This document shows, piece after piece, positions 1-64,000 of a stretch of 64,000 nucleotides of DNA. The DNA lies in NCBI RefSeq assembly GCF_000737595.1, contig NZ_CP006271.1, positions 620,001 to 684,000 of the forward strand, read 5' to 3'. The notes beneath the pieces are model-generated. The model was not told the DNA's origin. It did no database searches and saw nothing but the letters and a program-made list of their open reading frames with translations. Within the stretch, counting starts at the first letter, position 1. The number at the start of each line of letters is the position of its first letter. The position numbers and the translations under genes were made by a program. Source of the stretch: Synechococcus sp. KORDI-52. GTDB lineage: Bacteria > Cyanobacteriota > Cyanobacteriia > PCC-6307 > Cyanobiaceae.

Positions 1-257
1 CTCCGGCCGCACCAGCCAACTGTGGTTGGTTTGAGGCATCAAAAGGAACCCGCGATACCGCACCGCGGTCTCCTGACCGTTCATGAATCCCATCGCTCAA
101 GGGATCGGTTGAAAGTGACCCCGCCATTTCAGGGCGCAGATTCTGGTCTCTCGCACTTGCACCGAATCTCTTCCGGATTGCTTTGTTTAGGTGATCAAAC
201 GGAGATCAGATTGCGAGATTGCAACGGCCCGCCAGCCGGCGCGTCGAGGCGGATGGT
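1..257. other. Left-edge stretch without a recognisable gene
   Basis: The stretch lies downstream of the leftward pirin gene. Open frames here on the plus strand are GC-driven shadows running into the antisense of pirin, and none resembles a known protein. I see no tRNA cloverleaf and no clear hairpin followed by a T-run. Confidence 0.4.
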
Positions 258-998
258 TCATGCCATCGCAAAGAGAAGCACGTCAGCCGTGTTGCTGAGA
301 ACGATCAGCTCCTGCTGTGTGGTTGCGTCGTGGTTCATGCCCAGTCCGTCGCCCCGCCGGAGCGGTCGCCTGGGCCTGCCGTTGCTGTGCAGGTTCAGCT
401 CGCCCTCAATCACCTGAATCCATCGCCACGGCTTATTCACTGTTGGCAGGGGCAGCTGCTGCCCTCGTTTCGGTTGAGCACGCCACAGGTGGATGGGACG
501 GGCGATGGCCATTGCCTCGCCGGGTCCATCTGGCGCAATCAGGGGTGTCCAGTGCTCACCGAGTGCGAATGACTTCTGTTCATAGGCGGGTTCGAGCCCT
601 CGTTGAGTCGGTTCCAGCCAGATCTGCAGCAATCGGCAGGGAGTGTTGCTTCGGTTGATCTCGCTGTGCAGGAGGCCGGTCCCTGCGCTCATGCACTGCA
701 CTTCGCCGGCACGCAGAACTTCGCTGTGTCCCATGGAGTCGGCATGGGTCAGCTCCCCGTCCACCATCACGGTGATGATTTCCATGTCGCGGTGGGGGTG
801 CATGCTGAAACCCTGGCCTGCAGCGATGGTGTCGTCGTTGATCACCCGCAGGGGGCCAAAGCCCATCCAGTTCGGATCCTGATGGCTGCCGAAGGAAAAG
901 CTGTGCCATGAGTCGAGCCAGTCCAGTTGGCTGTGAAAGCGCTCGTCAGCCAGGCGGATCACCGTTGCGGATGTGCTGTTCGATGGTGCTGCGCACAC
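258..998 (-). CDS. Pirin family protein
   Basis: Bicupin protein of 246 residues. The N-terminal cupin carries the pirin metal-site pattern: HPHRDMEIITVM near residue 67, then HADSMGH, then a Glu/His pair in GLLHSE. A second, weaker cupin fills the C-terminal half (GELNLHSNG). Pirins are Fe-binding cupins, and some have quercetin 2,3-dioxygenase activity. The physiological substrate in cyanobacteria is unknown. Length fits the family. The gene heads a leftward run of redox-related genes (FMN reductase, rubrerythrin and flv1 lie upstream on the same strand), which suggests an oxidative-stress role, but that is inference from position only. Confidence 0.88.
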   Translation of the reverse strand: MCAAPSNSTSATVIRLADERFHSQLDWLDSWHSFSFGSHQDPNWMGFGPLRVINDDTIAAGQGFSMHPHRDMEIITVMVDGELTHADSMGHSEVLRAGEVQCMSAGTGLLHSEINRSNTPCRLLQIWLEPTQRGLEPAYEQKSFALGEHWTPLIAPDGPGEAMAIARPIHLWRAQPKRGQQLPLPTVNKPWRWIQVIEGELNLHSNGRPRRPLRRGDGLGMNHDATTQQELIVLSNTADVLLFAMA

Positions 999-1030
999 GG
1001 TTCGTAGAGGCGTGATGGATGACGTTCGAC

Positions 1031-1546
1031 CTAGAGCTCCAGCGGTGACATCTGCAGAAGGCGCTGCACTAGGTCGCTGATGCTCTCGTCCTGCGGTGGT
1101 TTGGCATGGTTGCTCAAGAGCTGACGCCCCACCACCTGAGCCCCGAGGTGGGTGAGTTGGATGCGCAGTGACAGGAGCAGTTCCATGCCGCCACCGCCAG
1201 AGAAGGTGGCCATGGCAATCGGGCGACCATTGAAGAGGGACCGGAAGTCGTCTCCTGTGACGGAGAGCCAGGCAATGGCATTGGTAAGGGTCGGCGGAAT
1301 GGAGCCGTTGTATTCCGGCGCGCAGATCACCCAGCGCGGTGCTTGATGCAGCTTGTCGTGCAGGATCTCGAGGTCAGTGCCTGCCCCTACTGCCTTGACT
1401 CTCGGTGTGAAGAGAGGCAGGTCGATCTCTGTGAGATCGATCAGTTCGGCACTGGCGTTCTGAGCTGCTGCGGCCTGCACGAAGCGTTCTGCCAGTTTGA
1501 GGTTCTCGCCATTGCTCGCTGTCAGGACGACGAGATCAGAGGACAT
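1031..1546 (-). CDS. NADPH-dependent FMN reductase family protein
   Basis: Flavodoxin-like fold protein of about 171 residues. The N-terminus reads LVVLTASNGENLKLAERF, matching the phosphate-binding loop after strand 1. The second FMN contact is APEYNGSIPPTLTNAIAWLS, the hallmark PEYNxSxPxxLKNAIDWLS of the NADPH-dependent FMN reductase/azoreductase family. GGGGMELL follows near residue 130. The start is placed at the Met that begins the flavodoxin strand; the frame is open 13 codons further upstream (to 1585). It probably reduces free or bound FMN or quinones with NAD(P)H in the cytosol. It sits 32 nt upstream of the pirin gene on the same strand, so the two may be co-transcribed. Confidence 0.85.
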   Translation of the reverse strand: MSSDLVVLTASNGENLKLAERFVQAAAAQNASAELIDLTEIDLPLFTPRVKAVGAGTDLEILHDKLHQAPRWVICAPEYNGSIPPTLTNAIAWLSVTGDDFRSLFNGRPIAMATFSGGGGMELLLSLRIQLTHLGAQVVGRQLLSNHAKPPQDESISDLVQRLLQMSPLEL

Positions 1547-1672
1547 GGAGGGTTTGGCGTGTGTCTGAATCGTGTTGGTTCTCAACCGTTTTCACAACCA
1601 GGCCCGCCCCGCAGGGGGACATGGTGACGGACCTGGCTGTGACGTTGGGGCTCGTGTTGGTTGGGACGAGTC

Positions 1673-2386
1673 TCAGGCTGCTTTCAATTCCGCTTCGCAG
1701 TAAGGAATAAAACTGGTTTTGCGGGCACCGCAGATGGGGCACTGCCAATCGTCTGGAATCGCTTCAAAGGGGGTGCCGGCAGCGATGCCGGAATCCGGAT
1801 CCCCCTCGGCGGGGTCGTAGATCATCGAGCACACCTTGCAGATCCATTTGCCCGGGATCGGTTGATCGGCTTGGCCTGCGGTGCCCTTGCCTTGTAGGGC
1901 TTCGAGGGCAACGCCATAGGTTTTGGCGTGATGCTGCTCGATCGGGGTCAGAAGGCCGAAGTTCTTGGCGGCGGTGCGGAAGAGGCCCGCATGCTCCTTG
2001 GATTCGCTGCTTTGTTCGGCGAACTCCGCTTCGGCTCCGCTGTCCCGGTCCTGCCGGGCCTGGGCGGCGAACTCCGGATACATCGTTGTGTACTCGTAGG
2101 TTTCGCCTTCAATGGCAAGCTCCAGGCAGCGGCTCAGGATGGCCTGCTTTTCTTCTCCGCTGAGTTGATCAGGGTTGCTGATCATCAGCTCGGGGTGCAG
2201 CAGGCGGAAATGCGCAAAGGCGTGTTCCGTTTCCTGGGCTGCAGTATCACGAAACAACTTGGCCAGGTCTTTGTGGCCCAGTTGTTTGGCCACGTCCGCA
2301 AAGAACAGGTATTTGCGGTTGGCCATGCTTTCGCCACCGAATGCCGCTTCAAGGTTGGTGTGGGTGGATGGCTTGGAGAGGTCCAT
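1673..2386 (-). CDS. rbr: Rubrerythrin
   Basis: The 237-residue protein has an N-terminal ferritin-like four-helix domain with ExxH motifs ([10 protein letters not shown] near residue 51 and SKEHAGLF further on), which supply the diiron site. A C-terminal rubredoxin domain begins at [12 protein letters not shown] and ends at [13 protein letters not shown], giving two CxxC pairs for the Fe(Cys)4 centre. Rubrerythrins reduce hydrogen peroxide to water with electrons passed through the rubredoxin domain. The gene lies directly downstream of flv1 on the same strand, so both reduce oxygen species. A perfect 17-bp inverted repeat sits just upstream of its start and may separate or regulate the two genes. 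Confidence 0.93.
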
Positions 2387-2413
2387 CAGTCAGATGAGCG
2401 ATCGTTCCACAAG

Positions 2414-2452
2414 CCTAGACCTAACTCATAACAGCTATGAGTTAGGTCTAGG
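2414..2452. repeat. Perfect 17-bp inverted repeat between flv1 and rbr
   Basis: Two 17-nt arms (2414-2430 and 2436-2452) are exact reverse complements around a 5-nt loop. The repeat starts 15 bp after the flv1 stop and ends 28 bp before the rbr start in the direction of transcription. As RNA it would fold into a very stable stem, but no U-run follows on either strand, so a classical intrinsic terminator is not certain. It could instead be an operator, an RNA-stability hairpin or a partial terminator that sets the flv1:rbr ratio. Confidence 0.75.
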
Positions 2453-2466
2453 TTCGGGTTGCCGGC

Positions 2467-4269
2467 TCAGTAGTTGGCGCCGCTGCGGCGTTGGTGCACT
2501 GCGGTACTGCCTTTTGGATCCAGCACCCCGCCGTGATCCACTTCCGCGTAGATCAGCCAGTGGTCGCCGCATTCCATCCGTTGGCTCACCTTGCCGTCCA
2601 GCCAGGCCAGGGCATCCGGCAGCAACGGCTGCTCAGCAGGGCTGGTCTCAAGCTCCAGGCCTGCAAAGCGGTCGGCTCCAGGTTCGAACGGTTGGAGGAA
2701 CTGCTTCATTGGGCCTGTTTCGCGTCCTTCGGCCAACACGTTCAAGGCGAAGCGATCGCCCTTGTGCAGTAGGGCTTCGACGGCGCGATCCTTGGCGACG
2801 GCCACAGTGATGCCGGGCGGATTGAAGCTGGCCTGACTCACCCAGCTGGCCACCATGGCGCCGCTCAGATTGGCTTTGCGTGTGGTGAGCACGCAGAGGG
2901 AGCCGATCACACGGCCCAACGCCAGCACCGCTGGATCGCTGCGGCTTTCGCTCAAGCCGCCAGCACTGCGCCGCAGGGCCCGTTTCTGGCTCTGCAGCAG
3001 CTGGCGGGCGAAACGGGTACCGGTTTCCTCCAGCTCCTTCACTCGGGCAACATCAGGACTGAACTTCACCCGGATCGGCTCGAAGCCGAAGCTGAAGCCG
3101 CCGTCCCGCAGTTTGGTTTCCAGAAGATCGACCGCTTCGCCACTCCATCCGAAGCTGCCGAACACCCCCACGGGCTTACTGCGATCCCCTTCCGCCAAAA
3201 GGGTGCCCAGGGCCGACACGATCGGTGTGGGGGCATGGCCCCCCAGGGTTGGTGAGCCAATCAACACGGCATCGGCACGCTGGATCGTGCTCACCAATTC
3301 ATCGGCGGGGGTGAATTCGCAGTTCAGGCTGCTCACCCGGATGCCCGTACGGCTGACGCCGCGGGCCAGGGCATCGGCAATGGCCGCGGTGTTGCCGTAG
3401 GCGCTGGCGAACAGCAGGGCCACCGTCAGGCTGGCGTTTTGCTGGCCTTCGCCCCAGCGCCGGTAGTCATTCAGCAGGCTGCGCCAACTGGCTTCGATGG
3501 CCGGGCCATGGCCTGGTGCGATGGTGCGGATGTCGAGCTCTTCGAGCCGTTCCACCAGGGCATCCACCTGGCTGGCCATGGGGGCCATCAGGCAGTCATA
3601 GAAGTGACGTCGTTCTTCTTCGGTGCTGCTGCGGTTGCTTTCGGCCCAGCTTTCGGTGCAGAGATGGGCGCTGAAGAATTTGTCGCTCATCAGCAGGCCG
3701 AGGCTTTCTTCGAACGCCAACAACCCGCCCGGCCAGCGGGGGGTTGGGGCCGGCAGAAGCACCAAGCTGCGCTGATGGCTGAGCGGCAGCGTTTGCTCCT
3801 GGCGGATCACCCGCAGCGGCGGCAGCTCGGGCAGTGGTGGTTGCTCAGTGGCCTCGCCGGGAGGGGCCGGTTTGCGTTGGTTCCATAGCTCTTCGATCAG
3901 CTTCGCGCCGGGGTTGGAGACGATCAGTTCCAAGCCGGCATAAGCTTCAGCCAGATTCCGCAGCAGGGCAACCCGGTTTGGGTTGACGTGGCCCACGACC
4001 ACCAGCAGCGATGCGTCGCTGCTCGGCAGGGCTTCGGCAAGCACCGGCAGAAAGGCCGCGTTGTAGGCCACCCCTGGAGGGTGGACCAGCACAGCAGGGG
4101 CACCGTCACCGGCTTCGAACAACACACTGTTGGCGGTGCTGCCCCGCTCCAGGGCGTACTCCAGTTCGAAGCGGTGACGTTGGGGGCTCAGACCGCGGAG
4201 GCCAACGACACCATCGTCGATCGGCAGCTGGATCGTGCGACGCGTGGTTGCGGTGCTGGTCACGCTCAT
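2467..4269 (-). CDS. flv1: Diflavin flavodiiron protein Flv1 type
   Basis: Protein of 600 residues with the cyanobacterial three-domain order: metallo-beta-lactamase-like domain (about 1-260), flavodoxin domain (about 265-410, LLFASAYGNTAAIADALARG and IGSPTLGG), and C-terminal flavin reductase domain (about 430-600, GAMVASWVSQASFNPPGITVAVAKDR). Where canonical proteins have the diiron motif HxExDH this one has HVNPNR at residues 94-99, so three iron ligands are replaced. That is the known signature of Flv1, which works as a partner of Flv3 in light-dependent reduction of O2 to water (Mehler-like reaction) on the acceptor side of photosystem I. Its partner is encoded 1.8 kb further on, on the same strand. 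Confidence 0.9.
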   Translation of the reverse strand: MSVTSTATTRRTIQLPIDDGVVGLRGLSPQRHRFELEYALERGSTANSVLFEAGDGAPAVLVHPPGVAYNAAFLPVLAEALPSSDASLLVVVGHVNPNRVALLRNLAEAYAGLELIVSNPGAKLIEELWNQRKPAPPGEATEQPPLPELPPLRVIRQEQTLPLSHQRSLVLLPAPTPRWPGGLLAFEESLGLLMSDKFFSAHLCTESWAESNRSSTEEERRHFYDCLMAPMASQVDALVERLEELDIRTIAPGHGPAIEASWRSLLNDYRRWGEGQQNASLTVALLFASAYGNTAAIADALARGVSRTGIRVSSLNCEFTPADELVSTIQRADAVLIGSPTLGGHAPTPIVSALGTLLAEGDRSKPVGVFGSFGWSGEAVDLLETKLRDGGFSFGFEPIRVKFSPDVARVKELEETGTRFARQLLQSQKRALRRSAGGLSESRSDPAVLALGRVIGSLCVLTTRKANLSGAMVASWVSQASFNPPGITVAVAKDRAVEALLHKGDRFALNVLAEGRETGPMKQFLQPFEPGADRFAGLELETSPAEQPLLPDALAWLDGKVSQRMECGDHWLIYAEVDHGGVLDPKGSTAVHQRRSGANY

Positions 4270-4319
4270 CTTCGAAGCCAGTTGAATGTAGGCGTGTCGT
4301 TGATGGGAGCAGCAGGCCG

Positions 4320-5423
4320 GTGGCCCAGAGCGTTGTTCTTCTCTCCTCCCAGCTGATTACCACCCTCTCGGCTCTGGCCTATCTGCGCTGGAGAGGCCTC
4401 AGGGGGACTCGGCTGGAGGTCGTCTCGCTCTACCGCGACGACCTCAGTCATTCGACCCGGGCCTTTCAGCCGCTGTTGCGGGATCTTGCGGCCCAGGATG
4501 GGCATCAGTGCCAGTTCATCGCTGGGGACAGCGTGATGATCGAGCCTGAGCTGAGAGCCTGCAGCCTGTTGCTGCTGCCCCGCTTGGACGATCGCGAAGG
4601 CCAGCAGATGTTCCGTGCTTACAAGGCTTCAGAGGTGGTGGAGCTGGGGGAATCCATTGGAGTGGAGACGCTCTTGTATTCACGGGGCGGCCGTCGGGAA
4701 CGCCAACGGGTCCTGCAGAGATTGCGCCGTTCTGGTGGCCGAACTGCGGTTCGAGAGGAACCCCTGATTCCTCTGAATCACCCCGTTGACGCAGAACGCT
4801 TGCGTTGTCTGCTCGACTTGGGTGCTGCCTGTCGTGCGGCCATGGCTGAGGTCGCGTTTGCGTCCACCAACCGCGGCTCTGCAACGCGGGTGATGCTCTG
4901 TTTGCCTTACCTCAAGTTGCGGACATGGCGCTTTCGCTGGCGCCTGGGGGGGCGATCGCTGGGCTGGCGGCAGGCACCGATGATCGAGAACCGTTCCTAC
5001 GTCAGGCGTGCCGTTCGTTCCGCGTGGTGCCACCTGCCGGCTGAAACGACGTTGGCGGTGCAGGCCCACCCCAAGAACGAAGCGCACCATGATTTGATCG
5101 AGAAGTTGTTGCGTCCGCTTCAGCCAGGGAGACTCTTGGAGCTGCTCCCCTCCGATGCCCCTCTGGAGGTGAGGCTGTCGAGCGGGTTGTCTCTTGAAGG
5201 GAGTGGACGTTGGCGTGTCTTGGGTTTCGGTACCAACCTCTTGGCTGCGGCGGTGTTTCTGGCGCCCCAACACCATGGTGTTGGTCTATGTCAGCCGGCT
5301 GAGGAGTGTTGGTGGCGGCGCTGCTTGGATCAGTGGCTCAACCACCGTGAATGGCATAGGCGTCAGCACGTGCGTGCCGTACTCTCCAACCTGCTGGATG
5401 CATTGGATCAGCTGCAGGTTTAG
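4320..5423 (+). CDS. Conserved hypothetical, possible polysialyltransferase/GT52-like glycosyltransferase
   Basis: Protein of about 367 residues. I do not recognise it firmly. The N-terminal strand-turn (VVLLSSQLITTLSAL) followed by a second Rossmann-like half resembles GT-B glycosyltransferases. AYKASEVVELGESIGVET followed much later by AVQAHPKNEAHHDLI recalls the EGxGxY and KxHP elements of bacterial polysialyltransferase-type enzymes. GTG at 4320 is chosen because a GGAG lies about 12 nt upstream and the open frame before it runs antisense into flv1. The gene diverges from flv1 with about 50 bp between them and separates flv1 from flv3. A cell-surface glycan role is inference only. Confidence 0.55.
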   Translation: MAQSVVLLSSQLITTLSALAYLRWRGLRGTRLEVVSLYRDDLSHSTRAFQPLLRDLAAQDGHQCQFIAGDSVMIEPELRACSLLLLPRLDDREGQQMFRAYKASEVVELGESIGVETLLYSRGGRRERQRVLQRLRRSGGRTAVREEPLIPLNHPVDAERLRCLLDLGAACRAAMAEVAFASTNRGSATRVMLCLPYLKLRTWRFRWRLGGRSLGWRQAPMIENRSYVRRAVRSAWCHLPAETTLAVQAHPKNEAHHDLIEKLLRPLQPGRLLELLPSDAPLEVRLSSGLSLEGSGRWRVLGFGTNLLAAAVFLAPQHHGVGLCQPAEECWWRRCLDQWLNHREWHRRQHVRAVLSNLLDALDQLQV

Positions 5424-5508
5424 TGGTGCGTCTCCACGCTGCAATCGGTTACATGCAGGTGAGGGATGCTGTATGGATTCTTAGCTTTTGAATCAACGTT
5501 TCAACGCG

Positions 5509-5886
5509 ATGTTTGCTGGTTTTGCTCCAAGGATTCGTCGCATTGTCTTGCTTGCTTCAGTTGTGCTTTTGATCGGTGCATGTGGTGGGATCTTTCCAGG
5601 CTCGATATTTCATGCAGATGGCAAGCTCTCCACAGATGAGTTGAACTATTTCTTGTCAGAGATGAGAGAAACGACGGGCATCGGTGCGAGGCTTGATCGA
5701 TGCATCAAAACAGAAGCTGCTCGACGCGCAGAGATTGCCGGTGATCCGCAGGCGATTGATCCCAAATCACTGAACATTCCAAAGGACAACTGGTTGCTTT
5801 TGGATAAGTCGAATAAACGACTGATTTTGGCCCAGCTGATCGTGACGCAGTCCAGTGTGTTCTGCACGATGGGGCGTGAGATGTAA
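5509..5886 (+). CDS. Small predicted lipoprotein, unknown function
   Basis: About 125 residues. A basic N-terminus (RIRR), a hydrophobic stretch and the lipobox LIGAC near residue 25 predict a signal peptidase II-processed lipoprotein. The mature part contains two Cys (DRCIKTE and SVFCTMG) and no known domain. ATG at 5509 is preferred over an in-frame TTG at 5488 because it gives a normal-length signal peptide. Composition is less GC-rich than the neighbours. It lies 85 bp after the preceding gene on the same strand, inserted between flv1 and flv3. Confidence 0.6.
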   Translation: MFAGFAPRIRRIVLLASVVLLIGACGGIFPGSIFHADGKLSTDELNYFLSEMRETTGIGARLDRCIKTEAARRAEIAGDPQAIDPKSLNIPKDNWLLLDKSNKRLILAQLIVTQSSVFCTMGREM

Positions 5887-6033
5887 GCACCGAGTGGTAA
5901 GACACGCTGGGGGCAGGTCCTGGGATTGAAAAGTGAACGAGCGCGAAATTTTTAAGGATGATGCTGTTTTGAGCCAGGACATCCTCCGACTTTTTCAAGC
6001 GTTTGCTTGAGGAGATTGTGTTTCAGCTGGGAA

Positions 6034-7806
6034 TCAGTAGTGATTTCCTACCTTGCGGTGGTGCACCGCGGTGCTGGCCTCGGCATCGGCCACGTTGCCC
6101 TGCTCCACCACGGCATAGATGATCCAGTGGTCGGGGCCTTCCATCCGTTGCTCCACCCGGCAGCCCAGAAAGGCCAGGGCATCGGCGAGTACCGGGCCGC
6201 CATCGGCGGTTCCCTCCAGCACGTTCACTCCGGCGAAACGATCGGCACCGGGGGGGAAGCGCTTCAGGAAATGGCGCATCAGCTGTTGGTGGTTGTCCTG
6301 CCGTAGAACGTTCAGCACGAAGCGGTCGCCCACCTGCATCAGGGCTTCAATGGCGCGGTCCTTGGCGACGGCGATGGTGAGGCCCGGTGGGGTGAAGCTG
6401 GCCTGACTCACCCAGCTGGCCACCATGGCGCTGCGGCGTTGCGATTCGCCCTCTCCCTGGCTGGCGGTCACCACATAAAGGCCTCCGCTGATGCGACCCA
6501 GGGCTTTGTCGAGGTCGCCATCGAGGCTCTTCATTGCTGCGATCGCCTTTTCCTTGGTGAGCAGTTGACCAAGGTCCGTGCCCGACTCCTCACAGCGTTG
6601 GTAGTCGCTTCCTTGGGGCAGTTGCTTGATCCGCAAGGGGCTGAAGGCCTGTTTCTGGCCCTGACTGCTCAGTTGATCGGCAACGGCATCGATCGGTTCA
6701 TCGTTCCCGCTAAAAGCGTCATAGACCCCTACGAGTTGCTTTGGATGGAGGGCTGCCAACAGGGTGCCGATTGAGGCCTGCAGATCCGGTTCCGGATCCG
6801 ACGGCCAGGTCGGCACCACAACAGCCTTGGCGTCGCCGATCAGGGCGGTGAGCTCCTGGGGGTCGGTGGCCCGTAGGTCCACCAGTTGCACCTGGGCCTC
6901 CGCTTTGCCGATGCCGTGGGCAATGGCCTGGCTGATCCGATCGGAGAAGCCGTACTGACTCAGGTAGCAGACGGCTGCATAACTTTCCCCCTTGCTGCGC
7001 TGGCCGCTCCACTCGCGGTAATCGCTGATCCAGTGACTGAGGTGATGGCGCAGCAGGGGGCCGTGGCCTACGGCGATGGTGGTGATCTCCGGCAGGCCAT
7101 CCATCCGCTTGAGAGCCTGCAGCACGCTGCGGGCGTTGGGGCCCATGAGGCAGTCGTAGTAGAAGCGAAAATCGGGAGCGATCGCCCCAGGGTCGGCGTC
7201 GAAGACGTCGTCGGAGCAATAGTGCAGGCCGAAGGCGTCGCAGGTGTAGAGGATGCCTGTGCCGTGATCGAAGGAAAAGATCGTGTCAGGCCAGTGCAGG
7301 TTTGGAGCACTGAGGAATTCGAAGCGGTGCTGGATGCCGCTGTCAGGATTGGTGCCGAGATCCAGTTCCTCTCCGGATTTCACAGCACGGGATTTAAAGG
7401 GCCGATGCACCTGGTCCTGCAGGAACTGCAGTGCCACCTTCGAGCCCACGATCTCGATCTCGGGATTGAGATCGATCAGGTCACCGATCAGACCGGAGTG
7501 GTCGGGTTCGGTGTGGCTCACGATCAAGACATCGATCGCGCTTGGATCGATCTGCTCCTTGAGCAGTGGGATCCACGTGTCACGGAATTTCGCGTGGCTG
7601 GTGTCGATCAGGGCGGTGCGCTCCCCTTGCACCAGAAAGGCGTTGTAAGTGGTGCCGTTGCGCAGGCCGAACTCAATGTCAAAGCGGCTGCGATCCCAGT
7701 CGAGCGAGCGAATCGTTGTCGTGTCGGCCGAGATGGTCCTGCATTGCAAGGAGAGCCGAGGTGCCACAGCGGAAGGGTCTGTGCTGTTCAGACTTGCCGT
7801 GACCAT
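6034..7806 (-). CDS. flv3: Diflavin flavodiiron protein Flv3 type
   Basis: Protein of 590 residues with metallo-beta-lactamase, flavodoxin (YLSQYGFSDRISQAIAHG) and flavin reductase domains in the order of cyanobacterial class C flavodiiron proteins. The diiron ligands are intact: H98-x-E100-x-D102-H103 in VSHTEPDHSG, the later Asp in LYTCDAFG and the His in AVGHGP. This identifies it as the Flv3-type partner of the ligand-poor Flv1 encoded nearby. Flv1 and Flv3 together move electrons from the photosystem I acceptor side to O2 without releasing peroxide, protecting cells in fluctuating light. It is transcribed in the same direction as flv1, but the pair is split by two genes on the opposite strand. 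Confidence 0.93.
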   Translation of the reverse strand: MVTASLNSTDPSAVAPRLSLQCRTISADTTTIRSLDWDRSRFDIEFGLRNGTTYNAFLVQGERTALIDTSHAKFRDTWIPLLKEQIDPSAIDVLIVSHTEPDHSGLIGDLIDLNPEIEIVGSKVALQFLQDQVHRPFKSRAVKSGEELDLGTNPDSGIQHRFEFLSAPNLHWPDTIFSFDHGTGILYTCDAFGLHYCSDDVFDADPGAIAPDFRFYYDCLMGPNARSVLQALKRMDGLPEITTIAVGHGPLLRHHLSHWISDYREWSGQRSKGESYAAVCYLSQYGFSDRISQAIAHGIGKAEAQVQLVDLRATDPQELTALIGDAKAVVVPTWPSDPEPDLQASIGTLLAALHPKQLVGVYDAFSGNDEPIDAVADQLSSQGQKQAFSPLRIKQLPQGSDYQRCEESGTDLGQLLTKEKAIAAMKSLDGDLDKALGRISGGLYVVTASQGEGESQRRSAMVASWVSQASFTPPGLTIAVAKDRAIEALMQVGDRFVLNVLRQDNHQQLMRHFLKRFPPGADRFAGVNVLEGTADGGPVLADALAFLGCRVEQRMEGPDHWIIYAVVEQGNVADAEASTAVHHRKVGNHY

Positions 7807-7842
7807 GACAGAACGCTTGTTGATTGAACTCTACGAAGGTTG

Positions 7843-9234
7843 TTAAGTGATTGGCCCGGGGGTCACTCCCGCTGCGAGGCGTGGCAGCCACTCCACCAGT
7901 CCCGGTACGGCGATGATGAGAGCCAGTACGGCCACTTGGAGGCCGACAAACGGCAGGGCTCCCCTGTAGATATCTCGAGTGCTCACCTCCTCGGGGGCTA
8001 CACCACGCAGATAAAACAGGGCGAAGCCGAAAGGAGGTGTCAGGAAGGACGTCTGCAGGTTGGCTCCGATGATGACGCCGAACCACACCATCGCCTCAGG
8101 GCCCAACAGTTGACGGGCTGCGGGCAATAACAGGGGCACCGCAATAAAAGCGATTTCGAAGAAATCGATGAAAAAGCCCAGCAGAAAAATAATCAACATG
8201 CTGAACACCAAAAAGCCCACCCTGCCTCCCGGCAGGTTGAGGAGCAGTTCGGAAATCAGTTGATCGCCTCCCACGCCCCTGAAGATCAGGCTGAAGGTGG
8301 TGGAGCCCATCAGGATCGCCATCACCATTGCAGTTGTGCGCATGGTGCTCTCGCACACCGCAGAGAGTTGGCTGCGGCTGAAGCCACCGTTGATGGCAGC
8401 CAGAACCATGGAGCCAACGGCACCGATCACACCGGCTTCGGTGGGTGTAGCGATCCCGAAGAAAATGCTGCCCAGGACCGCCACGATCAGTGCGAGCGGT
8501 GGAAGCACTGAACGGATCAGCTGCAGCGGGTTGCCCGTTTTGGTGACTTCAGTCTCAAGTAATGGTGCCAGCTGTGGTTTGAGTGCACTGATCACCAGGA
8601 CGTAAATGGCGAACACAGCCGACATCAGCAGCCCTGGGAGGAGGGCTCCGATGAACAGATCTCCAACGGAGATACCCAGCTGATCCCCCAGCACCACCAG
8701 AACGATGCTGGGGGGAATGATCTGCCCGAGGGTGCCGGAGGCCACGATGACGCCTGTGGCGAGGCTTTTGTCGTAGCCCGCCCGCAGCATGGCCGGCAGG
8801 GAGATGAGCCCCATCGTGGTGACGGTTGCCGCTACCACGCCCGTTGTGGCGGCGAGCATGGATCCCACGATCACGACCGCCAGTGCCAGGCCGCCGCGCA
8901 GGCGGCCCAGCAGCTGACCCATGGTTTCCAGCAGACGTTCAGCAATGCCCGAACGTTCGAGCATGGCGCCCATGAACACAAAGGCAGGAATGGCCAACAG
9001 GGTGAAGTTGGCCATGATCCCCAGGATGCGTTGGGGCAGGGCGGCGACGAACTGAGGCTCGATTTCACCGCTGAACATGCCCAGCAGGGCAAAAATCACG
9101 CCCACGCCGCCGAGGCAGAAGGCCACCGGGAATCCGCTGAGCAGAGCGAAGACCAGCGCCAGGAACATGCCTGGAGCGAGTACAGCTGAGGGGTCGAAGC
9201 TGATCACCCAGCCGAGGGCTTCAATTTCAATCAC
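7843..9234 (-). CDS. dctM: TRAP transporter large permease (DctM family)
   Basis: Integral membrane protein of 463 residues, hydrophobic throughout, with about 12 membrane segments. Family signatures include FLALVFALLSGFPVAFCLGG at the N-terminus, GSMLAATTGVVAATVTTMGL, ASGTLGQIIPPSIVLVVLGD and the C-terminal LTPPFGFALFYLRGV. DctM is the ion-coupled translocation subunit of tripartite ATP-independent periplasmic transporters. It overlaps the upstream small-permease gene by 4 nt (ATGA), and that gene overlaps the binding-protein gene by 4 nt, so the three are one operon. Cyanobacterial relatives include the Synechocystis Gtr glutamate uptake system. Confidence 0.94.
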   Translation of the reverse strand: MIEIEALGWVISFDPSAVLAPGMFLALVFALLSGFPVAFCLGGVGVIFALLGMFSGEIEPQFVAALPQRILGIMANFTLLAIPAFVFMGAMLERSGIAERLLETMGQLLGRLRGGLALAVVIVGSMLAATTGVVAATVTTMGLISLPAMLRAGYDKSLATGVIVASGTLGQIIPPSIVLVVLGDQLGISVGDLFIGALLPGLLMSAVFAIYVLVISALKPQLAPLLETEVTKTGNPLQLIRSVLPPLALIVAVLGSIFFGIATPTEAGVIGAVGSMVLAAINGGFSRSQLSAVCESTMRTTAMVMAILMGSTTFSLIFRGVGGDQLISELLLNLPGGRVGFLVFSMLIIFLLGFFIDFFEIAFIAVPLLLPAARQLLGPEAMVWFGVIIGANLQTSFLTPPFGFALFYLRGVAPEEVSTRDIYRGALPFVGLQVAVLALIIAVPGLVEWLPRLAAGVTPGPIT

Positions 9235-9803
9235 AGGGCAGGCCCTCTGTTATGCGTTTCCTCCGCTGTTGGGGGCTCCGTCTTGTCCTTGCGGGGCGCC
9301 CGGATCAGACGCAGTACTTCAGCAATTCCCTGGAGGCCGAGCAGTAGAAAACCCAGCGGGATCAACGATTTCACCCAGGTGCGGGGCAGTCCGCCGGGGT
9401 CTGGCGACAGTTCACCGATGCTCCAGGATTGCAGGGCTGGATCGATGGCAATTGCCATCACGCCAAAGGCAAATGGCAGCAAGAGAACGAAGATTCCCCG
9501 CAGCTCCTGGCGCTGGCGTCGACGTTCAGACCAGCGGCTCTGGAGCACATCAACACGAACATGTCCATCCTTTTGCAAAGTCCACCCCAGGCCCAACAGA
9601 AAGATCAGATCAAAGAGGTACCACTGGGCTTCGATGAGTCCGTTGGAGCTGAGATTGACGCCGATTGCTGACCCCAGGTAGCGGCCGATCACATTCCAGA
9701 TGCCGATAGCCAGCATCAGCAGGACAGACCATCGGGCCAGCCAGGCCGCTCCGGCATTCAGGCGATCCACCAGCTGCACCATCCCTCTTGGCGGCTGGCT
9801 CAT
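9231..9803 (-). CDS. dctQ: TRAP transporter small permease (DctQ family)
   Basis: The 190-residue protein has four predicted membrane helices. WSVLLMLAIGIWNVIGRYLG at the N-terminus and EAQWYLFDLIFLLGLGWTLQKDGHVRVDVL in the middle are typical of DctQ, which pairs with DctM to form the membrane part of a TRAP transporter. The C-terminal tail after the last helix (about 25 residues) is charged and probably cytosolic. Translational coupling on both sides, through 4-nt overlaps, supports one transporter operon. Confidence 0.92.
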   Translation of the reverse strand: MSQPPRGMVQLVDRLNAGAAWLARWSVLLMLAIGIWNVIGRYLGSAIGVNLSSNGLIEAQWYLFDLIFLLGLGWTLQKDGHVRVDVLQSRWSERRRQRQELRGIFVLLLPFAFGVMAIAIDPALQSWSIGELSPDPGGLPRTWVKSLIPLGFLLLGLQGIAEVLRLIRAPRKDKTEPPTAEETHNRGPAL

Positions 9804-10924
9804 GGCTGGTCCCCCTCGGCGTTGGCGGTGAAGTTGGCCAGGGGAAGTTCATTGATTCGGTTCCAGCGGATGATGGCGCGCTGGAACTGGCGCCACTGCT
9901 CAAGCAGATTCCGAAAATCAGTGTCGCTTCTGGCCAATTCGGCAAACATCTCCTTGGTGGCGTCGCGTGCTGCATTCAAGATGTCGTTGCTGAAAGCCTC
10001 AAGCCGGATGCCCTGCCGTTGGAGCCGCAGGAGAGCTTCGCTGTTGCGTTGTTCGTATTTGCTCAGCATGCCCAAATTGGCTTCGTAACAAGCGGTCTTG
10101 AACATCGCTTGGTATTCCTTCGGCAAGGCAGTCCAGGATTTCCTGTTCACCAGGGCTGAGAGGGTTGGTCCCGGTTCCCACCAGCCCGGGTAGTAGTAGT
10201 ACTCGGCGGCTTTATGCAGGCCCAGTTTTTCATCGTCGTAGGGGCCGGTGAATTCCGCTGCATCGATCGCACCCCGCTCCAGCGCGAGATAGATCTCACC
10301 ACCCGGCAGCACCTGCACATTCACCCCAAGGCGGGCCATGACCTTGCCTCCAAGGCCCGGGATGCGCATCTTCAAACCCTGAAGGGAGGCCAGCCCCTGG
10401 ATCGGGCGTTTGAACCACCCCCCCATTTGGGCACCGGTGTTGCCGGCAGGAAAGAATTTGGTGCCGAAGTCGCCAAACAGGCGATCCATCGCCTCATTTC
10501 CCCCCCCGTTGTAAAGCCAGGCGTTCTGTTGTTGGGCGGACAGGCCGAAGGGCACCGCTGTGCCAAAGGCGAAGGCTGGGTTTTTGCCGATGTAGTAGTA
10601 ACTGGCCGTGTGGCCACACTCCACAGCACCAGCCTGCACCGCATCCAACACCTCCAGTCCGGGAACGATTTCGCCGGCGGCAAAGGGCTCGATGTTGAAC
10701 CCACCCCCGCTCATCTCAGCCACCCGTTGGCAGATGGTTTCAGCGCCTCCGTAGATGGTGTCGAGCGAGATCGGCCAGCTGGTGGCCATGCGCCAACGCA
10801 CCTGGGGGAGGCCGCTGCTGCGGCTTTCATCAGCACGACGGATCGTGCAGGCGCTCAGGACTCCGGCGCCAGCGGCAGCGGCGATGGTTTGTCCACTGTT
10901 ACGGAGCAGCTGCCGACGTTGCAT
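9800..10924 (-). CDS. dctP: TRAP transporter substrate-binding protein (TakP/DctP type)
   Basis: About 374 residues. The N-terminus MQRRQLLRNSGQTIAAAAGA-GVLSAC combines a twin-Arg start with a hydrophobic stretch and a possible lipobox Cys, so it is exported, perhaps lipid-anchored. The mature protein matches the TakP/GtrC group: RWRMATSWP, an Arg-containing MRIPGLGGK segment that contacts the ligand carboxylate, and TGPYDDEKLGLHKAAEYYYYPGWWEPG. TakP binds 2-oxo acids such as pyruvate, and Synechocystis GtrC binds glutamate. The ligand here is probably a 2-oxo acid or organic acid. ATG at 10924 has an AGGA about 8 nt upstream; an ATG 36 nt further upstream lacks a good ribosome-binding site. 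Confidence 0.9.
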   Translation of the reverse strand: MQRRQLLRNSGQTIAAAAGAGVLSACTIRRADESRSSGLPQVRWRMATSWPISLDTIYGGAETICQRVAEMSGGGFNIEPFAAGEIVPGLEVLDAVQAGAVECGHTASYYYIGKNPAFAFGTAVPFGLSAQQQNAWLYNGGGNEAMDRLFGDFGTKFFPAGNTGAQMGGWFKRPIQGLASLQGLKMRIPGLGGKVMARLGVNVQVLPGGEIYLALERGAIDAAEFTGPYDDEKLGLHKAAEYYYYPGWWEPGPTLSALVNRKSWTALPKEYQAMFKTACYEANLGMLSKYEQRNSEALLRLQRQGIRLEAFSNDILNAARDATKEMFAELARSDTDFRNLLEQWRQFQRAIIRWNRINELPLANFTANAEGDQP

Positions 10925-11015
10925 GGCGTGGTCCTGCATGCGTCGCTTGGGAGGCGACATGGCCTGTTTTTTACCCTACCGATGGTGGACAGCAGCCCTT
11001 GACTTTGTGGCAAAC

Positions 11016-11045
11016 AGAAAAGCCCCCCGCGTTGCGGAGGGCTGA
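11016..11045 (-). terminator. Intrinsic terminator of hsp20
   Basis: A GC-rich stem of 10 bp with one mismatch (arms 11021-11030 and 11034-11043, loop about 3 nt) is bordered on its left by four A, which are U on the minus transcript. It lies about 80 bp past the hsp20 stop and before the TRAP operon, so it most likely ends the hsp20 message. Confidence 0.75.
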
Positions 11046-11123
11046 ACCGTTCTCAAGGGGGCTGTGGTTGTGAGACCAGGGGCGTATCGCCACCATCAGC
11101 TCTTCACTGTCAGCTCTCCACGT

Positions 11124-11516
11124 TCAGCTCTCCACGGTCACTGAAACGCTGGTGTGCTCCACAGCTTTGCCGGCCTTGATTTCAAGAATGCCGTCGCGAT
11201 AGCTGGCCTTGAGTTGGTCGCGATTGAGGCTGTGGGGAAAACGGAAGCTGCGGCTCCAGGTGCCGTTGCGGAATTCGCTCAGCAGCGGCGCGTTGCTCTC
11301 ATCGCTTTCTGTCGCTGGGCGCTCGGCCGTGATCACCAGATTGCGATCGGTGGCCTTGATGTCGATGGAGTCGCGGTCCACGCCGGGCAGCTCCAGCCGC
11401 ACGCTGTAGCTGGTTGCGGTTTCATGGATTTCGGCGTTGGGGACGCGCTCTGCCGTGGCCATTTGCTGCTCGAGACGCTCGAACAGATCGAAGGGAGATT
11501 GGCGAAGGGTCAGCAT
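11124..11516 (-). CDS. Small heat-shock protein, Hsp20 family
   Basis: 130 residues. The alpha-crystallin domain starts at EIHETATSYSVRLELPGVDRD and contains DIKATDRNLVITAER and the closing SFRFPHSLNRDQLKASYRDGILEI. The family's conserved A-x-x-x-n-G-v-L near the end reads ASYRDGILEI. The N-terminal arm is short (about 25 residues) and there is no I-x-I tail, so oligomer architecture may differ from larger relatives. It is an ATP-independent holdase that keeps denaturing proteins soluble. The gene is monocistronic, with its own terminator. I see no confident CIRCE element upstream. Confidence 0.92.
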   Translation of the reverse strand: MLTLRQSPFDLFERLEQQMATAERVPNAEIHETATSYSVRLELPGVDRDSIDIKATDRNLVITAERPATESDESNAPLLSEFRNGTWSRSFRFPHSLNRDQLKASYRDGILEIKAGKAVEHTSVSVTVES

Positions 11517-11692
11517 GATGATGGCTCCGAAGAATGAACATCTGCGGACTGGGTTGATCGCCCGCCATCACAATCTGCGCTGCTTGGATGAAAATCAGAA
11601 GGATGAGAACCGTCCGATTTCATTCGGTCTCTACCACCAGGTTCGGTTGGCACAACAGGGATGGCGTTGAAACCGAATCTCCTTAAAGCCAC

Positions 11693-12172
11693 TTAAAGCC
11701 ACCACCAGTCGCTGAAGCAGGCCGCCTGTCCACAGGCCCGCTCTTCTGCATCCCAGAGGGTCCAGATCTTGGCGTTGTTGATCATGAATCGCCGCCCTTT
11801 GCGGCTGATGCGAATGCCGCGGTAGTTCCGTACCGCGTCGAGACGTTGGGCTTGGCCCAGGGCGCTGCTGCGTTCCGCTCGTTCGCTCTCCGGTGCGGTG
11901 AGCCGTGAGGGCATGCCGATCAGCGCATCCCAGCGGGCGTCCCAAAGCTGCAGGGCCGCAGCGTTGGCATACGTGAGCTTTGGATCCTTCTCTGTGCCGT
12001 GGGCCAGCACTGGAAAACCGCAGGCGAACAGCTCCTGGCAGAGCAGCCGCTTTGAGCGGCCTGGTTGGGCGGAGGCGATCAGCGGCCGAGCGAAGGCCCG
12101 TTGATGCGATTGCAGCAGCAATCCCGCGAGCCCCTGTTTGTCCTTGCTGAGCCAGTCGGCCTCGTTGGCCAT
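11693..12172 (-). CDS. MEKHLA domain-containing protein
   Basis: About 159 residues. The central part (LLLQSHQRAFARPLI near the start, then GFPVLAHGTEKDPKLTYANAAALQLW, RLTAPESERAERSSAL, and GIRISRKGRRFMINNAKIWTLWD) matches the MEKHLA domain, a PAS-like fold found in plants and cyanobacteria, here as a stand-alone protein. A ligand-sensing role is usual for PAS-like folds, but no ligand is known. ATG at 12172 is preferred to an upstream in-frame Met. It is the last gene of a leftward run with the SWIM protein and the SNF2 helicase. A 10-bp tandem duplication overlaps its stop codon. Confidence 0.8.
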   Translation of the reverse strand: MANEADWLSKDKQGLAGLLLQSHQRAFARPLIASAQPGRSKRLLCQELFACGFPVLAHGTEKDPKLTYANAAALQLWDARWDALIGMPSRLTAPESERAERSSALGQAQRLDAVRNYRGIRISRKGRRFMINNAKIWTLWDAEERACGQAACFSDWWWL

Positions 12173-12196
12173 GGTTCCCGGCCGCCCCACGTCCCG

Positions 12197-13084
12197 TCAG
12201 CTGCCGGCCGCCATGGCCTGCAGCATGGCCTTCTGGGCGCTGGCCTGGCCGTGGGCTTTGAGGTTGCTGAGGAAGGTGCTCCGAGCTTCGGCGAAGCGGG
12301 GGTCTTCCGCCAGCGGCAGCTCTCCGGCGGCATCGAGGCCCGTGTCGCCCTCCATTGCTGGGGTGATCACGACAAGGTCGCCATCGAGGCTGCGGTTGTA
12401 GCGCCACCACAGGGCGGGGTCCTGCACCGCCGCATGGGGCGGCAGCGGTGTTGCCTCTTGAGGCGTGCTGGCTTTGTTCTCCTCCTTTGCTGCCGCCGCC
12501 CGCTCCGCCAGGGCCTTGCGGCGGTGTTCCGCCAGGTCTTCCAGCAGCCGAGCCCGGTTGCGGCCCCGTAGTTGGAACAGCACAAAGGGATCTTCACTGA
12601 AGCGATCCCCCATCAGGAAATACACCGCGCTGATGTGTTTGCAGGGGTTGGCCTTGTCGGGGCAGCTGCACTCGCTGCGCACCTCCTGCAACTTGAACGG
12701 GAACAGGCGTTTGCCGCTGGCGGCGAAGGCCCGTTCGATGTCTGCAGGCATGATCCCCGCCAGCAGCTGGGCCGACCAGCGGGCTTTCTGGGTCAGCGCT
12801 TCCAGCACATAGCCCCAGTCCTCATCGTTGAGCACGTCCAGCCAGAGCTTCACCTTGTAGGGCGCTTCATCGGTGCCCTGCACACGGGCATGAACCCGGC
12901 GGCCTTCGAAGCGGATCGAGGTCACATGGCCTTCGCGGGCGTAGCCCCAGGCCCGCTCCAGCCGTTTCTTGAAGCGATAGCCGTTGATCAGCTCCATCCA
13001 CTGCTCCACCCACCAGGGTTGCTGGCCCAGGCCGTCGTCGCCGATGGCGGTGATGCCGTTGCTGTTGCTGTTGCTGAGGGTCAT
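12197..13084 (-). CDS. SWIM zinc-finger protein
   Basis: About 295 residues. A SWIM motif (CxCx(n)CxH) is visible as SECSCPDKANPCKHISAVYFLMG near residue 140, within the arrangement typical of bacterial proteins encoded beside SNF2 helicases. The C-terminal third is Ala/Glu-rich and probably helical (RRKALAERAAAAKEENKA). The start ATG lies 2 nt after the helicase stop codon, so translation is probably coupled. SWIM domains bind DNA or protein. The conserved neighbourhood suggests it works with the helicase in DNA repair or chromatin-like remodelling, but the function is not established. Confidence 0.85.
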   Translation of the reverse strand: MTLSNSNSNGITAIGDDGLGQQPWWVEQWMELINGYRFKKRLERAWGYAREGHVTSIRFEGRRVHARVQGTDEAPYKVKLWLDVLNDEDWGYVLEALTQKARWSAQLLAGIMPADIERAFAASGKRLFPFKLQEVRSECSCPDKANPCKHISAVYFLMGDRFSEDPFVLFQLRGRNRARLLEDLAEHRRKALAERAAAAKEENKASTPQEATPLPPHAAVQDPALWWRYNRSLDGDLVVITPAMEGDTGLDAAGELPLAEDPRFAEARSTFLSNLKAHGQASAQKAMLQAMAAGS

Positions 13085-13086
13085 GG

Positions 13087-16000
13087 TCAGGTGTCCTCCA
13101 AAGCGACGAGATCGCGCAATTGATCGCCACCGAGGCTTCCCAGCCAATCTTCCCCGGAACCGATCACATCTTCGGCCAGGCGTGATTTCTCGCGGATCAT
13201 TCGATCGATTTTTTCCTCCACCGAACCGCTGGTGATGAATTTATGAACCATCACCCGGTTCGTCTGGCCGATCCGGTAGGCCCGGTCGGTGGCCTGGTTT
13301 TCCACGGCAGGGTTCCACCAGCGATCGATGTGGAACACGTGGCTGGCCCGGGTGAGGTTGAGGCCCACACCACCGGCCTTGAGCGAGAGCAGGAACAGCT
13401 GTGGACCGCGGGGATCCTCCTGGAAGCGATCCACCATCGCCTGGCGTTCGCTCTTGCGGGTGCCGCCGTGCAGGAAGGGCACTTCCCCCTTCCAGCGTTG
13501 CTGCATCCAGGCCTGCAGCAAATGGCCCCATTCGGCGAACTGGGTGAACAGCAGGGCCCGATCGCCCGCTTCGATCACCTCCTCGAGGATTTCCTCCAGC
13601 CGCTGCAGCTTGGCCGAACGGCCCAGGAAACCATCGTCCACGGCCCCCTCGCTCAGGGCCAGGGCGGGATGGTTGCAGATCTGTTTCAGCCGGGTGAGCA
13701 GGGCCAGCACCTGCCCGTGGCGCTGCCCGCGCGGCGCCCGGGCAATGGCATCGAGGGTGTCTTCTACGGTCTTGCTGTACAGAGATTTCTGCTCCTTGCT
13801 CAGCCCCACCCATTCGCTCAGCTCCACCTTCTCCGGCAGGTCGGAAATGATCGTCTTGTCGGTTTTCAGCCGGCGCAGGATGAACGGACCCACGCGGCCT
13901 TTGAGGTCCCGCAGGGACGACATGTCGCCGTAGCGCTCAATAGGCATCCGATAGCGCTGGCGGAAGAAGTCCTCTTCCCCCAGCACCTTGGGGTTGAGGA
14001 AGTCCATCAAGGCCCACAGTTCGCTCACCCGGTTCTCCACGGGGGTGCCGGTGAGGGCGATGCGGAAGCGGTTGCTCTTGCTGCGGCCGGTGCGGGCCAG
14101 ATCCCGGGCGGCTTGGCTCTGCTTGGCGCCAGGGTTCTTGATCGCCTGGGCTTCGTCAATCACCACCCCTTGCCAGTCCTGGGTTTCCAGCAGTTCGCTG
14201 TCCCGCTGCAGCAGCCCGTAGCTGGTGAGCACCAGATCCACCTGCTTCAACGCTTTCTTGAGTTCAGCGGGTGTGGAGGGGCGTCTTGGGCCGTAGTGCT
14301 CGATTACGGCTAAATCGGGCGTGAAGGATTCTGCCTCCCGTCGCCAGTTGGTGAGCACCGAGGTGGGGGCCACCAGCAGCACCGGGCGCTTCAGTTCTTG
14401 CTCCGCTTTGAGGTGCTGGAGAAACGCCAGAAGTTGGATTGTTTTGCCCAGGCCCATGTCGTCAGCCAGGCAGGCCCCTTGATCGAAGCGGTGCAGGAAG
14501 GCGAGCCAGCCGAGGCCCCGCTCCTGATAGGGGCGCAGTTGGCCGCTGAATCCTTCCGGGGCCGGCAGGGGGTCGGGGGCCTTCTGCTGGTGGTACTGCT
14601 CCAGCACCGATTGCAGCCTTGGGCCGGCATCGAAGCGGTGTACCGGCATCCGCATCAGCAGTTCCCCTTCCGTCCCCGTCAGCCGTAGCGCGTCGTCGAG
14701 GCTCAGCTCCGGTTTCGCTCCACAGAACCGTTCGGCGTTCTTGAGGTCGTTGGGCCGCAGTTCGATCCAGGCCCCCTTGTGGCGCACCAGGGGGCTGCGC
14801 TTGCCGCTTAGGCGCTCCAGTTCCCGCAGGGTGAGCGTCACCCCGCCGATCATCAGATCCCACTCCCAATCCAGGCACTCACCCAACGTGAAACCGCTCG
14901 AGCGTTCGGGCAGTTCCGCTTTGATCGCCAACCCCAGCCGGCTGGCCAGGCCACCGGAGAGGCTGGGCGGCAGCTCCACCCCCACACCGGCATCCCGCAG
15001 CTGCCGGGCAGCCGTGCGCACCAGCACGAAGGCCTCGGCTGGGGTGAGCTGCATCGTTTCAGGTGTGGCGCTCTCCAGTCCCCGCTCAATCGCCGGAAAC
15101 ACGCTCAGGGCGCGGCCCATGCCTTCCAGCAGCACTTCACCCGGTTGGTCCACCCGGATTTCTCCAAGCTGTAGCGGTTCCGCACCAGCCGCCCAGGCCG
15201 CGGCGGCAGGGAGCTTCAGGCTGGGGTCAGCTTCCGCCTGCAGCCCGAAGCGCAGCTCCCAGAGATCCTCCCCATCCGGTGGGGTGTGCAGTTCAAGGCA
15301 GGTGCGGGCCGCAGCAAAACCGCCGGCGATGCCCTCCCTCCAGTGATGGCTGGCGGTGGCCAGGCGTTCGGCCTCTTCATCACCGATCTCGATCACCCCA
15401 GTCTCTGAGCCCAGGGCCTCCTGCCAGAGGGTCAGCAGGGGATCGAGGCCATCGGTAGAGGGTTCAAAGTCCTTGCGCAGCTGCGCGTCCACCAGGTCTT
15501 CCAGCAGCGTCGCCACCCGCAGGCGTCCGCTGCGAGGCCGGCAGCTGGCCACGGGGTTGGCGGCCCGCATCGCCTCCGGTCGCAATCGGGTGGTGCGGTT
15601 GCTGCGGCGCCCCAGGGGTTCACGCCAGGGCAAGGCGCAGGTGGCCACCAGCGGCAGGCTGGCCGCCAGATCCTCCAGCCGGCGCCGGTCTTCTTCCCGG
15701 TTGAGCAGGGGCACCCAACGGGCCCGATGGGGATAGCCCTCCCCTTTGCTGAGCTCCATCTGGGGAATCCAACGTCCCCGGGCCACCAGGCTCAGGGCCC
15801 AGCGCTGCAGATGGCTCCACCAGCGCAGTTCGTCAGCCAGGTCTGGATTGGTGCCGGAGAGGGGCAACCGGGACAACCACTCGGTGGCCGCGGATGGTTC
15901 CACCGCGAGCCCCTGCACCTGCCAAGGCCACCATTCTGTTTGCTTGGGGATCGGTTCGCCGGCCTGCATCGGCAGCCCGGTCCAGCCCGGTGGTTCCGGC

Positions 16001-16284
16001 GTTGGCTCCTCTTTTTTGCTGCGGCTTTTGCGGGGCTTCACCGTGCGGCTCGGCAGGGTGAGGCATGCCGTGGCATCGATGCAGCCGCCCGGCAAAAGGT
16101 CGCGTTCGCCCAGCCAGGCCCTGAGGTCGTCGTGGCTGAGGGTGAAGGGGTGCAGTGCTGGGGTGAGGCCCGGGCCTTCCGGTGTGGCCACCCGCCAGGT
16201 GTCAGCCCAAACGAGCAGTGCCGGTTGACCGGAACTGTTGGAAGTGCGGATGGCGGGAAGCCAGGTGGCGTGCAGCAGGCTCAT
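13087..16284 (-). CDS. SNF2/HepA-family DEAD-box helicase
   Basis: Protein of 1065 residues. A long N-terminal region (about 1-560) precedes a complete Swi2/Snf2 ATPase: motif I DDMGLGKTIQLLAFL near residue 608, motif II DEAQAIKNPGAK near 710, motif III ALTGTPVENR, and the helicase C motifs SLKAGGVGLNLTRASHVFHIDRWWNP and ATDRAYRIGQ. Such proteins translocate on duplex DNA and displace bound proteins or polymerases. It is followed immediately by a SWIM protein gene, and its ATG overlaps the stop of the upstream membrane-protein gene (ATGA). Full family length; no frame damage seen. Confidence 0.93.
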   Translation of the reverse strand: MSLLHATWLPAIRTSNSSGQPALLVWADTWRVATPEGPGLTPALHPFTLSHDDLRAWLGERDLLPGGCIDATACLTLPSRTVKPRKSRSKKEEPTPEPPGWTGLPMQAGEPIPKQTEWWPWQVQGLAVEPSAATEWLSRLPLSGTNPDLADELRWWSHLQRWALSLVARGRWIPQMELSKGEGYPHRARWVPLLNREEDRRRLEDLAASLPLVATCALPWREPLGRRSNRTTRLRPEAMRAANPVASCRPRSGRLRVATLLEDLVDAQLRKDFEPSTDGLDPLLTLWQEALGSETGVIEIGDEEAERLATASHHWREGIAGGFAAARTCLELHTPPDGEDLWELRFGLQAEADPSLKLPAAAAWAAGAEPLQLGEIRVDQPGEVLLEGMGRALSVFPAIERGLESATPETMQLTPAEAFVLVRTAARQLRDAGVGVELPPSLSGGLASRLGLAIKAELPERSSGFTLGECLDWEWDLMIGGVTLTLRELERLSGKRSPLVRHKGAWIELRPNDLKNAERFCGAKPELSLDDALRLTGTEGELLMRMPVHRFDAGPRLQSVLEQYHQQKAPDPLPAPEGFSGQLRPYQERGLGWLAFLHRFDQGACLADDMGLGKTIQLLAFLQHLKAEQELKRPVLLVAPTSVLTNWRREAESFTPDLAVIEHYGPRRPSTPAELKKALKQVDLVLTSYGLLQRDSELLETQDWQGVVIDEAQAIKNPGAKQSQAARDLARTGRSKSNRFRIALTGTPVENRVSELWALMDFLNPKVLGEEDFFRQRYRMPIERYGDMSSLRDLKGRVGPFILRRLKTDKTIISDLPEKVELSEWVGLSKEQKSLYSKTVEDTLDAIARAPRGQRHGQVLALLTRLKQICNHPALALSEGAVDDGFLGRSAKLQRLEEILEEVIEAGDRALLFTQFAEWGHLLQAWMQQRWKGEVPFLHGGTRKSERQAMVDRFQEDPRGPQLFLLSLKAGGVGLNLTRASHVFHIDRWWNPAVENQATDRAYRIGQTNRVMVHKFITSGSVEEKIDRMIREKSRLAEDVIGSGEDWLGSLGGDQLRDLVALEDT

Positions 16285-16697
16285 GGCCGCGACGCGGGCA
16301 GGAAGCGGAGGGTGCCGTGGAGCAGGAGAGCACTGCCGATCAACGGCAGCCAGGCCTGAAAAAGCTCCAGTAGTAATGATGCCAGGCCATCGACCTGCCA
16401 GTTGTCAAGGGGTAGAGGCATGCCGAGGCTGCGCAGCCCGCAGACCGCCCCCACCAGACCCGCCTGCAGATGCCCGTCATCGGGGTCCACCCGTTGCAGG
16501 TGGAAGGCCAGCAGGCCGTAAAAGAGGCCACAACCGCCGGAACGCACAGCAGCTTCCAGACCCCAGGGCAAACTCAGCAGCCCAGCGCTGATGCCGGCAG
16601 CCAGCGCCCAACCGATCGACTGCAGCCGCAGTCGCTGGCGAATCTCAGGATCACTGGGCGGAACGGCCACGGGCGCCGGCGGTTCAAAGGCGATCAT
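16281..16697 (-). CDS. Small membrane protein, unknown function
   Basis: About 138 residues. A proline-rich start is followed by a basic segment (RQRLRLQS) and three or four hydrophobic helices ([56 protein letters not shown]). No known domain. The ATG at 16697 is chosen because upstream codons would run into alaS. Its stop overlaps the helicase start by 4 nt, so it heads the helicase operon. Confidence 0.6.
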
Positions 16698-16722
16698 GAC
16701 GGCAGGATCCCACCTTCCTGTC
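16698..16722. promoter_or_regulatory. 25-bp divergent gap between alaS and the helicase operon
   Basis: Only 25 bp separate the two divergent start codons, too short for two independent promoters. At least one promoter must lie inside the opposing coding region or further upstream. No -10/-35 pair can be called. Confidence 0.35.
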
Positions 16723-19395
16723 ATGGTTGCCGCCGCATCGTCGTTTTCTGCAGCGTCTGCACCGCGCAGTGGGGAGGAGATCCGTGAGGCTTTCCTCAAC
16801 TTCTATGCCGAACGCGGCCACAAGCGGATGGCCAGCGCCTCGTTGATTCCCGAAGACCCAACGGTGCTGCTCACCATTGCGGGAATGCTGCCGTTCAAGC
16901 CGGTGTTTCTCGGCCAGCAGGAGCGACCTGCGCCCCGGGCCACCAGTTCGCAGAAGTGCATCCGCACCAACGACATCGAGAACGTGGGGCGCACGGCCCG
17001 GCATCACACCTTCTTCGAGATGCTCGGCAACTTCTCGTTCGGGGACTACTTCAAACAGCAGGCGATTGAGTGGGCCTGGGAGCTCAGCACCGGCGTTTAT
17101 GGCATCGACCCCAAGAACCTGGTGGTGAGCGTCTTCCGGGACGACGACGAAGCCGAGCAGATCTGGCGCGATGTGGTGGGGGTGAACCCCAAGCGGATCA
17201 TCCGCATGGATGAGGCCGACAATTTCTGGGCGTCCGGCCCCACTGGTCCCTGTGGCCCCTGCTCGGAGATCTATTACGACTTCAAACCCGAGCTCGGAGA
17301 TGAAGGCATTGATCTCGAGGACGACGACCGGTTCATCGAGTTCTACAACCTGGTGTTCATGCAGTACAACCGCGACGCGGAGGGCACCCTCACGCCGCTG
17401 GCCAACCGCAACATTGACACCGGTATGGGCCTCGAGCGGATGGCCCAGATCCTGCAGAAGGTTCCCAACAACTACGAAACCGATCTGATCTTTCCGCTGA
17501 TCCAAGCGGCTGCCGATCTGGCGGGGGTCGATTACCACCAGCTCAACGACAAGGGCAAGACGTCGTTGAAGGTGATCGGCGACCACAGCCGTGCGGTGAC
17601 GCAATTGATCTGCGATGGCGTCACCGCCAGTAACCTGGGCCGTGGCTACATCCTGCGGCGCCTTCTGCGCCGGGTGGTGCGCCATGGCCGCCTGCTGGGC
17701 ATCGACAAACCCTTCCTCGTCACCATGGGCGAGGCGGCGATTGCCCTGCTGAAGGGAGCACATCCCAGCGTGATCGAGCGCCAGGAGGTGATCCTGGCCG
17801 AACTCCAGCGGGAGGAAGCCCGCTTCCTTGAGACCCTCGAGCGCGGCGAGAAGTTGCTGGCGGAGGTGCTGGACTCCAAGCCCGCGCAGATCAGCGGTGA
17901 CCGGGCCTTTGAGCTGTACGACACCTATGGCTTCCCGCTGGAGCTCACCCAGGAGATCGCGGAGGAGCAGGGCCTGACCGTCGACCTTGATGGGTTCGAG
18001 GCGGCAATGGAGGAGCAGCGTCAGCGCGCCAAGGCGGCCGCGGTGAGCATCGATCTCACGCTCCAGGATGCGATCGATCAGGTGGTGGCGGATCAGGCGG
18101 CCACTTGTTTCGAGGGGTATGAGGCCCTCGACCAGGCCTCCTGCGTGCAGGCGTTGGTGGTGAACGGTGAACCAGCCACCACCGCCAAGGCGGGTGATGC
18201 GGTTCAGGTGGTGCTCGACACCACGCCCTTCTATGGCGAAGGCGGCGGTCAGGTGGGTGATCGCGGCGTGCTGGCGGGCAGCGATCTGATTGTTCGGATT
18301 GAGACGGTGAGCCGCAGCCGTGATGTCTTCGTCCATGCCGGGCGGGTGGAACGCGGCGAGCTCGCCTTGGGTGACACCGTGAAGGCTCAGGTGGACCGCG
18401 CCTGCCGGCGTCGGGCCCAGGCCAACCACACCGCCACCCACCTGCTGCAGGCTGCGCTCAAGCAGGTGGTGGATCCAGGGATTGGCCAGGCCGGATCACT
18501 GGTGGATTTCGATCGCCTGCGCTTCGACTTCCACTGCCCCAATGCGGTGACTGCGGAGCAGTTGCAGCAGGTTGAAACCCTGATCAACGGCTGGATCAAC
18601 GAGGCCCATGCACTGCAGGTGCAGGAGATGGCGATTGATCAGGCCAAGGCGGCCGGAGCCGTGGCGATGTTCGGTGAGAAGTACGCCGATGTGGTGCGTG
18701 TGGTCGACGTGCCCGGTGTGTCGATGGAGCTCTGCGGTGGCACCCACGTGGCCAACACCGCTGAGATCGGCTTGTTCAAAATCGTGGCGGAGAGTGGAGT
18801 TGCTGCCGGCATTCGCCGGATTGAAGCTGTCGCTGGTCCCGCCGTGCTCGCCTACCTGAACGAGCGCGATGCGGTGGTAAAGCAGCTGGGGGATCGCTTC
18901 AAGGCCCAGCCGGCCGAAATTGTTGACCGTGTGGCGGCCCTCCAGGAGGAGCTCAAGGCCACCGGCAAGGCGCTGGCCGCGGCCCAGGCAGAACTCGCGG
19001 TGGCCAAGGCGGGCGCTCTGGCCGCCAAGGCCGAGGCCGTGGGCGCCTTTCAGATGCTGGTGGAACGCCTCGATGGCGTGGATGGTACCGGTTTGCAGGG
19101 GGCAGCCCAGAGCCTTGTGGATCAACTGGGGGATGATGCGGCGGTGGTGATCGGAGGTTTGCCGGATCCAGGCGACATGGGCAAGGTGATCCTGGTGGCG
19201 GCCTTCGGCAAGCAGGTGATCGCCGCCAAACTGCAGGCGGGCAAATTCATCGGCGGCATCGCCAAGCGCTGTGGTGGCGGTGGTGGTGGTCGCCCGAACC
19301 TGGCCCAGGCTGGAGGTCGCGATGGCGCTGCTTTGGATGGAGCGTTGGCTCAGGCCCGCTCAGAACTGGAAGTCAACTTGCAGCGTGAAACTTGA
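16723..19395 (+). CDS. alaS: Alanine--tRNA ligase
   Basis: 890 residues, normal for AlaRS. Class II catalytic core at the N-terminus ([15 protein letters not shown], then [37 protein letters not shown] with motif 2, and GLERMAQIL with motif 3). The editing domain has zinc/catalytic motifs NHTATHLL near residue 567 and CGGTHVANT near 670, which hydrolyse mischarged Ser- and Gly-tRNA(Ala). The C-Ala domain ends in a glycine run ([18 protein letters not shown]) typical of the family. The start ATG is placed at 16723; the open frame continues upstream but is antisense to the neighbouring gene. It charges tRNA(Ala) with alanine in the cytosol. Confidence 0.97.
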
Positions 19396-19696
19396 AGCAT
19401 TGATCAGCCTCTTCAGCATCAGTCTTTTGCCTGCGGTGAGGGGGCTTGGGTTGATTTGTTGCAGCGTGATTGACGCTGTTTGACTGGTTATCGCTTGCAA
19501 ATAATGCCTTGATCAATGAGTGCCACGAGTGCTCATGCAGTTGGATGGTGTGATTCAATATGTCAAAGCAGTGTTGTTAATGCTTTAATGATCTTAAGTG
19601 TTAATCACTAATTAAGGTGTAGGTTTATGATGTTTAGGAGAATTTGCTTATTTGCTAAGCGTAAAAGAGAAGGCAGCGTTGGTTTTGTTTTTCGTT
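19396..19696. other. AT-rich convergent intergenic region
   Basis: This 301-bp gap lies between the ends of alaS and the FecR-domain gene. The sequence becomes markedly AT-rich in its right half. I see no convincing gene and no strong stem followed by a T-run on either strand. Confidence 0.5.
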
Positions 19697-21478
19697 TTAT
19701 AAGTTGCTCGTGCTCGTGCTCGTGCTCGTGCTTTGGCTTTGAGTCTCGCTTGTTTCTGGTTCTTTGTTGTCATTGGATATCTGCTTTGGTTCTGTTTGTT
19801 GTTTGTCTTCTTTCTTCGGTTCTTCTTTTGGCTCTTGATTGTCTTGGTCGTCTTGATTGTCTTTGTCTTCTTTTTTCTCTTTTTTTGAAAGTTTGTTGTC
19901 AGGAACGACGAGATTGTTGGCGCCGCGAAGTCGTGGATATGGAGTTCTTGCTTCAATCAACCAGTCAGATCCTAGGATGGCCAGCAAGGTGCGATCGGGT
20001 AGCCCATACAGTTGTTGGTAGATCAGGTTGATCACATGGCTTTCTGGCAGGAGGTTCTGCCCGCTCATCGTCTCGATGATCAACTGAGAGAAGCGTTCTT
20101 TGCTCATCATCTGTTGACTCAGCAGTGTTCCATCCGGGCTGAATGTCGCCTCTTCACCAGCTTTCAGGCGAATGAGGGCGTCGGCATTGCTGATCAAGTT
20201 GTTGAGGTTTGTGCTCGAGATCGTTGTTTCTTCGGATGTCGGTTGTGAGAATGCATGGCCTCGATCTTGATTAAGGGCCACTTGTGTCGCTCTGCCGGTG
20301 TTGAATTCGCCGGCTTGCCATGGTGTGGGTGATTCGGGTGTTTTGGCGCGAAGGTTCGGGTCGTTGACAAACCCTCCATTCGTGGCGAATCGATAGCTGA
20401 CCTGACCGCCCACCACGGTGTCGAGCAGCTTGTCGTATTGACCGTAGGCCGACAGGATCACTTGGTCGCCGACAGGCACATTCAAGCCGACCCGTCCACC
20501 GCCATAGGAATCACCTGTGCCGTGGAGCACGTAGGGCGAGAGTGACAGGGTGATGGACTGGTCGCCCAGATCAGCCACGGGGATGCCGACCTGGCCGATG
20601 GCGAATCCCAGATTGTTCGCGCACTGATCCAGAGGGATGCCTCCCGTAACGCCGAACTGCCAGCGATCTTTCTGCCACTGGCCTCCCACCGCGACCTGAG
20701 AGTGGAAACATCCAGATCCATCCCAGCCGTCGTAGCCAATCAACAGGGAGCTGATGCTGCGGTCATCGGGGTTGAACCACTTGTATCCCAGTTCTGTGCT
20801 CGCGCCCCAAGCACCATCAAAGTTGCTGCTGGCCGTTGAGTAGCTGTAGAGAAGCGTGCTGCCCAAGTTCTGGCTGAGCGGGACGAACACTGAGGCGTCG
20901 CCAAGGATGAGGCCTGCAGCTTCCCCCAAGGCACGTCCAGAGCTGTTGCTGCCCCAGCTGCTTGCACCGAAGCCGATCACTGGGTTCAAGGTGGGGTACA
21001 ACGAGAGGATGTCAGTGCTGCTCTGGCTGCCTGGTGTTTCCAGGGCATCACCCACCGTTGCTTCGCCGCTCAGCACTGCGAGGTCATAGTTTCCGTCTTC
21101 TTGGACGCTCAGGACGTAGGTGGTGCCACGGATCCCCAGCACTTTTGTTCCCAGACAACTGTTCTGAGGGCCGTTGACCAGCACCTGACCGCGATCCAGG
21201 CGAAAGCAGTCTTCCCCTAGACGGATCAGGCTGTTGTTTCCCAGAAAGCCGAGTGCCCGTCGGTCAAACAGCACTTCGGCCCTGCTGCTGCCGGTGCTCA
21301 GTTCCTGACCACGGTCTGCGGTGTCATCAACCGTTGCCGGTTGCCGGTCGATGAACACTTCTCTGCCATCGATGATGCGACGAATCGTGGCGTTGTTGAA
21401 CGGAGCTGCTCCCGCTGCTGCTGGAACCAGAGACGCCGCGCAAGCGATAGCCAACAACTTTCTGTACACGAACACCAA
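19697..21478 (-). CDS. FecR domain-containing exported protein with low-complexity tail
   Basis: 593 residues. A signal peptide (KLLAIACAASLVPAAAGA) is followed by a FecR-type domain (about 28-150; LSTGSSRAEVLFDRRALGFLG, RLDRGQVLV, GIRGTTYVLSV). Next comes a middle region rich in Gly/Ser with alternating hydrophobic strands (about 160-380), beta-barrel-like, then a Lys/Glu/Asp/Gln-rich tail ending in Ser-Thr repeats. The start is TTG or the adjacent GTG; no ATG fits. The gene follows the CHASE2 cyclase by 20 bp on the same strand. FecR proteins next to CHASE2 cyclases are a recurrent cyanobacterial pairing, probably an envelope signal relay. Confidence 0.72.
   Translation of the reverse strand: MVFVYRKLLAIACAASLVPAAAGAAPFNNATIRRIIDGREVFIDRQPATVDDTADRGQELSTGSSRAEVLFDRRALGFLGNNSLIRLGEDCFRLDRGQVLVNGPQNSCLGTKVLGIRGTTYVLSVQEDGNYDLAVLSGEATVGDALETPGSQSSTDILSLYPTLNPVIGFGASSWGSNSSGRALGEAAGLILGDASVFVPLSQNLGSTLLYSYSTASSNFDGAWGASTELGYKWFNPDDRSISSLLIGYDGWDGSGCFHSQVAVGGQWQKDRWQFGVTGGIPLDQCANNLGFAIGQVGIPVADLGDQSITLSLSPYVLHGTGDSYGGGRVGLNVPVGDQVILSAYGQYDKLLDTVVGGQVSYRFATNGGFVNDPNLRAKTPESPTPWQAGEFNTGRATQVALNQDRGHAFSQPTSEETTISSTNLNNLISNADALIRLKAGEEATFSPDGTLLSQQMMSKERFSQLIIETMSGQNLLPESHVINLIYQQLYGLPDRTLLAILGSDWLIEARTPYPRLRGANNLVVPDNKLSKKEKKEDKDNQDDQDNQEPKEEPKKEDKQQTEPKQISNDNKEPETSETQSQSTSTSTSTSNL
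19706..19732. repeat. Hexanucleotide microsatellite inside the FecR gene
   Basis: Four and a half tandem copies of GCTCGT (plus-strand reading) encode the Ser-Thr repeat at the C-terminus of the FecR-domain protein. The 6-bp unit keeps the frame, so copy-number change would lengthen or shorten the tail by two residues at a time. Confidence 0.85.
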
Positions 21479-21498
21479 ACGTTGACCACAGGTTGGTC

Positions 21499-23403
21499 TT
21501 ACTGATCTGTCTCCGCAGGGGTGACCTCCGCGGTGTCAGTTTTTAGTGCGAACACCTGTTGCTGGCCTTGCCCACGGATTGGAAACGTTCCCAGGTCCTG
21601 CAAACGCCAATCATCGGGTAGATGTTCTGCCACCGCAGCACTCATCACAATCGACTGGCCGCACTGTTTGGCAATCGCCTCCAATCGGCTGGCCGTGTTA
21701 ACGGCATCGCCGATGACGGTGTAGTCCATGCGGCTGGAGCAGCCAATGTTGCCGCTCACAACCCAGCCATAGCTGAGCACCACCACCTGCTCCCATGGAG
21801 ATTGCCCTTGAGCGATCCAGGCGCGATTCAGAGCGGCGAGGCGTTGCTGAAGCGTTATCGCCGTTCTGACTCCCGCAATCACGTTGGTGCTGTTTGTTTT
21901 CTGTAGAGGTGCTCCAAACACCGCAAGAACAGCATCGCCAATGAATTTATCAACGGTTCCCCCCTGTGAATGCACGGCGTCCACCACCTCGCTGAAGTAG
22001 GTGTTGAGTCGATCAACCAGTCCTTTCACATCGCCTCGTTGGGTCATCTCTTGGGTGAATGTTGTAAAGCCACGAATGTCGCTCATCAGGACCACCACAT
22101 CCATCAACTTCCCACCCAGCAGTTCATCGGCTTCTTCTGGCTGGTCGGCGATCTCGGCTGCGACTGCAGGTGAGAGATAACGACCCAGCGTTCGGCGCAA
22201 ACGTCGCCGTTGCCACTGGAGTCGAAGGGTGGCATCGGCGCTGGAGACAATCCCGGTCAGGATCAGGCAGCCTGCAGGCCCCAGCACTGGTAGCAGGAGG
22301 CCGCCCCAGGCAATCAGTCCGGCACCTGCTGTCACGAGGACACCGGAGGCTGCCAACAGGACCCCAAGTCTTGGCAGAGGCCGCTCCTGGCGCGATGTGC
22401 AGATGCCTGCAAGGAGCACCAGAACCGCCATCGCAAGATTCCACCCCGGTGGAGCAGGTATCCAGCGAAGTGAGCGATCTTCCAGCCGGTTGGCGACCTC
22501 GGTGGCATGCAATTCCACGCCAGGCATGCCTTGTGCACCTGAGAAGACGGCTGGATGGAGGTCTTGAAACACGGCTGCTGTCGGTCCCACGAGCACCGTT
22601 GCATCCGTGAGCACGCCGCTTTTCTTGATCGTGAGGAAGGCGTTGGCGTCGAGAAGTTCCCAGATCGAGAGGGTTGGAATCGTTCCAGGAGGTCCGTAGG
22701 GATCCAACAGATCCAACGGTTCGTCGTCGAGGTTGCTGTCAGCGTTGGCCAGCTCGAGCAAGGTCTTGGCCAGTCCATCGGGTACGGAGGAACCCAGGTG
22801 CTGGCGCATCTCCACTGCACTGTGTCCAGGCCGCCGACGAATCACACCGTCTCGATCAGGAGATCCATTAAGAAGCCCTCGGTTCAGTGATTGGTCAGCT
22901 GGTTGCAGGGCGGGAGTCAGGTCCAGCAAGGACATGCTTGCCACGGGGCCGCGGCCGCTCAACACCTGCACACCGAGTGCCACGCGGTCGTGGTAGCGCC
23001 TCAACGCACCGGCGAAAGCTGCATCGTCGTCTGCTCCATGGCTGCTGGGTGCTTCGAACAGCAGGTCAAATCCAACGGCAGAAGCACCTGCTTCAAACAG
23101 CCGTTCCAACACCTTCACGTGCACCCTCCTTGGCCAAGGCCATTGGTTCAGGTCTTGGAGCAGAGGGTCTCGGCTCAGGTCGGCGTTGGCAGCTTGCTGA
23201 AGGCTGAAGTCGTCGATCGCGACGATCACCACTCCTTTCGGTGCGTTACGGGGCCCTCGGGTCTCCTGGACCCAGTCAGCAAAGCGCAGGTCAAGGCGGC
23301 TTAACCGCTCCTTGCCGAGTCCTCCGACCGTGAGGACCAATCCGCTGAGCAGCAGCGTTGGGCCATAACGTCGAATCCAGTCGTAATGGTGTGACCGTTC
23401 CAT
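21499..23403 (-). CDS. CHASE2-domain adenylate cyclase (class III)
   Basis: About 634 residues. After one N-terminal membrane segment comes an extracytoplasmic CHASE2 sensor (about 40-310; GVVIVAIDDFSL, WPWPRRVHVKVLERL, GVELHATEVANRL), then two to three membrane helices and a cytosolic class III cyclase domain (about 420-600). Catalytic landmarks are the metal Asp in MSDIRGFTTF near residue 437, VDKFIGDAVLAVFG (second metal Asp, with the Lys expected for adenine recognition) and SRMDYTVIGDAVNTASRLE. These favour ATP to cAMP conversion. ATG at 23403 is chosen over an upstream Met. A Crp-type regulator gene diverges from it, so sensor, cyclase and receptor may form one module. Confidence 0.88.
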   Translation of the reverse strand: MERSHHYDWIRRYGPTLLLSGLVLTVGGLGKERLSRLDLRFADWVQETRGPRNAPKGVVIVAIDDFSLQQAANADLSRDPLLQDLNQWPWPRRVHVKVLERLFEAGASAVGFDLLFEAPSSHGADDDAAFAGALRRYHDRVALGVQVLSGRGPVASMSLLDLTPALQPADQSLNRGLLNGSPDRDGVIRRRPGHSAVEMRQHLGSSVPDGLAKTLLELANADSNLDDEPLDLLDPYGPPGTIPTLSIWELLDANAFLTIKKSGVLTDATVLVGPTAAVFQDLHPAVFSGAQGMPGVELHATEVANRLEDRSLRWIPAPPGWNLAMAVLVLLAGICTSRQERPLPRLGVLLAASGVLVTAGAGLIAWGGLLLPVLGPAGCLILTGIVSSADATLRLQWQRRRLRRTLGRYLSPAVAAEIADQPEEADELLGGKLMDVVVLMSDIRGFTTFTQEMTQRGDVKGLVDRLNTYFSEVVDAVHSQGGTVDKFIGDAVLAVFGAPLQKTNSTNVIAGVRTAITLQQRLAALNRAWIAQGQSPWEQVVVLSYGWVVSGNIGCSSRMDYTVIGDAVNTASRLEAIAKQCGQSIVMSAAVAEHLPDDWRLQDLGTFPIRGQGQQQVFALKTDTAEVTPAETDQ

Positions 23404-23543
23404 GGCGTTTCTGACTCCTGCACTGTGGGGGGGATTCCCTGTAAGCGCCATTCCCCTGAGCGTTCATTGGCATCGCAGCAGCCACTCCGTGAGAGCGACT
23501 TGTTCAAACAGCACCTCAGCTCAAGTTGGCATGCGGATGTGTT

Positions 23544-23563
23544 CGCTCAGCTGTTGGTGAGCG
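23544..23563. promoter_or_regulatory. Candidate operator between cyclase and crp
   Basis: A 6-bp inverted repeat (CGCTCA, 8-bp spacer, TGAGCG) lies in the divergent region 75 bp before the crp start. It only loosely resembles the Crp consensus TGTGA-N6-TCACA. Candidate site only. Confidence 0.25.
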
Positions 23564-23637
23564 CTGTCCTTCGGTGGCCGAGTGGGCATTCTGGTGTTGG
23601 TGCTTGTCGCGTCGTAACCGCACTTCATCTCTGAATC

Positions 23638-24333
23638 ATGTCTGCGCTCACGTCCGAGGATCTCGCCTCCATGCCTTTGTTCGCCGACCTGGCGGATGAT
23701 CAGCGCGTGCTTCTTCTGGATCGCCATCGTGAGACCAGCCATCTGGTCGATCAGGTGATCGTGATGGAACAAGACTGGGGTGAGTCGTTGTTTCTGATCC
23801 GTGATGGGGTGGCCAAGGTGCGCACCTACACAGTCGATGGCGACGAGGTGGTGATGTCGCTGCTTGGGGAAGGCGATGTTTTCGGTGAGATGGCCGCTCT
23901 TGACGGTGCCGTTCGCTCCGCTGATGTGGTCGCCCTGACGCCACTTCGTTTGGTCAAACTTCGCTCTGCGCCCTTTGCGGCCTTGCTGCGGCAGCAGGCG
24001 ACTCTTGCCCTCGCCTTGGCGCGTTTGGAGGCATCCCGTCTTCGCGATCTCAATCAGCGCTTTGCCCTGCAAAGCGCTGATGCCACCACTCGCTTGTTGG
24101 ATGCCCTCGCTTACCTGGCTCGAAAGAGCGGTCCCACCGCAGATCCCACGGCTGTGATCCCGCCGTTGGCGCAGAAAGAGATCGCTCTGATTGCAGGGCT
24201 GGCACGGGAAACGGCGTCCCGCACACTCAGCAAGTTGCGTACACGCGGCACAGTCACGGTCGCCAACGACGGTTCAATGCAGCTCGCTGACCTTCAGCCC
24301 CTGGTGAAGCGAGGTCTCCTGACTCAATCCTGA
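23638..24333 (+). CDS. Crp/Fnr-family transcriptional regulator
   Basis: 231 residues. The N-terminal cNMP-binding beta-roll contains the phosphate-binding cassette FGEMAALDGAVRSADV with the Arg-Ser pair that contacts cAMP in true Crp proteins. A long dimerisation helix (about 125-150) and a C-terminal winged helix-turn-helix follow (QKEIALIAGLARETASRTLSKLRTRG). It lacks the Cys cluster of Fnr. The binding pocket and the divergent adenylate cyclase gene suggest it is a cAMP receptor, comparable to SyCRP1 of Synechocystis. It ends 10 nt inside the convergent speA stop region. Confidence 0.88.
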   Translation: MSALTSEDLASMPLFADLADDQRVLLLDRHRETSHLVDQVIVMEQDWGESLFLIRDGVAKVRTYTVDGDEVVMSLLGEGDVFGEMAALDGAVRSADVVALTPLRLVKLRSAPFAALLRQQATLALALARLEASRLRDLNQRFALQSADATTRLLDALAYLARKSGPTADPTAVIPPLAQKEIALIAGLARETASRTLSKLRTRGTVTVANDGSMQLADLQPLVKRGLLTQS

Positions 24334-26252
24334 AGGTAGGTGGTTTGCCGCAGACTGCTCTCCAGGTGGTCAAGAAGCCTGCGCGATTCATCGATCCGCA
24401 GCTGGCCGTTGTTGATTGCCGCCTCTGCCGCAATCCGCAAGCGTTCGAGCAAGGCGCGGGGGTCGTGCTCCATGGCCTCGAGCACGTCGGCATTGGTGTC
24501 ACCACGCACGACGTGGTCAATGCGATAGCTACCCCGTGGGCTGAGGCGAATGTGCACGGCGTTGGTGGTCCCAAACAGATTGTGCAGATTGCCCATCACC
24601 TCCTGATAAGCGCCGCTGAGGAACAGGCCGATCAGATACGGGTTGTTGTCGTTCAGGTCGTGGAGCTCCAGCAGATGTTTGGGTTGCCCATCGCCGATGA
24701 AGCGATCAAGTCGCCCATCGGAATCGCAGGTGAGATCGGCGAGGTTGGCCAGCCGTGTTGGCCGTTGATCCAGCTTCTGGATGGGCACCACCGGAAACAG
24801 CTGATCGATGGCCCAGGTGTCCGGAGCCGAGCGGAAGATCGATAGGTTTGCGTAATACGTTCCCGCCAACGCTTTGCTGAGGGCTGCCAGCTCTTCAGGG
24901 ACGACTTGGTTGTTGGGCAGCCGTTGGGCAATGGCATCAGCGCAGGCCCACGTCAGTTGTTCGGCGGTGGCTCGATCGGGTAACCCCATGTATCCGAGCC
25001 GGAATGCGGCGAGTGCATCCTGTTTGAACTTCAGGGCGTCGTTCCAGGCTTCCTGCAGCCGTACGAGCTGGGCATCGGCCGTCACCGATAGCTCTTGAAT
25101 CGTGGCGAGGGTGTCCCGGAGGTTGCGAACGGTCAGAGGCTCCTCTCCGGTGGCGTTGGGGATGGATGCCGGGAGTGCGCTGCTGCCCAGGATGTCGAAC
25201 ACCAGCAGCGAGAAATGGCTGGCGATGGCGCGGCCGCTTTCGCTCACCAGCGTGGGTACAGCAACACCATTGGGCTCACAGCACTCCCGAACCGTGGCCA
25301 CAACGTCGTTGGCATAGTTCTGCAGCGAGTAGTTCGTGGAGGCCGCCGACGCCGTCCGGCTGCCGTCGTAGTCGATGCCGAGTCCACCCCCTACATCCAG
25401 GAAACCCATCGGGGCCCCCAGTCGGGTCAGTTCTACGTAGATCTGCCCCGCTTCTTGGAGAGCGTCCTTGAGAACGGCGATATCGTTGATCTGGCTTCCA
25501 ATGTGGAAGTGCAGCAGGCGCAGATCTTGGAGCAGGTTGTTGTCCCGCAGCCGTTCCACGGTTGCCAACAACTCGGGAATGGAGAGGCCGAATTTGGCCT
25601 TGTCGCCCACGGAACTGCCCCAACGTCCTGTGCTGCGGCTGGAGAGCTTGGCCCGCACGCCGATGTAGGGCGCTGCCCCCAGGCTCTTGCTGGCTTCGAT
25701 AATCCGGTCGACTTCATCCGGCTGTTCAATCACCACGACCGGTTGCCGTCCCAGACGTCGCGCCAGGATTGCAGTCTCGATGTAAAGACGATCTTTGTAG
25801 CCGTTGCAGATCAACAGGGCTTCGGGGTCGTCCAGCAGTGATAGTGCAATCAGCAGCTCCGCTTTGCTGCCCGCTTCCAGTCCGAAATTCCAGCGGTGGC
25901 CACAGCTCACCAACTCCTCCACCACGTGGCGTTGCTGGTTGCACTTCACCGGGAAAACGCCTTGGTATCGGCCTGGGTAGCTGTACTGCGCAATAGCGCG
26001 TTCAAAGGCGGCGTGGAGCCGCTCCAAGCGGTCTTCAAGGATGTCGTCGAAGCGAATCAGCAGCGGCAGAGCCAGGTTGCGGCTCTTCAGCTCCGACACC
26101 AGATCCACCAGGTCCAGGCTGCCGCCGCGATCCCCTTGGGGTTGAACGCTGATGTGCCCGCGCCCATTGATGGAGAAGTACGGATCGCCCCAGCGGTTAA
26201 GGCCGTACAGCGCCGCACTGTCTTCAATCGACCAGCTTTCGCTGTCAGCCAC
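24324..26252 (-). CDS. speA: Biosynthetic arginine decarboxylase
   Basis: About 642 residues, normal for SpeA. PLP-dependent fold III enzyme: the PLP lysine lies in [19 protein letters not shown] (about K103), followed by [36 protein letters not shown] and [13 protein letters not shown]. It makes agmatine from arginine, the first step to putrescine and spermidine. The GTG at 26252 is chosen because AGAGG lies about 4 nt upstream; a GTG 87 nt further upstream has no such site. The gene is convergent with the Crp gene (10-nt overlap) and divergent from ndk. Confidence 0.93.
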
Positions 26253-26374
26253 CGGCCTCTGTCGTGGGGAATGGTCGGAATCTAGGGACTTCCCCTGCAC
26301 TGCCCAAGGCCTGTGCTTGCCAATCGGGGTGGCCAGCACTGACGATGGCTGCGCTTCTACCTAACACCAATTCC

Positions 26375-26830
26375 ATGGCCGAACGCACTTTTGTCGCCAT
26401 CAAGCCCGACGGCGTCCAGCGCGGCCTGGTGGGCGAGATCCTCGGTCGCTTTGAGCGCAAGGGCTTCAAGCTTGTGGGTCTGAAGCAGATCACCCCCAGC
26501 CGTGCGCTGGCTGAGGAGCACTACGGCGTCCACAAGGAGCGTCCTTTTTTCGCCGGTTTGGTTGATTTCATCACCTCTGGCCCAGTGGTGGCCATGGTGT
26601 GGGAAGGCGATGGCGTCATCGCCAGCGCCCGCAAACTGATCGGCGCTACCAAGCCCCTCGAGGCCGAGCCCGGCACCATTCGCGGCGATCTGGCCGTCAA
26701 CATCGGTCGCAATGTCATCCACGGTTCCGATGCTGCGGAAACGGCTGCCTTCGAGATCGGCCTGTGGTTTGAAGCGTCTGAACTGAACGACTGGTCTCCT
26801 TCTGATCAGGAGTGGCGCGTCGAGGGCTGA
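26375..26830 (+). CDS. ndk: Nucleoside-diphosphate kinase
   Basis: 151 residues, standard length. The start [22 protein letters not shown] is diagnostic. The catalytic His lies in [20 protein letters not shown], and [21 protein letters not shown] supplies nucleotide contacts. It equilibrates nucleoside tri- and diphosphates through a phospho-histidine intermediate. The open frame upstream of the ATG has no support as protein. A hairpin terminator follows 30 bp after the stop. Confidence 0.97.
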
Positions 26831-26859
26831 TCGCCTGACAGCTCGTTCTGATCTGCATA

Positions 26860-26887
26860 CCCTCGGGACTCAGTCCCGGGGGTTTTG
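26860..26887 (+). terminator. Intrinsic terminator of ndk
   Basis: A GC-rich stem (CCCTCGGGA pairing with TCCCGGGGG, one G-T pair, loop of about 5 nt) is followed directly by TTTTG on the plus strand, 30 bp after the ndk stop. Confidence 0.8.
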
Positions 26888-26889
26888 TT

Positions 26890-28232
26890 GTGAATGCTGA
26901 ATCGCTGCTGTTGTTGCAGGCCCTGGACGGGGCGGTTGATCAGGCATTCGCTGATGTCGAGCCCTGCAGCTTTGCCCCCGGGTCTTGCCTGGTGCGGGAA
27001 GGTGAGTCAGTCGATGGGTTGCTGCTGATCTCGCGTCGGGTGTGGTTCAGGCTCGATGGGCTGATCTGGTGGATTCCCCGGGGCCGCTGCTGGGTCCACC
27101 CTGTGTGATCGTCGATATCTCCTATCTGCTGGGCGGAGTGGCTCGGGCCAGTGTGATTGCCCTGGAGCCTGTGGATGCCCTGCGCTTGTCTCGCCAGGGC
27201 CTCGAGACCTTGATGGCGTGATCCGGGCCACGGGCAACAACTGTTTCGCGCTCTGGCGGCCATCAATGCCCAGCGCTTACTCCTCCAGACCCATTCCCAA
27301 ATGCGCGATGGCGTGGCAGGACACGGGGCGGCGTCGTTGATGCCCGAACCGCTGGCTGTAGCGGTGCAGCGGTTCAAGCAATGTGCGGCTGCGGTGGAGG
27401 TGGATCTCCGCCGCAGCACCCCTGATCCGGTGATGAGGAGGGATCTGACGGCGGCTTTCGACACCTTGGTGCGTCTCACCGGCAGACTGTTTCCGCCTCT
27501 GTCAGGCGAGACCAAGGCACCTGACAGCCCGGCCTTCAGGCATTGCGCCTCGAAATGTTGTCCTATGTGCTGACCCGTTCCGCCGAACGGATGTATCGCA
27601 AGCCGATGGGCTACGCGCGGGACCTCCTCACGACCGCCTAGATGTATGCCGATGAGCCATGTGGGGCTGGGGAGCTCGGCACGCTGCTGGACCGCTGCTT
27701 TCTCAACCAACCGGCGGCACAGGCGCTGCGCAACTTCGAGGGCTGTTCCGTGAGGAGTTGCAGCCGGCTCTCACCCTTACTGATCAGAGACCTCTACGGG
27801 TGACCAGCCTGGCCTGCGGCCCTGCCTCGGAGGTCTTCGACATCCTTCTGTAGGATCATCAGTAGCACTGGAGTACGTGCGCGAGCGGCTGGAGCGTGCA
27901 GGGCTTGCGTCGGTGGTGCGCCTGGAACGCAGCAACCGTCCTCATCTGTGCATTGGCCGCCAGAAGTTTGAGCTGGAACCCCAGCACTTGATCTATTCAA
28001 TCGGCTTGATTGACTATTTCGATGATCGGATCGTTACGCGCTTGCAGACCTGGATGCGGGGGTGTCTCGCGGGTGTGGGCGATCCATCCTGGGCAATTTT
28101 CACACCAGCAATCCCACGCGCGGATCGATGGATCACCTGCTCGATTGGCCACTGATTAACCGGGATGAGGGCGACATGGTGCGCCTGGCAGGGCTGCAGG
28201 CTTCGCTCCGGGCACAACGCAATGCCGCTTAG
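26890..28232 (+). pseudogene. Decayed cNMP-binding-domain/SAM-methyltransferase fusion
   Basis: Protein-like pieces follow one another in changing frames. First a cNMP-binding-like N-terminus (CSFAPGSCLVREGESVDGLLLISR), continuing in another frame as VIVDISYLLGGVARASVIALEP. Then a helical linker (FDTLVRLTGRLFPP), a SAM-binding motif (RVTSLACGPASEVFDIL), FELEPQHLIYSIGLIDYFDDRIV, and in a further frame ILGNFHTSNPTRGSMDHLLDWPLI. The order matches cyanobacterial methyltransferases related to 3-hydroxypalmitate methyl ester synthases. In-frame stops (near 27220 and 27640) and at least three frameshifts break it. It starts only 59 bp after ndk and shares bases with the ndk terminator, so it may once have been read through. 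Confidence 0.8.
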
Positions 28233-28578
28233 AGGGAGCCGGCGTCAATCTGTTTGCGGTATCAACGCATTGATTGGCTTCGATTGACAGATTATTTTCA
28301 ATTTTAACACACCTGAAGTCTGGCTTTGCTGCTTGATCATCTGCTCATGCGCACGTCCAATTGCTTTCGAGGCAAGTCTGAGTTGAGGCTGCCCATTTTT
28401 GACGACTGCCCTGCTGGACTAGATTGAGTCTGAAGGGATAGGTGAGTGGCTACTTCCCTTTGTAATCACGGGCTTTTACACCGTATGCGCTGGGTGTGAT
28501 GTGTTAAGAGAGGCTTGAAGGAAGCCTTTATGTGTGAATTAAGGAATTTCTTGAAGTGGAGATCTCTTTCTTTAAGAT
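28233..28578. other. Gene-poor gap at the left border of the RiPP cluster
   Basis: This 346-bp gap separates the pseudogene from the first Nif11-like gene. Base composition shifts from GC-rich to AT-rich here. A weak 6-bp hairpin at 28511-28527 is followed by TTTATG on the plus strand. No gene longer than about 26 codons is supported. Confidence 0.5.
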
Positions 28579-28965
28579 TTAAATTTCGTCATTTAGAAAT
28601 GCTTGTCGCTCAGCTGTGCTGACGTGCTCTCCACGATCATTCAGTAATTGATTGCATCCTGCAAGACCACAGCGCAATGGGGCAATCATGCATCGATGAA
28701 TGCCTAAGGCAAGTCGAGAAAGATCGTCTTGTTGTTGATTGTCACGGCTCCCTTCCACAAGTTTTGTATTCTCTGGTGCCAGGTCAAGTCTTGAAATGTT
28801 GTATCCCATATTTTTTGCAAGATCCCGGATGGAGTCTATGTAGGCAAAGTCGATTCCGCCGAGGCATCGTTCCGCTGCTTGTTCGCGAAGTTGCAGAAGC
28901 TTGTCTTGTAATCCCTTGTCCTCGCAAACGGCAGAAAGAAAAATGTCTAGCTGAGTAGAAGTCAT
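28579..28965 (-). CDS. Nif11-like domain protein
   Basis: 128 residues. The first 60 match the Nif11 leader-like domain: helix LDIFLSAVCEDKGLQDKLLQLRE, a short linker, and IRDLAKNMGYNIS. This domain occurs at the N-terminus of many cyanobacterial RiPP precursors. The remainder has three Cys (HRCMIAPLRCGLAGCNQLL) but no Gly-Gly or Gly-Ala processing site before it, so it may be a precursor without a classical cleavage motif or a leader-like accessory protein. It lies 21 bp downstream of a radical SAM gene on the same strand and is AT-rich like that gene. Confidence 0.75.
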   Translation of the reverse strand: MTSTQLDIFLSAVCEDKGLQDKLLQLREQAAERCLGGIDFAYIDSIRDLAKNMGYNISRLDLAPENTKLVEGSRDNQQQDDLSRLALGIHRCMIAPLRCGLAGCNQLLNDRGEHVSTAERQAFLNDEI

Positions 28966-28986
28966 AATGGTAATTGGTTTTAAGGC

Positions 28987-30159
28987 TTAGATAGAATGAT
29001 GACGAGTTGGCATTTTTCTGCCTGAGTAGAACGGGGGGTGGCCATGCTCACTGATCAGTTTTCTCTTGGCTGCCTGTATGTCTTCGGGAAGAAGGGGCAG
29101 AATATGTTTTTCCCACCGCGGCATCGTTAGGCATTTCATTGGGTCTGGACTCATCTGTGTGTCATAAAGACCGGCATGAGCCCTACATCCACCACCACAT
29201 AATGAAAAGTACTTGCACTGACGACAGTGACTTAGTGCACCTGAGCGGATTGAGTAGAAATCTACTTCTGATTCTACTTTGGCACAGGCCTGGCTGAGGT
29301 GGTCGTATTCTTCTGTATTAGCTAATGGTTTTGTCAGCAGAGGACATATTGTAAGCTCCCCTTTTGGATTGATATTTATTGTTCCCTTTCTGTAGTCACA
29401 GGGATGAGATACTTCTGTAAATTCATGCATGTCAAGAGCTGTTTTTTCATAGTTATGATGAACTCCTCCTATATCTAGACCTATGATTTGTCCGTCATTA
29501 AAGTGTCGCTCTAAGAGGTTTCGATAGGCCTTGAAAAGGTTGTCGTAATTTTGGATTGATTGCTGCTCTCCAATTTCAAGAGCATCTGGTGTATGCATGT
29601 GGGTGTTGATTTTCCATTCAAGCCTATTTTCTTTGACAAAATCGTACATTGCGTCTAGATGCTCAATATTGTGCTCGTTGACGACGCTGATAATTATTGT
29701 CCGAAGGTATTTCTTGGCTTTGATAGCGATGTCGGCTAATTTGTGATTAACGGCTCCCACTCTTACGGGGTCATGTCCCTTGATTCCATCAAGGCTTATG
29801 GCGATATAGCGTAATCCTGCATCTGCCAAATCTTGAATCATCTGCTCTCCCTTATTGCCCATAAGAAGAGAGCCATTGGTCACCAGACTGCTATAGCCTT
29901 TCTTGCCTGTGATGTATGAGATAATTTCTAGGACATCAGGATGCATTAGTGGTTCTCCACCAATAAGAATGTATCTTCTTACTCCCATTTCAGATGCTTG
30001 ATCGATCAGTTGTCTGGCTTTTTTTGTGGATAGATAAGTGCCATTCTTGCTGCTAATTTGTTCAGCACAGAAGCAGTATGAGCATTTGAAGTTACATTGA
30101 TTTGTGAGCTCAAGGCGAAGAATAGAATGTGTATTTTTGCTAATTGACGCTGTCTTCAT
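28987..30159 (-). CDS. Radical SAM/SPASM maturation enzyme
   Basis: 390 residues. The radical SAM cluster motif CNFKCSYC supplies Cys22, 26 and 29. IGGEPLMHPDVLEII and AISLDGIKGHDPVRVGA follow as the glycine-rich SAM contact and later strands. The C-terminal SPASM region has CPLLTKPL, CRQCKYFSLCGGGCRAH and a final Cys, enough to hold auxiliary 4Fe-4S clusters. Such enzymes install C-C, C-S or other crosslinks, or epimerise residues, in peptides. No separate leader-recognition domain is obvious. It is flanked by Nif11-like genes on both sides and lies in a proteusin-type RiPP cluster; the exact chemistry cannot be read from sequence. Confidence 0.88.
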   Translation of the reverse strand: MKTASISKNTHSILRLELTNQCNFKCSYCFCAEQISSKNGTYLSTKKARQLIDQASEMGVRRYILIGGEPLMHPDVLEIISYITGKKGYSSLVTNGSLLMGNKGEQMIQDLADAGLRYIAISLDGIKGHDPVRVGAVNHKLADIAIKAKKYLRTIIISVVNEHNIEHLDAMYDFVKENRLEWKINTHMHTPDALEIGEQQSIQNYDNLFKAYRNLLERHFNDGQIIGLDIGGVHHNYEKTALDMHEFTEVSHPCDYRKGTININPKGELTICPLLTKPLANTEEYDHLSQACAKVESEVDFYSIRSGALSHCRQCKYFSLCGGGCRAHAGLYDTQMSPDPMKCLTMPRWEKHILPLLPEDIQAAKRKLISEHGHPPFYSGRKMPTRHHSI

Positions 30160-30240
30160 TGCCCTTTGATCTTGCCTATCCTTAGTATGAGCTCATCTCT
30201 TAAAGTCCGCAGCAACCCAGGTTAAATTCTTTCTGAAGGT

Positions 30241-30468
30241 ATGTCTCTAACTGCTGTTATTGATTTTATGAGAGCAGTTAAAATTACCCCTCTTCTGGGT
30301 GATCAGGTTAAAACGGCACGTGAACGGGCCTCACAGCGTTGCCAGGGTGGGTTTGATGATGAGTATCTAGATCAGTTGGTCAAACTAGCAGAACAAGCTG
30401 GATATAAAATTTCAGTCAAAGAACTCAGGCAAGTACCTGGATTCTTGCCTGTGAATGACCCGAATTAA
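30241..30468 (+). CDS. Short Nif11-like protein
   Basis: 75 residues, on the opposite strand to the rest of the cluster. Almost the whole length is a Nif11-like domain (LTAVIDFMRAVKITPLLGDQVKTA, then LDQLVKLAEQAGYKISVKEL). Only about 12 residues follow, and there is no Gly-Gly motif or Cys-rich core, so it looks like a leader without a core. The N-terminus recalls the larger Nif11 protein of the cluster (ERASQRCQGGFDDEYLD against EQAAERCLGGIDFAYID), so the two share ancestry. It may be a recognition partner supplied in trans or a degenerate precursor. Its stop abuts the stop of the convergent radical SAM gene. Confidence 0.7.
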   Translation: MSLTAVIDFMRAVKITPLLGDQVKTARERASQRCQGGFDDEYLDQLVKLAEQAGYKISVKELRQVPGFLPVNDPN

Positions 30469-31902
30469 TTACCCATTGATGGTTATTAATTTGTCCCCTT
30501 GTGGTGTCTTTGGTGAATCATCAGAATAGTATGTGTCTTCCAAGGTAGATTGAATTAAGTCAGGTCTCCCGATTGCCTCCAGCAATAAAGAAGCTGTTAT
30601 CAGCCTTGTTCCGATGCAAAAGTCGTCATATTTATACTCTGAGCCCTTATGGGTATGCGTTACGTGGCACCCTCCAGCACAGGAGTACCGGCAAAAGCAG
30701 TCTTCACATTTTCCTTTTTTGGTGACAAGTTCACGTATTGACTCAACATTGGACTCTTTGATTGATACCACCCCATTGGACCGTATTTCACCTATCTTTA
30801 AATCCATGTCGTGGGCTTCCCAGTCATTTGGAGATAAATAGCATGCATTAAGAGACCCATCAGGGTGAACAACGATTGCATCATCTCCAACCAAGCATGA
30901 TGTTAATCGTGGTTCCCCTGGATTAATCGGAGTGTAGGCAAAGTCAACGCCAGTACCCCTAAGGTGTAGAAAAGTTTGATGCCAATTACGGGCAAAATCA
31001 ATTGGACTTGGAGGGTAAATTGACGCAAGTACTGTTAATGTGTTTTCAGTTAGCGGCTCAAATTTAATGCTTGATGGCCGCCATCTTTCTATCATATTAG
31101 AAGCTATTGATTTCATCTTATGGACTGTCTCTGATGTGATACATCCTCGAATATGCAGCTCTAGCTTACTCTTGGAGAAGTAGTCTGCGCTTTTGGCTAC
31201 TGCCTGATAGCTTCCATGATCTTTATTGATAGGTCTATGCAGGTCATGTTCGTCTTGTTCTCCATCAATGGATAGGATGATCTTATGAAAATTTTCTGAT
31301 ATCCACTCTCGCATAGATTCGGATAATACTCCATTCGTTGTGGCCATATAAAATGGCTGTATATTGTGCTTTAAACACTCTTTGTTTGAAAATTCAACGA
31401 TCTCTTTGATCAGCTCAAATGTTGTAAATGGCTCTCCACCAAAAAAGTGAATTTTTAATGGCTGATCTTTCTTGGTCTCCCGCTTACGTTGCGACCGCCT
31501 TTTGACCGTCCATTTGATAATCTCTTTTGCTCTTTGTATGTCCAGGCTATTTTGTGGAGAGGTTGGTCCATCAAAATGACAATAAGTGCATTGTAGGTTG
31601 CATCCTCTCGTTGTGACAAAGACTAAAAAGTCGTCATTGAGCTCTCCTTTTTTTTGCTTTGGTTTGAGGTGTGGTTCCTGGTGTATTAATTGATTGATAA
31701 TAGCTAGTTGGGGATCTTGTGTGTTGATTTTCCCCCCTTTTATTTCTTGTATATCCTCGTCTGTAAGAAGTGCATTAAAGTCATGAAGTGGTGCATGGAG
31801 TAGCCAGTTTTTTCCGACTGGTATTGCAAATACTTTGCTGGTCTTGAGTGCTTCTTCTTTTGCGGAGAAGTTTTGTTTGATTGATTGTAATGGTGTGGGC
31901 AT
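30469..31902 (-). CDS. Radical SAM/SPASM maturation enzyme with N-terminal extension
   Basis: 477 residues. About 95 residues precede the radical SAM core, whose motif CNLQCTYC gives Cys101, 105 and 108. FFGGEPFTTFELI and LSIDGEQDEHDLHRP are typical later elements. The SPASM domain shows CYLSPNDW, CEDCFCRYSCAGGCHV and a last Cys near DDFCIG. The layout matches RiPP-maturing SPASM enzymes. It differs clearly from the other SPASM enzyme of the cluster, so two distinct modifications are likely. It lies 59 bp after the PoyD-like epimerase gene on the same strand and shares its AT-rich composition. Confidence 0.88.
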   Translation of the reverse strand: MPTPLQSIKQNFSAKEEALKTSKVFAIPVGKNWLLHAPLHDFNALLTDEDIQEIKGGKINTQDPQLAIINQLIHQEPHLKPKQKKGELNDDFLVFVTTRGCNLQCTYCHFDGPTSPQNSLDIQRAKEIIKWTVKRRSQRKRETKKDQPLKIHFFGGEPFTTFELIKEIVEFSNKECLKHNIQPFYMATTNGVLSESMREWISENFHKIILSIDGEQDEHDLHRPINKDHGSYQAVAKSADYFSKSKLELHIRGCITSETVHKMKSIASNMIERWRPSSIKFEPLTENTLTVLASIYPPSPIDFARNWHQTFLHLRGTGVDFAYTPINPGEPRLTSCLVGDDAIVVHPDGSLNACYLSPNDWEAHDMDLKIGEIRSNGVVSIKESNVESIRELVTKKGKCEDCFCRYSCAGGCHVTHTHKGSEYKYDDFCIGTRLITASLLLEAIGRPDLIQSTLEDTYYSDDSPKTPQGDKLITING

Positions 31903-31961
31903 GGGTTCTATTTGAAGGTGCTAGTGAGAACAGTGGTTGGGTGTTTTGAAGTAATATCTAT

Positions 31962-33305
31962 CTATGCATATTGCAAAAGTGGTGGGTTGGGTAATTTCTC
32001 AAAAATCCCTTTCTCGTAAAGCGTGTTTGCTGCATGCAACACAAGTCCTGGGTTGATTTCGTTTGTCTTAGAGATTTCTGAGACTATTTCTGAAACTGAC
32101 AATGTTCCATTAATTCTTGATACGATCTCTTTTTCGATTTTGTCTTTTACAATTATGTTCGCGTATTGTGTTTTCAGGTTGAGCTGCCCTTCGTGATTGG
32201 TGATATAGATTTCTTCCCTTAGTGATAATATCTTTTCGATATCTAGGCTTTCGTTGAAGATTGTTTTCTCGCAATGTTCAAAGAATTCTTGGATTTGTTT
32301 AATGGGGTCATCTAGCTCTGTCTCAGCGTAAACGGCATAGCCTTGAGGCCATCTCTCAAAGTCTATGCATGGGCTAATTAACTTGATGTTTCTTTGCGAC
32401 AAGTTGATCAAAAATCCAGAGACACAGGCGATGGAGCCTAGTTGAGTATTGATTGATAAATCTTTCGCCCTACCAGCGCAGCTTTTTGTCTTCAGTGACT
32501 CAGGATTTTGCAGCACAAGGTCGATATCCTTGAGTTCTATGGCACTGAACTCTTGCATGATTATATGAAGTTCTTTGAGGCTATTAATTGAGAGACGGTC
32601 CCAGGTGCCCCCCATTGTTTCTCTCAATTCTATAAATTGCCGGGTGCGATCTATGTTTTTCACCCACGCGGCAGTTGTTGTTTGGGGTGGAATTCCAAAT
32701 TCTCTATTGAATGACTGAATATATTTTTCGTAATCGGGATTATCAAAGGGATCTGTGGCCCAATACAAAAAACCTGTGGCTCCGGCTTCCCCTATATAGT
32801 TTTTAAGACTTTGTATGATTGAATTGAAGATTGTTCCGTTGTTATTCCTCTCATATCGTGCGACTGATTTCAGTTTGGGAGCTGAAAGGCCGCAGTATTG
32901 GCATCCTATAGAGCAACCTTCGGATAGTTCAATCGCGAATGGAAGGAGTCTTTTCCTTCTGGCAAACCCATCGGCGGCTTGTCCGGCATAACGATTGGCT
33001 TGTCTGTTTCGCCAGTGGCGAAACGAAGAGGGTAAGTCTGTGTCTAGCTTCTGTAGCCAATGGTAAGCATTTTGCCGTCGCTTTGTGCACCAATTTGTGT
33101 AATTTATAGATGTATCTGTTCGTCTGTCAAAAAGTCTGCTTTGGGATTCTTGCCAGAGGTCTTGGATCTCTGAAGGTACGAGTTGAATTCCATAGCGACT
33201 GATGATGTTATTCGGGCTTTGGACTGCTTTCTCTCTGAATTCCGGATCGGCGGTGAAAAGCTCCAAAAACCTTTTGACTTCCCAGGGCTGCGTTTTAGAT
33301 GTCAT
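31962..33305 (-). CDS. PoyD-like radical SAM peptide epimerase
   Basis: 447 residues. The N-terminal helical segment (KRFLELFTADPEFREKAVQSP, then RYGIQLVP) is typical of the PoyD/OspD family of RiPP maturation amino-acid epimerases. The radical SAM motif is CSIGCQYC (Cys131, 135, 138) in ELSEGCSIGCQYCGLSA, and the family lacks a classical SPASM domain. These enzymes convert L- to D-residues at several positions of a proteusin core by H-atom abstraction at the alpha carbon. The gene is 64 bp downstream of the precursor gene on the same strand. The C-terminal part (about 360-447) resembles a small winged-helix-like module and may help bind the leader. Confidence 0.85.
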   Translation of the reverse strand: MTSKTQPWEVKRFLELFTADPEFREKAVQSPNNIISRYGIQLVPSEIQDLWQESQSRLFDRRTDTSINYTNWCTKRRQNAYHWLQKLDTDLPSSFRHWRNRQANRYAGQAADGFARRKRLLPFAIELSEGCSIGCQYCGLSAPKLKSVARYERNNNGTIFNSIIQSLKNYIGEAGATGFLYWATDPFDNPDYEKYIQSFNREFGIPPQTTTAAWVKNIDRTRQFIELRETMGGTWDRLSINSLKELHIIMQEFSAIELKDIDLVLQNPESLKTKSCAGRAKDLSINTQLGSIACVSGFLINLSQRNIKLISPCIDFERWPQGYAVYAETELDDPIKQIQEFFEHCEKTIFNESLDIEKILSLREEIYITNHEGQLNLKTQYANIIVKDKIEKEIVSRINGTLSVSEIVSEISKTNEINPGLVLHAANTLYEKGIFEKLPNPPLLQYA

Positions 33306-33369
33306 GTGCCTGCTTGAAAAAAGGTGTGTGTGATTGAAGCTTTTCTCCGCTTCCCCTTAGCCCGAAAAA

Positions 33370-33765
33370 TTACCAGCAGCAGTTAAGTGCCCTTGTGTTC
33401 TGATTGTTGACACTCATCCAGTTGCCAACTTTGAAGTGTCTGGTATTGACAGCTTTGTTCAGAGAAAGTTTTGCAAACATTTGCCCCCCGACTACTGCTG
33501 TCAGGTCTTCCGTCCCTAGAGGCTCGTCGATGTCCTCTACGGACGGAGGTTCTGTTGGAAGTGGAAAGTGCACCTCTTTTTCTCCGATAAAGTAAGGCAA
33601 ACCGCTTTCTCCTTCTTTGATGACAACCTCCACGTCATCTCTAATGATGTAACCCTCCTCGGTCAGCACCTTCCGAGCATTACTTTTTAAGTTTTCTTTG
33701 TATTGTGGCTCTTCCCAGCATTTTGAGATGATCCTTCCGAGAATCAAAAGGTCTTCGTTAGTCAT
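33370..33765 (-). CDS. Proteusin-type RiPP precursor with NHLP leader
   Basis: 131 residues. The leader (1-94) is nitrile-hydratase-like: helical start DLLILGRIISKCWEEPQYKE, NARKVLTEEGY, then strand VEVVIKEGESGLPYFI. It ends in AVVGG at 90-94, a double-Gly site for the C39 peptidase encoded upstream. The 37-residue core begins QMFAKLSLNK and ends NTRALNCCW. It contains three Asn-rich patches, one Phe-Lys-Val, one Asn-Trp-Met and a terminal Cys-Cys-Trp. No LanM or YcaO gene is nearby, so lanthionine or azoline formation is not expected. D-residues from the PoyD-like enzyme and radical SAM crosslinks are. One precursor only was found. Confidence 0.85.
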   Translation of the reverse strand: MTNEDLLILGRIISKCWEEPQYKENLKSNARKVLTEEGYIIRDDVEVVIKEGESGLPYFIGEKEVHFPLPTEPPSVEDIDEPLGTEDLTAVVGGQMFAKLSLNKAVNTRHFKVGNWMSVNNQNTRALNCCW

Positions 33766-33783
33766 TGCTTTAGGCCTCGTGGT

Positions 33784-33993
33784 CTATTGGCAGTCTTCAT
33801 TTTGGAGATAAATACAGCTGCAGGTCGCCCTCTTTATTTTTTGCTCTGCATTCTTTGTATTTTTGTTTAGCTCACGTATTTCGTCTTGTGCTGAGAAACA
33901 TAGTTTCTGCTTCTCTCGTCTTGTATCAGGAAATGTTTTTAAATTTTTCGCATTTTCTTCGGCAACTGATGTCTGCGGCTTAGCCCGTAATGT
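33784..33993 (-). other. Start-less open frame with Cys-rich end
   Basis: In the gap between the C39 transporter gene and the precursor gene one minus frame is open for 69 codons. It has no ATG, GTG or TTG. Its end, TCSCIYLQNEDCQ, is Cys-rich and polar. It could be a relic of a second precursor or chance openness in AT-rich DNA. The same gap must hold the precursor promoter if that gene is transcribed separately. Confidence 0.2.
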
Positions 33994-36127
33994 TCAGTAA
34001 TTGCATGTATGGGCCTGATGGTTCCCCTGCGAGTTGTTTGTGGCTTCCTTGTTGAATTACTTTGCCTTGATCCATCACCAATATGAGATCGGCGTCACGG
34101 ATGGTGCTCAAGCGGTGGGCCACAATGATTTGGGTGCAGCCTCGCCTGGCGAGGTTCGCGATCAGTTTGCGTTCTGTTTCGGCATCCAGGGCAGATGTGG
34201 CCTCATCCATGATCAGAATGCTGGGATTGCTCACTAGGGCTCGGGCTATTTCCAGGCGCTGGCGTTGCCCGCCGGAGAGGTTGCGGCCGCCTTCGCTGAG
34301 TTGGGTATCGAGGCCGTCCGGCAGTCCCCGCACCACCTCCAGCACCTCCGCATCACGGCAGGCATCTTGCAGCGTTGTGTCGCTGATGGTCCGGTTCCAG
34401 AGGCTGAGGTTATCGCGCACGCTGCAGCCAAACAGCTGAATCTCTTGTTGGACCATCGCCAGCGAGGCCACCGCCACGGAGCGCGGAAGCTCCAGCAGGG
34501 TGTGGCCATCGAATCGGATAGTGCCACCCGTGGGTTGATGGAGGCCGGCCAGCAATTTGGCCAAAGTGCTTTTGCCGCTCCCGCTGCCCCCCACCAGGGC
34601 AACGCGCATGCCGGGTTGAATGGTCAGCGACAGCCCGTCGATCAATGGTTCCTGAATCGCGGTGAAGCCAAAGCGCAGATCGTCAATTTCGATCTTGCCG
34701 CTCATGCGTGTTGGTGCTCTGTTGGCATTGGTTCTGCTCGGGTGATCGAGCAGAGGATCGCGGGGTTGCTCGAGAACGTCTTCCAGGCGCAGAACGCCTG
34801 CTTCAAAACCGGGTAGTTGCTGTATGAACTCGATCAAGCTTTCGATTTGACCTTTGAGGCTGAAGGCAATGGTTTGGGCGGCTAGCAACATGCCCAGGGT
34901 GAGATCGCCTCGGATGACCAGCAGGAATCCCAGCAGAAGAACGGCCACTTCGTTGAAGGTGGTAAGTCCGTTGGGGATCAGGCGCAGGCTGGCATTGCGC
35001 AACTGCAGGGCTTGCAGGGTGTTGAGCAAACGGCTCTGATAGCCGGCAAAGCGGCGGAACACATCGTGTTCCAGGGCGGCGGCCTTGATTGTTTCGATAT
35101 CGCGCATGGCGCCCACCACCACCGCGCCGCTTTTAGCCTCATCCTTCTGCAGGGCAATGCTGGCATCTTTCTGGGTGCGCAAGTTGCGCTGCACCACAAG
35201 CGCATTGATGGCGGTGGTGGTGAGGATCAATATCCCTAGCCATGGGCTGTAGAGGAAGGTGAGGATCAGGTAGAAGACCAAAAGCACCAGCCCTGTCGCC
35301 ATGGGGATCAGCTTGCCGCCGATGAATTCGGCAATAGTGGTGTTGATGTCCATCCGACTAGCGATGTCGGACGCATGACGTTGGCTGTAGAAGCGTTCGG
35401 GTAGGGCGAGGATCTGATGCTCAAAGCCGATGGCGAAGCGGCGGGTCAGCCTTTTCTCCAGGCTGCGGGTTCCCACCAGCTGCAGATGCTGCAGCACCAC
35501 TTGCAGGCCGATGGTCAGGGCCATGGACCAAAGCATGGGCTTGAGCCAGTGGTTCATGGCATTGCCGATCACTTCGTCCAGGTAGATCTGGGCGAACACC
35601 GGCATCACCAGCTGGGGAAGGATCAACAGCAGGCCGGCGATCAGGATGAACAGCGCTCCCATCGGCTCGCTGCTCAATCGACGCCACACGATGGGCCACG
35701 GCGACGGTGCACGGCCACCCCGTTGGAACTCCGGCCCTGGTTCCATCGTCAGCACGATGCCGGTGTAACTGCGATCGAACTCCTCACGGCTCACCGTGCG
35801 TGGCCCCAGGGCGGGGTCGTTGAGGGCTACCCGATCACCGCGAAAGCCCTCGAACACCAGGAAGTGATTGAACTCCCAGAACAGAATCGCCGGGAGGTTG
35901 ATCTTCTCCAGCGCGGCGATGCCCTTTTTGAATCCTTTGGCGTCGAGGCCCAGGCTGCGGGCCGCGAGGATCAGATTGGCGGCGTCACTGCCATCGCGGG
36001 AGACGCCGCAGAGTTCTCGCAGTTGGGCGAGGGGGACATAGCGCCCGTAATGCTGCAGAACGATGCTCAAGGAGGCGGCACCGCATTCGGTGTTCTCCAT
36101 CTGCAGCACGGTGGGCGTATTCACCAT
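33980..36127 (-). CDS. NHLP-family C39 peptidase/ABC exporter
   Basis: 715 residues. An N-terminal C39 cysteine peptidase (about 1-130) has the catalytic set Q9, C15 (ENTECGAASLS), H88 (EFNHFLVFEG) and D104 (LNDPALG). A six-helix ABC membrane domain follows (about 160-440), then an ATPase with Walker A GGSGSGKST, signature LSGGQRQR and Walker B ILIMDEATSALD. It should cut the precursor after Gly-Gly and export the core. Family-length and complete. It overlaps the HlyD gene stop by 1 nt (TGATG) and is GC-rich, unlike the downstream precursor and radical SAM genes. Confidence 0.93.
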   Translation of the reverse strand: MVNTPTVLQMENTECGAASLSIVLQHYGRYVPLAQLRELCGVSRDGSDAANLILAARSLGLDAKGFKKGIAALEKINLPAILFWEFNHFLVFEGFRGDRVALNDPALGPRTVSREEFDRSYTGIVLTMEPGPEFQRGGRAPSPWPIVWRRLSSEPMGALFILIAGLLLILPQLVMPVFAQIYLDEVIGNAMNHWLKPMLWSMALTIGLQVVLQHLQLVGTRSLEKRLTRRFAIGFEHQILALPERFYSQRHASDIASRMDINTTIAEFIGGKLIPMATGLVLLVFYLILTFLYSPWLGILILTTTAINALVVQRNLRTQKDASIALQKDEAKSGAVVVGAMRDIETIKAAALEHDVFRRFAGYQSRLLNTLQALQLRNASLRLIPNGLTTFNEVAVLLLGFLLVIRGDLTLGMLLAAQTIAFSLKGQIESLIEFIQQLPGFEAGVLRLEDVLEQPRDPLLDHPSRTNANRAPTRMSGKIEIDDLRFGFTAIQEPLIDGLSLTIQPGMRVALVGGSGSGKSTLAKLLAGLHQPTGGTIRFDGHTLLELPRSVAVASLAMVQQEIQLFGCSVRDNLSLWNRTISDTTLQDACRDAEVLEVVRGLPDGLDTQLSEGGRNLSGGQRQRLEIARALVSNPSILIMDEATSALDAETERKLIANLARRGCTQIIVAHRLSTIRDADLILVMDQGKVIQQGSHKQLAGEPSGPYMQLLNITG

Positions 36128-37248
36128 CAGAAGATTCCTGTCAGATCCCGCAGAATTGGAATCACGTAGCTGATTGGTCTGCGTTCTTCCACCAGCACGC
36201 GCACGTCCGTGGGGGTACCGGCACTCAGCTGCAGCGCCGGGCCCGGGCCACCACCCCAGTCGTAACCGCTGATGGTGTTCGGGTCGGCCTTTAGGGAGGT
36301 TTTGACTTCGATCAGGGGGCCCTTCGGCTCGGTGCGCACCGCTTCCAGCAGTGATTCGAGGCCGAGCCGTTTCGTCAGGGCGGTGTCATCCACCGGTAGT
36401 TGGCGAATCGACAGCACCACACCGTCGATGCCGCCATGGCGTTGCTGTTTGGTGCTCGTGGGGCTGATGCGCACCCGCAGGCCCACGTTAAGGCGTTTGC
36501 CATCCCCTGCCGGGAAGAAGGCCAGGCTCTCCAGGGGCTCTTGGCCGTTTTGAGCATCCAGGGTGAACACCGGGCTGCCGGCTTGGAGCACTTCCCCGCG
36601 GTGCACATTGCGGTCGACCACGCAACCATCGATTGGGGCGCGGATCTGAGCGATGCGCTTGATCTCCTCATCACGGGCGTTGATGCGCGCCCGTTGCTGC
36701 TGGATTTGCTGCTCCCGTTGGCCATCCCGCGCTTCGAGGGAATCCACCAGGCTGCTCAGCTCTTTCTCGCGCTGGCTCAGTTGATCAAGGGAGATGGCCC
36801 CAGACTTCACCAGGTTGCGGATCCGGGCGATTTCCGCCTTTTGCTGACGGATGCGGATGGCACCGAGCCGATCTTCCTCTTGGTCTTGATCGATCAGTTG
36901 CTGTAGCTGCAGCCTCGCTTCCTGTTTGCTCACCTCCTGGTTTACCGGGTCGATCCGAGCCATCAATTGGCCGCGTTTCACGCAGTCACCAATGTCGTTG
37001 TTCAGCTCCAGCAGGCGCCCGGCAGTTTCGCTCTGCACCACCGTGAGGCTGTTGGTGCGAATCAGCACGCCCTTGCCGCTGATGCGCACAGGCAGCCGGC
37101 CAAACACCGACCAGACGGCGATGGTGATGCAGAACCCTCCAAGGGATAGGAGCAGTAGCCATTGCCCGGGCCGCAGGAGCCGCAGGGGTTGATCCAGTTG
37201 TTCCGGACTGGAGAGGGCATCCAGTGCGTTCTTGCGAAACAGGCTCAT
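36127..37248 (-). CDS. HlyD-family membrane fusion protein of the RiPP exporter
   Basis: 373 residues. One N-terminal membrane helix (WLLLLSLGGFCITIAVWSVFG near residue 30) is followed by a lipoyl-like half (LNNDIGDCVKRGQLMARID), a coiled-coil hairpin (about 100-195; QLIDQDQEEDRLGAIRIRQQ) and the second lipoyl half (IRAPIDGCVVDRNVHRGEVL). It matches the NHLM-type bacteriocin secretion adaptor, which links ABC exporters across the periplasm. Both ends overlap neighbouring transporter genes (1 and 4 nt), so the three export genes are translationally coupled. Confidence 0.9.
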   Translation of the reverse strand: MSLFRKNALDALSSPEQLDQPLRLLRPGQWLLLLSLGGFCITIAVWSVFGRLPVRISGKGVLIRTNSLTVVQSETAGRLLELNNDIGDCVKRGQLMARIDPVNQEVSKQEARLQLQQLIDQDQEEDRLGAIRIRQQKAEIARIRNLVKSGAISLDQLSQREKELSSLVDSLEARDGQREQQIQQQRARINARDEEIKRIAQIRAPIDGCVVDRNVHRGEVLQAGSPVFTLDAQNGQEPLESLAFFPAGDGKRLNVGLRVRISPTSTKQQRHGGIDGVVLSIRQLPVDDTALTKRLGLESLLEAVRTEPKGPLIEVKTSLKADPNTISGYDWGGGPGPALQLSAGTPTDVRVLVEERRPISYVIPILRDLTGIF

Positions 37249-39980
37249 GTGATCTGCCGTTCCATCATTCGGAAGAACAGCCCCTGGTTCTGCATCAGGG
37301 TCTTGCAGGTTCCCTGCTCCTGCACCTGCCCGTGGTCGAGCACCACAATGTGATCGGCTTGGCGGATGGTGCTGAGGCGATGGGCGATCACGATCCGGGT
37401 GATGGCCAGGGATTGCAGGCTTTCGGTGACGATTGCTTGGGTGCGGTTGTCGAGGGCACTGGTGGCTTCATCAAAGATCAGGATGCGGGGACGGCGCACC
37501 AGGGCTCGGGCGATCGCGACCCGTTGACGCTGCCCGCCGGACAAGGTGCCACCTCCCTCCGGAACCATCGTCTGAAGCCCCATGGGCATGGCCTGGATCT
37601 CATCGGCCAGGCCTGCCAGTTCCGCTGCATGCCAGGCCTCCTGCTCTGTGATCATGGCTCCTCCGGCTATCGCTTCCATCAAGGTGCCTGTGAACAGGCT
37701 GTTGGTCTGCAGCACCGTGCCGATCTGGCGGCGCACGCTGTCCAGACGCAGGCCGTTCAGGGGTTGACCATCGAAGCGGATTGCGCCGTCCTCTGGGCTG
37801 GCAAAGCCCAGCAGCAGGCGCACCAAGGTGGACTTCCCGGATCCGGAGGGACCGACGATCGCCACCTGCTCCCCTGCACGCGCTTCAAGGCTGACCCCGT
37901 CAAGCACCAGGGGGAGCTCGGGGGCATAGCGGTAGCTGATGCGATCCAGCTGGATGTGGCCGTTGAGTGGGGCCGCCTCGTCTTTGCGTTCGGCCGTTTC
38001 GGTGGCTGTTTCCAGGATCGGCTTGGCCCGCTCATAGATCACCGGCATGTCGAGAGCGCCGATCAACAGTCCGGCGAAACCGGCTGCAGCGCCGATGAAG
38101 GTGCCAAAGGCGGAGAAGAAGCCCAGCAGTTGCCCCACATTGGGCGCCCTGAGGCTGGGGCTGCTGGCCGCTTCGGCGATCAGGCGCGTGATCACGACGT
38201 ACACCAGCAAGGTGCCCAGATTGGGCATCACCGCTCTTAGCAGGGCGGCAGTTGCCTCTTTGGCATCGAGGGCGTTTTCCAGCGCAACGATCTTTTGAAA
38301 CTCTTCGCCCCACCAACGGGCGGCGCCAGTTTCCGCACCAGCGAGGCGCAGTTTGGCTACCGAACCGATCAACTCCAGATTGCGGCTTTGGGCCTGCCCT
38401 TCGGCTTCTTCCTGGTGGCGTTGCAGCGGGCGGGCTTGCCAGCCGATAAGAGCGGTGGGCACCAGGATCAGGGCTGCCACCACCAGGGCAAGGGCGGTGA
38501 GTTTCACGCTGATGCGCAGCATGAACAGGATGTAGAGGCTGGTGAGCACAACCCTCAACAGTCCGCCCTCCAGCAGTTGCTGAATTTCACCGCGCAGTTC
38601 GTCCAGGGCACCGAAGCGCAGTTGCAGATCGCCGACATTGCGTTGGCGAAAGAAGTCTGTGGGGAGCCGCAGCAGGCGGTGCATGCCTGCCAGCTGTGAG
38701 CGGGCAGCTCCCCGTTGCTGGCTGAGCTGCAGGGCTCGGCTCTGCACCCACTCGAAGGACACCCGTGTGATGCCGGCGGCCATCAGGATCAGGCTGATCT
38801 GCAGCAACAGGCCCAGGTCGCGATCCGGCAGGGCTTGGTTGGTGATCACCGTATTGAAGGTGGGCGTCAGCAATGACAGCAGCGTGGAGAGCAGCATCAC
38901 GCCCACACCGAGCCGGAATCCTCCACTCAGCACGCCGAGGCAGGTGCCTGTCAGCAGTCCAGTGATACCCATCCCGAAGATCCAACGGGCTGCTCCCACT
39001 TCACGGCCGATGGCCAGCAGGAAACCGATCACGACGCCCAGCAGCAGCCCGCCGATTACAAAGCGTGTGGTTTGGCGGGGTTGGCCGTAGGCAAACCGCA
39101 GTAGGCCAATGGTGGTGAGGTCTTGGGGGCGGAAGGCGGGGCTGATGCTCACCATCCGTGGTGACAGGTTGTTCAGCCAGGCCGAACACTGCTCCAGGGG
39201 TTCGGGTTCGGCCATGCGGCTCGGCTGCCAGGCTCGATACCCCTTGCGGGTGGATTGGAGCACCACCACGTCGCTGTCTTTGGCTTCGCTTCCGTTGAGA
39301 AAACCGATCAGATCGCCACAGTCCTGCTGGAGATCCTCCGGATGAATCAGCACATCCCGGCAGAACAGATCGGTGCGGTCCAGCAGCTGTTGCAGCCGTT
39401 GGCGTTGATCCTGGGTCTCCAGGCGGGGTGCCATGGGTAGGAGGGGCCCTTGATCTCCGCTGACCAACTGCAGCGCCCGCAGCACAGGATCGACGTAGTG
39501 GTCCTGTGGGTGGGCTGTCGGGTCACCCGCCTCTGCGGCGCTATCGCCGTTGCTCTGTTCCATGGTCTGGAACAGTTGCCATTCACTGGCTGCATTCAGG
39601 GGTTGGTGGGCGTTCACCACCGCTCGGTGATGCTGCTCAGCCTTGGCATGCAGCTGGGCGAGTTTGTGGATGAGCTGGGTACTGCTCGGGGCGGCTGATG
39701 CGGGGATGCCCAGGTCTTGGCTGATTTGGGCATCCAGCCAGATCAGCCCCTCACCGCACTCTCCTCCTGGCACGTGCTCCAGCCGCGTCGTCTGGATGGC
39801 TCGCAGGCTCAGTCGAATCGGTGCATCCTCCGAGGCAGAGAGCCCTGGATAGAGATGGGTGCGATCCAGGCGCAGCACCCCGAAGCTGTGGTTGCCGCTG
39901 ACCTCCAACAGCAGGTCGCCGTCGACGACCTGAAACGGCGTCGTGGGCCAGTCGTGTTCGCTGCCGGCCTCCCAGTTCAT
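37245..39980 (-). CDS. NHLM-family ABC exporter (permease/ATPase) without C39
   Basis: About 911 residues. A 320-residue N-terminal region without the C39 catalytic triad is followed by an ABC membrane domain and an ATPase (GPSGSGKSTLVRLL, LSGGQRQRVAIARAL, ILIFDEATSALDNRTQ). This is the second transporter usual in NHLP/proteusin clusters, thought to pair with the C39 transporter. The ATG at 39980 overlaps the stop of the upstream cNMP-domain gene by 4 nt; an ATG 42 nt further upstream would overlap more. The role of its long N-domain is unknown. Confidence 0.9.
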   Translation of the reverse strand: MNWEAGSEHDWPTTPFQVVDGDLLLEVSGNHSFGVLRLDRTHLYPGLSASEDAPIRLSLRAIQTTRLEHVPGGECGEGLIWLDAQISQDLGIPASAAPSSTQLIHKLAQLHAKAEQHHRAVVNAHQPLNAASEWQLFQTMEQSNGDSAAEAGDPTAHPQDHYVDPVLRALQLVSGDQGPLLPMAPRLETQDQRQRLQQLLDRTDLFCRDVLIHPEDLQQDCGDLIGFLNGSEAKDSDVVVLQSTRKGYRAWQPSRMAEPEPLEQCSAWLNNLSPRMVSISPAFRPQDLTTIGLLRFAYGQPRQTTRFVIGGLLLGVVIGFLLAIGREVGAARWIFGMGITGLLTGTCLGVLSGGFRLGVGVMLLSTLLSLLTPTFNTVITNQALPDRDLGLLLQISLILMAAGITRVSFEWVQSRALQLSQQRGAARSQLAGMHRLLRLPTDFFRQRNVGDLQLRFGALDELRGEIQQLLEGGLLRVVLTSLYILFMLRISVKLTALALVVAALILVPTALIGWQARPLQRHQEEAEGQAQSRNLELIGSVAKLRLAGAETGAARWWGEEFQKIVALENALDAKEATAALLRAVMPNLGTLLVYVVITRLIAEAASSPSLRAPNVGQLLGFFSAFGTFIGAAAGFAGLLIGALDMPVIYERAKPILETATETAERKDEAAPLNGHIQLDRISYRYAPELPLVLDGVSLEARAGEQVAIVGPSGSGKSTLVRLLLGFASPEDGAIRFDGQPLNGLRLDSVRRQIGTVLQTNSLFTGTLMEAIAGGAMITEQEAWHAAELAGLADEIQAMPMGLQTMVPEGGGTLSGGQRQRVAIARALVRRPRILIFDEATSALDNRTQAIVTESLQSLAITRIVIAHRLSTIRQADHIVVLDHGQVQEQGTCKTLMQNQGLFFRMMERQIT

Positions 39981-40990
39981 GCTGAAACGGCCTCGCCCGT
40001 TTGAAAGTGTCGGCAGAGCCAATCAAAGTGGCGCGCGCCCCTGCTGATGGCCGCTAGCTCGCCGAGATCAAGTCGATCGATGGCATCCAATTCGGCCTGC
40101 TGGCTGGCCGCGGCGCGTTGATGACTCAATAGTTGATCCCTGCTGCGTTGGGACAACATGCAGGCCAGGCCTCGGTAAAAGCGAGACGCCAACTTGGGAT
40201 CCTGCGCCAAAGCGGCTTGGAGCTGCTGGATGTCGATGGCGAGCACATCCATGCCTGCAGCGGTGTGGACGCTGGCCGCGGCGCCGTCTTGCTTCCTCTG
40301 CAGCAGACTCATCTCGCCCAGCAACTCGCCGCGTCTGGAGCTGCCCACCATCTGTGTCGTTCCGCTGAGGTTGAGCAGGATCTCCGCTTCACCGCTGAGC
40401 ACCAGATACAGAGCTGGGACAGGCTCGCCCTGATGCAGCAGCACAGTGTCAGGCAAGAGCTTCTCTACCTGCCCGAGTAGCGCCAGGCGATGCACATCCT
40501 GTTCGTGGAGCTGGGCAAACAACACCAACACTTTGCGCAGGGCTTCCACCGGGGCAGTTGCGTTGGTCAGCCGATGAACCCAGGCGTTCTGCTCTTGAAT
40601 CTGAACGGCCAGTTTCTGAGCGATCAGCTGATTCAGCTCGGCGGCCAGGGCCGGAGAGTCCTCCACGAAGCGCTCCAGCTGTCGCACCGGGAGCTCCAGC
40701 ACGGTGCTGTCCTCAGGAGCGGTGACGGTGGCCACGGCGGGACGTTGCTCCAGCCAGCTCATTTCCCCCACCAGACTGCCGGGGCTCAGGGTCGCCAGCT
40801 GGTCTTGAAGCTCTTGGCGGTTGGTGGTGGTGACCGTGAGGCTCCCGTTGAGGAGAACGAACAAGCATTCACTGGCTTTACCTTCCCGGATCAGCGTGCT
40901 GCCGCCTGCCAAGGTTCTGGAGCTGCCAGCGCTCTTGATCCACTCCAGCAGTGCTGTACTGGCATGGTCAAAAAGGCTGAATGACGGCAT
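39977..40990 (-). CDS. Double cyclic-nucleotide-binding-domain protein
   Basis: 337 residues with two cNMP-binding beta-rolls (about 15-135 and 165-290) and no helix-turn-helix. The first cassette reads GEMSWLEQRPAVATV, keeping the Arg but with Pro in place of the usual Ser. The second reads GEMSLLQRKQDGAAASV and lacks the Arg, so nucleotide binding there is doubtful. It heads the export operon, coupled to the next transporter gene by a 4-nt overlap. cNMP-binding domains accompany NHLM exporters in several cyanobacterial clusters. It may gate transport or regulate the cluster; I cannot tell which. Confidence 0.82.
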   Translation of the reverse strand: MPSFSLFDHASTALLEWIKSAGSSRTLAGGSTLIREGKASECLFVLLNGSLTVTTTNRQELQDQLATLSPGSLVGEMSWLEQRPAVATVTAPEDSTVLELPVRQLERFVEDSPALAAELNQLIAQKLAVQIQEQNAWVHRLTNATAPVEALRKVLVLFAQLHEQDVHRLALLGQVEKLLPDTVLLHQGEPVPALYLVLSGEAEILLNLSGTTQMVGSSRRGELLGEMSLLQRKQDGAAASVHTAAGMDVLAIDIQQLQAALAQDPKLASRFYRGLACMLSQRSRDQLLSHQRAAASQQAELDAIDRLDLGELAAISRGARHFDWLCRHFQTGEAVSA

Positions 40991-41055
40991 GGATTTCGAT
41001 GCTGTCTGCCAGAACTGTCAGTGGCGGACCCCAACAGGATGGACAGTTCTCGGTT

Positions 41056-42165
41056 TTACAGCCACCGATCCCAGCTGAAGCTGGGCAGCAAGGCCGCGAG
41101 ATCGCTTCGGGGTGTGCCTCCACTGGCCAAATCCGCGATCAGTTCTGAAGTGGCACTGGCCATCAGCACGCCGTTGCGGTGATGCCCACAGGCCAGCCAG
41201 AGCCCTTGGATTGCGCAGGCGCCCAGGAGAGGACCCTCGTCCGGGGTGCAGGGTCGGAAGCCCCACCAGCGCTCCATCGGTGGCCAGTGGATGGCCTCTG
41301 GCAACAAGGCGGCGATGCCCTGTTTCAGGGTGGTCTGACCCTGGGGCGTGAGCCCTTCGCTGAACCCGGCATCGCGTTCGGAGGTGGCTCCTACCACCAC
41401 GAGGCCATCTTCCCGTGGTACCAGATAGGTGCCTGGCCCGAAGATCACCCGCCGTAGAGCCCCCCGGGGCGTTTGCAGCGAAAGCATCTGGCCTTTCACG
41501 GGAAACACCGGCAGTTCCGGCAGGAGTTGGCCACTCCATGCACCGCTGCAGAGCACGGCTGTGCTGCACATCAGGCTTGTCTCATGCCCTTCGGAGTCGC
41601 AGGTGCGGACCCCTTTCAGGCGGCTGTTTTGGTCGCGCAGCAGGTCCAGCACTTCTACCCCTTCCTGGAAGTGCACCCCCCGGTCCACACAGGCGCTTTC
41701 CAGGGCGCGCATCAACTGGCGGCGGTTGTCGATCTGTCCGTCCTGGGCGAAGAGCAGTCCCGCCGTCCAGGACGGTGCCAGGCCCGGCAGCTCCTGCAGC
41801 AGTTGCGCGCGGTTGAGGGGTTCTCCGAAGGCAGCCGTGGGGTACTGATCCCGTTCGTCTTCGCTGCGGAACGGCACCACGATGCCGGTGGTGCGCAGGC
41901 CGCAGGGCAGGCCACTGTCGGCTTCGATTTGCGCCACCCAACTGGAGACCCGGCCGAGACTTAACTGTCCGAGCTGCAGTAACGGCCCACTTAGCCCTTC
42001 CGCATGGGGTGCCAGCATTCCGGCCGCTACAAAGCCTGCTGCTTCACTGCGGCGGCGGCTGATCACCTGTACATTTTCGCCGCGACGGGCCAGCTGGTGG
42101 GCCACGGCCAGGCCCATCAAGCCACCCCCCAGCACAAGCGTTGCTGGATGGTCTGAAGGGGTCAT
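41056..42165 (-). CDS. thiO: Glycine oxidase ThiO-like FAD enzyme
   Basis: 369 residues. The Rossmann FAD site LVLGGGLMGLAVAHQLARRG opens the protein, followed by RSEAAGFVAAGMLAPHAE, the segment typical of glycine oxidases. The C-terminal part has VPREDGLVVVGATSERDAGF and FRPCTPDEGPLLG, ending in the FAD-contact GLWLACGHHRNGVL. ThiO oxidises glycine to the imine used for the thiazole of thiamine. In several cyanobacteria thiO is fused to thiG; here it stands alone. It lies 65 bp beyond the start of the RiPP export operon and 7 bp after the cNMP-domain gene upstream. Confidence 0.85.
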   Translation of the reverse strand: MTPSDHPATLVLGGGLMGLAVAHQLARRGENVQVISRRRSEAAGFVAAGMLAPHAEGLSGPLLQLGQLSLGRVSSWVAQIEADSGLPCGLRTTGIVVPFRSEDERDQYPTAAFGEPLNRAQLLQELPGLAPSWTAGLLFAQDGQIDNRRQLMRALESACVDRGVHFQEGVEVLDLLRDQNSRLKGVRTCDSEGHETSLMCSTAVLCSGAWSGQLLPELPVFPVKGQMLSLQTPRGALRRVIFGPGTYLVPREDGLVVVGATSERDAGFSEGLTPQGQTTLKQGIAALLPEAIHWPPMERWWGFRPCTPDEGPLLGACAIQGLWLACGHHRNGVLMASATSELIADLASGGTPRSDLAALLPSFSWDRWL

Positions 42166-42172
42166 GGCTGGC

Positions 42173-42763
42173 TCAACTCTCCGGACGTGGTTGCGCTGCG
42201 AGCGTCAGCAGCTGCTCCAGCTGAGCCGCCGCTTCACCCATGCTGTCAGGCCCATTGCGAAGGGTGGTGCAGATGTCCGCCAGTGCAGAGGCATCACCGC
42301 GGGCCGTGGCGTCAATGCCGTCCAGCAACAGGTTGATCATCTGATTGCTGCCGCGGCAGCGTTCACTGCTCACCAGCAGCATCTCGGCAGCCAATTCAGC
42401 ATCGAAAATGATGGCGCTGTGGAGCGCGTCTCGCGAGAAGCGCAGGATTTCTGTACCGGCATCCAGCACCCGCACCCGCGCGCCATGGCGGGGCTCCCCT
42501 TCTCCGAGCAGCGCCATTTCCCCCAGGACGGCCCCTGCCCCCACCTCGGCAATGGTTCGGGCGGCATGGCCGTTTTGATGAATTTCGATGGCGAGGCGGC
42601 CCTTGTGCACCAGCATCAAGGAGTTGGCGATCTCACCCTGCTCAATCAGAACGGATTGAGGCTCCGGGTGGAGACGTTCAGGATTGAGCAGCTTTTGATG
42701 GGTCTGGAGCAGAGTCGGCAACCTGCGATTCAACGGTTTCGTTACCTGTGTTGCGGGATCCAT
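42173..42763 (-). CDS. Single cNMP-binding-domain protein without DNA-binding domain
   Basis: 196 residues. One cNMP-binding roll (about 30-150) with the cassette GEMALLGEGEPRHGARV; the Arg is followed by His-Gly instead of Ser-Ala, so the pocket is atypical. The last 45 residues form a helical tail with no helix-turn-helix. It resembles the CNB protein heading the RiPP export operon and is the third CNB-domain gene in about 20 kb. Its stop is 7 bp from the thiO start, so they are probably co-transcribed. Function unknown. Confidence 0.78.
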   Translation of the reverse strand: MDPATQVTKPLNRRLPTLLQTHQKLLNPERLHPEPQSVLIEQGEIANSLMLVHKGRLAIEIHQNGHAARTIAEVGAGAVLGEMALLGEGEPRHGARVRVLDAGTEILRFSRDALHSAIIFDAELAAEMLLVSSERCRGSNQMINLLLDGIDATARGDASALADICTTLRNGPDSMGEAAAQLEQLLTLAAQPRPES

Positions 42764-42845
42764 TCCAGCCAGGCAACAACCCCCATCCTGATCGGCTCGG
42801 GCTTGGTTCCATAGGATCCCGGAATCTGCTTCACATCAAGGGCGC

Positions 42846-44327
42846 ATGGCCGACGCAGCAACCCAACCGGCCTGGGAGGCCGTGATCGGTCTTGAGACCC
42901 ACGTGCAGCTGGGAACGGACAGCAAAATTTTCACTTCGGCGTCGACCACCTTCGGCGATGATCCCAACACTCACATTGATCCAGTGGTGTGCGGTTTGCC
43001 CGGCACGTTGCCGGTGTTGAACCAGAAGGTGCTCGAATATGCGGTGAAAGCCGCGATGGCCCTGAATCTCAACATCGCCGAACACAGCAAGTTCGACCGC
43101 AAGCAGTACTTCTACCCCGATCTTCCGAAGAACTATCAAATCTCTCAGTACGACCAGCCGATCGCTGAGGAGGGATGGATTGAGGTGGAGGTCGCTGAAA
43201 AGGGAAAAGACACTTACCTGAAGACCATCGGCATCGAGCGTCTGCACATGGAGGAAGATGCCGGCAAGTTGGTGCACGCCGGTAGCGACCGCCTGGCGGG
43301 ATCCACCCATTCCCTGGTGGATTACAACCGTGCCGGTGTGGCCTTGGCGGAGATCGTCAGCAAGCCGGACCTGCGCACCGGTCGCGAGGCCGCGGAATAT
43401 GCTTCGGAGATTCGCAGGATCATGCGTTACCTGGGTGTGAGCGACGGCAACATGCAGGAGGGATCCCTGCGTTGCGACGTCAACATCTCCGTGCGACGGG
43501 GGCCGGATGCGCCCTTCGGCACCAAGGTGGAGATCAAGAACATGAACTCCTTCTCGGCCATTCAAAGGGCCTGCGAGTACGAGATCAAGCGTCAGATCAA
43601 GGCTTACGAGACCGGTGAGCCGATCGTTCAGGAGACCCGCCTCTGGGACGAGGGCAAGCAGCTCACCAAGAGCATGCGAAGCAAGGAGGGGGCAAGCGAT
43701 TACCGCTACTTCCCGGACCCCGACCTGGGCCCGATTGAGGTGAGTGCGGATCAGCGGGAATCCTGGCGCGCTGAATTGCCTGAGCTGCCAGCAGCGAAGC
43801 GGCATCGTTACGCCGATGATCTGGGGTTGTCTCAATACGACGCACGGGTGCTCACCGATGAGCGGCCGATGGCGGATTACTTCGAGGCTGCGGTGAATGC
43901 TGGCGCTGATCCCAAGCTTGCGGCGAACTGGATCACCGGCGACATTGCTGCCCATGTGAACAGCAATCGGTTCAGCTACACCGAACTGCCGTTCCGCCCT
44001 GAGCAGCTGGCCGAGATGGTGCAACTGATCGATGGCGCCAAGATCAGCGGCAAAATCGCCAAAGAGATCCTGCCAGAGCTACTTGAAAAAGGCGGCTCAC
44101 CCAAGGCAATCGTCGATGAGCGCGGGCTCGGCATGATCAGTGATCCGGCGGCGATCGAGGCGATCGTCGATGAGCTGTTGGGAGCCCATCCCGATGAGGT
44201 GGAGGCGTTTCGTGGGGGCAAGACCAAGCTGCAGGGCTTCTTTGTCGGCCAGTTGATGAAGAAGACCGGTGGTAAGGCCGACCCCAAACTGGCCAATCAA
44301 ATTCTGAGCAAGAAACTCAAGGGTTGA
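42846..44327 (+). CDS. gatB: Aspartyl/glutamyl-tRNA(Asn/Gln) amidotransferase subunit B
   Basis: 493 residues, full length. The start WEAVIGLETHVQL is diagnostic, followed by SIFTSAST-type KIFTSASTTFGD, the signature YPDLPKNYQISQYDQPI and SLVDYNRAGVALAEIVSKPDLR. The C-terminal YqeY-like tail domain ends NQILSKKLKG. GatB activates Glu-tRNA(Gln) or Asp-tRNA(Asn) by phosphorylation and guides ammonia from GatA for transamidation. Cyanobacteria lack GlnRS and need this complex. Its stop overlaps the next gene's ATG by 1 nt. Confidence 0.97.
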   Translation: MADAATQPAWEAVIGLETHVQLGTDSKIFTSASTTFGDDPNTHIDPVVCGLPGTLPVLNQKVLEYAVKAAMALNLNIAEHSKFDRKQYFYPDLPKNYQISQYDQPIAEEGWIEVEVAEKGKDTYLKTIGIERLHMEEDAGKLVHAGSDRLAGSTHSLVDYNRAGVALAEIVSKPDLRTGREAAEYASEIRRIMRYLGVSDGNMQEGSLRCDVNISVRRGPDAPFGTKVEIKNMNSFSAIQRACEYEIKRQIKAYETGEPIVQETRLWDEGKQLTKSMRSKEGASDYRYFPDPDLGPIEVSADQRESWRAELPELPAAKRHRYADDLGLSQYDARVLTDERPMADYFEAAVNAGADPKLAANWITGDIAAHVNSNRFSYTELPFRPEQLAEMVQLIDGAKISGKIAKEILPELLEKGGSPKAIVDERGLGMISDPAAIEAIVDELLGAHPDEVEAFRGGKTKLQGFFVGQLMKKTGGKADPKLANQILSKKLKG

Positions 44328-45148
44328 TGAGCAGAGCGGCAGCCATTCCCGACGACTGGAAGGAGTGGCTGCTGCAGAACCGGGATCGTGGTTGTGATCC
44401 TGAGACCCTGATTCAAAGGGCTCTCGACAAGGGATTTCAGCGCGACGCGATTGCGGCCGTTCTCCAGTCCTCATCCCATGGGCCGGCGACCCACGGCCCA
44501 TCCACGCCGGACTGGCTCGGCTGGTTTGAGGCTCCCCTCACACGCCCGGAACATCGCCCTCGCGCCTGGAGGTTGGATACCTCACGAGCCCAGGTGTACG
44601 AGCTGCCGGCACTGCTCAGCCACCAGGAATGCGAGCAAGTCATCGACGCCATCAATGCCGCACTGCAGCCTTCGACCGTGACCCGGGGCAGCAGCGATTA
44701 CCGCACCAGCCGCACCTGTCATCTGCGCCACAACCATCCACAACTTGCTGCGAGCCTTGATCGGCGCTTTGCGGCGCTGTTTGGTGTGGATCCGCGATTG
44801 TCGGAACCCATCCAGGGGCAGCGTTACGACCCAGGCGAGTACTTCAAGGAGCACACGGACTGGTTTGCGCCTGGGACGGAGGAATATGCAACCCACACCG
44901 ATAGCGGTGGGCAACGCACGTGGACGCTGATGGTCTATCTCAACGCCGTTGAGCGGGGTGGAGAGACGCTGTTTCGTCGCCTCGGTCGTTCCTTCACTCC
45001 AGTGCCTGGCATGGCATTGGCCTGGAACAACCTCCAGGCCGATGGAACCCCCAACCCCTTCACCCTGCATGAGGCCCTGCCGGTGGATGGGGGTCACAAA
45101 TGGGTGATCACCAAGTGGTTTCGCGCCGACTTCGGCCGTAACGGTTGA
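44327..45148 (+). CDS. 2OG-Fe(II) oxygenase, prolyl 4-hydroxylase-like
   Basis: 273 residues. An N-terminal helical segment (about 1-70) precedes a double-stranded beta-helix domain. The iron triad is H176-x-D178 (KEHTDWF) with H248 (FTLHEALPV), and K258 (GGHKWV) would bind 2-oxoglutarate. GQRYDPGEYF and LNAVERGGETLF are typical of the P4H alpha-subunit family. It should hydroxylate a protein or peptide residue using O2 and 2-oxoglutarate; the target is not known. The ATG overlaps the gatB stop (TGATG), so it is co-translated with gatB, which may be only a housekeeping linkage. Confidence 0.88.
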   Translation: MSRAAAIPDDWKEWLLQNRDRGCDPETLIQRALDKGFQRDAIAAVLQSSSHGPATHGPSTPDWLGWFEAPLTRPEHRPRAWRLDTSRAQVYELPALLSHQECEQVIDAINAALQPSTVTRGSSDYRTSRTCHLRHNHPQLAASLDRRFAALFGVDPRLSEPIQGQRYDPGEYFKEHTDWFAPGTEEYATHTDSGGQRTWTLMVYLNAVERGGETLFRRLGRSFTPVPGMALAWNNLQADGTPNPFTLHEALPVDGGHKWVITKWFRADFGRNG

Positions 45149-45149
45149 A

Positions 45150-45539
45150 TCAACGCTGCTGTGTCGGGGCTGAGTACTGGGAGAGGGGGCCGTTGTGAAT
45201 GGTTTGCGTGATCGCGCGTCCATCGGGGGAAACGCGCAGCACCGTCACTTGTGTTGGTGGCGTCCCGGATTCCTGCCAGCCGGGTTGTCCGCCTGGGAAG
45301 TGAAAGATGAATCCAGAGGCATCACGCTGGGCAAGGCATGGATTGTTGGCGATTCCCTGGTACATGCAGCGACCTGGTCGATATTTCCCTAGCCCGCCAT
45401 TCATGCGGATTGCTGTATCGCGAGCCAAGTTGAGTGCGCGTTTAGGTGCCATGGCATCCGTCTGAGCGTGTGTAGGCGAGGGGAGAGCGATGGCTGGGCT
45501 GAGCAGAAGAAAGGTCAGGGCAAGATGTTGGAAATTCAT
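45150..45539 (-). CDS. Small exported protein, unknown function
   Basis: 129 residues. A clear signal peptide (LALTFLLLSPAIALPSPTHAQ, cleavage after AHAQ-like site) precedes a mature part with two Cys (GRCMYQ, NPCLAQ) that could form a disulfide, and no known domain. It is convergent with the 2OG oxygenase gene, stop to stop with 1 bp between. It is the last of three small exported-protein genes in a leftward row. Confidence 0.6.
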   Translation of the reverse strand: MNFQHLALTFLLLSPAIALPSPTHAQTDAMAPKRALNLARDTAIRMNGGLGKYRPGRCMYQGIANNPCLAQRDASGFIFHFPGGQPGWQESGTPPTQVTVLRVSPDGRAITQTIHNGPLSQYSAPTQQR

Positions 45540-45577
45540 GATTCATTGTCCTTTGATTTGAATGAGCTGGCCTGGAG

Positions 45578-45868
45578 TTAAAAGCCAAACAGGCCAAAGA
45601 TTTGATCGTTGATTTGCTTGATCAGATTGTTGCTCCGATTCTCTTTGGTGGGTTTCTGACTGGTCTCTTCGCTAATGGTTTGTTCGGGGAAGATGCCAGA
45701 AAAGTGAATGAATTGGCATTCCTCTTTTGTGGTGCAGAATTCTATTCTAGCTTCCGTTCTGTCGGTTTCAATGCGAATACGGCTTTCTTCAGCAGAGGCG
45801 GAGTGTGAGGTTGCAATTGTGCTGAGTCCAGCAAGGAGGATGGGTGCAACAGTTTTTAGGAAAGGCAT
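45578..45868 (-). CDS. Small exported protein, unknown function
   Basis: 96 residues. Signal peptide (FLKTVAPILLAGLSTIATSHSASA) then a charged mature chain with a possible disulfide pair in EFCTTKEECQF and an Asn-rich amphipathic end. No known domain. Composition is AT-richer than surrounding core genes. It lies between two other exported-protein genes on the same strand. Confidence 0.5.
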   Translation of the reverse strand: MPFLKTVAPILLAGLSTIATSHSASAEESRIRIETDRTEARIEFCTTKEECQFIHFSGIFPEQTISEETSQKPTKENRSNNLIKQINDQIFGLFGF

Positions 45869-45930
45869 GGTTCAGAACACTTGTGGTGATTTTTTCGGTG
45901 GTGTTGAGCTGCAGTGATGCCTGGAGGGGT

Positions 45931-46452
45931 TCAGTAGGAGTAGGCCGGTTGAGCTGGGTAGGGTCCATAGCCCGCGGGCTGTGCCACGGGGGGTTGGGGA
46001 TAGCCAGGCACGTAGTTGACGGTTGTGGGTGCGCCGTAAACAGGTCTGGCCTGCTGGGCCTGAAGTTGCATCTGGAGTTTCAACAACTCGAGTTCATGTT
46101 GTTGCTTGATCAGGGCGAGTTCGGCTTCTGAAGGCCCAGAGGACTGTTGGGCTTTTTGGTTTTGGCTGTTGAGAATCAGTCCGGTGACGAGATTGCCTCC
46201 AAGTCCGATCAGCTGGGAATTTCTGTCATGACGACGGTCTTTTGATGCTTCGTCCCGGGCGAAATCGATTGCATCGTCGCAGTCGCGGCCACCGGCCCCG
46301 AAGCCAGGGGCCAGCACAAACCCTTCATTACAAGCGCCTTTATCGCCGAAGATGTCCGGGACGAAGGATTGGGCGTGAGCGTCGCCAGGGGCGAGAGTTA
46401 AGGCTAGGGCGCCAACAGCGAGGGATGAGGTGGTGATGGTTTTGAAAGACAT
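45931..46452 (-). CDS. Exported protein with Pro/Tyr/Gln-rich tail
   Basis: About 173 residues. Signal peptide (TSSLAVGALALTLAPGDAHAQ), a central helix rich in Gln/Glu/Leu (EAELALIKQQHELELLKLQM) likely to form a coiled coil, and a Pro/Tyr/Ala-rich tail (VPGYPQPPVAQPAGYG). Two Cys in the mature N-terminal part. ATG at 46452 is chosen; upstream in-frame ATGs at 46461 and 46500 would add residues before the signal peptide. Unknown envelope function. Confidence 0.6.
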   Translation of the reverse strand: MSFKTITTSSLAVGALALTLAPGDAHAQSFVPDIFGDKGACNEGFVLAPGFGAGGRDCDDAIDFARDEASKDRRHDRNSQLIGLGGNLVTGLILNSQNQKAQQSSGPSEAELALIKQQHELELLKLQMQLQAQQARPVYGAPTTVNYVPGYPQPPVAQPAGYGPYPAQPAYSY

Positions 46453-46558
46453 GGTGCTCATGTGTTTGTTGAGTGGCCCGTGGGATTGGGCTGATTTCAC
46501 TGTCAGCGCGTTTGCCGTTTGAGGATTTGATTCCGGTCTCCATGGCGTGTGAGCTTGA

Positions 46559-47182
46559 TCACAGCTCGGCTGCGGCGCCTGCCTTCAGGAGCGTGCTGAT
46601 CTGGTGTTGCCAATGTCCTGGTTGGCCTTGATTGGCAATGACGTGATCCGCTAAACCGCGTTTGCGGCTCAGGGGCCATTGGGCGGCAATGCGGGCTTGA
46701 GCGGCTTCAGGGCTCAGGCCGTCGCGTGCGATCAACCGCGCGAGTTGCTGGTCTTCGTCGCAGTCGACCAGCCAGATTTCGCTGCACAGCGATTCCAAAC
46801 CCGCTTCAAACAAAAGCGGAATCATCAGCACAACGGCTGGTTTTTGGGCAAGGAGGGTGAGCGCTTGATCGAAGCGCTTCCGCACGATCGGGTGAACCAG
46901 TTGCTCGAGCCACCGCAATTCATCGGGGTTGTGGAACACGATGCGGCCCAGGGCTGCTCTGTCGATGGCAGCGCCTCCATCGGCCTGGACCGTGGATCCA
47001 TAGCGCTGCAGCACGGTGTTCGTGGCCTGGCGACCTGGCCCGAGGGCCTCTCGGGCGAATTGGTCCGCATCCAACACCGGGAGCCCTTGTTGCGCCAACC
47101 AACGGCCAACGCTGCTTTTGCCGCTGGCAATCCCGCCTGTGAGTCCGATGCGTCGTTGCGAGAACGGCTCGCCAGGCGCCAT
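46559..47182 (-). CDS. coaE: Dephospho-CoA kinase
   Basis: 207 residues. P-loop RIGLTGGIASGKSSVGRWL near the N-terminus, then VLDADQFAREALGPG with the CoA-side Asp, and VLMIPLLFEAGLESLC with the lid region; the end has ARIAAQWPLSRKRGLADHVIAN. It phosphorylates the 3'-hydroxyl of dephospho-CoA, the last step of CoA synthesis. The start is set at the Met 11 residues before the P-loop strand; the open frame upstream overlaps argJ antisense and is not credible. Divergent from argJ. Confidence 0.95.
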   Translation of the reverse strand: MAPGEPFSQRRIGLTGGIASGKSSVGRWLAQQGLPVLDADQFAREALGPGRQATNTVLQRYGSTVQADGGAAIDRAALGRIVFHNPDELRWLEQLVHPIVRKRFDQALTLLAQKPAVVLMIPLLFEAGLESLCSEIWLVDCDEDQQLARLIARDGLSPEAAQARIAAQWPLSRKRGLADHVIANQGQPGHWQHQISTLLKAGAAAEL

Positions 47183-47232
47183 GGTTCCGGAGCAGGATGC
47201 AACCAGTGTCTCGCGGCGGATCAGCGGTGGCG

Positions 47233-48435
47233 ATGGCTTCTTCTTGGCAACCGATCCAGGGCGGTGTGACGGCACCGAATGGGTTCCAGGCGGCAGGCAT
47301 CGCCGCTGGTCTGAAGCCCTCGGGCAAGCCTGATCTGGCGCTATTGTTGGCACCGGAAGCAGCCGTTTGTGCTGGCACCTTCACCACCTCGGTGGTGCGT
47401 GCGGCCTGTGTTGACCTCTGCCGTGAACGCCTTGTCAGCAATGGTGGTCTGGCCCGTGCTGTGTTGATCAATTCCGGCCAGGCCAATGCCTGCACCGGCG
47501 ATCGAGGTTTGATCGACAGCCAGCGCGCCACTCAGCTGCTCGCCGACCAGCTCGGCGTGGATGCGGAGTCGGTGTTGATCTGCTCCACGGGCGTGATCGG
47601 TGTGCCGATTCCGATGACGACCTTGTTGGCCGGGTTGGCACCCTTGGTGGAAGCCTTGGACGACGTGGGCGCTGATGCCGCGGCCAACGCCATCCTCACC
47701 ACCGATCTGGTGGACAAGCAGGTGGCGCTTGAACTGGAGCTGGAGGGGCGCCGGGTTTGCATTGGAGGCATGGCCAAAGGCTCGGGAATGATTCATCCCG
47801 ACATGGCCACGATGCTGGGCTTCTTCAGTTGCGATGCGGGCGTTGACCCGACTGCCTGGCAGGGGATGGTGCAGCGCGCGGTGCAGCGTTCTTTCAATGC
47901 CATCACCGTTGACGGGGACACAAGCACCAACGACACCGTGCTGGCCTTTGCAGCAGGCCCACCGCTGGCCGAAGAGCACCATGCCGTTCTTGAACAGGGT
48001 CTGACCAAGGCGATGCAGCAGCTCGCTCAGGCCATTGCCCGGGATGGAGAAGGGGCGACCTGCCTGCTTGAGGTGCACGTGGAGGGTGCTGTTGACGAAC
48101 TTGCAGCCTTGCAAGTGGCGCGAACGGTTTGCGGCTCGTCTTTGGTGAAAACCGCCGTTCATGGCCGGGATCCGAATTGGGGGCGGATCGTGGCAGCAGC
48201 AGGCCGTTCTGGCGTGTCTTTCGATCCGGATGCAGTGGCCCTGTGGATTGGGTCACATCAGTTGATGGCTGCCGGACAACCCTTGGCCTTTGATCGTGAT
48301 GCAGCCAGCGACGTCTTGCGGCAGGAGCACGTCTCCATACGCCTCTCGTTGGGTGATGGCTCCGGTACTGGCCAGGCCTGGGGATGTGACCTCTCGGATC
48401 AATATGTGCGCATCAACGCCGACTACACCACGTAA
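47233..48435 (+). CDS. argJ: Bifunctional ornithine acetyltransferase/N-acetylglutamate synthase
   Basis: About 400 residues. Ntn-type enzyme that self-cleaves before the Thr in GMAKGSGMIHPDMATMLGF to give alpha and beta chains. SGQANACTGDRGL and STGVIGVPIPM are conserved alpha-chain motifs; the protein ends RINADYTT as in the family. It transfers acetyl groups from N-acetylornithine to glutamate in arginine synthesis. MASSWQPIQGG is taken as the start; a Met 12 residues earlier is possible. The last codons are the left half of a 30-bp direct repeat that is the apparent insertion site of an integrative element, and the insertion leaves the protein intact. Confidence 0.95.
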   Translation: MASSWQPIQGGVTAPNGFQAAGIAAGLKPSGKPDLALLLAPEAAVCAGTFTTSVVRAACVDLCRERLVSNGGLARAVLINSGQANACTGDRGLIDSQRATQLLADQLGVDAESVLICSTGVIGVPIPMTTLLAGLAPLVEALDDVGADAAANAILTTDLVDKQVALELELEGRRVCIGGMAKGSGMIHPDMATMLGFFSCDAGVDPTAWQGMVQRAVQRSFNAITVDGDTSTNDTVLAFAAGPPLAEEHHAVLEQGLTKAMQQLAQAIARDGEGATCLLEVHVEGAVDELAALQVARTVCGSSLVKTAVHGRDPNWGRIVAAAGRSGVSFDPDAVALWIGSHQLMAAGQPLAFDRDAASDVLRQEHVSIRLSLGDGSGTGQAWGCDLSDQYVRINADYTT

Positions 48436-48438
48436 ACC
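48409..48438. repeat. Left attachment-site repeat (attL), argJ 3' end
   Basis: A 30-bp sequence starting CGCATCAACGCC and ending CACGTAAACC spans the last codons and TAA stop of argJ. It is identical to the copy at 54952-54981. Because it restores the full C-terminus (RINADYTT), insertion does not damage argJ. Confidence 0.9.
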
Positions 48439-48483
48439 CAAAAATGTCAGTATTTCCAATGAATTTGGGCGGAGTCTTTTGAG

Positions 48484-48503
48484 GGGGTAACGCAGGGGTA
48501 ACG
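48484..48503. repeat. Short direct repeat near attL
   Basis: GGGGTAACG occurs twice, 11 bp apart (48484-48492 and 48495-48503), about one helical turn, 46 bp inside attL. This is the spacing expected of arm-type sites for a tyrosine integrase or of accessory-protein sites. Candidate only. Confidence 0.35.
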
Positions 48504-48585
48504 GTGGATCCACACTTAGTTGCCTCTGTGTCTCCCCGTTAGGTCTCTCCTCGTATGACATCAAGCACGATGTCCAGCGGATCAC

Positions 48586-49449
48586 TCAACATCTGATCTC
48601 GTCTCTTGCGTAAATCTCTTTTGAGATCAAGATCGTTCCACGCAGCTGCATAGGAATCACAAAGTTCTCTCCCTTTGATCCGAAGGCAGTAGCCAATTTC
48701 TTGGATCGAAGGGTTTTATCTTTGATCTCACGACCGCGAGCATTGGTTTTTCCATGTCCACGGGTGATACCAACCATTTCCCAGTTATCAGCGCGATAAC
48801 AAACACCATTTCTGGTCTTTCCATTCCATAGACGTTCTTCGACGACAAAGGTCTCGAACCCTGCTATCGGAACTCCATATAGTTTTTCCCAGTCCTCCAT
48901 TATCCGTTTTCTGCAGATGGAGAGAACAATCTTTGCTAGATTTGGTGCGGGATACTCAAGGCGAAAAACATTGTTGTTGACGATGCTATTGAGTTGTTGT
49001 GTTTTAACTTCTGTCTCCTCCGCAAGACCAAAGAACTCGTCCCGTGCCTGATTGGCAAAAACTGCGGAAGCACCACCAATGATTCCAACGACCTCAGATC
49101 CGTAGAAGACCAGGTACTGGAGTTGTTGTCCCATCGTCCCTCTGTCAGGGATGTAGTGGCTGCGACGGAACTTTTGATAGAGGGGGTTACTGCTCTTGAC
49201 CAGTTCCAACCTCACAAGGTCTCTCTGAGCGACAGGAAGGGGGTCTGGAGGCGAACTAGGTGTCAGTACACCCTCAAGCAATTTCACGATGCTTCTGCCT
49301 CGTCCTGCGCCGTGTTCTCGTCCATACGCATCGAGTGCCTCTATGAACGGTTCAGGCAGAGAGACTTGAATTTGCCTTGCAGGTGGATGTGAACTCTCAA
49401 CAAACTTCCCTCCTTTGCCACGGTTCTGATGGTCCTTCGATAGTGCCAA
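48586..49449 (-). CDS. DruA-like (DUF4338) protein with N-terminal ribbon-helix-helix segment
   Basis: 287 residues. Residues about 25-65 (RQIQVSLPEPFIEALDAYGRE, SIVKLLEGVL) look like a CopG/Arc ribbon-helix-helix DNA-binding unit. Residues about 85-260 follow the DUF4338 plan: LQYLVFYGSEVVGIIGGASAVF, NNNVFRLEYPAPNLAKIVLSI, MEDWEKLYGVPIAGFETFVVEE and NGVCYRADNWEMVGITRGHGK. DUF4338 is the DruA component of the Druantia antiphage system but also occurs alone or with mobile elements. No druBCDE genes are present here. It lies next to attL, so it may be a defence cargo or an element-encoded recombination/regulatory protein. Confidence 0.65.
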   Translation of the reverse strand: MALSKDHQNRGKGGKFVESSHPPARQIQVSLPEPFIEALDAYGREHGAGRGRSIVKLLEGVLTPSSPPDPLPVAQRDLVRLELVKSSNPLYQKFRRSHYIPDRGTMGQQLQYLVFYGSEVVGIIGGASAVFANQARDEFFGLAEETEVKTQQLNSIVNNNVFRLEYPAPNLAKIVLSICRKRIMEDWEKLYGVPIAGFETFVVEERLWNGKTRNGVCYRADNWEMVGITRGHGKTNARGREIKDKTLRSKKLATAFGSKGENFVIPMQLRGTILISKEIYARDEIRC

Positions 49450-49473
49450 ATGACCGACTCATATCATTCGGAT

Positions 49474-49506
49474 ACGGAACATAAGTCAAGATGACTTATG
49501 TTCCGT
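49474..49506. repeat. Perfect 15-bp inverted repeat at the sulfotransferase stop
   Basis: Two exact 15-nt arms (49474-49488 and 49492-49506) around a 3-nt loop overlap the stop codon of the sulfotransferase gene and precede the DruA-like gene. A run of A follows the right arm on the plus strand, which is not the T-run of a rightward terminator. It could be an operator or a hairpin that limits readthrough. Confidence 0.65.
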
Positions 49507-50146
49507 AAAAAAAGTCTTGATCTTCTTGATGTTTTGAATTACATATCAACTTTTGAACCGCAGGGTCTGATTTTGCTTTTTTTGCAGAATCTCTGTAAGG
49601 TGAAACATTGCTTGAATAATTAATTTCCAACCCAAGCAGGGAGGATGCATCATTTTTTAAGTTTTCTGTTCTAATCAACTTCAATTTGGAAGGTATGGAC
49701 GAAGAAGACATGCATGGAATTCCATGCTCACGGGAAATAGAGAGCATCTGTGTCATTGAATCAGTTTTACGGATCATCGCCGAGAATTCATCGATGTCAA
49801 AATCAATTGTTTCAGGCAGGAAGATTTCCCCAGTAAATCTATTTCGTTTGGCGTACCAGTGTGGAGAGAAATATAGGGAAACTAATCTGTCAACAGGATT
49901 CCGAATGCATGTGTATACATTAAATGATCGCAATTCATCGTATTCAAAATATTCGGACAATTTCATGTGTTTCTTGGAAGTGAATCTGCCTCTCACTTCG
50001 AATCTATCCTTGCCATCCTGACGACCCGAAATTTTCATTTCATCCAAAGAATCGCCATTGTCAAAAATGTGTTTCTGAATAGTATTACCACCAGTTTTGG
50101 GAATGTGTATGAATATTGACCGTCCTTCGGGCGAATTGAAAATCAT
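49496..50146 (-). CDS. Sulfotransferase family protein
   Basis: 216 residues. FIHIPKTGGNTIQKHIF near the N-terminus is the PAPS 5'-phosphosulfate loop of carbohydrate-type sulfotransferases. CIRNPVDRLVSLYFSPHW is the 3'-phosphate segment with the conserved Arg and Ser. It would transfer sulfate from PAPS to a glycan or other hydroxyl acceptor, probably a surface polysaccharide. AT-rich, like the rest of the element, and so likely acquired cargo. The end of the protein (SKHQEDQDFF) fits family members that close with a small helical cap. Confidence 0.85.
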   Translation of the reverse strand: MIFNSPEGRSIFIHIPKTGGNTIQKHIFDNGDSLDEMKISGRQDGKDRFEVRGRFTSKKHMKLSEYFEYDELRSFNVYTCIRNPVDRLVSLYFSPHWYAKRNRFTGEIFLPETIDFDIDEFSAMIRKTDSMTQMLSISREHGIPCMSSSSIPSKLKLIRTENLKNDASSLLGLEINYSSNVSPYRDSAKKAKSDPAVQKLICNSKHQEDQDFFYGT

Positions 50147-50425
50147 GATCTTTGATTACTCATGTTGTATTTTACCGCAAAAACATTTCTACGACAATAT
50201 CTGCCATAATTTGCATGCTCTGAAGCGGCAAATCTTTTCATCCATTCTTGACAAATATCATTAACTTGAATGCAATAACTCCGTAAGTGTTCAAGAGAGC
50301 AATGCACTTTGAACCCTAGAGAATAGATTGATACCAGGAATTTTTTTGAAAATGATGCATTGAGTTATTCCGATCGTCCGTAACACTTTGTAGGTTGACA
50401 GTATCTTCGATTTTAGTTTTACCTG
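50147..50425. other. AT-rich gap inside the integrative element
   Basis: No credible gene in about 280 bp between the sulfotransferase start and the end of a tiny-gene cluster transcribed toward it. It probably holds the sulfotransferase promoter. Confidence 0.35.
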
Positions 50426-50557
50426 CTACGTCTTATCGAACTTATCTTTGATCAGTTGTTCAATGAGTCTTTCGTAGTTCTGACTAGGCAGTCTCATCTT
50501 TTTAATCAGTTCTCTCGCTAGTACTTCTGATTTATCTGAAAGTCTAACTGTTTTCAT
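50426..50557 (-). CDS. Tiny basic/acidic helical protein (43 residues), unknown
   Basis: A short gene beginning MKTVRLSDKSEVLARELIKKM and ending IKDKFDKT. A GGGAGAT lies 5-11 nt before the ATG as a ribosome-binding site. The start resembles a CopG/ribbon-helix-helix strand (TVRLSDKSEVLARELI), so it may be a small DNA-binding regulator. Its start overlaps the end of the upstream 65-residue gene by 14 nt. Confidence 0.55.
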   Translation of the reverse strand: MKTVRLSDKSEVLARELIKKMRLPSQNYERLIEQLIKDKFDKT

Positions 50558-50741
50558 CTTCGATCTCCCTGTAAACTTGTTTTAGTTCTGCTTCAAGCAG
50601 TTTCATTCTTTGTTTGTCGATCTCTTTCATCAGAAACGACACTTGATTATTCTTCTCTTCAAAATCACCATCACAGATTTCATCTAGTTTGTTGTAGAGG
50701 TAGTCAATCTTTTTTCTAGTAGCGGTAGTTTCGTCTTTCAT
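50544..50741 (-). CDS. Small coiled-coil protein (65 residues), unknown
   Basis: Almost entirely helical and highly charged (KKIDYLYNKLDEICDG, SFLMKEIDKQRMKLLEAELKQVYRE), suggestive of a short coiled coil. The ATG overlaps the stop of the upstream 57-residue gene by 4 nt (ATGA). Not recognised. It is the middle gene of a row of three tiny overlapping genes in the integrative element, such as small phage-like elements use for regulators or replication accessory proteins. Confidence 0.55.
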   Translation of the reverse strand: MKDETTATRKKIDYLYNKLDEICDGDFEEKNNQVSFLMKEIDKQRMKLLEAELKQVYREIEDENS

Positions 50742-50911
50742 AGTGCCGCTTTCAACGCATAATATTTCTCTCTGACTAGATTCTTGTGCAGTTGAGAATA
50801 GTTGTACCCGTAATGATCCATCAGGGAACTTTCCATTAATGATAGTCTTTCAATCTCCTGTTCCTGATAAGAAACCATTTTTTTATTGGGTTGCTGCTTT
50901 GCTGGTGTCAT
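50738..50911 (-). CDS. Small protein (57 residues), unknown
   Basis: Begins MTPAKQQPNKKMVSYQEQEIE and ends VREKYYALKAAL; a polar helical protein without a known domain. GAAAGAA lies 6-12 nt before the ATG. Translational overlap with the next gene makes it likely that all three tiny genes are real and expressed together. Confidence 0.5.
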   Translation of the reverse strand: MTPAKQQPNKKMVSYQEQEIERLSLMESSLMDHYGYNYSQLHKNLVREKYYALKAAL

Positions 50912-51167
50912 GTTGATTCTTTCTAGATGATTGATGTAGATAAGTTTTTAGGAAAAACACAAGTGGCGATAACAAATCACCTAAGACAACAAGAGGAGTC
51001 ATATTAAAATCACCTTTTTTGCCTACTAGTTATGCGATTGAAGTGACTTCAACGTTTTGGCGGTAACTCTAAGCAGGACTCTTAATAAATTTCTGAACAA
51101 TACTATCTATAATAATTCTATCTTCCAGATATAAATACGTCAGAGAACAAACACAAAAGGGATTGAA

Positions 51168-51557
51168 ATGAGTTGGAACTTTTGCACGAATGAATCAATA
51201 GAAGAACCCTTTGTTAATGATGTTGGTCGTTTCATGAATGCCATAGAGAATCCCAGGAAATTCAATGGCAGAGTCGCTTACCAAAAAGGTGAGTGTCCAG
51301 TCTGCAAAAGGAAGACAGCAGTGTTGGGATTCTCACCTCGAACAAACACCTGGATGATGGCGTGTCCTGTTCAGGTCTGTGGTCTCCGAACAATGACGTT
51401 GCACAAGGCAATCAAGAGTTACTTTCCGACCCTTCAGGAGGACTGGAGGCGTGCGAGATGGACTCCAACGTATTCAGGAGACTGGTTACCGATCAGGAAC
51501 AGAAAGAGGTCAGTGTCAGAGGGTGATCAAGAAACAGAGACAGGTTCATGTGTTTGA
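51168..51557 (+). CDS. Small zinc-ribbon-like protein, unknown
   Basis: 129 residues. Two Cys pairs (CPVCKRKTAVLGFSPRTN and CPVQVCGLRTMTLHKA) form a treble-clef or ribbon-type zinc site similar to those at the N-terminus of primase-like or phage proteins. The rest is basic and Trp-rich (DWRRARWTPTYSGDW). GGGATTG precedes the ATG. Its 3' end overlaps the convergent serine recombinase gene by 31 nt. It is the only rightward gene in the left half of the element. Confidence 0.55.
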   Translation: MSWNFCTNESIEEPFVNDVGRFMNAIENPRKFNGRVAYQKGECPVCKRKTAVLGFSPRTNTWMMACPVQVCGLRTMTLHKAIKSYFPTLQEDWRRARWTPTYSGDWLPIRNRKRSVSEGDQETETGSCV

Positions 51558-52144
51558 ACGATGCGTTGCACCATCGATCGACTCATACCCATTGATCTAG
51601 CGATCGTTCCATATCCCTCACCAGCAGTACGTTTTTTCATCACCTCTGTTGCTTGATGTTCGGTATAGGTCTTTTTCCGACCGAATTTCACCCCACGGGA
51701 CTTAGCGACTTCCCTGCCTTCAGCGGTTCTGGATTTGATCTGATCCAGTTCCTGAGATGCCGCATACCCCAGGACCGACACGATGAGCATCGTGATTTCC
51801 TTTGGCATCGCAGTGGTATCAAGACGTTTGTCGAGAGTCCTGATATGGATCCCACGTTCCAGCAGGTTGCTTACCTCGTTCACCATCCCCAGGAAGGAAC
51901 GAGATAAACGGGAGAGTTCAGCGATCACCAGCGTGTCTCCCTCGACCATCTCATCCAAGCAACGACGTAGTTCAGGACGGGTGTTCCAGTCACTAGTCCC
52001 TGTGATCTGGTCTCCATAGATGCGTTCACAACCTGCTTCCCGCAAGGACTGCTCCTGACGCTCGCTGTCTTGCTCAGCAGTGCTGGTTCTCCAATAACCC
52101 CAGATCGCCACGACTGCTCTGTCGAAAGTCTGCCGTAAGTACAT
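51527..52144 (-). CDS. Serine recombinase, resolvase/invertase family
   Basis: About 205 residues. The catalytic Ser lies in GYWRTSTAEQDSERQ near the N-terminus; IAELSRLSRSF gives the second active-site Arg cluster, and ASQELDQIKSRTAEG the long helix E. The C-terminal end (YGTIARSMGMSRSMVQRIVQ) is a helix-turn-helix. The size fits small resolvases that act on inverted or direct sites. It sits in the same element as a tyrosine integrase, so it may resolve multimers or invert DNA. The start is placed at the Met before the catalytic strand; a longer N-terminus is open. Confidence 0.85.
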   Translation of the reverse strand: MYLRQTFDRAVVAIWGYWRTSTAEQDSERQEQSLREAGCERIYGDQITGTSDWNTRPELRRCLDEMVEGDTLVIAELSRLSRSFLGMVNEVSNLLERGIHIRTLDKRLDTTAMPKEITMLIVSVLGYAASQELDQIKSRTAEGREVAKSRGVKFGRKKTYTEHQATEVMKKRTAGEGYGTIARSMGMSRSMVQRIVQTHEPVSVS

Positions 52145-52403
52145 TGCATTCCGACAGGGAGTTACGACAGACAAAGAATGCAGTCACAGCAGCCTTAGTG
52201 CTGCACTGTCGAAACTTTCGCTTTCCGACAGCCCCCCTTTCTGTTTTTCTGGCTCTCTCATGCTTGCCTGTCCAGCCTTCGCCGCTAAGCCAGCTCCCTT
52301 CCTGGCCTGCTGTACTTTTTGACTAGGCCTGTCGCTAATTGGTCGTGTCTTGAAATTTCGTCCAGCCTTGATGGGATAATGAGTAAGGGTTTTGATTCCT
52401 TAC

Positions 52404-53126
52404 ATGCCAGATCATATTTTCACTCCCGAGTCTAAGAACGATCCTTTGAAGTCACAAAAGGGTCAGCTTAGGTTTGTGCTCGAAGTTGCGTTTAACTACG
52501 CTGAAAATGGTCTTCACCGAAATGGATATTTTGTCGATCTTGCAGCGGCGCATCCAACCTATCTCAGTAATACGTTCTTCCTGGAACGCCATTTAGGTTG
52601 GAGAGGCGTGTTGATTGATGCAAATCCCAGATTTGCTGAGCTCCTAAGGGAGGGAAGGAAAAGCCAGGTTTTCGAGTATGCAGTTACTTCTTCGAACGGA
52701 GATAACGTACGCTTTCGTATCGACAATGGTGAACTCGGTGGGATTCTAGGAGATCAGTTTGATAACAATCAGGCAATAAGAGGCGAGCAGCTTCAAGCCG
52801 CTGAAATAATAAATGTTAAAACAAGAACTTTGCAGTCTATTCTTGACGAGGCAAGCGCTCCGCGCTTGATCGATTATCTTTCTCTTGATATTGAAGGAGC
52901 TGAGTTTGAAGCTCTTAAAGACTTCGACTTCTGTAAATATCAATTTAAGTGCATGACAATTGAGCGTCCTTCATTGGAGCTCGACCTGCTTCTTGATGAG
53001 CGTGGATATATACAAGTCCAGCATAGACTTTATGACACTTTTTATATTCATAAATCAGAGATTGCAGGATCTCGTCTTGGCAACACCTCTCCGCAATTTC
53101 TTGTAACGCCATCCAAGGATTGGTAG
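52404..53126 (+). CDS. FkbM-family SAM methyltransferase
   Basis: About 240 residues. NGYFVDLAAAHPTYLSNTFFLERHLGW forms the SAM-binding strand, GVLIDANPRFAEL the acidic ribose-binding end, and VKTRTLQSILDE, DYLSLDIEGAEFEALKDFDF the diagnostic FkbM segment. FkbM enzymes O-methylate sugars, glycolipids or polyketide-linked carbons. With the sulfotransferase of the same element it points to modification of a surface glycan. Expression should be from the 230-bp region upstream, which separates it from the divergent recombinase. ATG at 52404 is preferred to an upstream TTG. Confidence 0.85.
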   Translation: MPDHIFTPESKNDPLKSQKGQLRFVLEVAFNYAENGLHRNGYFVDLAAAHPTYLSNTFFLERHLGWRGVLIDANPRFAELLREGRKSQVFEYAVTSSNGDNVRFRIDNGELGGILGDQFDNNQAIRGEQLQAAEIINVKTRTLQSILDEASAPRLIDYLSLDIEGAEFEALKDFDFCKYQFKCMTIERPSLELDLLLDERGYIQVQHRLYDTFYIHKSEIAGSRLGNTSPQFLVTPSKDW

Positions 53127-53196
53127 GCCATTGATGTGACCTGTCCAGAGGCCGAGAATAGTCTCGTTGACAATAATTGCGCATTTCTTGTGATCG

Positions 53197-54828
53197 TTAA
53201 TTTTTCCACTGCTGAGATTTTGTGGGCACCGTAGCGAGCTTGTAGTCCAGAATTCTTGATGAGTTGTGCCTTGATCTCTCTTCACCTTTCACGTACGGAT
53301 CTCTCATCCACTCCGCGTTGATCCCTCCCTTAGGTGCTCTTGATCTCCCAGTCAGGAGAGCGCCAGTCGCTCGCTTCGCGTCGTAGTGGAAGTAGTGCTC
53401 TTGGACGTATTGGATCGAGGTATCGCAGTTGTTGCATACGGTCGCGACGGGTACGCCTCGTTCCAGAGCAAAGGTGATCCAGGAATGGCGGAACGAGTAC
53501 CAGGTCAGCGTTTTCCCGCTGGTCACTTCGATCTTTCGGCAGTTGTTGCTGTCGTCCTCGGACCAGGTGGCAAGACCCGATTCAACGAGCATCTCCTTTA
53601 AGGAGTCGCCCCAAATCCTGCTGCTGAGTGGTGCACCGCTGCTCTGGTTGGTGAACAACAGGTCGCTTCTCCTCTTGTGTCGAGTGATCTCGCGTAGGCG
53701 TTCGAGATGTCTGACCACTGGTGCTGACAACTCGTACCAGCGACCTGTCTTCGTGTTTTCGGGTGGCACCTCAATCAGGCACCAGACCTTCTGCTCTTCC
53801 TTGGAAAGCGTTTTGTTGTCCGAGATATGAGACCAGCGCATCTTCCTCAGTGATCCGATCCGAATCCCTGACTCCATCGAGATCCTCATCGCCAGATAAA
53901 GCATCAGGCGGTGGTCCTGCTGAATCTGAGCCCTCGTCGATTTCCTGGTGCCTTTCCCCTGGATGACCCCGTATAGAGAGTTCCTGGTGATGGGTCTAGT
54001 GCTGTCCTGCCCTTTGTTCGGTCCTCTTGTGATCTTGTGAAACCCCAGTGGACTGCCTGTTTGGGACCACCTGGTTAGACCCTTTGTCCAATAGAGACGT
54101 GCTGTCTTTTCGAGCTGAACCCACTCCTCAGCAGAGAACGCTGAGCGCCGATACGACTGATCTTTTGGAACCTTGGCGCTGGGTATCTCAGGTAGTTGGT
54201 CTCTGGTGATGAACCCTTCCGCCAGAGCAACCTCCCTGAACATCCGACGGATGGTCGAAAACTCTCCATTGAGGGTTGTTGGACGTGGCAGCACCCGTCC
54301 TGCCTTGTCTATTGCGTCTGTGGTGTCTTGTCTCCACTGCTGATAGGTGTCTAGGTACGTACGTCGGAAGAGGTGGACCTGCTTGCTTGCTCCACATCCC
54401 CCCTTCCGAGAGCAGAAGTTGAGGAAATGCCTGGTCTGGTTTCTGATCAGACGAAAGCGTCCATCTGTGATCCCCTCGTGAGGTGTGCTGCTGATTCGGC
54501 GTTGCTCCTTCGTTAGGAACCGATTCACCATCTCCCCAATGGTCAGGACGTTGACCGCTTCTCCTTCGTCTGCCTTGGTTCGGAGTTCGATGTATCGCTC
54601 TTGCGCCAGTTCCACCGCCTCGTCCAGACCTGTTGGTGTTGGGTCGGGGAATCTTCCGTTGGGGTGTCTGAGAACGAACCGATGCCTGCTCTTCTTCTCT
54701 GGGTTGAAGAAGTAGAGAGACCACCGACCACCCCGTTGACCGTTCCGAAACACGTACGCTTTGTTTCGTTTGCCGCCTTGTAAGTCGGTCCGATCTAGGA
54801 CCTGAGATTGAGTGCTCATCTCAGGCAT
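53197..54828 (-). CDS. Tyrosine recombinase (integrase) of the element
   Basis: 543 residues. The C-terminal catalytic domain has Arg I in MESGIRIGSLRKMRW (about R323), a beta-hairpin lysine in ENTKTGRWYEL, Arg II in WYSFRHSW (about R447) and the nucleophile Tyr in HYFHYD (about Y482). The usual His before Arg II is Tyr, and the usual Gly-His (box III) reads NC. About 200 residues of core-binding and arm-type DNA-binding region precede the catalytic domain. The gene starts 124 bp from the right 30-bp repeat, the standard position of an integrase gene relative to its att site. Confidence 0.85.
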   Translation of the reverse strand: MPEMSTQSQVLDRTDLQGGKRNKAYVFRNGQRGGRWSLYFFNPEKKSRHRFVLRHPNGRFPDPTPTGLDEAVELAQERYIELRTKADEGEAVNVLTIGEMVNRFLTKEQRRISSTPHEGITDGRFRLIRNQTRHFLNFCSRKGGCGASKQVHLFRRTYLDTYQQWRQDTTDAIDKAGRVLPRPTTLNGEFSTIRRMFREVALAEGFITRDQLPEIPSAKVPKDQSYRRSAFSAEEWVQLEKTARLYWTKGLTRWSQTGSPLGFHKITRGPNKGQDSTRPITRNSLYGVIQGKGTRKSTRAQIQQDHRLMLYLAMRISMESGIRIGSLRKMRWSHISDNKTLSKEEQKVWCLIEVPPENTKTGRWYELSAPVVRHLERLREITRHKRRSDLLFTNQSSGAPLSSRIWGDSLKEMLVESGLATWSEDDSNNCRKIEVTSGKTLTWYSFRHSWITFALERGVPVATVCNNCDTSIQYVQEHYFHYDAKRATGALLTGRSRAPKGGINAEWMRDPYVKGEERSRHNSSRILDYKLATVPTKSQQWKN

Positions 54829-54838
54829 CGGTTGGCAG

Positions 54839-54887
54839 TTTGTTGACGCTCTCTACCGGCCACGACTGAGATCTGGTATTTGTTGAC
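54839..54887. repeat. TTTGTTGAC direct repeats between integrase and attR
   Basis: TTTGTTGAC occurs at 54839-54847 and 54879-54887, exactly 40 bp apart, between the integrase start and attR. Such repeats are typical of integrase arm sites, though TTGACA also resembles a -35 box. Candidate only. Confidence 0.35.
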
Positions 54888-54951
54888 AGATTGTTTACAG
54901 TGATTCTAACTGGCATGAATTCAGTCAGACACTTATTCCGAGAGATACGTA

Positions 54952-54981
54952 CGCATCAACGCCGACTACACCACGTAAACC
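54952..54981. repeat. Right attachment-site repeat (attR)
   Basis: Exact copy of the 30-bp argJ end, including its stop codon. Bases just left of it still resemble argJ (the codons for Tyr-Val-Arg can be read) but have drifted, consistent with a phage/element-borne att copy. Sequence to the right is the original downstream flank of argJ. Confidence 0.88.
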
Positions 54982-55269
54982 TTGGACCCTTTTGATTTGA
55001 ATGAACTCGAGAGGTTCTTCTCTGCTCCTGCTTCGATTGTTCTTCGCTTTTAAACCGCGTGAGCGTCAAGAATCTGTGTTCCATGTCCATCATTCCCGAT
55101 GGTGTTGGGAATGTTGGTTAATTGCTCTATGGCCTTCTTCATTGTGATAAGAGTGGCATGATGAAGTCTGTGCTCTCGGTTCGTCCAAATCCGAGTGTTC
55201 ATTCTTCCTCGAAAACTTTGAGTCTTTGTCCTGTAAGATGGAGTTTCATTTGTGATGATGAGTCGGTGA

Positions 55270-55497
55270 TTGGTTGCTAGCGTGAATGGTAGATCGATGC
55301 AGCATGTAGTGATTAAATCAGATCATGAACTGTTGGGTTTTGAAAGTGAAGCTTCAAAAGCTGCTGAACATTTGCTGGCGTCGCAGAGCTGCATTAAAGA
55401 AATTGACGCCAGCCTCAAGCTTCTCCTCATAAGCGAAGAGGTTTGTGGTAAATTGAACTGGTTATCGTTTGCTTCATGGAAAAAAATCCATATGTAG
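55270..55497 (+). CDS. Possible small protein before the GSCFA gene
   Basis: Up to 75 residues, starting at a non-ATG codon or at the ATG ten codons later (MQHVVIKSDHELLGFE). Leu/Ala/Ser-rich, helical, no known domain. Overlaps the GSCFA gene by 22 nt. Support is weak: no clear ribosome-binding site and no homology that I recognise. Confidence 0.3.
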   Translation: MVASVNGRSMQHVVIKSDHELLGFESEASKAAEHLLASQSCIKEIDASLKLLLISEEVCGKLNWLSFASWKKIHM

Positions 55498-56534
55498 GTT
55501 TGCCGCGAACTGCATTTTGGAAAACCGGCGTTGCTCAAGAAAATCCTTATTCGATCGAAGGTATTTATAGGAAAAAGTTTAAGATACATCCCAAGTCGAA
55601 AATTGCAACAGCGGGATCTTGTTTCGCGCAGCATATTTCGCGCCATTTAAAGAAGAACGGATACAAGGTTCTTGATGTTGAGCCGCCGCCGCCGGCTCTT
55701 CCTAAGGATTTGCGCCAAAAATTTGGATTTTCAATGTATTCTGCAAGGTACGGAAATATTTATACGGTTCGTCAGTTATTGCAGCTTGCCCAAGAGGTTG
55801 CTGGCGAATGGACTCCAAAGAACCATATCTGGGAGAAAGATGGTAAGTTTTTCGATGCTTTGCGTCCGGCAGTCGAGCCTGAGGGTCTTGACTCTGCAGA
55901 AGAAGTTCAAAAGCACCGTCAAACTCATATCTCAAGAGTTAGGCAGCTCTTCAAGGATCTTGATGTGTTCATCTTTACCCTTGGTCTTACTGAGATGTGG
56001 GTGGATAAAAGGTCGGGAACTGTTTACCCAACAGCACCTGGGGTTCTTGCTGGTGAGTTCGATGAAGAGAATTTTGAGTTTCAAAATCCTAATTTTCGTT
56101 TAATCAATAGAGATATGCGTGACTTTATTGAAGTGCTTGGGCGCATTAGGGGAGAGAAAGAATTCAAGATGATTTTGACGGTTTCTCCTGTGCCATTAAC
56201 TGCAACAGCGAGTGGTAATCATGTGCTCTCCTCTACTATTTATTCCAAGTCAATATTAAGGGCTGTAGCAGGATTTTGGGCTGAAAAGCCTTTTGTTGAC
56301 TATTTCCCTTCCTATGAGATAGTGACGAATCCAAGAATGCATTCAACTGGATTCTCTGATAATTTGAGGTCAGTAAGGGATGAAACTGTCAAGATGGTGA
56401 TGAAGCATTTCTTTGCGAGTCACTCAATTGTCAGGTCTTCTAAGAAATCATCTTTAGTGAGTGTTGGTAATGACAAAGGTAATTCTGATGGTGTTGAATG
56501 TGAAGAAGAATTGCTGGAGGCATTTGGCAAATGA
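55476..56534 (+). CDS. GSCFA domain-containing protein
   Basis: 352 residues. The family-naming motif appears as IATAGSCFAQHISRHLKKNGY near residue 45. It is followed by SMYSARYGNIYTVRQLLQL, DVFIFTLGLTEMWVD, and SPVPLTATASGNHVLSSTIYSKSILR, the ordered blocks of GSCFA, an SGNH-hydrolase-like domain. GSCFA proteins are common beside surface-polysaccharide genes and may act as esterases or acyltransferases; the substrate is unknown. It overlaps the next gene by 4 nt. AT-rich composition and position next to attR suggest acquired DNA. Confidence 0.85.
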   Translation: MEKNPYVGLPRTAFWKTGVAQENPYSIEGIYRKKFKIHPKSKIATAGSCFAQHISRHLKKNGYKVLDVEPPPPALPKDLRQKFGFSMYSARYGNIYTVRQLLQLAQEVAGEWTPKNHIWEKDGKFFDALRPAVEPEGLDSAEEVQKHRQTHISRVRQLFKDLDVFIFTLGLTEMWVDKRSGTVYPTAPGVLAGEFDEENFEFQNPNFRLINRDMRDFIEVLGRIRGEKEFKMILTVSPVPLTATASGNHVLSSTIYSKSILRAVAGFWAEKPFVDYFPSYEIVTNPRMHSTGFSDNLRSVRDETVKMVMKHFFASHSIVRSSKKSSLVSVGNDKGNSDGVECEEELLEAFGK

Positions 56535-57331
56535 GTAAGTTCCTTGCTCTTGGATCTTCGCAGTTGGGTGGTTTCCTCAAAGGATTTCGTCTTTTCGATG
56601 AGCAACTCACTGAGAATTTTGACTTTGCAGCTCTATGGGAGACAGGCTTTGGGCACTTAAATCTAGAACCCGACGGTTATATTCGTGCACCAGATTTGGT
56701 GCCGAAACTAAATAACCCTGAAAAAAGAAATTTGCAGCGCGCTTGGGCGATTCGCGACGCTTTCGGAAACAAAGATTTGGGGCAAGTGCCATGTATCCAC
56801 AATTACCAGAAGATATTTATTGTGGCTTCACCGTGTAAATATTTTGCCCCGTTTTATTATGCTAAAAACAGTATTCCCTCTCTTCTTTCTGCTTCACTTC
56901 TCAAGTCTTGTTTCTATTCGTGGCAGGTCGATAAGCAATTTGAGGCGATCAGTCCTTGGCATTTTCGTGTGTCTCCAATTGTTCGACAGCTTACAAGTCG
57001 TTGCCCTGAAAAAGTAGTTTTCATCGGTGCCCCATTGCCGTTAGAGAATTTGGAAAAAGGATATTTCGAAGGCCTAAGGGCTGTTTTGAAGCACGACAAA
57101 AGCCTAAAGGATATTCATTTCCATAATATGGAATCTATACGTTGTTTGTGCCGTCAATTTCACTCGCAGTCTGGAAATTCATATGATGTATTTTTGCCCC
57201 CTGACGAACTCCTCTGTGATTTGAAATTAACGACACGTTCAATGTATGCAACTAAAAGTAGTGTCTGGCACGCAGGCCCTGAATACTGGCAGAAAATAGT
57301 TGCCCAAATTTGTAAGCTTTACGTCGTTTGA
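56531..57331 (+). CDS. Hypothetical protein coupled to the GSCFA gene
   Basis: 266 residues. The start FLALGSSQLGGFLKGFRLF looks like the GDSL/SGNH nucleophile block (Gly-Ser-Ser-Gln) of a second hydrolase-type fold, and VVFIGAPLPLENL and VFLPPDELLCD sit where later blocks would be, but the catalytic His is not clear. I do not recognise the family. Translational coupling to the GSCFA gene (ATGA overlap) suggests they work on the same substrate. Confidence 0.6.
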   Translation: MSKFLALGSSQLGGFLKGFRLFDEQLTENFDFAALWETGFGHLNLEPDGYIRAPDLVPKLNNPEKRNLQRAWAIRDAFGNKDLGQVPCIHNYQKIFIVASPCKYFAPFYYAKNSIPSLLSASLLKSCFYSWQVDKQFEAISPWHFRVSPIVRQLTSRCPEKVVFIGAPLPLENLEKGYFEGLRAVLKHDKSLKDIHFHNMESIRCLCRQFHSQSGNSYDVFLPPDELLCDLKLTTRSMYATKSSVWHAGPEYWQKIVAQICKLYVV

Positions 57332-58144
57332 TTCTGATGTGGTTGTTTTTCTATATTTTGCGTTAGCTCATGTCGTCTTTCTGGCAAGTTCTTGGCTGTC
57401 TGTTTTGGGTTTGCAGCTGTCTGGCTTGATGAGCTAGAAGACCATTCTGTTGGCTTGTTCGCAGCGTTCTCATGCGGTGTCTGGTCAACCTTGTTGGTCT
57501 GTCTTGCTGATTGGTATTGGTTGGTTTAATCGCCTTAGATTAAAAGTCAACTCCGTCATAGTGTTTTATTTGACTTTGACTTTGGCTTTTGATTGCTCTC
57601 TACGGGCATAAATACCTTTGTTCGCCCCTAAGGCTTACTTTTTGCGTATGTAGTGAAAATTTTCTAGCTTGAAACTCTTGCTGTCTCAGATGGTTTGCTT
57701 GTTTTTTGCGAAGCAGTTTTATGCATTGGATTTCTGGCTCAGATGCAGGCTTCCCGTGCCGTTTGTCTCAGGGTGATTCGATGACATTTCTGGTTTGATC
57801 GTTTTTGGACTCAAGGTTGTGTCTTGTTGATTTGTCGTCGTCAGAGTGATTTTGCTCGTGCATGGCCGCCTTGTCTGAAGGATTCTTGACGCCTTGTTTT
57901 GACTTCAGCGTCCTAGTGCTATTGGGGAGATTTTTGTGTTTTATTTTCGAGGTATGTCTGTTTCTGTTGGACTGCTACGACTTTGTCCGTGGTTTCAGCC
58001 CTGCTGAACCCGATCGGCTCCCTCACTGTCCAACCTGCAGGCCGAGGTCTGATTCTTCTATGCGTTCACCTCAATATCAACTGCGCCACCTGAAGCGTCT
58101 CTGCTGGATCCCTGTCACAATCCGAGTCTCTGTCAGACGCACCC
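57332..58144. other. AT-rich region without a credible gene
   Basis: About 0.8 kb after the GSCFA pair. Open frames are short, Phe/Leu/Cys-rich and unlike known proteins (for example MAALSEGFLTPCFDFSVLV near 57862, which runs into the next gene). No tRNA-like fold or clear terminator was found. It may be decayed accessory DNA plus the promoter of the following conserved genes. Confidence 0.5.
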
Positions 58145-58798
58145 GTGGACAAGTCCAGCTCCCCTGACGCCCCCGTTGAGACCCAGTCCCGTTTCTGGGT
58201 TGGCCCCCTGGTTGCTGGTTGTTGTTTTGCTCTCGGTTACGGCATCACCGACCGGGTGCTGACGCTTCAGACCAATGCTGAAGACCCTGTCCCTCAGGCC
58301 TTTACGCCGCTCGCCTTCCCCGGGGATTCTCTGAAGGAGATCAGATCTCGGTTCGGCAACGACGGTGCAGCGCTTCAGGTGGACATCACAGCCCTCGAAG
58401 CCGCCGAGGCGGCGAGCCGACCACCCAAGCCAGAGCTCAAGACAACAATCAAACCTGAGGTCGCTCTGCAGACGCCCCAAGCTCCAGTGTGGACAGCACC
58501 CGCTTGGTCTGACCCTCAAACCATCACCCCGGATCTTGAGCCCGATCTCCCACCGGAGGTCCCCGCAGCAGATGGGACTGTGCCCTCAACAGACCAGGAA
58601 GAGGTCCTGGACTCAGGGTTGGATGAGGGCAATACCGATCTCCTGGTTTTTCCTGAGCCCATCGATACCGTCCCTGCTGTTCTTCTGCCTGCCGACGATT
58701 CACCGGTGTTGATGGCCGAGCCGGAACCTGTACTGGCGGCCCCTGGTTCGGAAGCCTTTTTTGAAACCATCGAGCCCGTGTTGCCACCTCAGCCGTGA
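58145..58798 (+). CDS. Conserved membrane-anchored Pro-rich protein
   Basis: 217 residues from a GTG start. One N-terminal hydrophobic segment (WVGPLVAGCCFALGYGIT near residue 18) anchors a low-complexity Pro/Glu/Asp-rich, acidic chain. A short helical stretch (LKEIRSRFGNDGAALQVDITALEAAEAAS) follows the anchor. No enzymatic domain. It precedes a small helical protein and the AarF kinase on the same strand, and gene order suggests a shared transcript. Confidence 0.6.
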   Translation: MDKSSSPDAPVETQSRFWVGPLVAGCCFALGYGITDRVLTLQTNAEDPVPQAFTPLAFPGDSLKEIRSRFGNDGAALQVDITALEAAEAASRPPKPELKTTIKPEVALQTPQAPVWTAPAWSDPQTITPDLEPDLPPEVPAADGTVPSTDQEEVLDSGLDEGNTDLLVFPEPIDTVPAVLLPADDSPVLMAEPEPVLAAPGSEAFFETIEPVLPPQP

Positions 58799-58843
58799 TC
58801 ACCGGTTGGATCTGCCACAGTTGAGCTTGTCTGCAATCGGTCC

Positions 58844-59155
58844 ATGGGCTCGTCGGAGGCCTTGATTCGCGCCACCGTGAATCGCATCAGTGCGCGCCTG
58901 GGTCATGGTTTTGCAGATGCGGCAGCGGAGCTTGCCGTGTTGGCGCAAGACGCTCCGCAACGAATGCGTCAGGAATGGGATCTGTTTCAGGAGGAGGTGC
59001 GTGCTGAGGCGGAACGGATTGAACGCGCTGATCAGGCCACGGGGAGCACAGACGCCGAGACCTCTGTTGAATCGCCCGAGGCCCCACAAGCTGTCATCGA
59101 TCGTCTCCGGGCCACGGTGGCTGATCTCAGCCAAGCGATCGAGGCACGCCCCTGA
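58844..59155 (+). CDS. Conserved small helical protein
   Basis: 103 residues, almost wholly helical (RATVNRISARLGHGFADAAAE, PQRMRQEWDLFQEEVRAEAE, VIDRLRATVADLSQAIEA). No known domain. The stop overlaps the AarF start by 1 nt (TGATG), so translation is coupled and a role linked to the kinase is plausible. Confidence 0.7.
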   Translation: MGSSEALIRATVNRISARLGHGFADAAAELAVLAQDAPQRMRQEWDLFQEEVRAEAERIERADQATGSTDAETSVESPEAPQAVIDRLRATVADLSQAIEARP

Positions 59156-60807
59156 TGTTCCGACTGCTGCGGGCGCTCCGGATCTGGCGAGCTGTCCTGA
59201 CGCTGCTCTTCCTGCTCTGGTGGGATGGTCAGTCCTGGACCTATCGCGGTGGCGTCACCCCTGAGCGTCGCGCTCGCCGTCAGCAAGGGCGTGCCCGCTG
59301 GTTGACGGCTGAGTTGCTGTCTCTGGGCTCAGCCTTCATCAAGTTGGGCCAGCTGCTCTCCGCCCGGCCCGACATTCTCCCGGCGGGTTGGGTGGCTGAA
59401 TTGGCGGGACTGCAGGACAGCGTTCCCGCCTTCAGTTTTGATCAGGTGCAGACCGTGCTTGAAGCAGAGCTGGGTCAGCGCTGTGCAGAGGTCATCGACC
59501 TTGACCCGGAGCCCCTTGGTGCTGCCTCGTTGGCTCAGGTGCACCGAGCCAGCCTGCGCAGTGGCCGGCAGGTGGTGCTCAAGGTTCAGCGGCCCGGATT
59601 GGACCGATTGTTTCGCCTTGATCTGGAGGTGATGCAGCAGGTGGCGGCGGTCTTGCAACGCAATCCCAATTGGGGTCGTGGTCGCGATTGGCCGGCAATG
59701 GCCCGCGAATGTCGACGTGTGCTGCTGCGCGAGCTTGATTTCCGCGTTGAGGCCCAGTATGCGGCGCGTTTTCGTCAACAGTTTCTGGATGACGAACGGA
59801 TCAGGATTCCGGGCGTGGTCTGGGAATTGAGCAGCCGACGTGTGCTGTGTCTCGACTATCTGCCGGGCATCAAGGTCAACGACCGTGAGGCCTTGATCGA
59901 AGCTGGCATCGACCCCGTCGCCGTGGCTGAGGTGGGCGCCGCCAGCTATCTCAAGCAGCTGGTGCGGTTCGGGTTTTTCCATGCCGACCCCCATCCCGGC
60001 AACCTCGCCGTGGCGAGCGATGGCGCTCTCATCTACTACGACTTTGGAATGATGGGCTTGTTGTCAGACGGCCTGCGTCGACGTCTGGGAGCCATGGTCC
60101 GCGCTGCTGCTGCCCGTGATTCCGCTGGGTTGGTGGAGGAGATGCAGGCGGCCGGGGTGATCTCAGGAGGCATTGATGTGGGTCCGGTGCGTCGTCTGGT
60201 GCGGCTGATGCTGCAGGAGGCCCTCACCCCACCGTTCACGGCCAATGTGATCGACAAACTCTCCGGCGATCTCTACGACCTGGTGTACGGCCAGCCCTTT
60301 CGCTTGCCGGTCGAACTGATCTTTGTGATGCGGGCGCTGTCCACCTTCGAGGGTGTTGGCCGCAGCCTCGATCCCGCTTTTAGTTTGGTGGCGATCGCCA
60401 AGCCTTATCTCCTTCCACTCATGACCTCAAGCGGCTCCGGCAGCAACGATCTGTTCAACGAACTCGGCCGTCAGGTCGGGGCCCTCAGCAGCCGCGCTGC
60501 GGCTTTCCCGCGGCGACTGGACGAAAGCCTGGAACGCCTGGAGCAGGGAGATCTTCAGCTCCAGGTGCGGCTGGGGGAATCAGATCGGCAGTTTCGCCGG
60601 ATGGCTCTGGCTCAGCAATCGATCGGTCAATCGGTGTTGCTTGGATGCTTGGCTTTGGCCACCGCCATTGTCGGTGCTAGTGCTCGCCCGCTCTGGTCAA
60701 TTCTTCCGGCTGCTGCCGCTTTGCCGGTGGGTTTGGGCTGGTTCCGGATGCAGGTCAAGATCGGTCGGGATCAACGGTTGGAGCAGTTGCCCGGTTCCAA
60801 CCGTTGA
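59155..60807 (+). CDS. AarF/ABC1/UbiB-family atypical kinase
   Basis: 550 residues. The family KxGQ motif is present as AFIKLGQLLSARPDILP. The kinase-like fold has VLKVQRPGLD with the ATP-binding Lys (about 142), the catalytic block HADPHPGNLAV (about 277) and YDFGMMG (about 294) for the metal. Two hydrophobic helices lie at the C-terminus (VLLGCLALATAIVGASARPLW). UbiB-like ATPases support isoprenoid quinone synthesis; in cyanobacteria and chloroplasts (ABC1K) they act on plastoquinone and tocopherol metabolism in membranes. No frame damage. Confidence 0.92.
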   Translation: MFRLLRALRIWRAVLTLLFLLWWDGQSWTYRGGVTPERRARRQQGRARWLTAELLSLGSAFIKLGQLLSARPDILPAGWVAELAGLQDSVPAFSFDQVQTVLEAELGQRCAEVIDLDPEPLGAASLAQVHRASLRSGRQVVLKVQRPGLDRLFRLDLEVMQQVAAVLQRNPNWGRGRDWPAMARECRRVLLRELDFRVEAQYAARFRQQFLDDERIRIPGVVWELSSRRVLCLDYLPGIKVNDREALIEAGIDPVAVAEVGAASYLKQLVRFGFFHADPHPGNLAVASDGALIYYDFGMMGLLSDGLRRRLGAMVRAAAARDSAGLVEEMQAAGVISGGIDVGPVRRLVRLMLQEALTPPFTANVIDKLSGDLYDLVYGQPFRLPVELIFVMRALSTFEGVGRSLDPAFSLVAIAKPYLLPLMTSSGSGSNDLFNELGRQVGALSSRAAAFPRRLDESLERLEQGDLQLQVRLGESDRQFRRMALAQQSIGQSVLLGCLALATAIVGASARPLWSILPAAAALPVGLGWFRMQVKIGRDQRLEQLPGSNR

Positions 60808-60828
60808 ATTTTTGTCGGGGGCCTGAGA

Positions 60829-62184
<1,356 letters not shown>

Positions 62185-62233
62185 TCATACCTGGCCAGAA
62201 TGACGGCAGGTTCACGCTGCACGACGCTCACCC

Positions 62234-62632
62234 ATGCGGATGCTTCACACCATGCTTCGGGTCGCTGATCTGGAGCGGTCTCTGGGCTTCTACACCGAGG
62301 TCCTGGGCATGCAGCTTCTGCGCCGGAAGGATTACCCCAGCGGGCGCTTCACCCTGGCCTTTGTTGGCTACGGATCGGAAGAGAATCACACTGTTCTGGA
62401 ACTCACCCACAATTGGGACACTGAGAGCTACACCCTGGGTGATGCCTATGGCCACATCGCCCTTGGGGTGGATGACATCCGCAGCACCTGTGCGGGCATT
62501 GCCGATAAGGGTGGGCGCGTCGTGCGGGAACCTGGCCCGATGAAGCACGGCACCACCGTCATTGCTTTTGTTGAAGATCCCGATGGTTACAAGGTGGAAT
62601 TGATCGAGTTGTCCTCCAAAGCCCCCGCCTGA
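62234..62632 (+). CDS. gloA: Lactoylglutathione lyase (glyoxalase I)
   Basis: 132 residues. The metal ligands H5 (RMLHTMLRV), E56 (VLELTHNW), H74 ([10 protein letters not shown]) and E122 (KVELIEL) are in the positions of the Ni-type bacterial enzyme. Converts the hemithioacetal of methylglyoxal and glutathione to S-lactoylglutathione. It lies 5 bp before a ClpB-like gene on the same strand, a pairing consistent with stress protection. Confidence 0.95.
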
Positions 62633-62637
62633 ACAGG

Positions 62638-64000
62638 ATGACCTCATCCCCAGCTTTGAACGGCAGCCTCACCCATGAGCCGGACCGCTTCAGCGATGCG
62701 GCCTGGGATCTGCTACTGAGTGGTCAGGACGTCGCCCGTCGTTGGCGCCATGAGCAGTTGGATGTGGAGCACCTGATCCAGGTGCTGTTCACCGATCCCT
62801 CATGCCGCCGCTTGGTGGAGCGCTTGCCCCTCCCGATCGATGCCTTGTTGGATCGCCTGGAGGATGTGCTGGCCGATCAGCCTTCAGGGCGAGGTGATGA
62901 GCTGTACATCGGTGATGACCTGGAGCAGCTGCTGGATGCGGCCGAAGCCATTCGTCAGCGCTGGAACGGCGATGTCATCGATCTGCCGGAAGTGCTGATG
63001 GCCATCGGCGCTGATCCAAGGATCGGGGCTGAGTTGTTCGCTGGGCTGGGGCTGTCGGCCGATCAGCTTGAACTGTTGCTCCAGAAGGGTGTTGACGCTG
63101 GGGTGGGCGGTGTTCAATCTCCACCGCAGGGCCGGCCGGGGCCGTCGTCTCCGCAAGAGGCTCCGCGTCGTCAACGGGTAGCTTCTGTTCCCCCCTCCTC
63201 CCGAGCTCTGCGCGAGTCGGCTTCCCCCCAGCCGTCTGTCCTGCCTCGACAGCCGGACCGCCTCGAGCCTTCAGCGGCCTCCGATGCTTCGCTGCAGGAG
63301 CAACCCTCGGCGTTGGAGTCCTACGGGCGGGACCTCACCGAAGAAGCGGAGGCAGGCAGCCTCGATCCTGTGATCGGACGCGATTCCGAAATCCGCAACC
63401 TGATCAAGGTGCTGTCACGCCGGAGCAAGAACAACCCGGTGCTCATCGGTGAACCTGGTGTTGGCAAAACAGCGATTGCGGAGCTGTTGGCCCAGCGGAT
63501 CGTGGCGGGTGAAGTGCCTGAGTCGTTGCAGGGCCTGCGGCTGGTGGCGCTCGATCTTGGGGCCTTGATCGCCGGTGCCAAGTTCAGGGGGCAGTTCGAG
63601 GAACGCCTGCGTTCGGTGCTCGAGGAGGTGAGTGGTTCCGATTCCGGTGTGGTGTTGTTTATCGATGAGCTGCACACCGTGGTCGGCAGCGATCGCAGCA
63701 GCACCGATGCCGGCAGCCTGTTGAAGCCAGCCCTCGCCCGTGGGGATCTGCGCTGCATCGGCGCCACCACGCCTGAGGATTACAGGCTCACGGTGGAGAA
63801 GGATCCGGCCCTCAACCGGCGCTTTCAGCAGGTGGTGATCCGTGAGCCGGACCTGGAGTTGAGTTTGGAGATTCTGCGGGGCCTCAAGGAGCGCTATGAA
63901 CTCCACCACGGCGTCACCATCACCGACGACGCCATCCAGACCGCCAACCGTCTTGCCGACCGCTACATCAGCGATCGCTGCCTGCCGGACAAAGCCATTG
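62638..64000 (+). CDS. clpB: ClpB-type AAA+ disaggregase, partial (runs off the edge)
   Basis: At least 454 residues are visible, and the gene continues past the right edge. An N-domain resembling a Clp repeat (about 1-135; [25 protein letters not shown]) is followed by a Pro/Ser/Gln-rich linker (about 160-220), then the first AAA+ domain ([27 protein letters not shown], Walker [32 protein letters not shown], Walker [11 protein letters not shown]). The long low-complexity linker and diverged N-domain fit the second cyanobacterial ClpB (ClpB2) better than heat-inducible ClpB1. Translation starts 5 bp after the gloA stop. Confidence 0.85.

Follow-up and report, generated by a model that had tools for sequence, protein, structure and literature searches.

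The locus described here, found in a window of 64,000 nucleotides from the genome of Synechococcus sp. KORDI-52, makes visible the junctions of a kind of change by which picocyanobacteria may replace their peptide weapons. Exporters of the same kind occupy the same chromosomal place in different strains, either empty, with what appears to be a microcin C-like set or with a proteusin cassette. The crossover point looks to be in the terminal 3' part of the gene for the C39 peptidase-bearing ATPase (ABC1). The reading that we favor, and consider likely, is that a low-GC six-gene proteusin cassette follows a C39 exporter of four genes and fills a slot which in relatives is empty or differently occupied. 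Its predicted product is a secreted 37-residue peptide with D-residues and radical-SAM modifications, which would inhibit competing picocyanobacteria.

Gene content and conservation of the locus

The source genome is a single contig of 2,572,069 bases. ORF calls and profile searches recovered, in place, all ten genes that the sequence-only reading had reported between positions 28579 and 40990 of the window. Listed from the thiO side to the ndk side, these genes and their surroundings are:

41056..42165, minus strand: thiO, left border of the thiO-ndk site, from the thiO-ndk comparison among relatives
39977..40990, minus strand: two-domain cNMP-binding, export-associated protein (TIGR03896, 327.7 bits, cut-off 161.05; PF00027 in two stretches)
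37245..40022, minus strand: NHLM ABC2, an ABC permease/ATPase without peptidase domain (TIGR03797, 619.6 bits, under the cut-off of 709.4)
36127..37248, minus strand: HlyD-type adaptor (TIGR03794, 246.1 bits, cut-off 156.2)
33980..36127, minus strand: NHLM ABC1, a C39 peptidase/permease/ATPase (TIGR03796, 1019.9 bits, cut-off 853.3)
28289..34029, no strand: insert relative to the payload-free G616 locus (blastn arms stop at 34030 and restart at 28288)
33370..33765, minus strand: precursor, NHLP-type leader and core (TIGR03793, E 6.2e-8, 32.4 bits, under the cut-off of 50.9)
31962..33305, minus strand: PoyD-family radical SAM epimerase (TIGR04517, 358.8 bits, cut-off 325)
30469..31902, minus strand: SPASM1, a radical SAM/SPASM peptide maturase (best NCBIfam match PapB, NF047865, 125.9 bits, cut-off 340)
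30241..30468, plus strand: Nif11b, a 75-aa Nif11-domain protein (PF07862, 30.6 bits, cut-off 23.8)
28987..30159, minus strand: SPASM2, a SPASM-type radical SAM enzyme (PF04055; radical SAM domain from about residue 13)
28579..28965, minus strand: Nif11a, a 128-aa Nif11-domain protein (PF07862, 21.7 bits, just under the cut-off of 23.8)
26890..28232, plus strand: broken cNMP-binding/methyltransferase gene that flanks the insert on the right (matches the intact G021 gene of 477 aa in pieces, in several frames)
26378..26830, plus strand: ndk, right border of the thiO-ndk site (adjoins thiO without insert in 7 of 10 relatives)

The NHLM/group V exporter set (C39-ABC, HlyD, peptidase-less ABC and two-domain cNMP protein) is complete, with three of its four proteins above curated cut-offs. 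The earlier claim of a complete C39/HlyD/ABC export set thus held, whereas its treatment of exporter and cassette as one unit did not. The GC content of the cassette is 0.426 against 0.619 for the exporter; the corresponding values are 0.422 and 0.584 in Synechococcus sp. UW105, and 0.430 and 0.577 in strain G029. Judged from the sequence, the cassette was inserted behind an export locus that is distinct from it, and the two are units with different histories.

UW105 carries the same ten genes in the same order; this search covered the collected loci, of which four were listed. Between KORDI-52 and UW105, dN/dS is 0.06 for the precursor, 0.11 for PoyD, 0.10 for SPASM1, 0.17 for Nif11b, 0.07 for SPASM2 and 0.13 for Nif11a. 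The six cassette genes are under purifying selection and, since they are also collinear in UW105, the cluster is not a product of chance. Prochlorosins, which are likewise picocyanobacterial RiPPs with double-glycine leaders, are made by LanM from Nif11 leaders (PMC10783134). TIGR03897 (LanM) has no match in the KORDI-52 genome, in line with the absence noted earlier, so the cluster lacks the synthetase that marks prochlorosins and class II lanthipeptides. Promoter and terminator scans gave counts close to those of shuffled controls (10 against 10.8 and 8 against 5.5, respectively), and operon borders were therefore not drawn from them.

Precursor and maturation proteins

The precursor comprises a leader of 94 aa, with VVGG at positions 91 to 94, and a core of 37 residues, QMFAKLSLNKAVNTRHFKVGNWMSVNNQNTRALNCCW, with a monoisotopic mass of 4323.12 when unmodified. 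The TIGR03793 match extends over residues 9 to 94 and is below the cut-off; the proposed NHLP-leader precursor with a 37-residue core is upheld with that reservation. As in proteusins, a Gly-Gly-type cleavage site is combined with an adjoining C39 exporter. The AF2 model of the precursor, built on an alignment of only 4 sequences, is too poor (43.2) for the fold to be judged from it. Among about 5.8 billion proteins, three clusters of homologues were found, at 92, 85 and 73% identity; an NCCW C-terminal end and the motif VGNWM are common to their cores and to those of KORDI-52 and UW105. The UW105 core is identical to that of P0001. Four of these five cores, including that of KORDI-52, contain no Asp or Glu, and the fifth contains one. 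The two Cys at the C-terminus of the core are possible thioether donors. Members of the precursor cluster and of the SPASM2 cluster occur together in one source, which has a contig of 3,066,221 bases.

The epimerase, a common although not universal element of proteusin clusters, scores above the TIGR04517 cut-off and keeps its cysteines, which confirms the PoyD-like enzyme of the sequence-only reading. The radical SAM cysteines (Cys131, Cys135 and Cys138) and Cys294 are kept in all 21 aligned sequences (20 of 22 loci and our own), and no further cysteine is invariant. The single strictly conserved Cys372 of PoyD is its likely hydrogen donor (PMC8326336), and Cys294 may be its counterpart. TIGR04517 occurs in 1 of 34 genomes of the genus, which is KORDI-52 itself, and in 1 of 59 relatives. 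A comparison with PDB sequences gave no match for the epimerase. Carriage by a phage or a plasmid was also considered. The epimerase is without match in the phage collection, and the precursor alignment has no relative in viral contigs. The 48 plasmid records with epimerase homologues all lie below 60% identity (at most 35.7% among the 20 listed), and nearly all are from rhizobia. Both vehicles were rejected.

The claim of two distinct SPASM enzymes stood as to the domain evidence. SPASM1 has a Pfam SPASM match (24.5, cut-off 21.5) and an N-terminal extension of about 90 residues, and SPASM2, which has no Pfam SPASM match, retains the SPASM-type cysteines in its alignment. At the family level, no NCBIfam cut-off was reached among the best 25 of 92 matches for SPASM1 and the best 25 of 59 for SPASM2, and SPASM1 missed that of the PapB equivalog. 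Cysteines are invariant or nearly so across 28 SPASM1 sequences (27 of 38 and our own) and across 24 SPASM2 sequences (our own and 23 of the 120 listed homologues, from 316 found). A homologue of SPASM1 (E <= 1e-40) is present in 2 of 386 genomes sampled from the phylum, KORDI-52 and UW105 (G399). The AF2 model of SPASM2 has a pLDDT of 88.1, and its nearest solved fold is SuiB, with a TM-score of 0.64. Its fold matches are SPASM, MoaA and viperin-type relatives, too distant for a chemistry to be assigned from them.

The best family match of SPASM1 suggested PapB-type Cys-Asp/Glu thioether crosslinks. PapB, which makes a ranthipeptide, uses Asp/Glu acceptors near Cys (PMC9413430). Such a crosslink is unlikely in the product because the KORDI-52 core contains neither Asp nor Glu, and, with these acceptors absent from four of the five cores, any thioethers that form would have to involve other residues. 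In this PoyD pathway, two radical SAM enzymes that are so far uncharacterised are combined with a core without the acceptor residues of the nearest crosslinking family.

Two Nif11-like proteins had also been reported. Nif11b exceeds the PF07862 cut-off and Nif11a falls just under it; the strand of Nif11b had to be corrected to plus. Nif11b thus lies antisense to SPASM1, tail to tail with it, and is antisense in UW105 too. Nif11a has a conserved three-Cys C-terminal part, and the whole protein is 81% identical in UW105. In the test for Nif11-leader precursors (TIGR03798), Nif11a reached 19.8 of 32.3 bits and Nif11b gave no match; a Gly-Gly site before a C-terminal core is absent from both sequences. 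UW105 has 29 Nif11-leader matches against 8 in KORDI-52 (G000), so the same cassette lives with very different loads of Nif11 peptides.

The slot between thiO and ndk

The locus sits between thiO and ndk, which are neighbors at about 15 to 115 bp in 7 of the 10 relatives with both genes in the fetched stretch (L089-L098). At this site G021 (L097) and G007 (L098) have very large repetitive secreted-type proteins and a translocator-like gene, and G009 (L094) has an adenylate-cyclase-like gene as insert. An ABC1 homologue (E <= 1e-200) was found in 24 of 400 genomes of the family. In nine of these, thiO and/or ndk stands beside the export locus: both genes in KORDI-52, G616, UW105, G029, G192 and G308, and one only in G028, G019 and G523. 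The remaining 15 loci have neither gene within the fetched stretch, some stretches being short.

The G616 locus, from another genus, shows the slot without payload. Besides thiO and the four export genes it contains ndk and an intact cNMP/methyltransferase gene, which is encoded on the opposite strand and lies less than 20 bp from the ABC1 stop. KORDI-52 and G616 share 92.7% DNA identity in a left arm of 8103 bp that stops at window position 34030, and 89.3% over 1962 bp in the right arm from 28288; between the blastn arms lie 5.74 kb here and 50 bp in G616. The dS values of this pair are 0.24 for thiO, 0.27 for the cNMP protein, 0.12 for ABC2, 0.23 for HlyD and 0.42 for ABC1, against 1.47 for gatB and 1.20 for speA in the backbone; ndk is intermediate (0.54). 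The export locus is therefore of far more recent common origin than the surrounding chromosome. G523 was considered as a second empty slot, with no gene between ABC1 and ndk, and was not counted because its ABC1 reads with two in-frame stops.

A different payload occupies the slot in G029. UW105 and G029 are 89.0% identical over 1342 bp (thiO), 92.7% over 6467 bp ending at the ABC1 end, and 93.8% over 1941 bp from the cNMP/methyltransferase gene through ndk. Between the ABC1 end and the cNMP/methyltransferase gene, where UW105 has the proteusin cassette, the two show no similarity. The G029 payload encodes a methyltransferase, a PLP-dependent decarboxylase, a GNAT acetyltransferase, two 56-aa peptides ending in Asn and a ThiF-family enzyme, which we take to be the set that microcin C-like clusters contain. 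The 56-aa peptide has no NCBIfam match; by eye, it shows a double-glycine-type motif, LSNEELSDVAAG, comparable to EDLTAVVGG of the KORDI-52 precursor. The two peptide genes (L054:13862-14032 and 14245-14415) differ in DNA and encode identical peptides. The export-associated cNMP protein of G029 (L054:4224-4684) was matched only from residue 183, in two pieces; the rest of the exporter is intact. G029 is probably Synechococcus CC9605. For CC9605, a table lists a genome of 2.51 Mb with one group V cluster (PMC3140520), and a review states that this strain inhibits two other Synechococcus strains and that a microcin C-like molecule was suggested as the cause (PMC5793135).

For the UW105-G029 pair, dS is 0.18 for ABC2, 0.13 for HlyD, 0.28 for ABC1, 0.43 for thiO and 0.06 for ndk, against 1.45 for speA and 0.76 for gatB. 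In a published table, average nucleotide identities between UW105 and 11 further strains are 77.5-78.7%; G029 was not identified among those strains. Since backbone genes contradict the kinships of both KORDI-52 with G616 and UW105 with G029, the locus has likely moved between lineages. Relatives hold nothing or a different peptide pathway in the slot, which makes it likely that entire pathways were exchanged behind a single pump.

The junction appears to lie in the 3' end of ABC1. Third-position identity between the UW105 and G029 genes is 82-95% in codons 1 to 440 and 71-80% in codons 441 to 640, then falls to 52 and 45%. Between KORDI-52 and G616, nucleotide identity is 83-94% up to codon 696 and 47% in codons 697 to 715. 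KORDI-52 and UW105, which share the payload, have their highest third-position identity, 74%, in codons 697 to 715, a stretch of only 19 codons. The last ABC1 codons thus appear to change with the payload. Beyond the cassette, beside the cNMP/methyltransferase gene, UW105 retains a decayed copy of an ABC1 3' end, in an arm that is collinear with G616 from inside ABC1 onward (79.7% over 6320 bp). No such remnant was found in the KORDI-52 genome, and the scar was seen in UW105 only. The scar tail shares 35 of 52 residues with the present ABC1 tail of UW105, 31 with that of G029 and 39 with that of G019; G019, not G029, is the best match of the six tails compared, which did not include G616. The simplest reading of these sequences is that an incoming payload brought an ABC1 tail with it, recombined close to the end of ABC1 and left the older tail behind.

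Downstream ORFs, at most 11 per locus, were viewed for 18 of the 24 exporter loci; G022, G506, G357 and G673 are cut by contig ends. Of the 24 exporters, 2 are followed by the proteusin cassette. A double-glycine peptide of 72 aa is encoded downstream of ABC1 in G626. G508 (L152), G482 (L153) and G673 (L154) have opposite-strand, Gly-rich double-glycine proteins at about 1.5 kb or less from ABC1. Against the CCRG-2 model (cut-off 24), G626, G508 and G673 scored 18.4, 21.5 and 14.6 bits. Two small ORFs that look similar by eye lie on the opposite strand in G188 (L155), no more than about 1.5 kb from ABC1; one was scanned and gave no CCRG-2 match. In G192, G308, G019, G329, G610 and G563 the next gene is adenylate-cyclase-like, with 24-32% identity to window positions 21499-23451. 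Among the downstream ORFs viewed, no payload was recognised behind any of the remaining exporters.

Proposed pathway, alternatives and known systems

From the protein families, PoyD would epimerise core residues to give D-residues, SPASM1 would modify or crosslink the core, and SPASM2 would perhaps modify the core or Nif11a. The C39 domain would then cut after VVGG, and ABC1, ABC2 and HlyD would export the peptide. The microcin C-like set of CC9605, the strain that G029 appears to be, offers an analogy by which the product may be an allelochemical. Payloads may have entered or been replaced through homologous recombination, with the ABC1 3' end as one arm. A wider proposal, which we hold to be about as probable as its opposite, is that the exporter acts as a socket: homologous recombination at the 3' end of the ATPase gene would let picocyanobacteria trade entire, chemically unrelated RiPP pathways (proteusin, microcin C-like, simple double-glycine peptides or none) behind one C39 exporter. 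With each payload that comes in, the exporter would therefore gain a different tail, which may adapt the pump to that payload, and the socket as a whole would also be handed from genus to genus in an arms race of peptides. Whether peptides of unrelated chemistry leave through one pump, and whether the C-terminal tail of the pump fits it to its payload, can now be tested directly.

Alternatives concern both the product and the history of the slot. The cNMP/methyltransferase gene next to the cassette is broken in KORDI-52 and in UW105, as it might be if the cassette itself were decaying and made nothing; with all six frames open, the catalytic cysteines kept and dN/dS at 0.06-0.17, we regard decay as highly improbable. 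G029 and G616 have this flanking gene unbroken, and G021 has an intact version of 477 aa. It is possible, although we lean against it, that the insert holds two RiPP modules, with precursor, PoyD and SPASM1 making one peptide and SPASM2 acting on the three-Cys C-terminal part of Nif11a. SPASM2 and Nif11a are adjacent and co-directional, 21 bp apart, the Cys-bearing part of Nif11a is nearly identical in UW105, and a nif11-class maturase family is among the SPASM2 matches, far under its cut-off (66.4 of 725). Against this division stand the lack of a Gly-Gly site before a C-terminal core in Nif11a and the co-occurrence of all genes with the NHLP precursor in both genomes. A role of the product as a signal, or in an intracellular or metal-related function, rather than in the inhibition of rivals, is similarly doubtful. 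No immunity gene was recognised, and the activity of most proteusins is largely unknown according to a review (PMC8326336), which would suit such a role; the C39 exporter and the slot shared with a microcin C-like set do not, and changeable payloads fit antagonism better than a conserved role.

As to history, exchange would not be needed if an ancestral locus had been vertically inherited and lost in most lineages, and if the ABC1 tail were simply fast-evolving. The patchy exporter (24 of 400 genomes) and the diversity of tails in all six ABC1 proteins compared agree with this account. However, dS at the locus is several times below that of speA or gatB in two different genome pairs, about 93% identity is found on both sides of unrelated payloads, and UW105 carries the scar, so that we give vertical inheritance little credence.

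Proteusins, NHLM exporters and bacteriocin genes that change beside an exporter are known kinds. The pneumococcal blp locus has one exporter with a changeable bacteriocin region adjoining; small bacteriocin and immunity genes change there, whereas whole modification pathways change here. An NHLP-type precursor with a PoyD-family epimerase in a cyanobacterium is shared with the PlpD, OspD and AvpD clusters (PMC8326336). In distinction from those clusters as generally described, the present one has two uncharacterised SPASM enzymes, two Nif11 proteins and a picocyanobacterial host, and its core is unrelated to any other protein found apart from the three homologues. The C39-ABC, peptidase-less ABC, HlyD and two-CAP_ED proteins are those of the NHLM export system (Haft 2010, PMC2887384) and of group V clusters (Wang 2011, PMC3140520). 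Mix-and-match of modification and export systems was already suggested in 2010 at the family level (PMC2887384); families are compared in those works, whereas the present comparison concerns exchange with its junctions at one locus. The microcin C-like cluster of CC9605 (Paz-Yepes 2013, cited through PMC5793135) has its likeness in G029, behind the same kind of exporter and in the same place, and is unrelated in chemistry to the cassette (ThiF-family enzyme, decarboxylase, methyltransferase, GNAT, 56-aa peptides).

No description of the cluster was found in the open part of the literature that was searched. In passages of PMC10783134, on RiPPs of marine Synechococcus, proteusins come up twice and UW105 three times, each time in another context; the cluster may be listed in the figures or supplementary tables of that work. 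As far as the searches reach, with subscription papers and preprints largely outside, two things are new: this gene set in picocyanobacteria, and junction-level evidence that entire RiPP pathways of unrelated chemistry were exchanged behind exporters of one kind. The description of a proteusin-type cluster of unusual composition, with its catalytic cysteines intact, is borne out.

The window contains a second low-GC stretch (41-49%) at 48586-57331, after an argJ-like gene at 47197-48435. It includes recombinase-like ORFs at 51527-52174 and 53197-54828 and surface- or sulfotransferase-like ORFs, all named from sequence alone, and looks like a genomic island.
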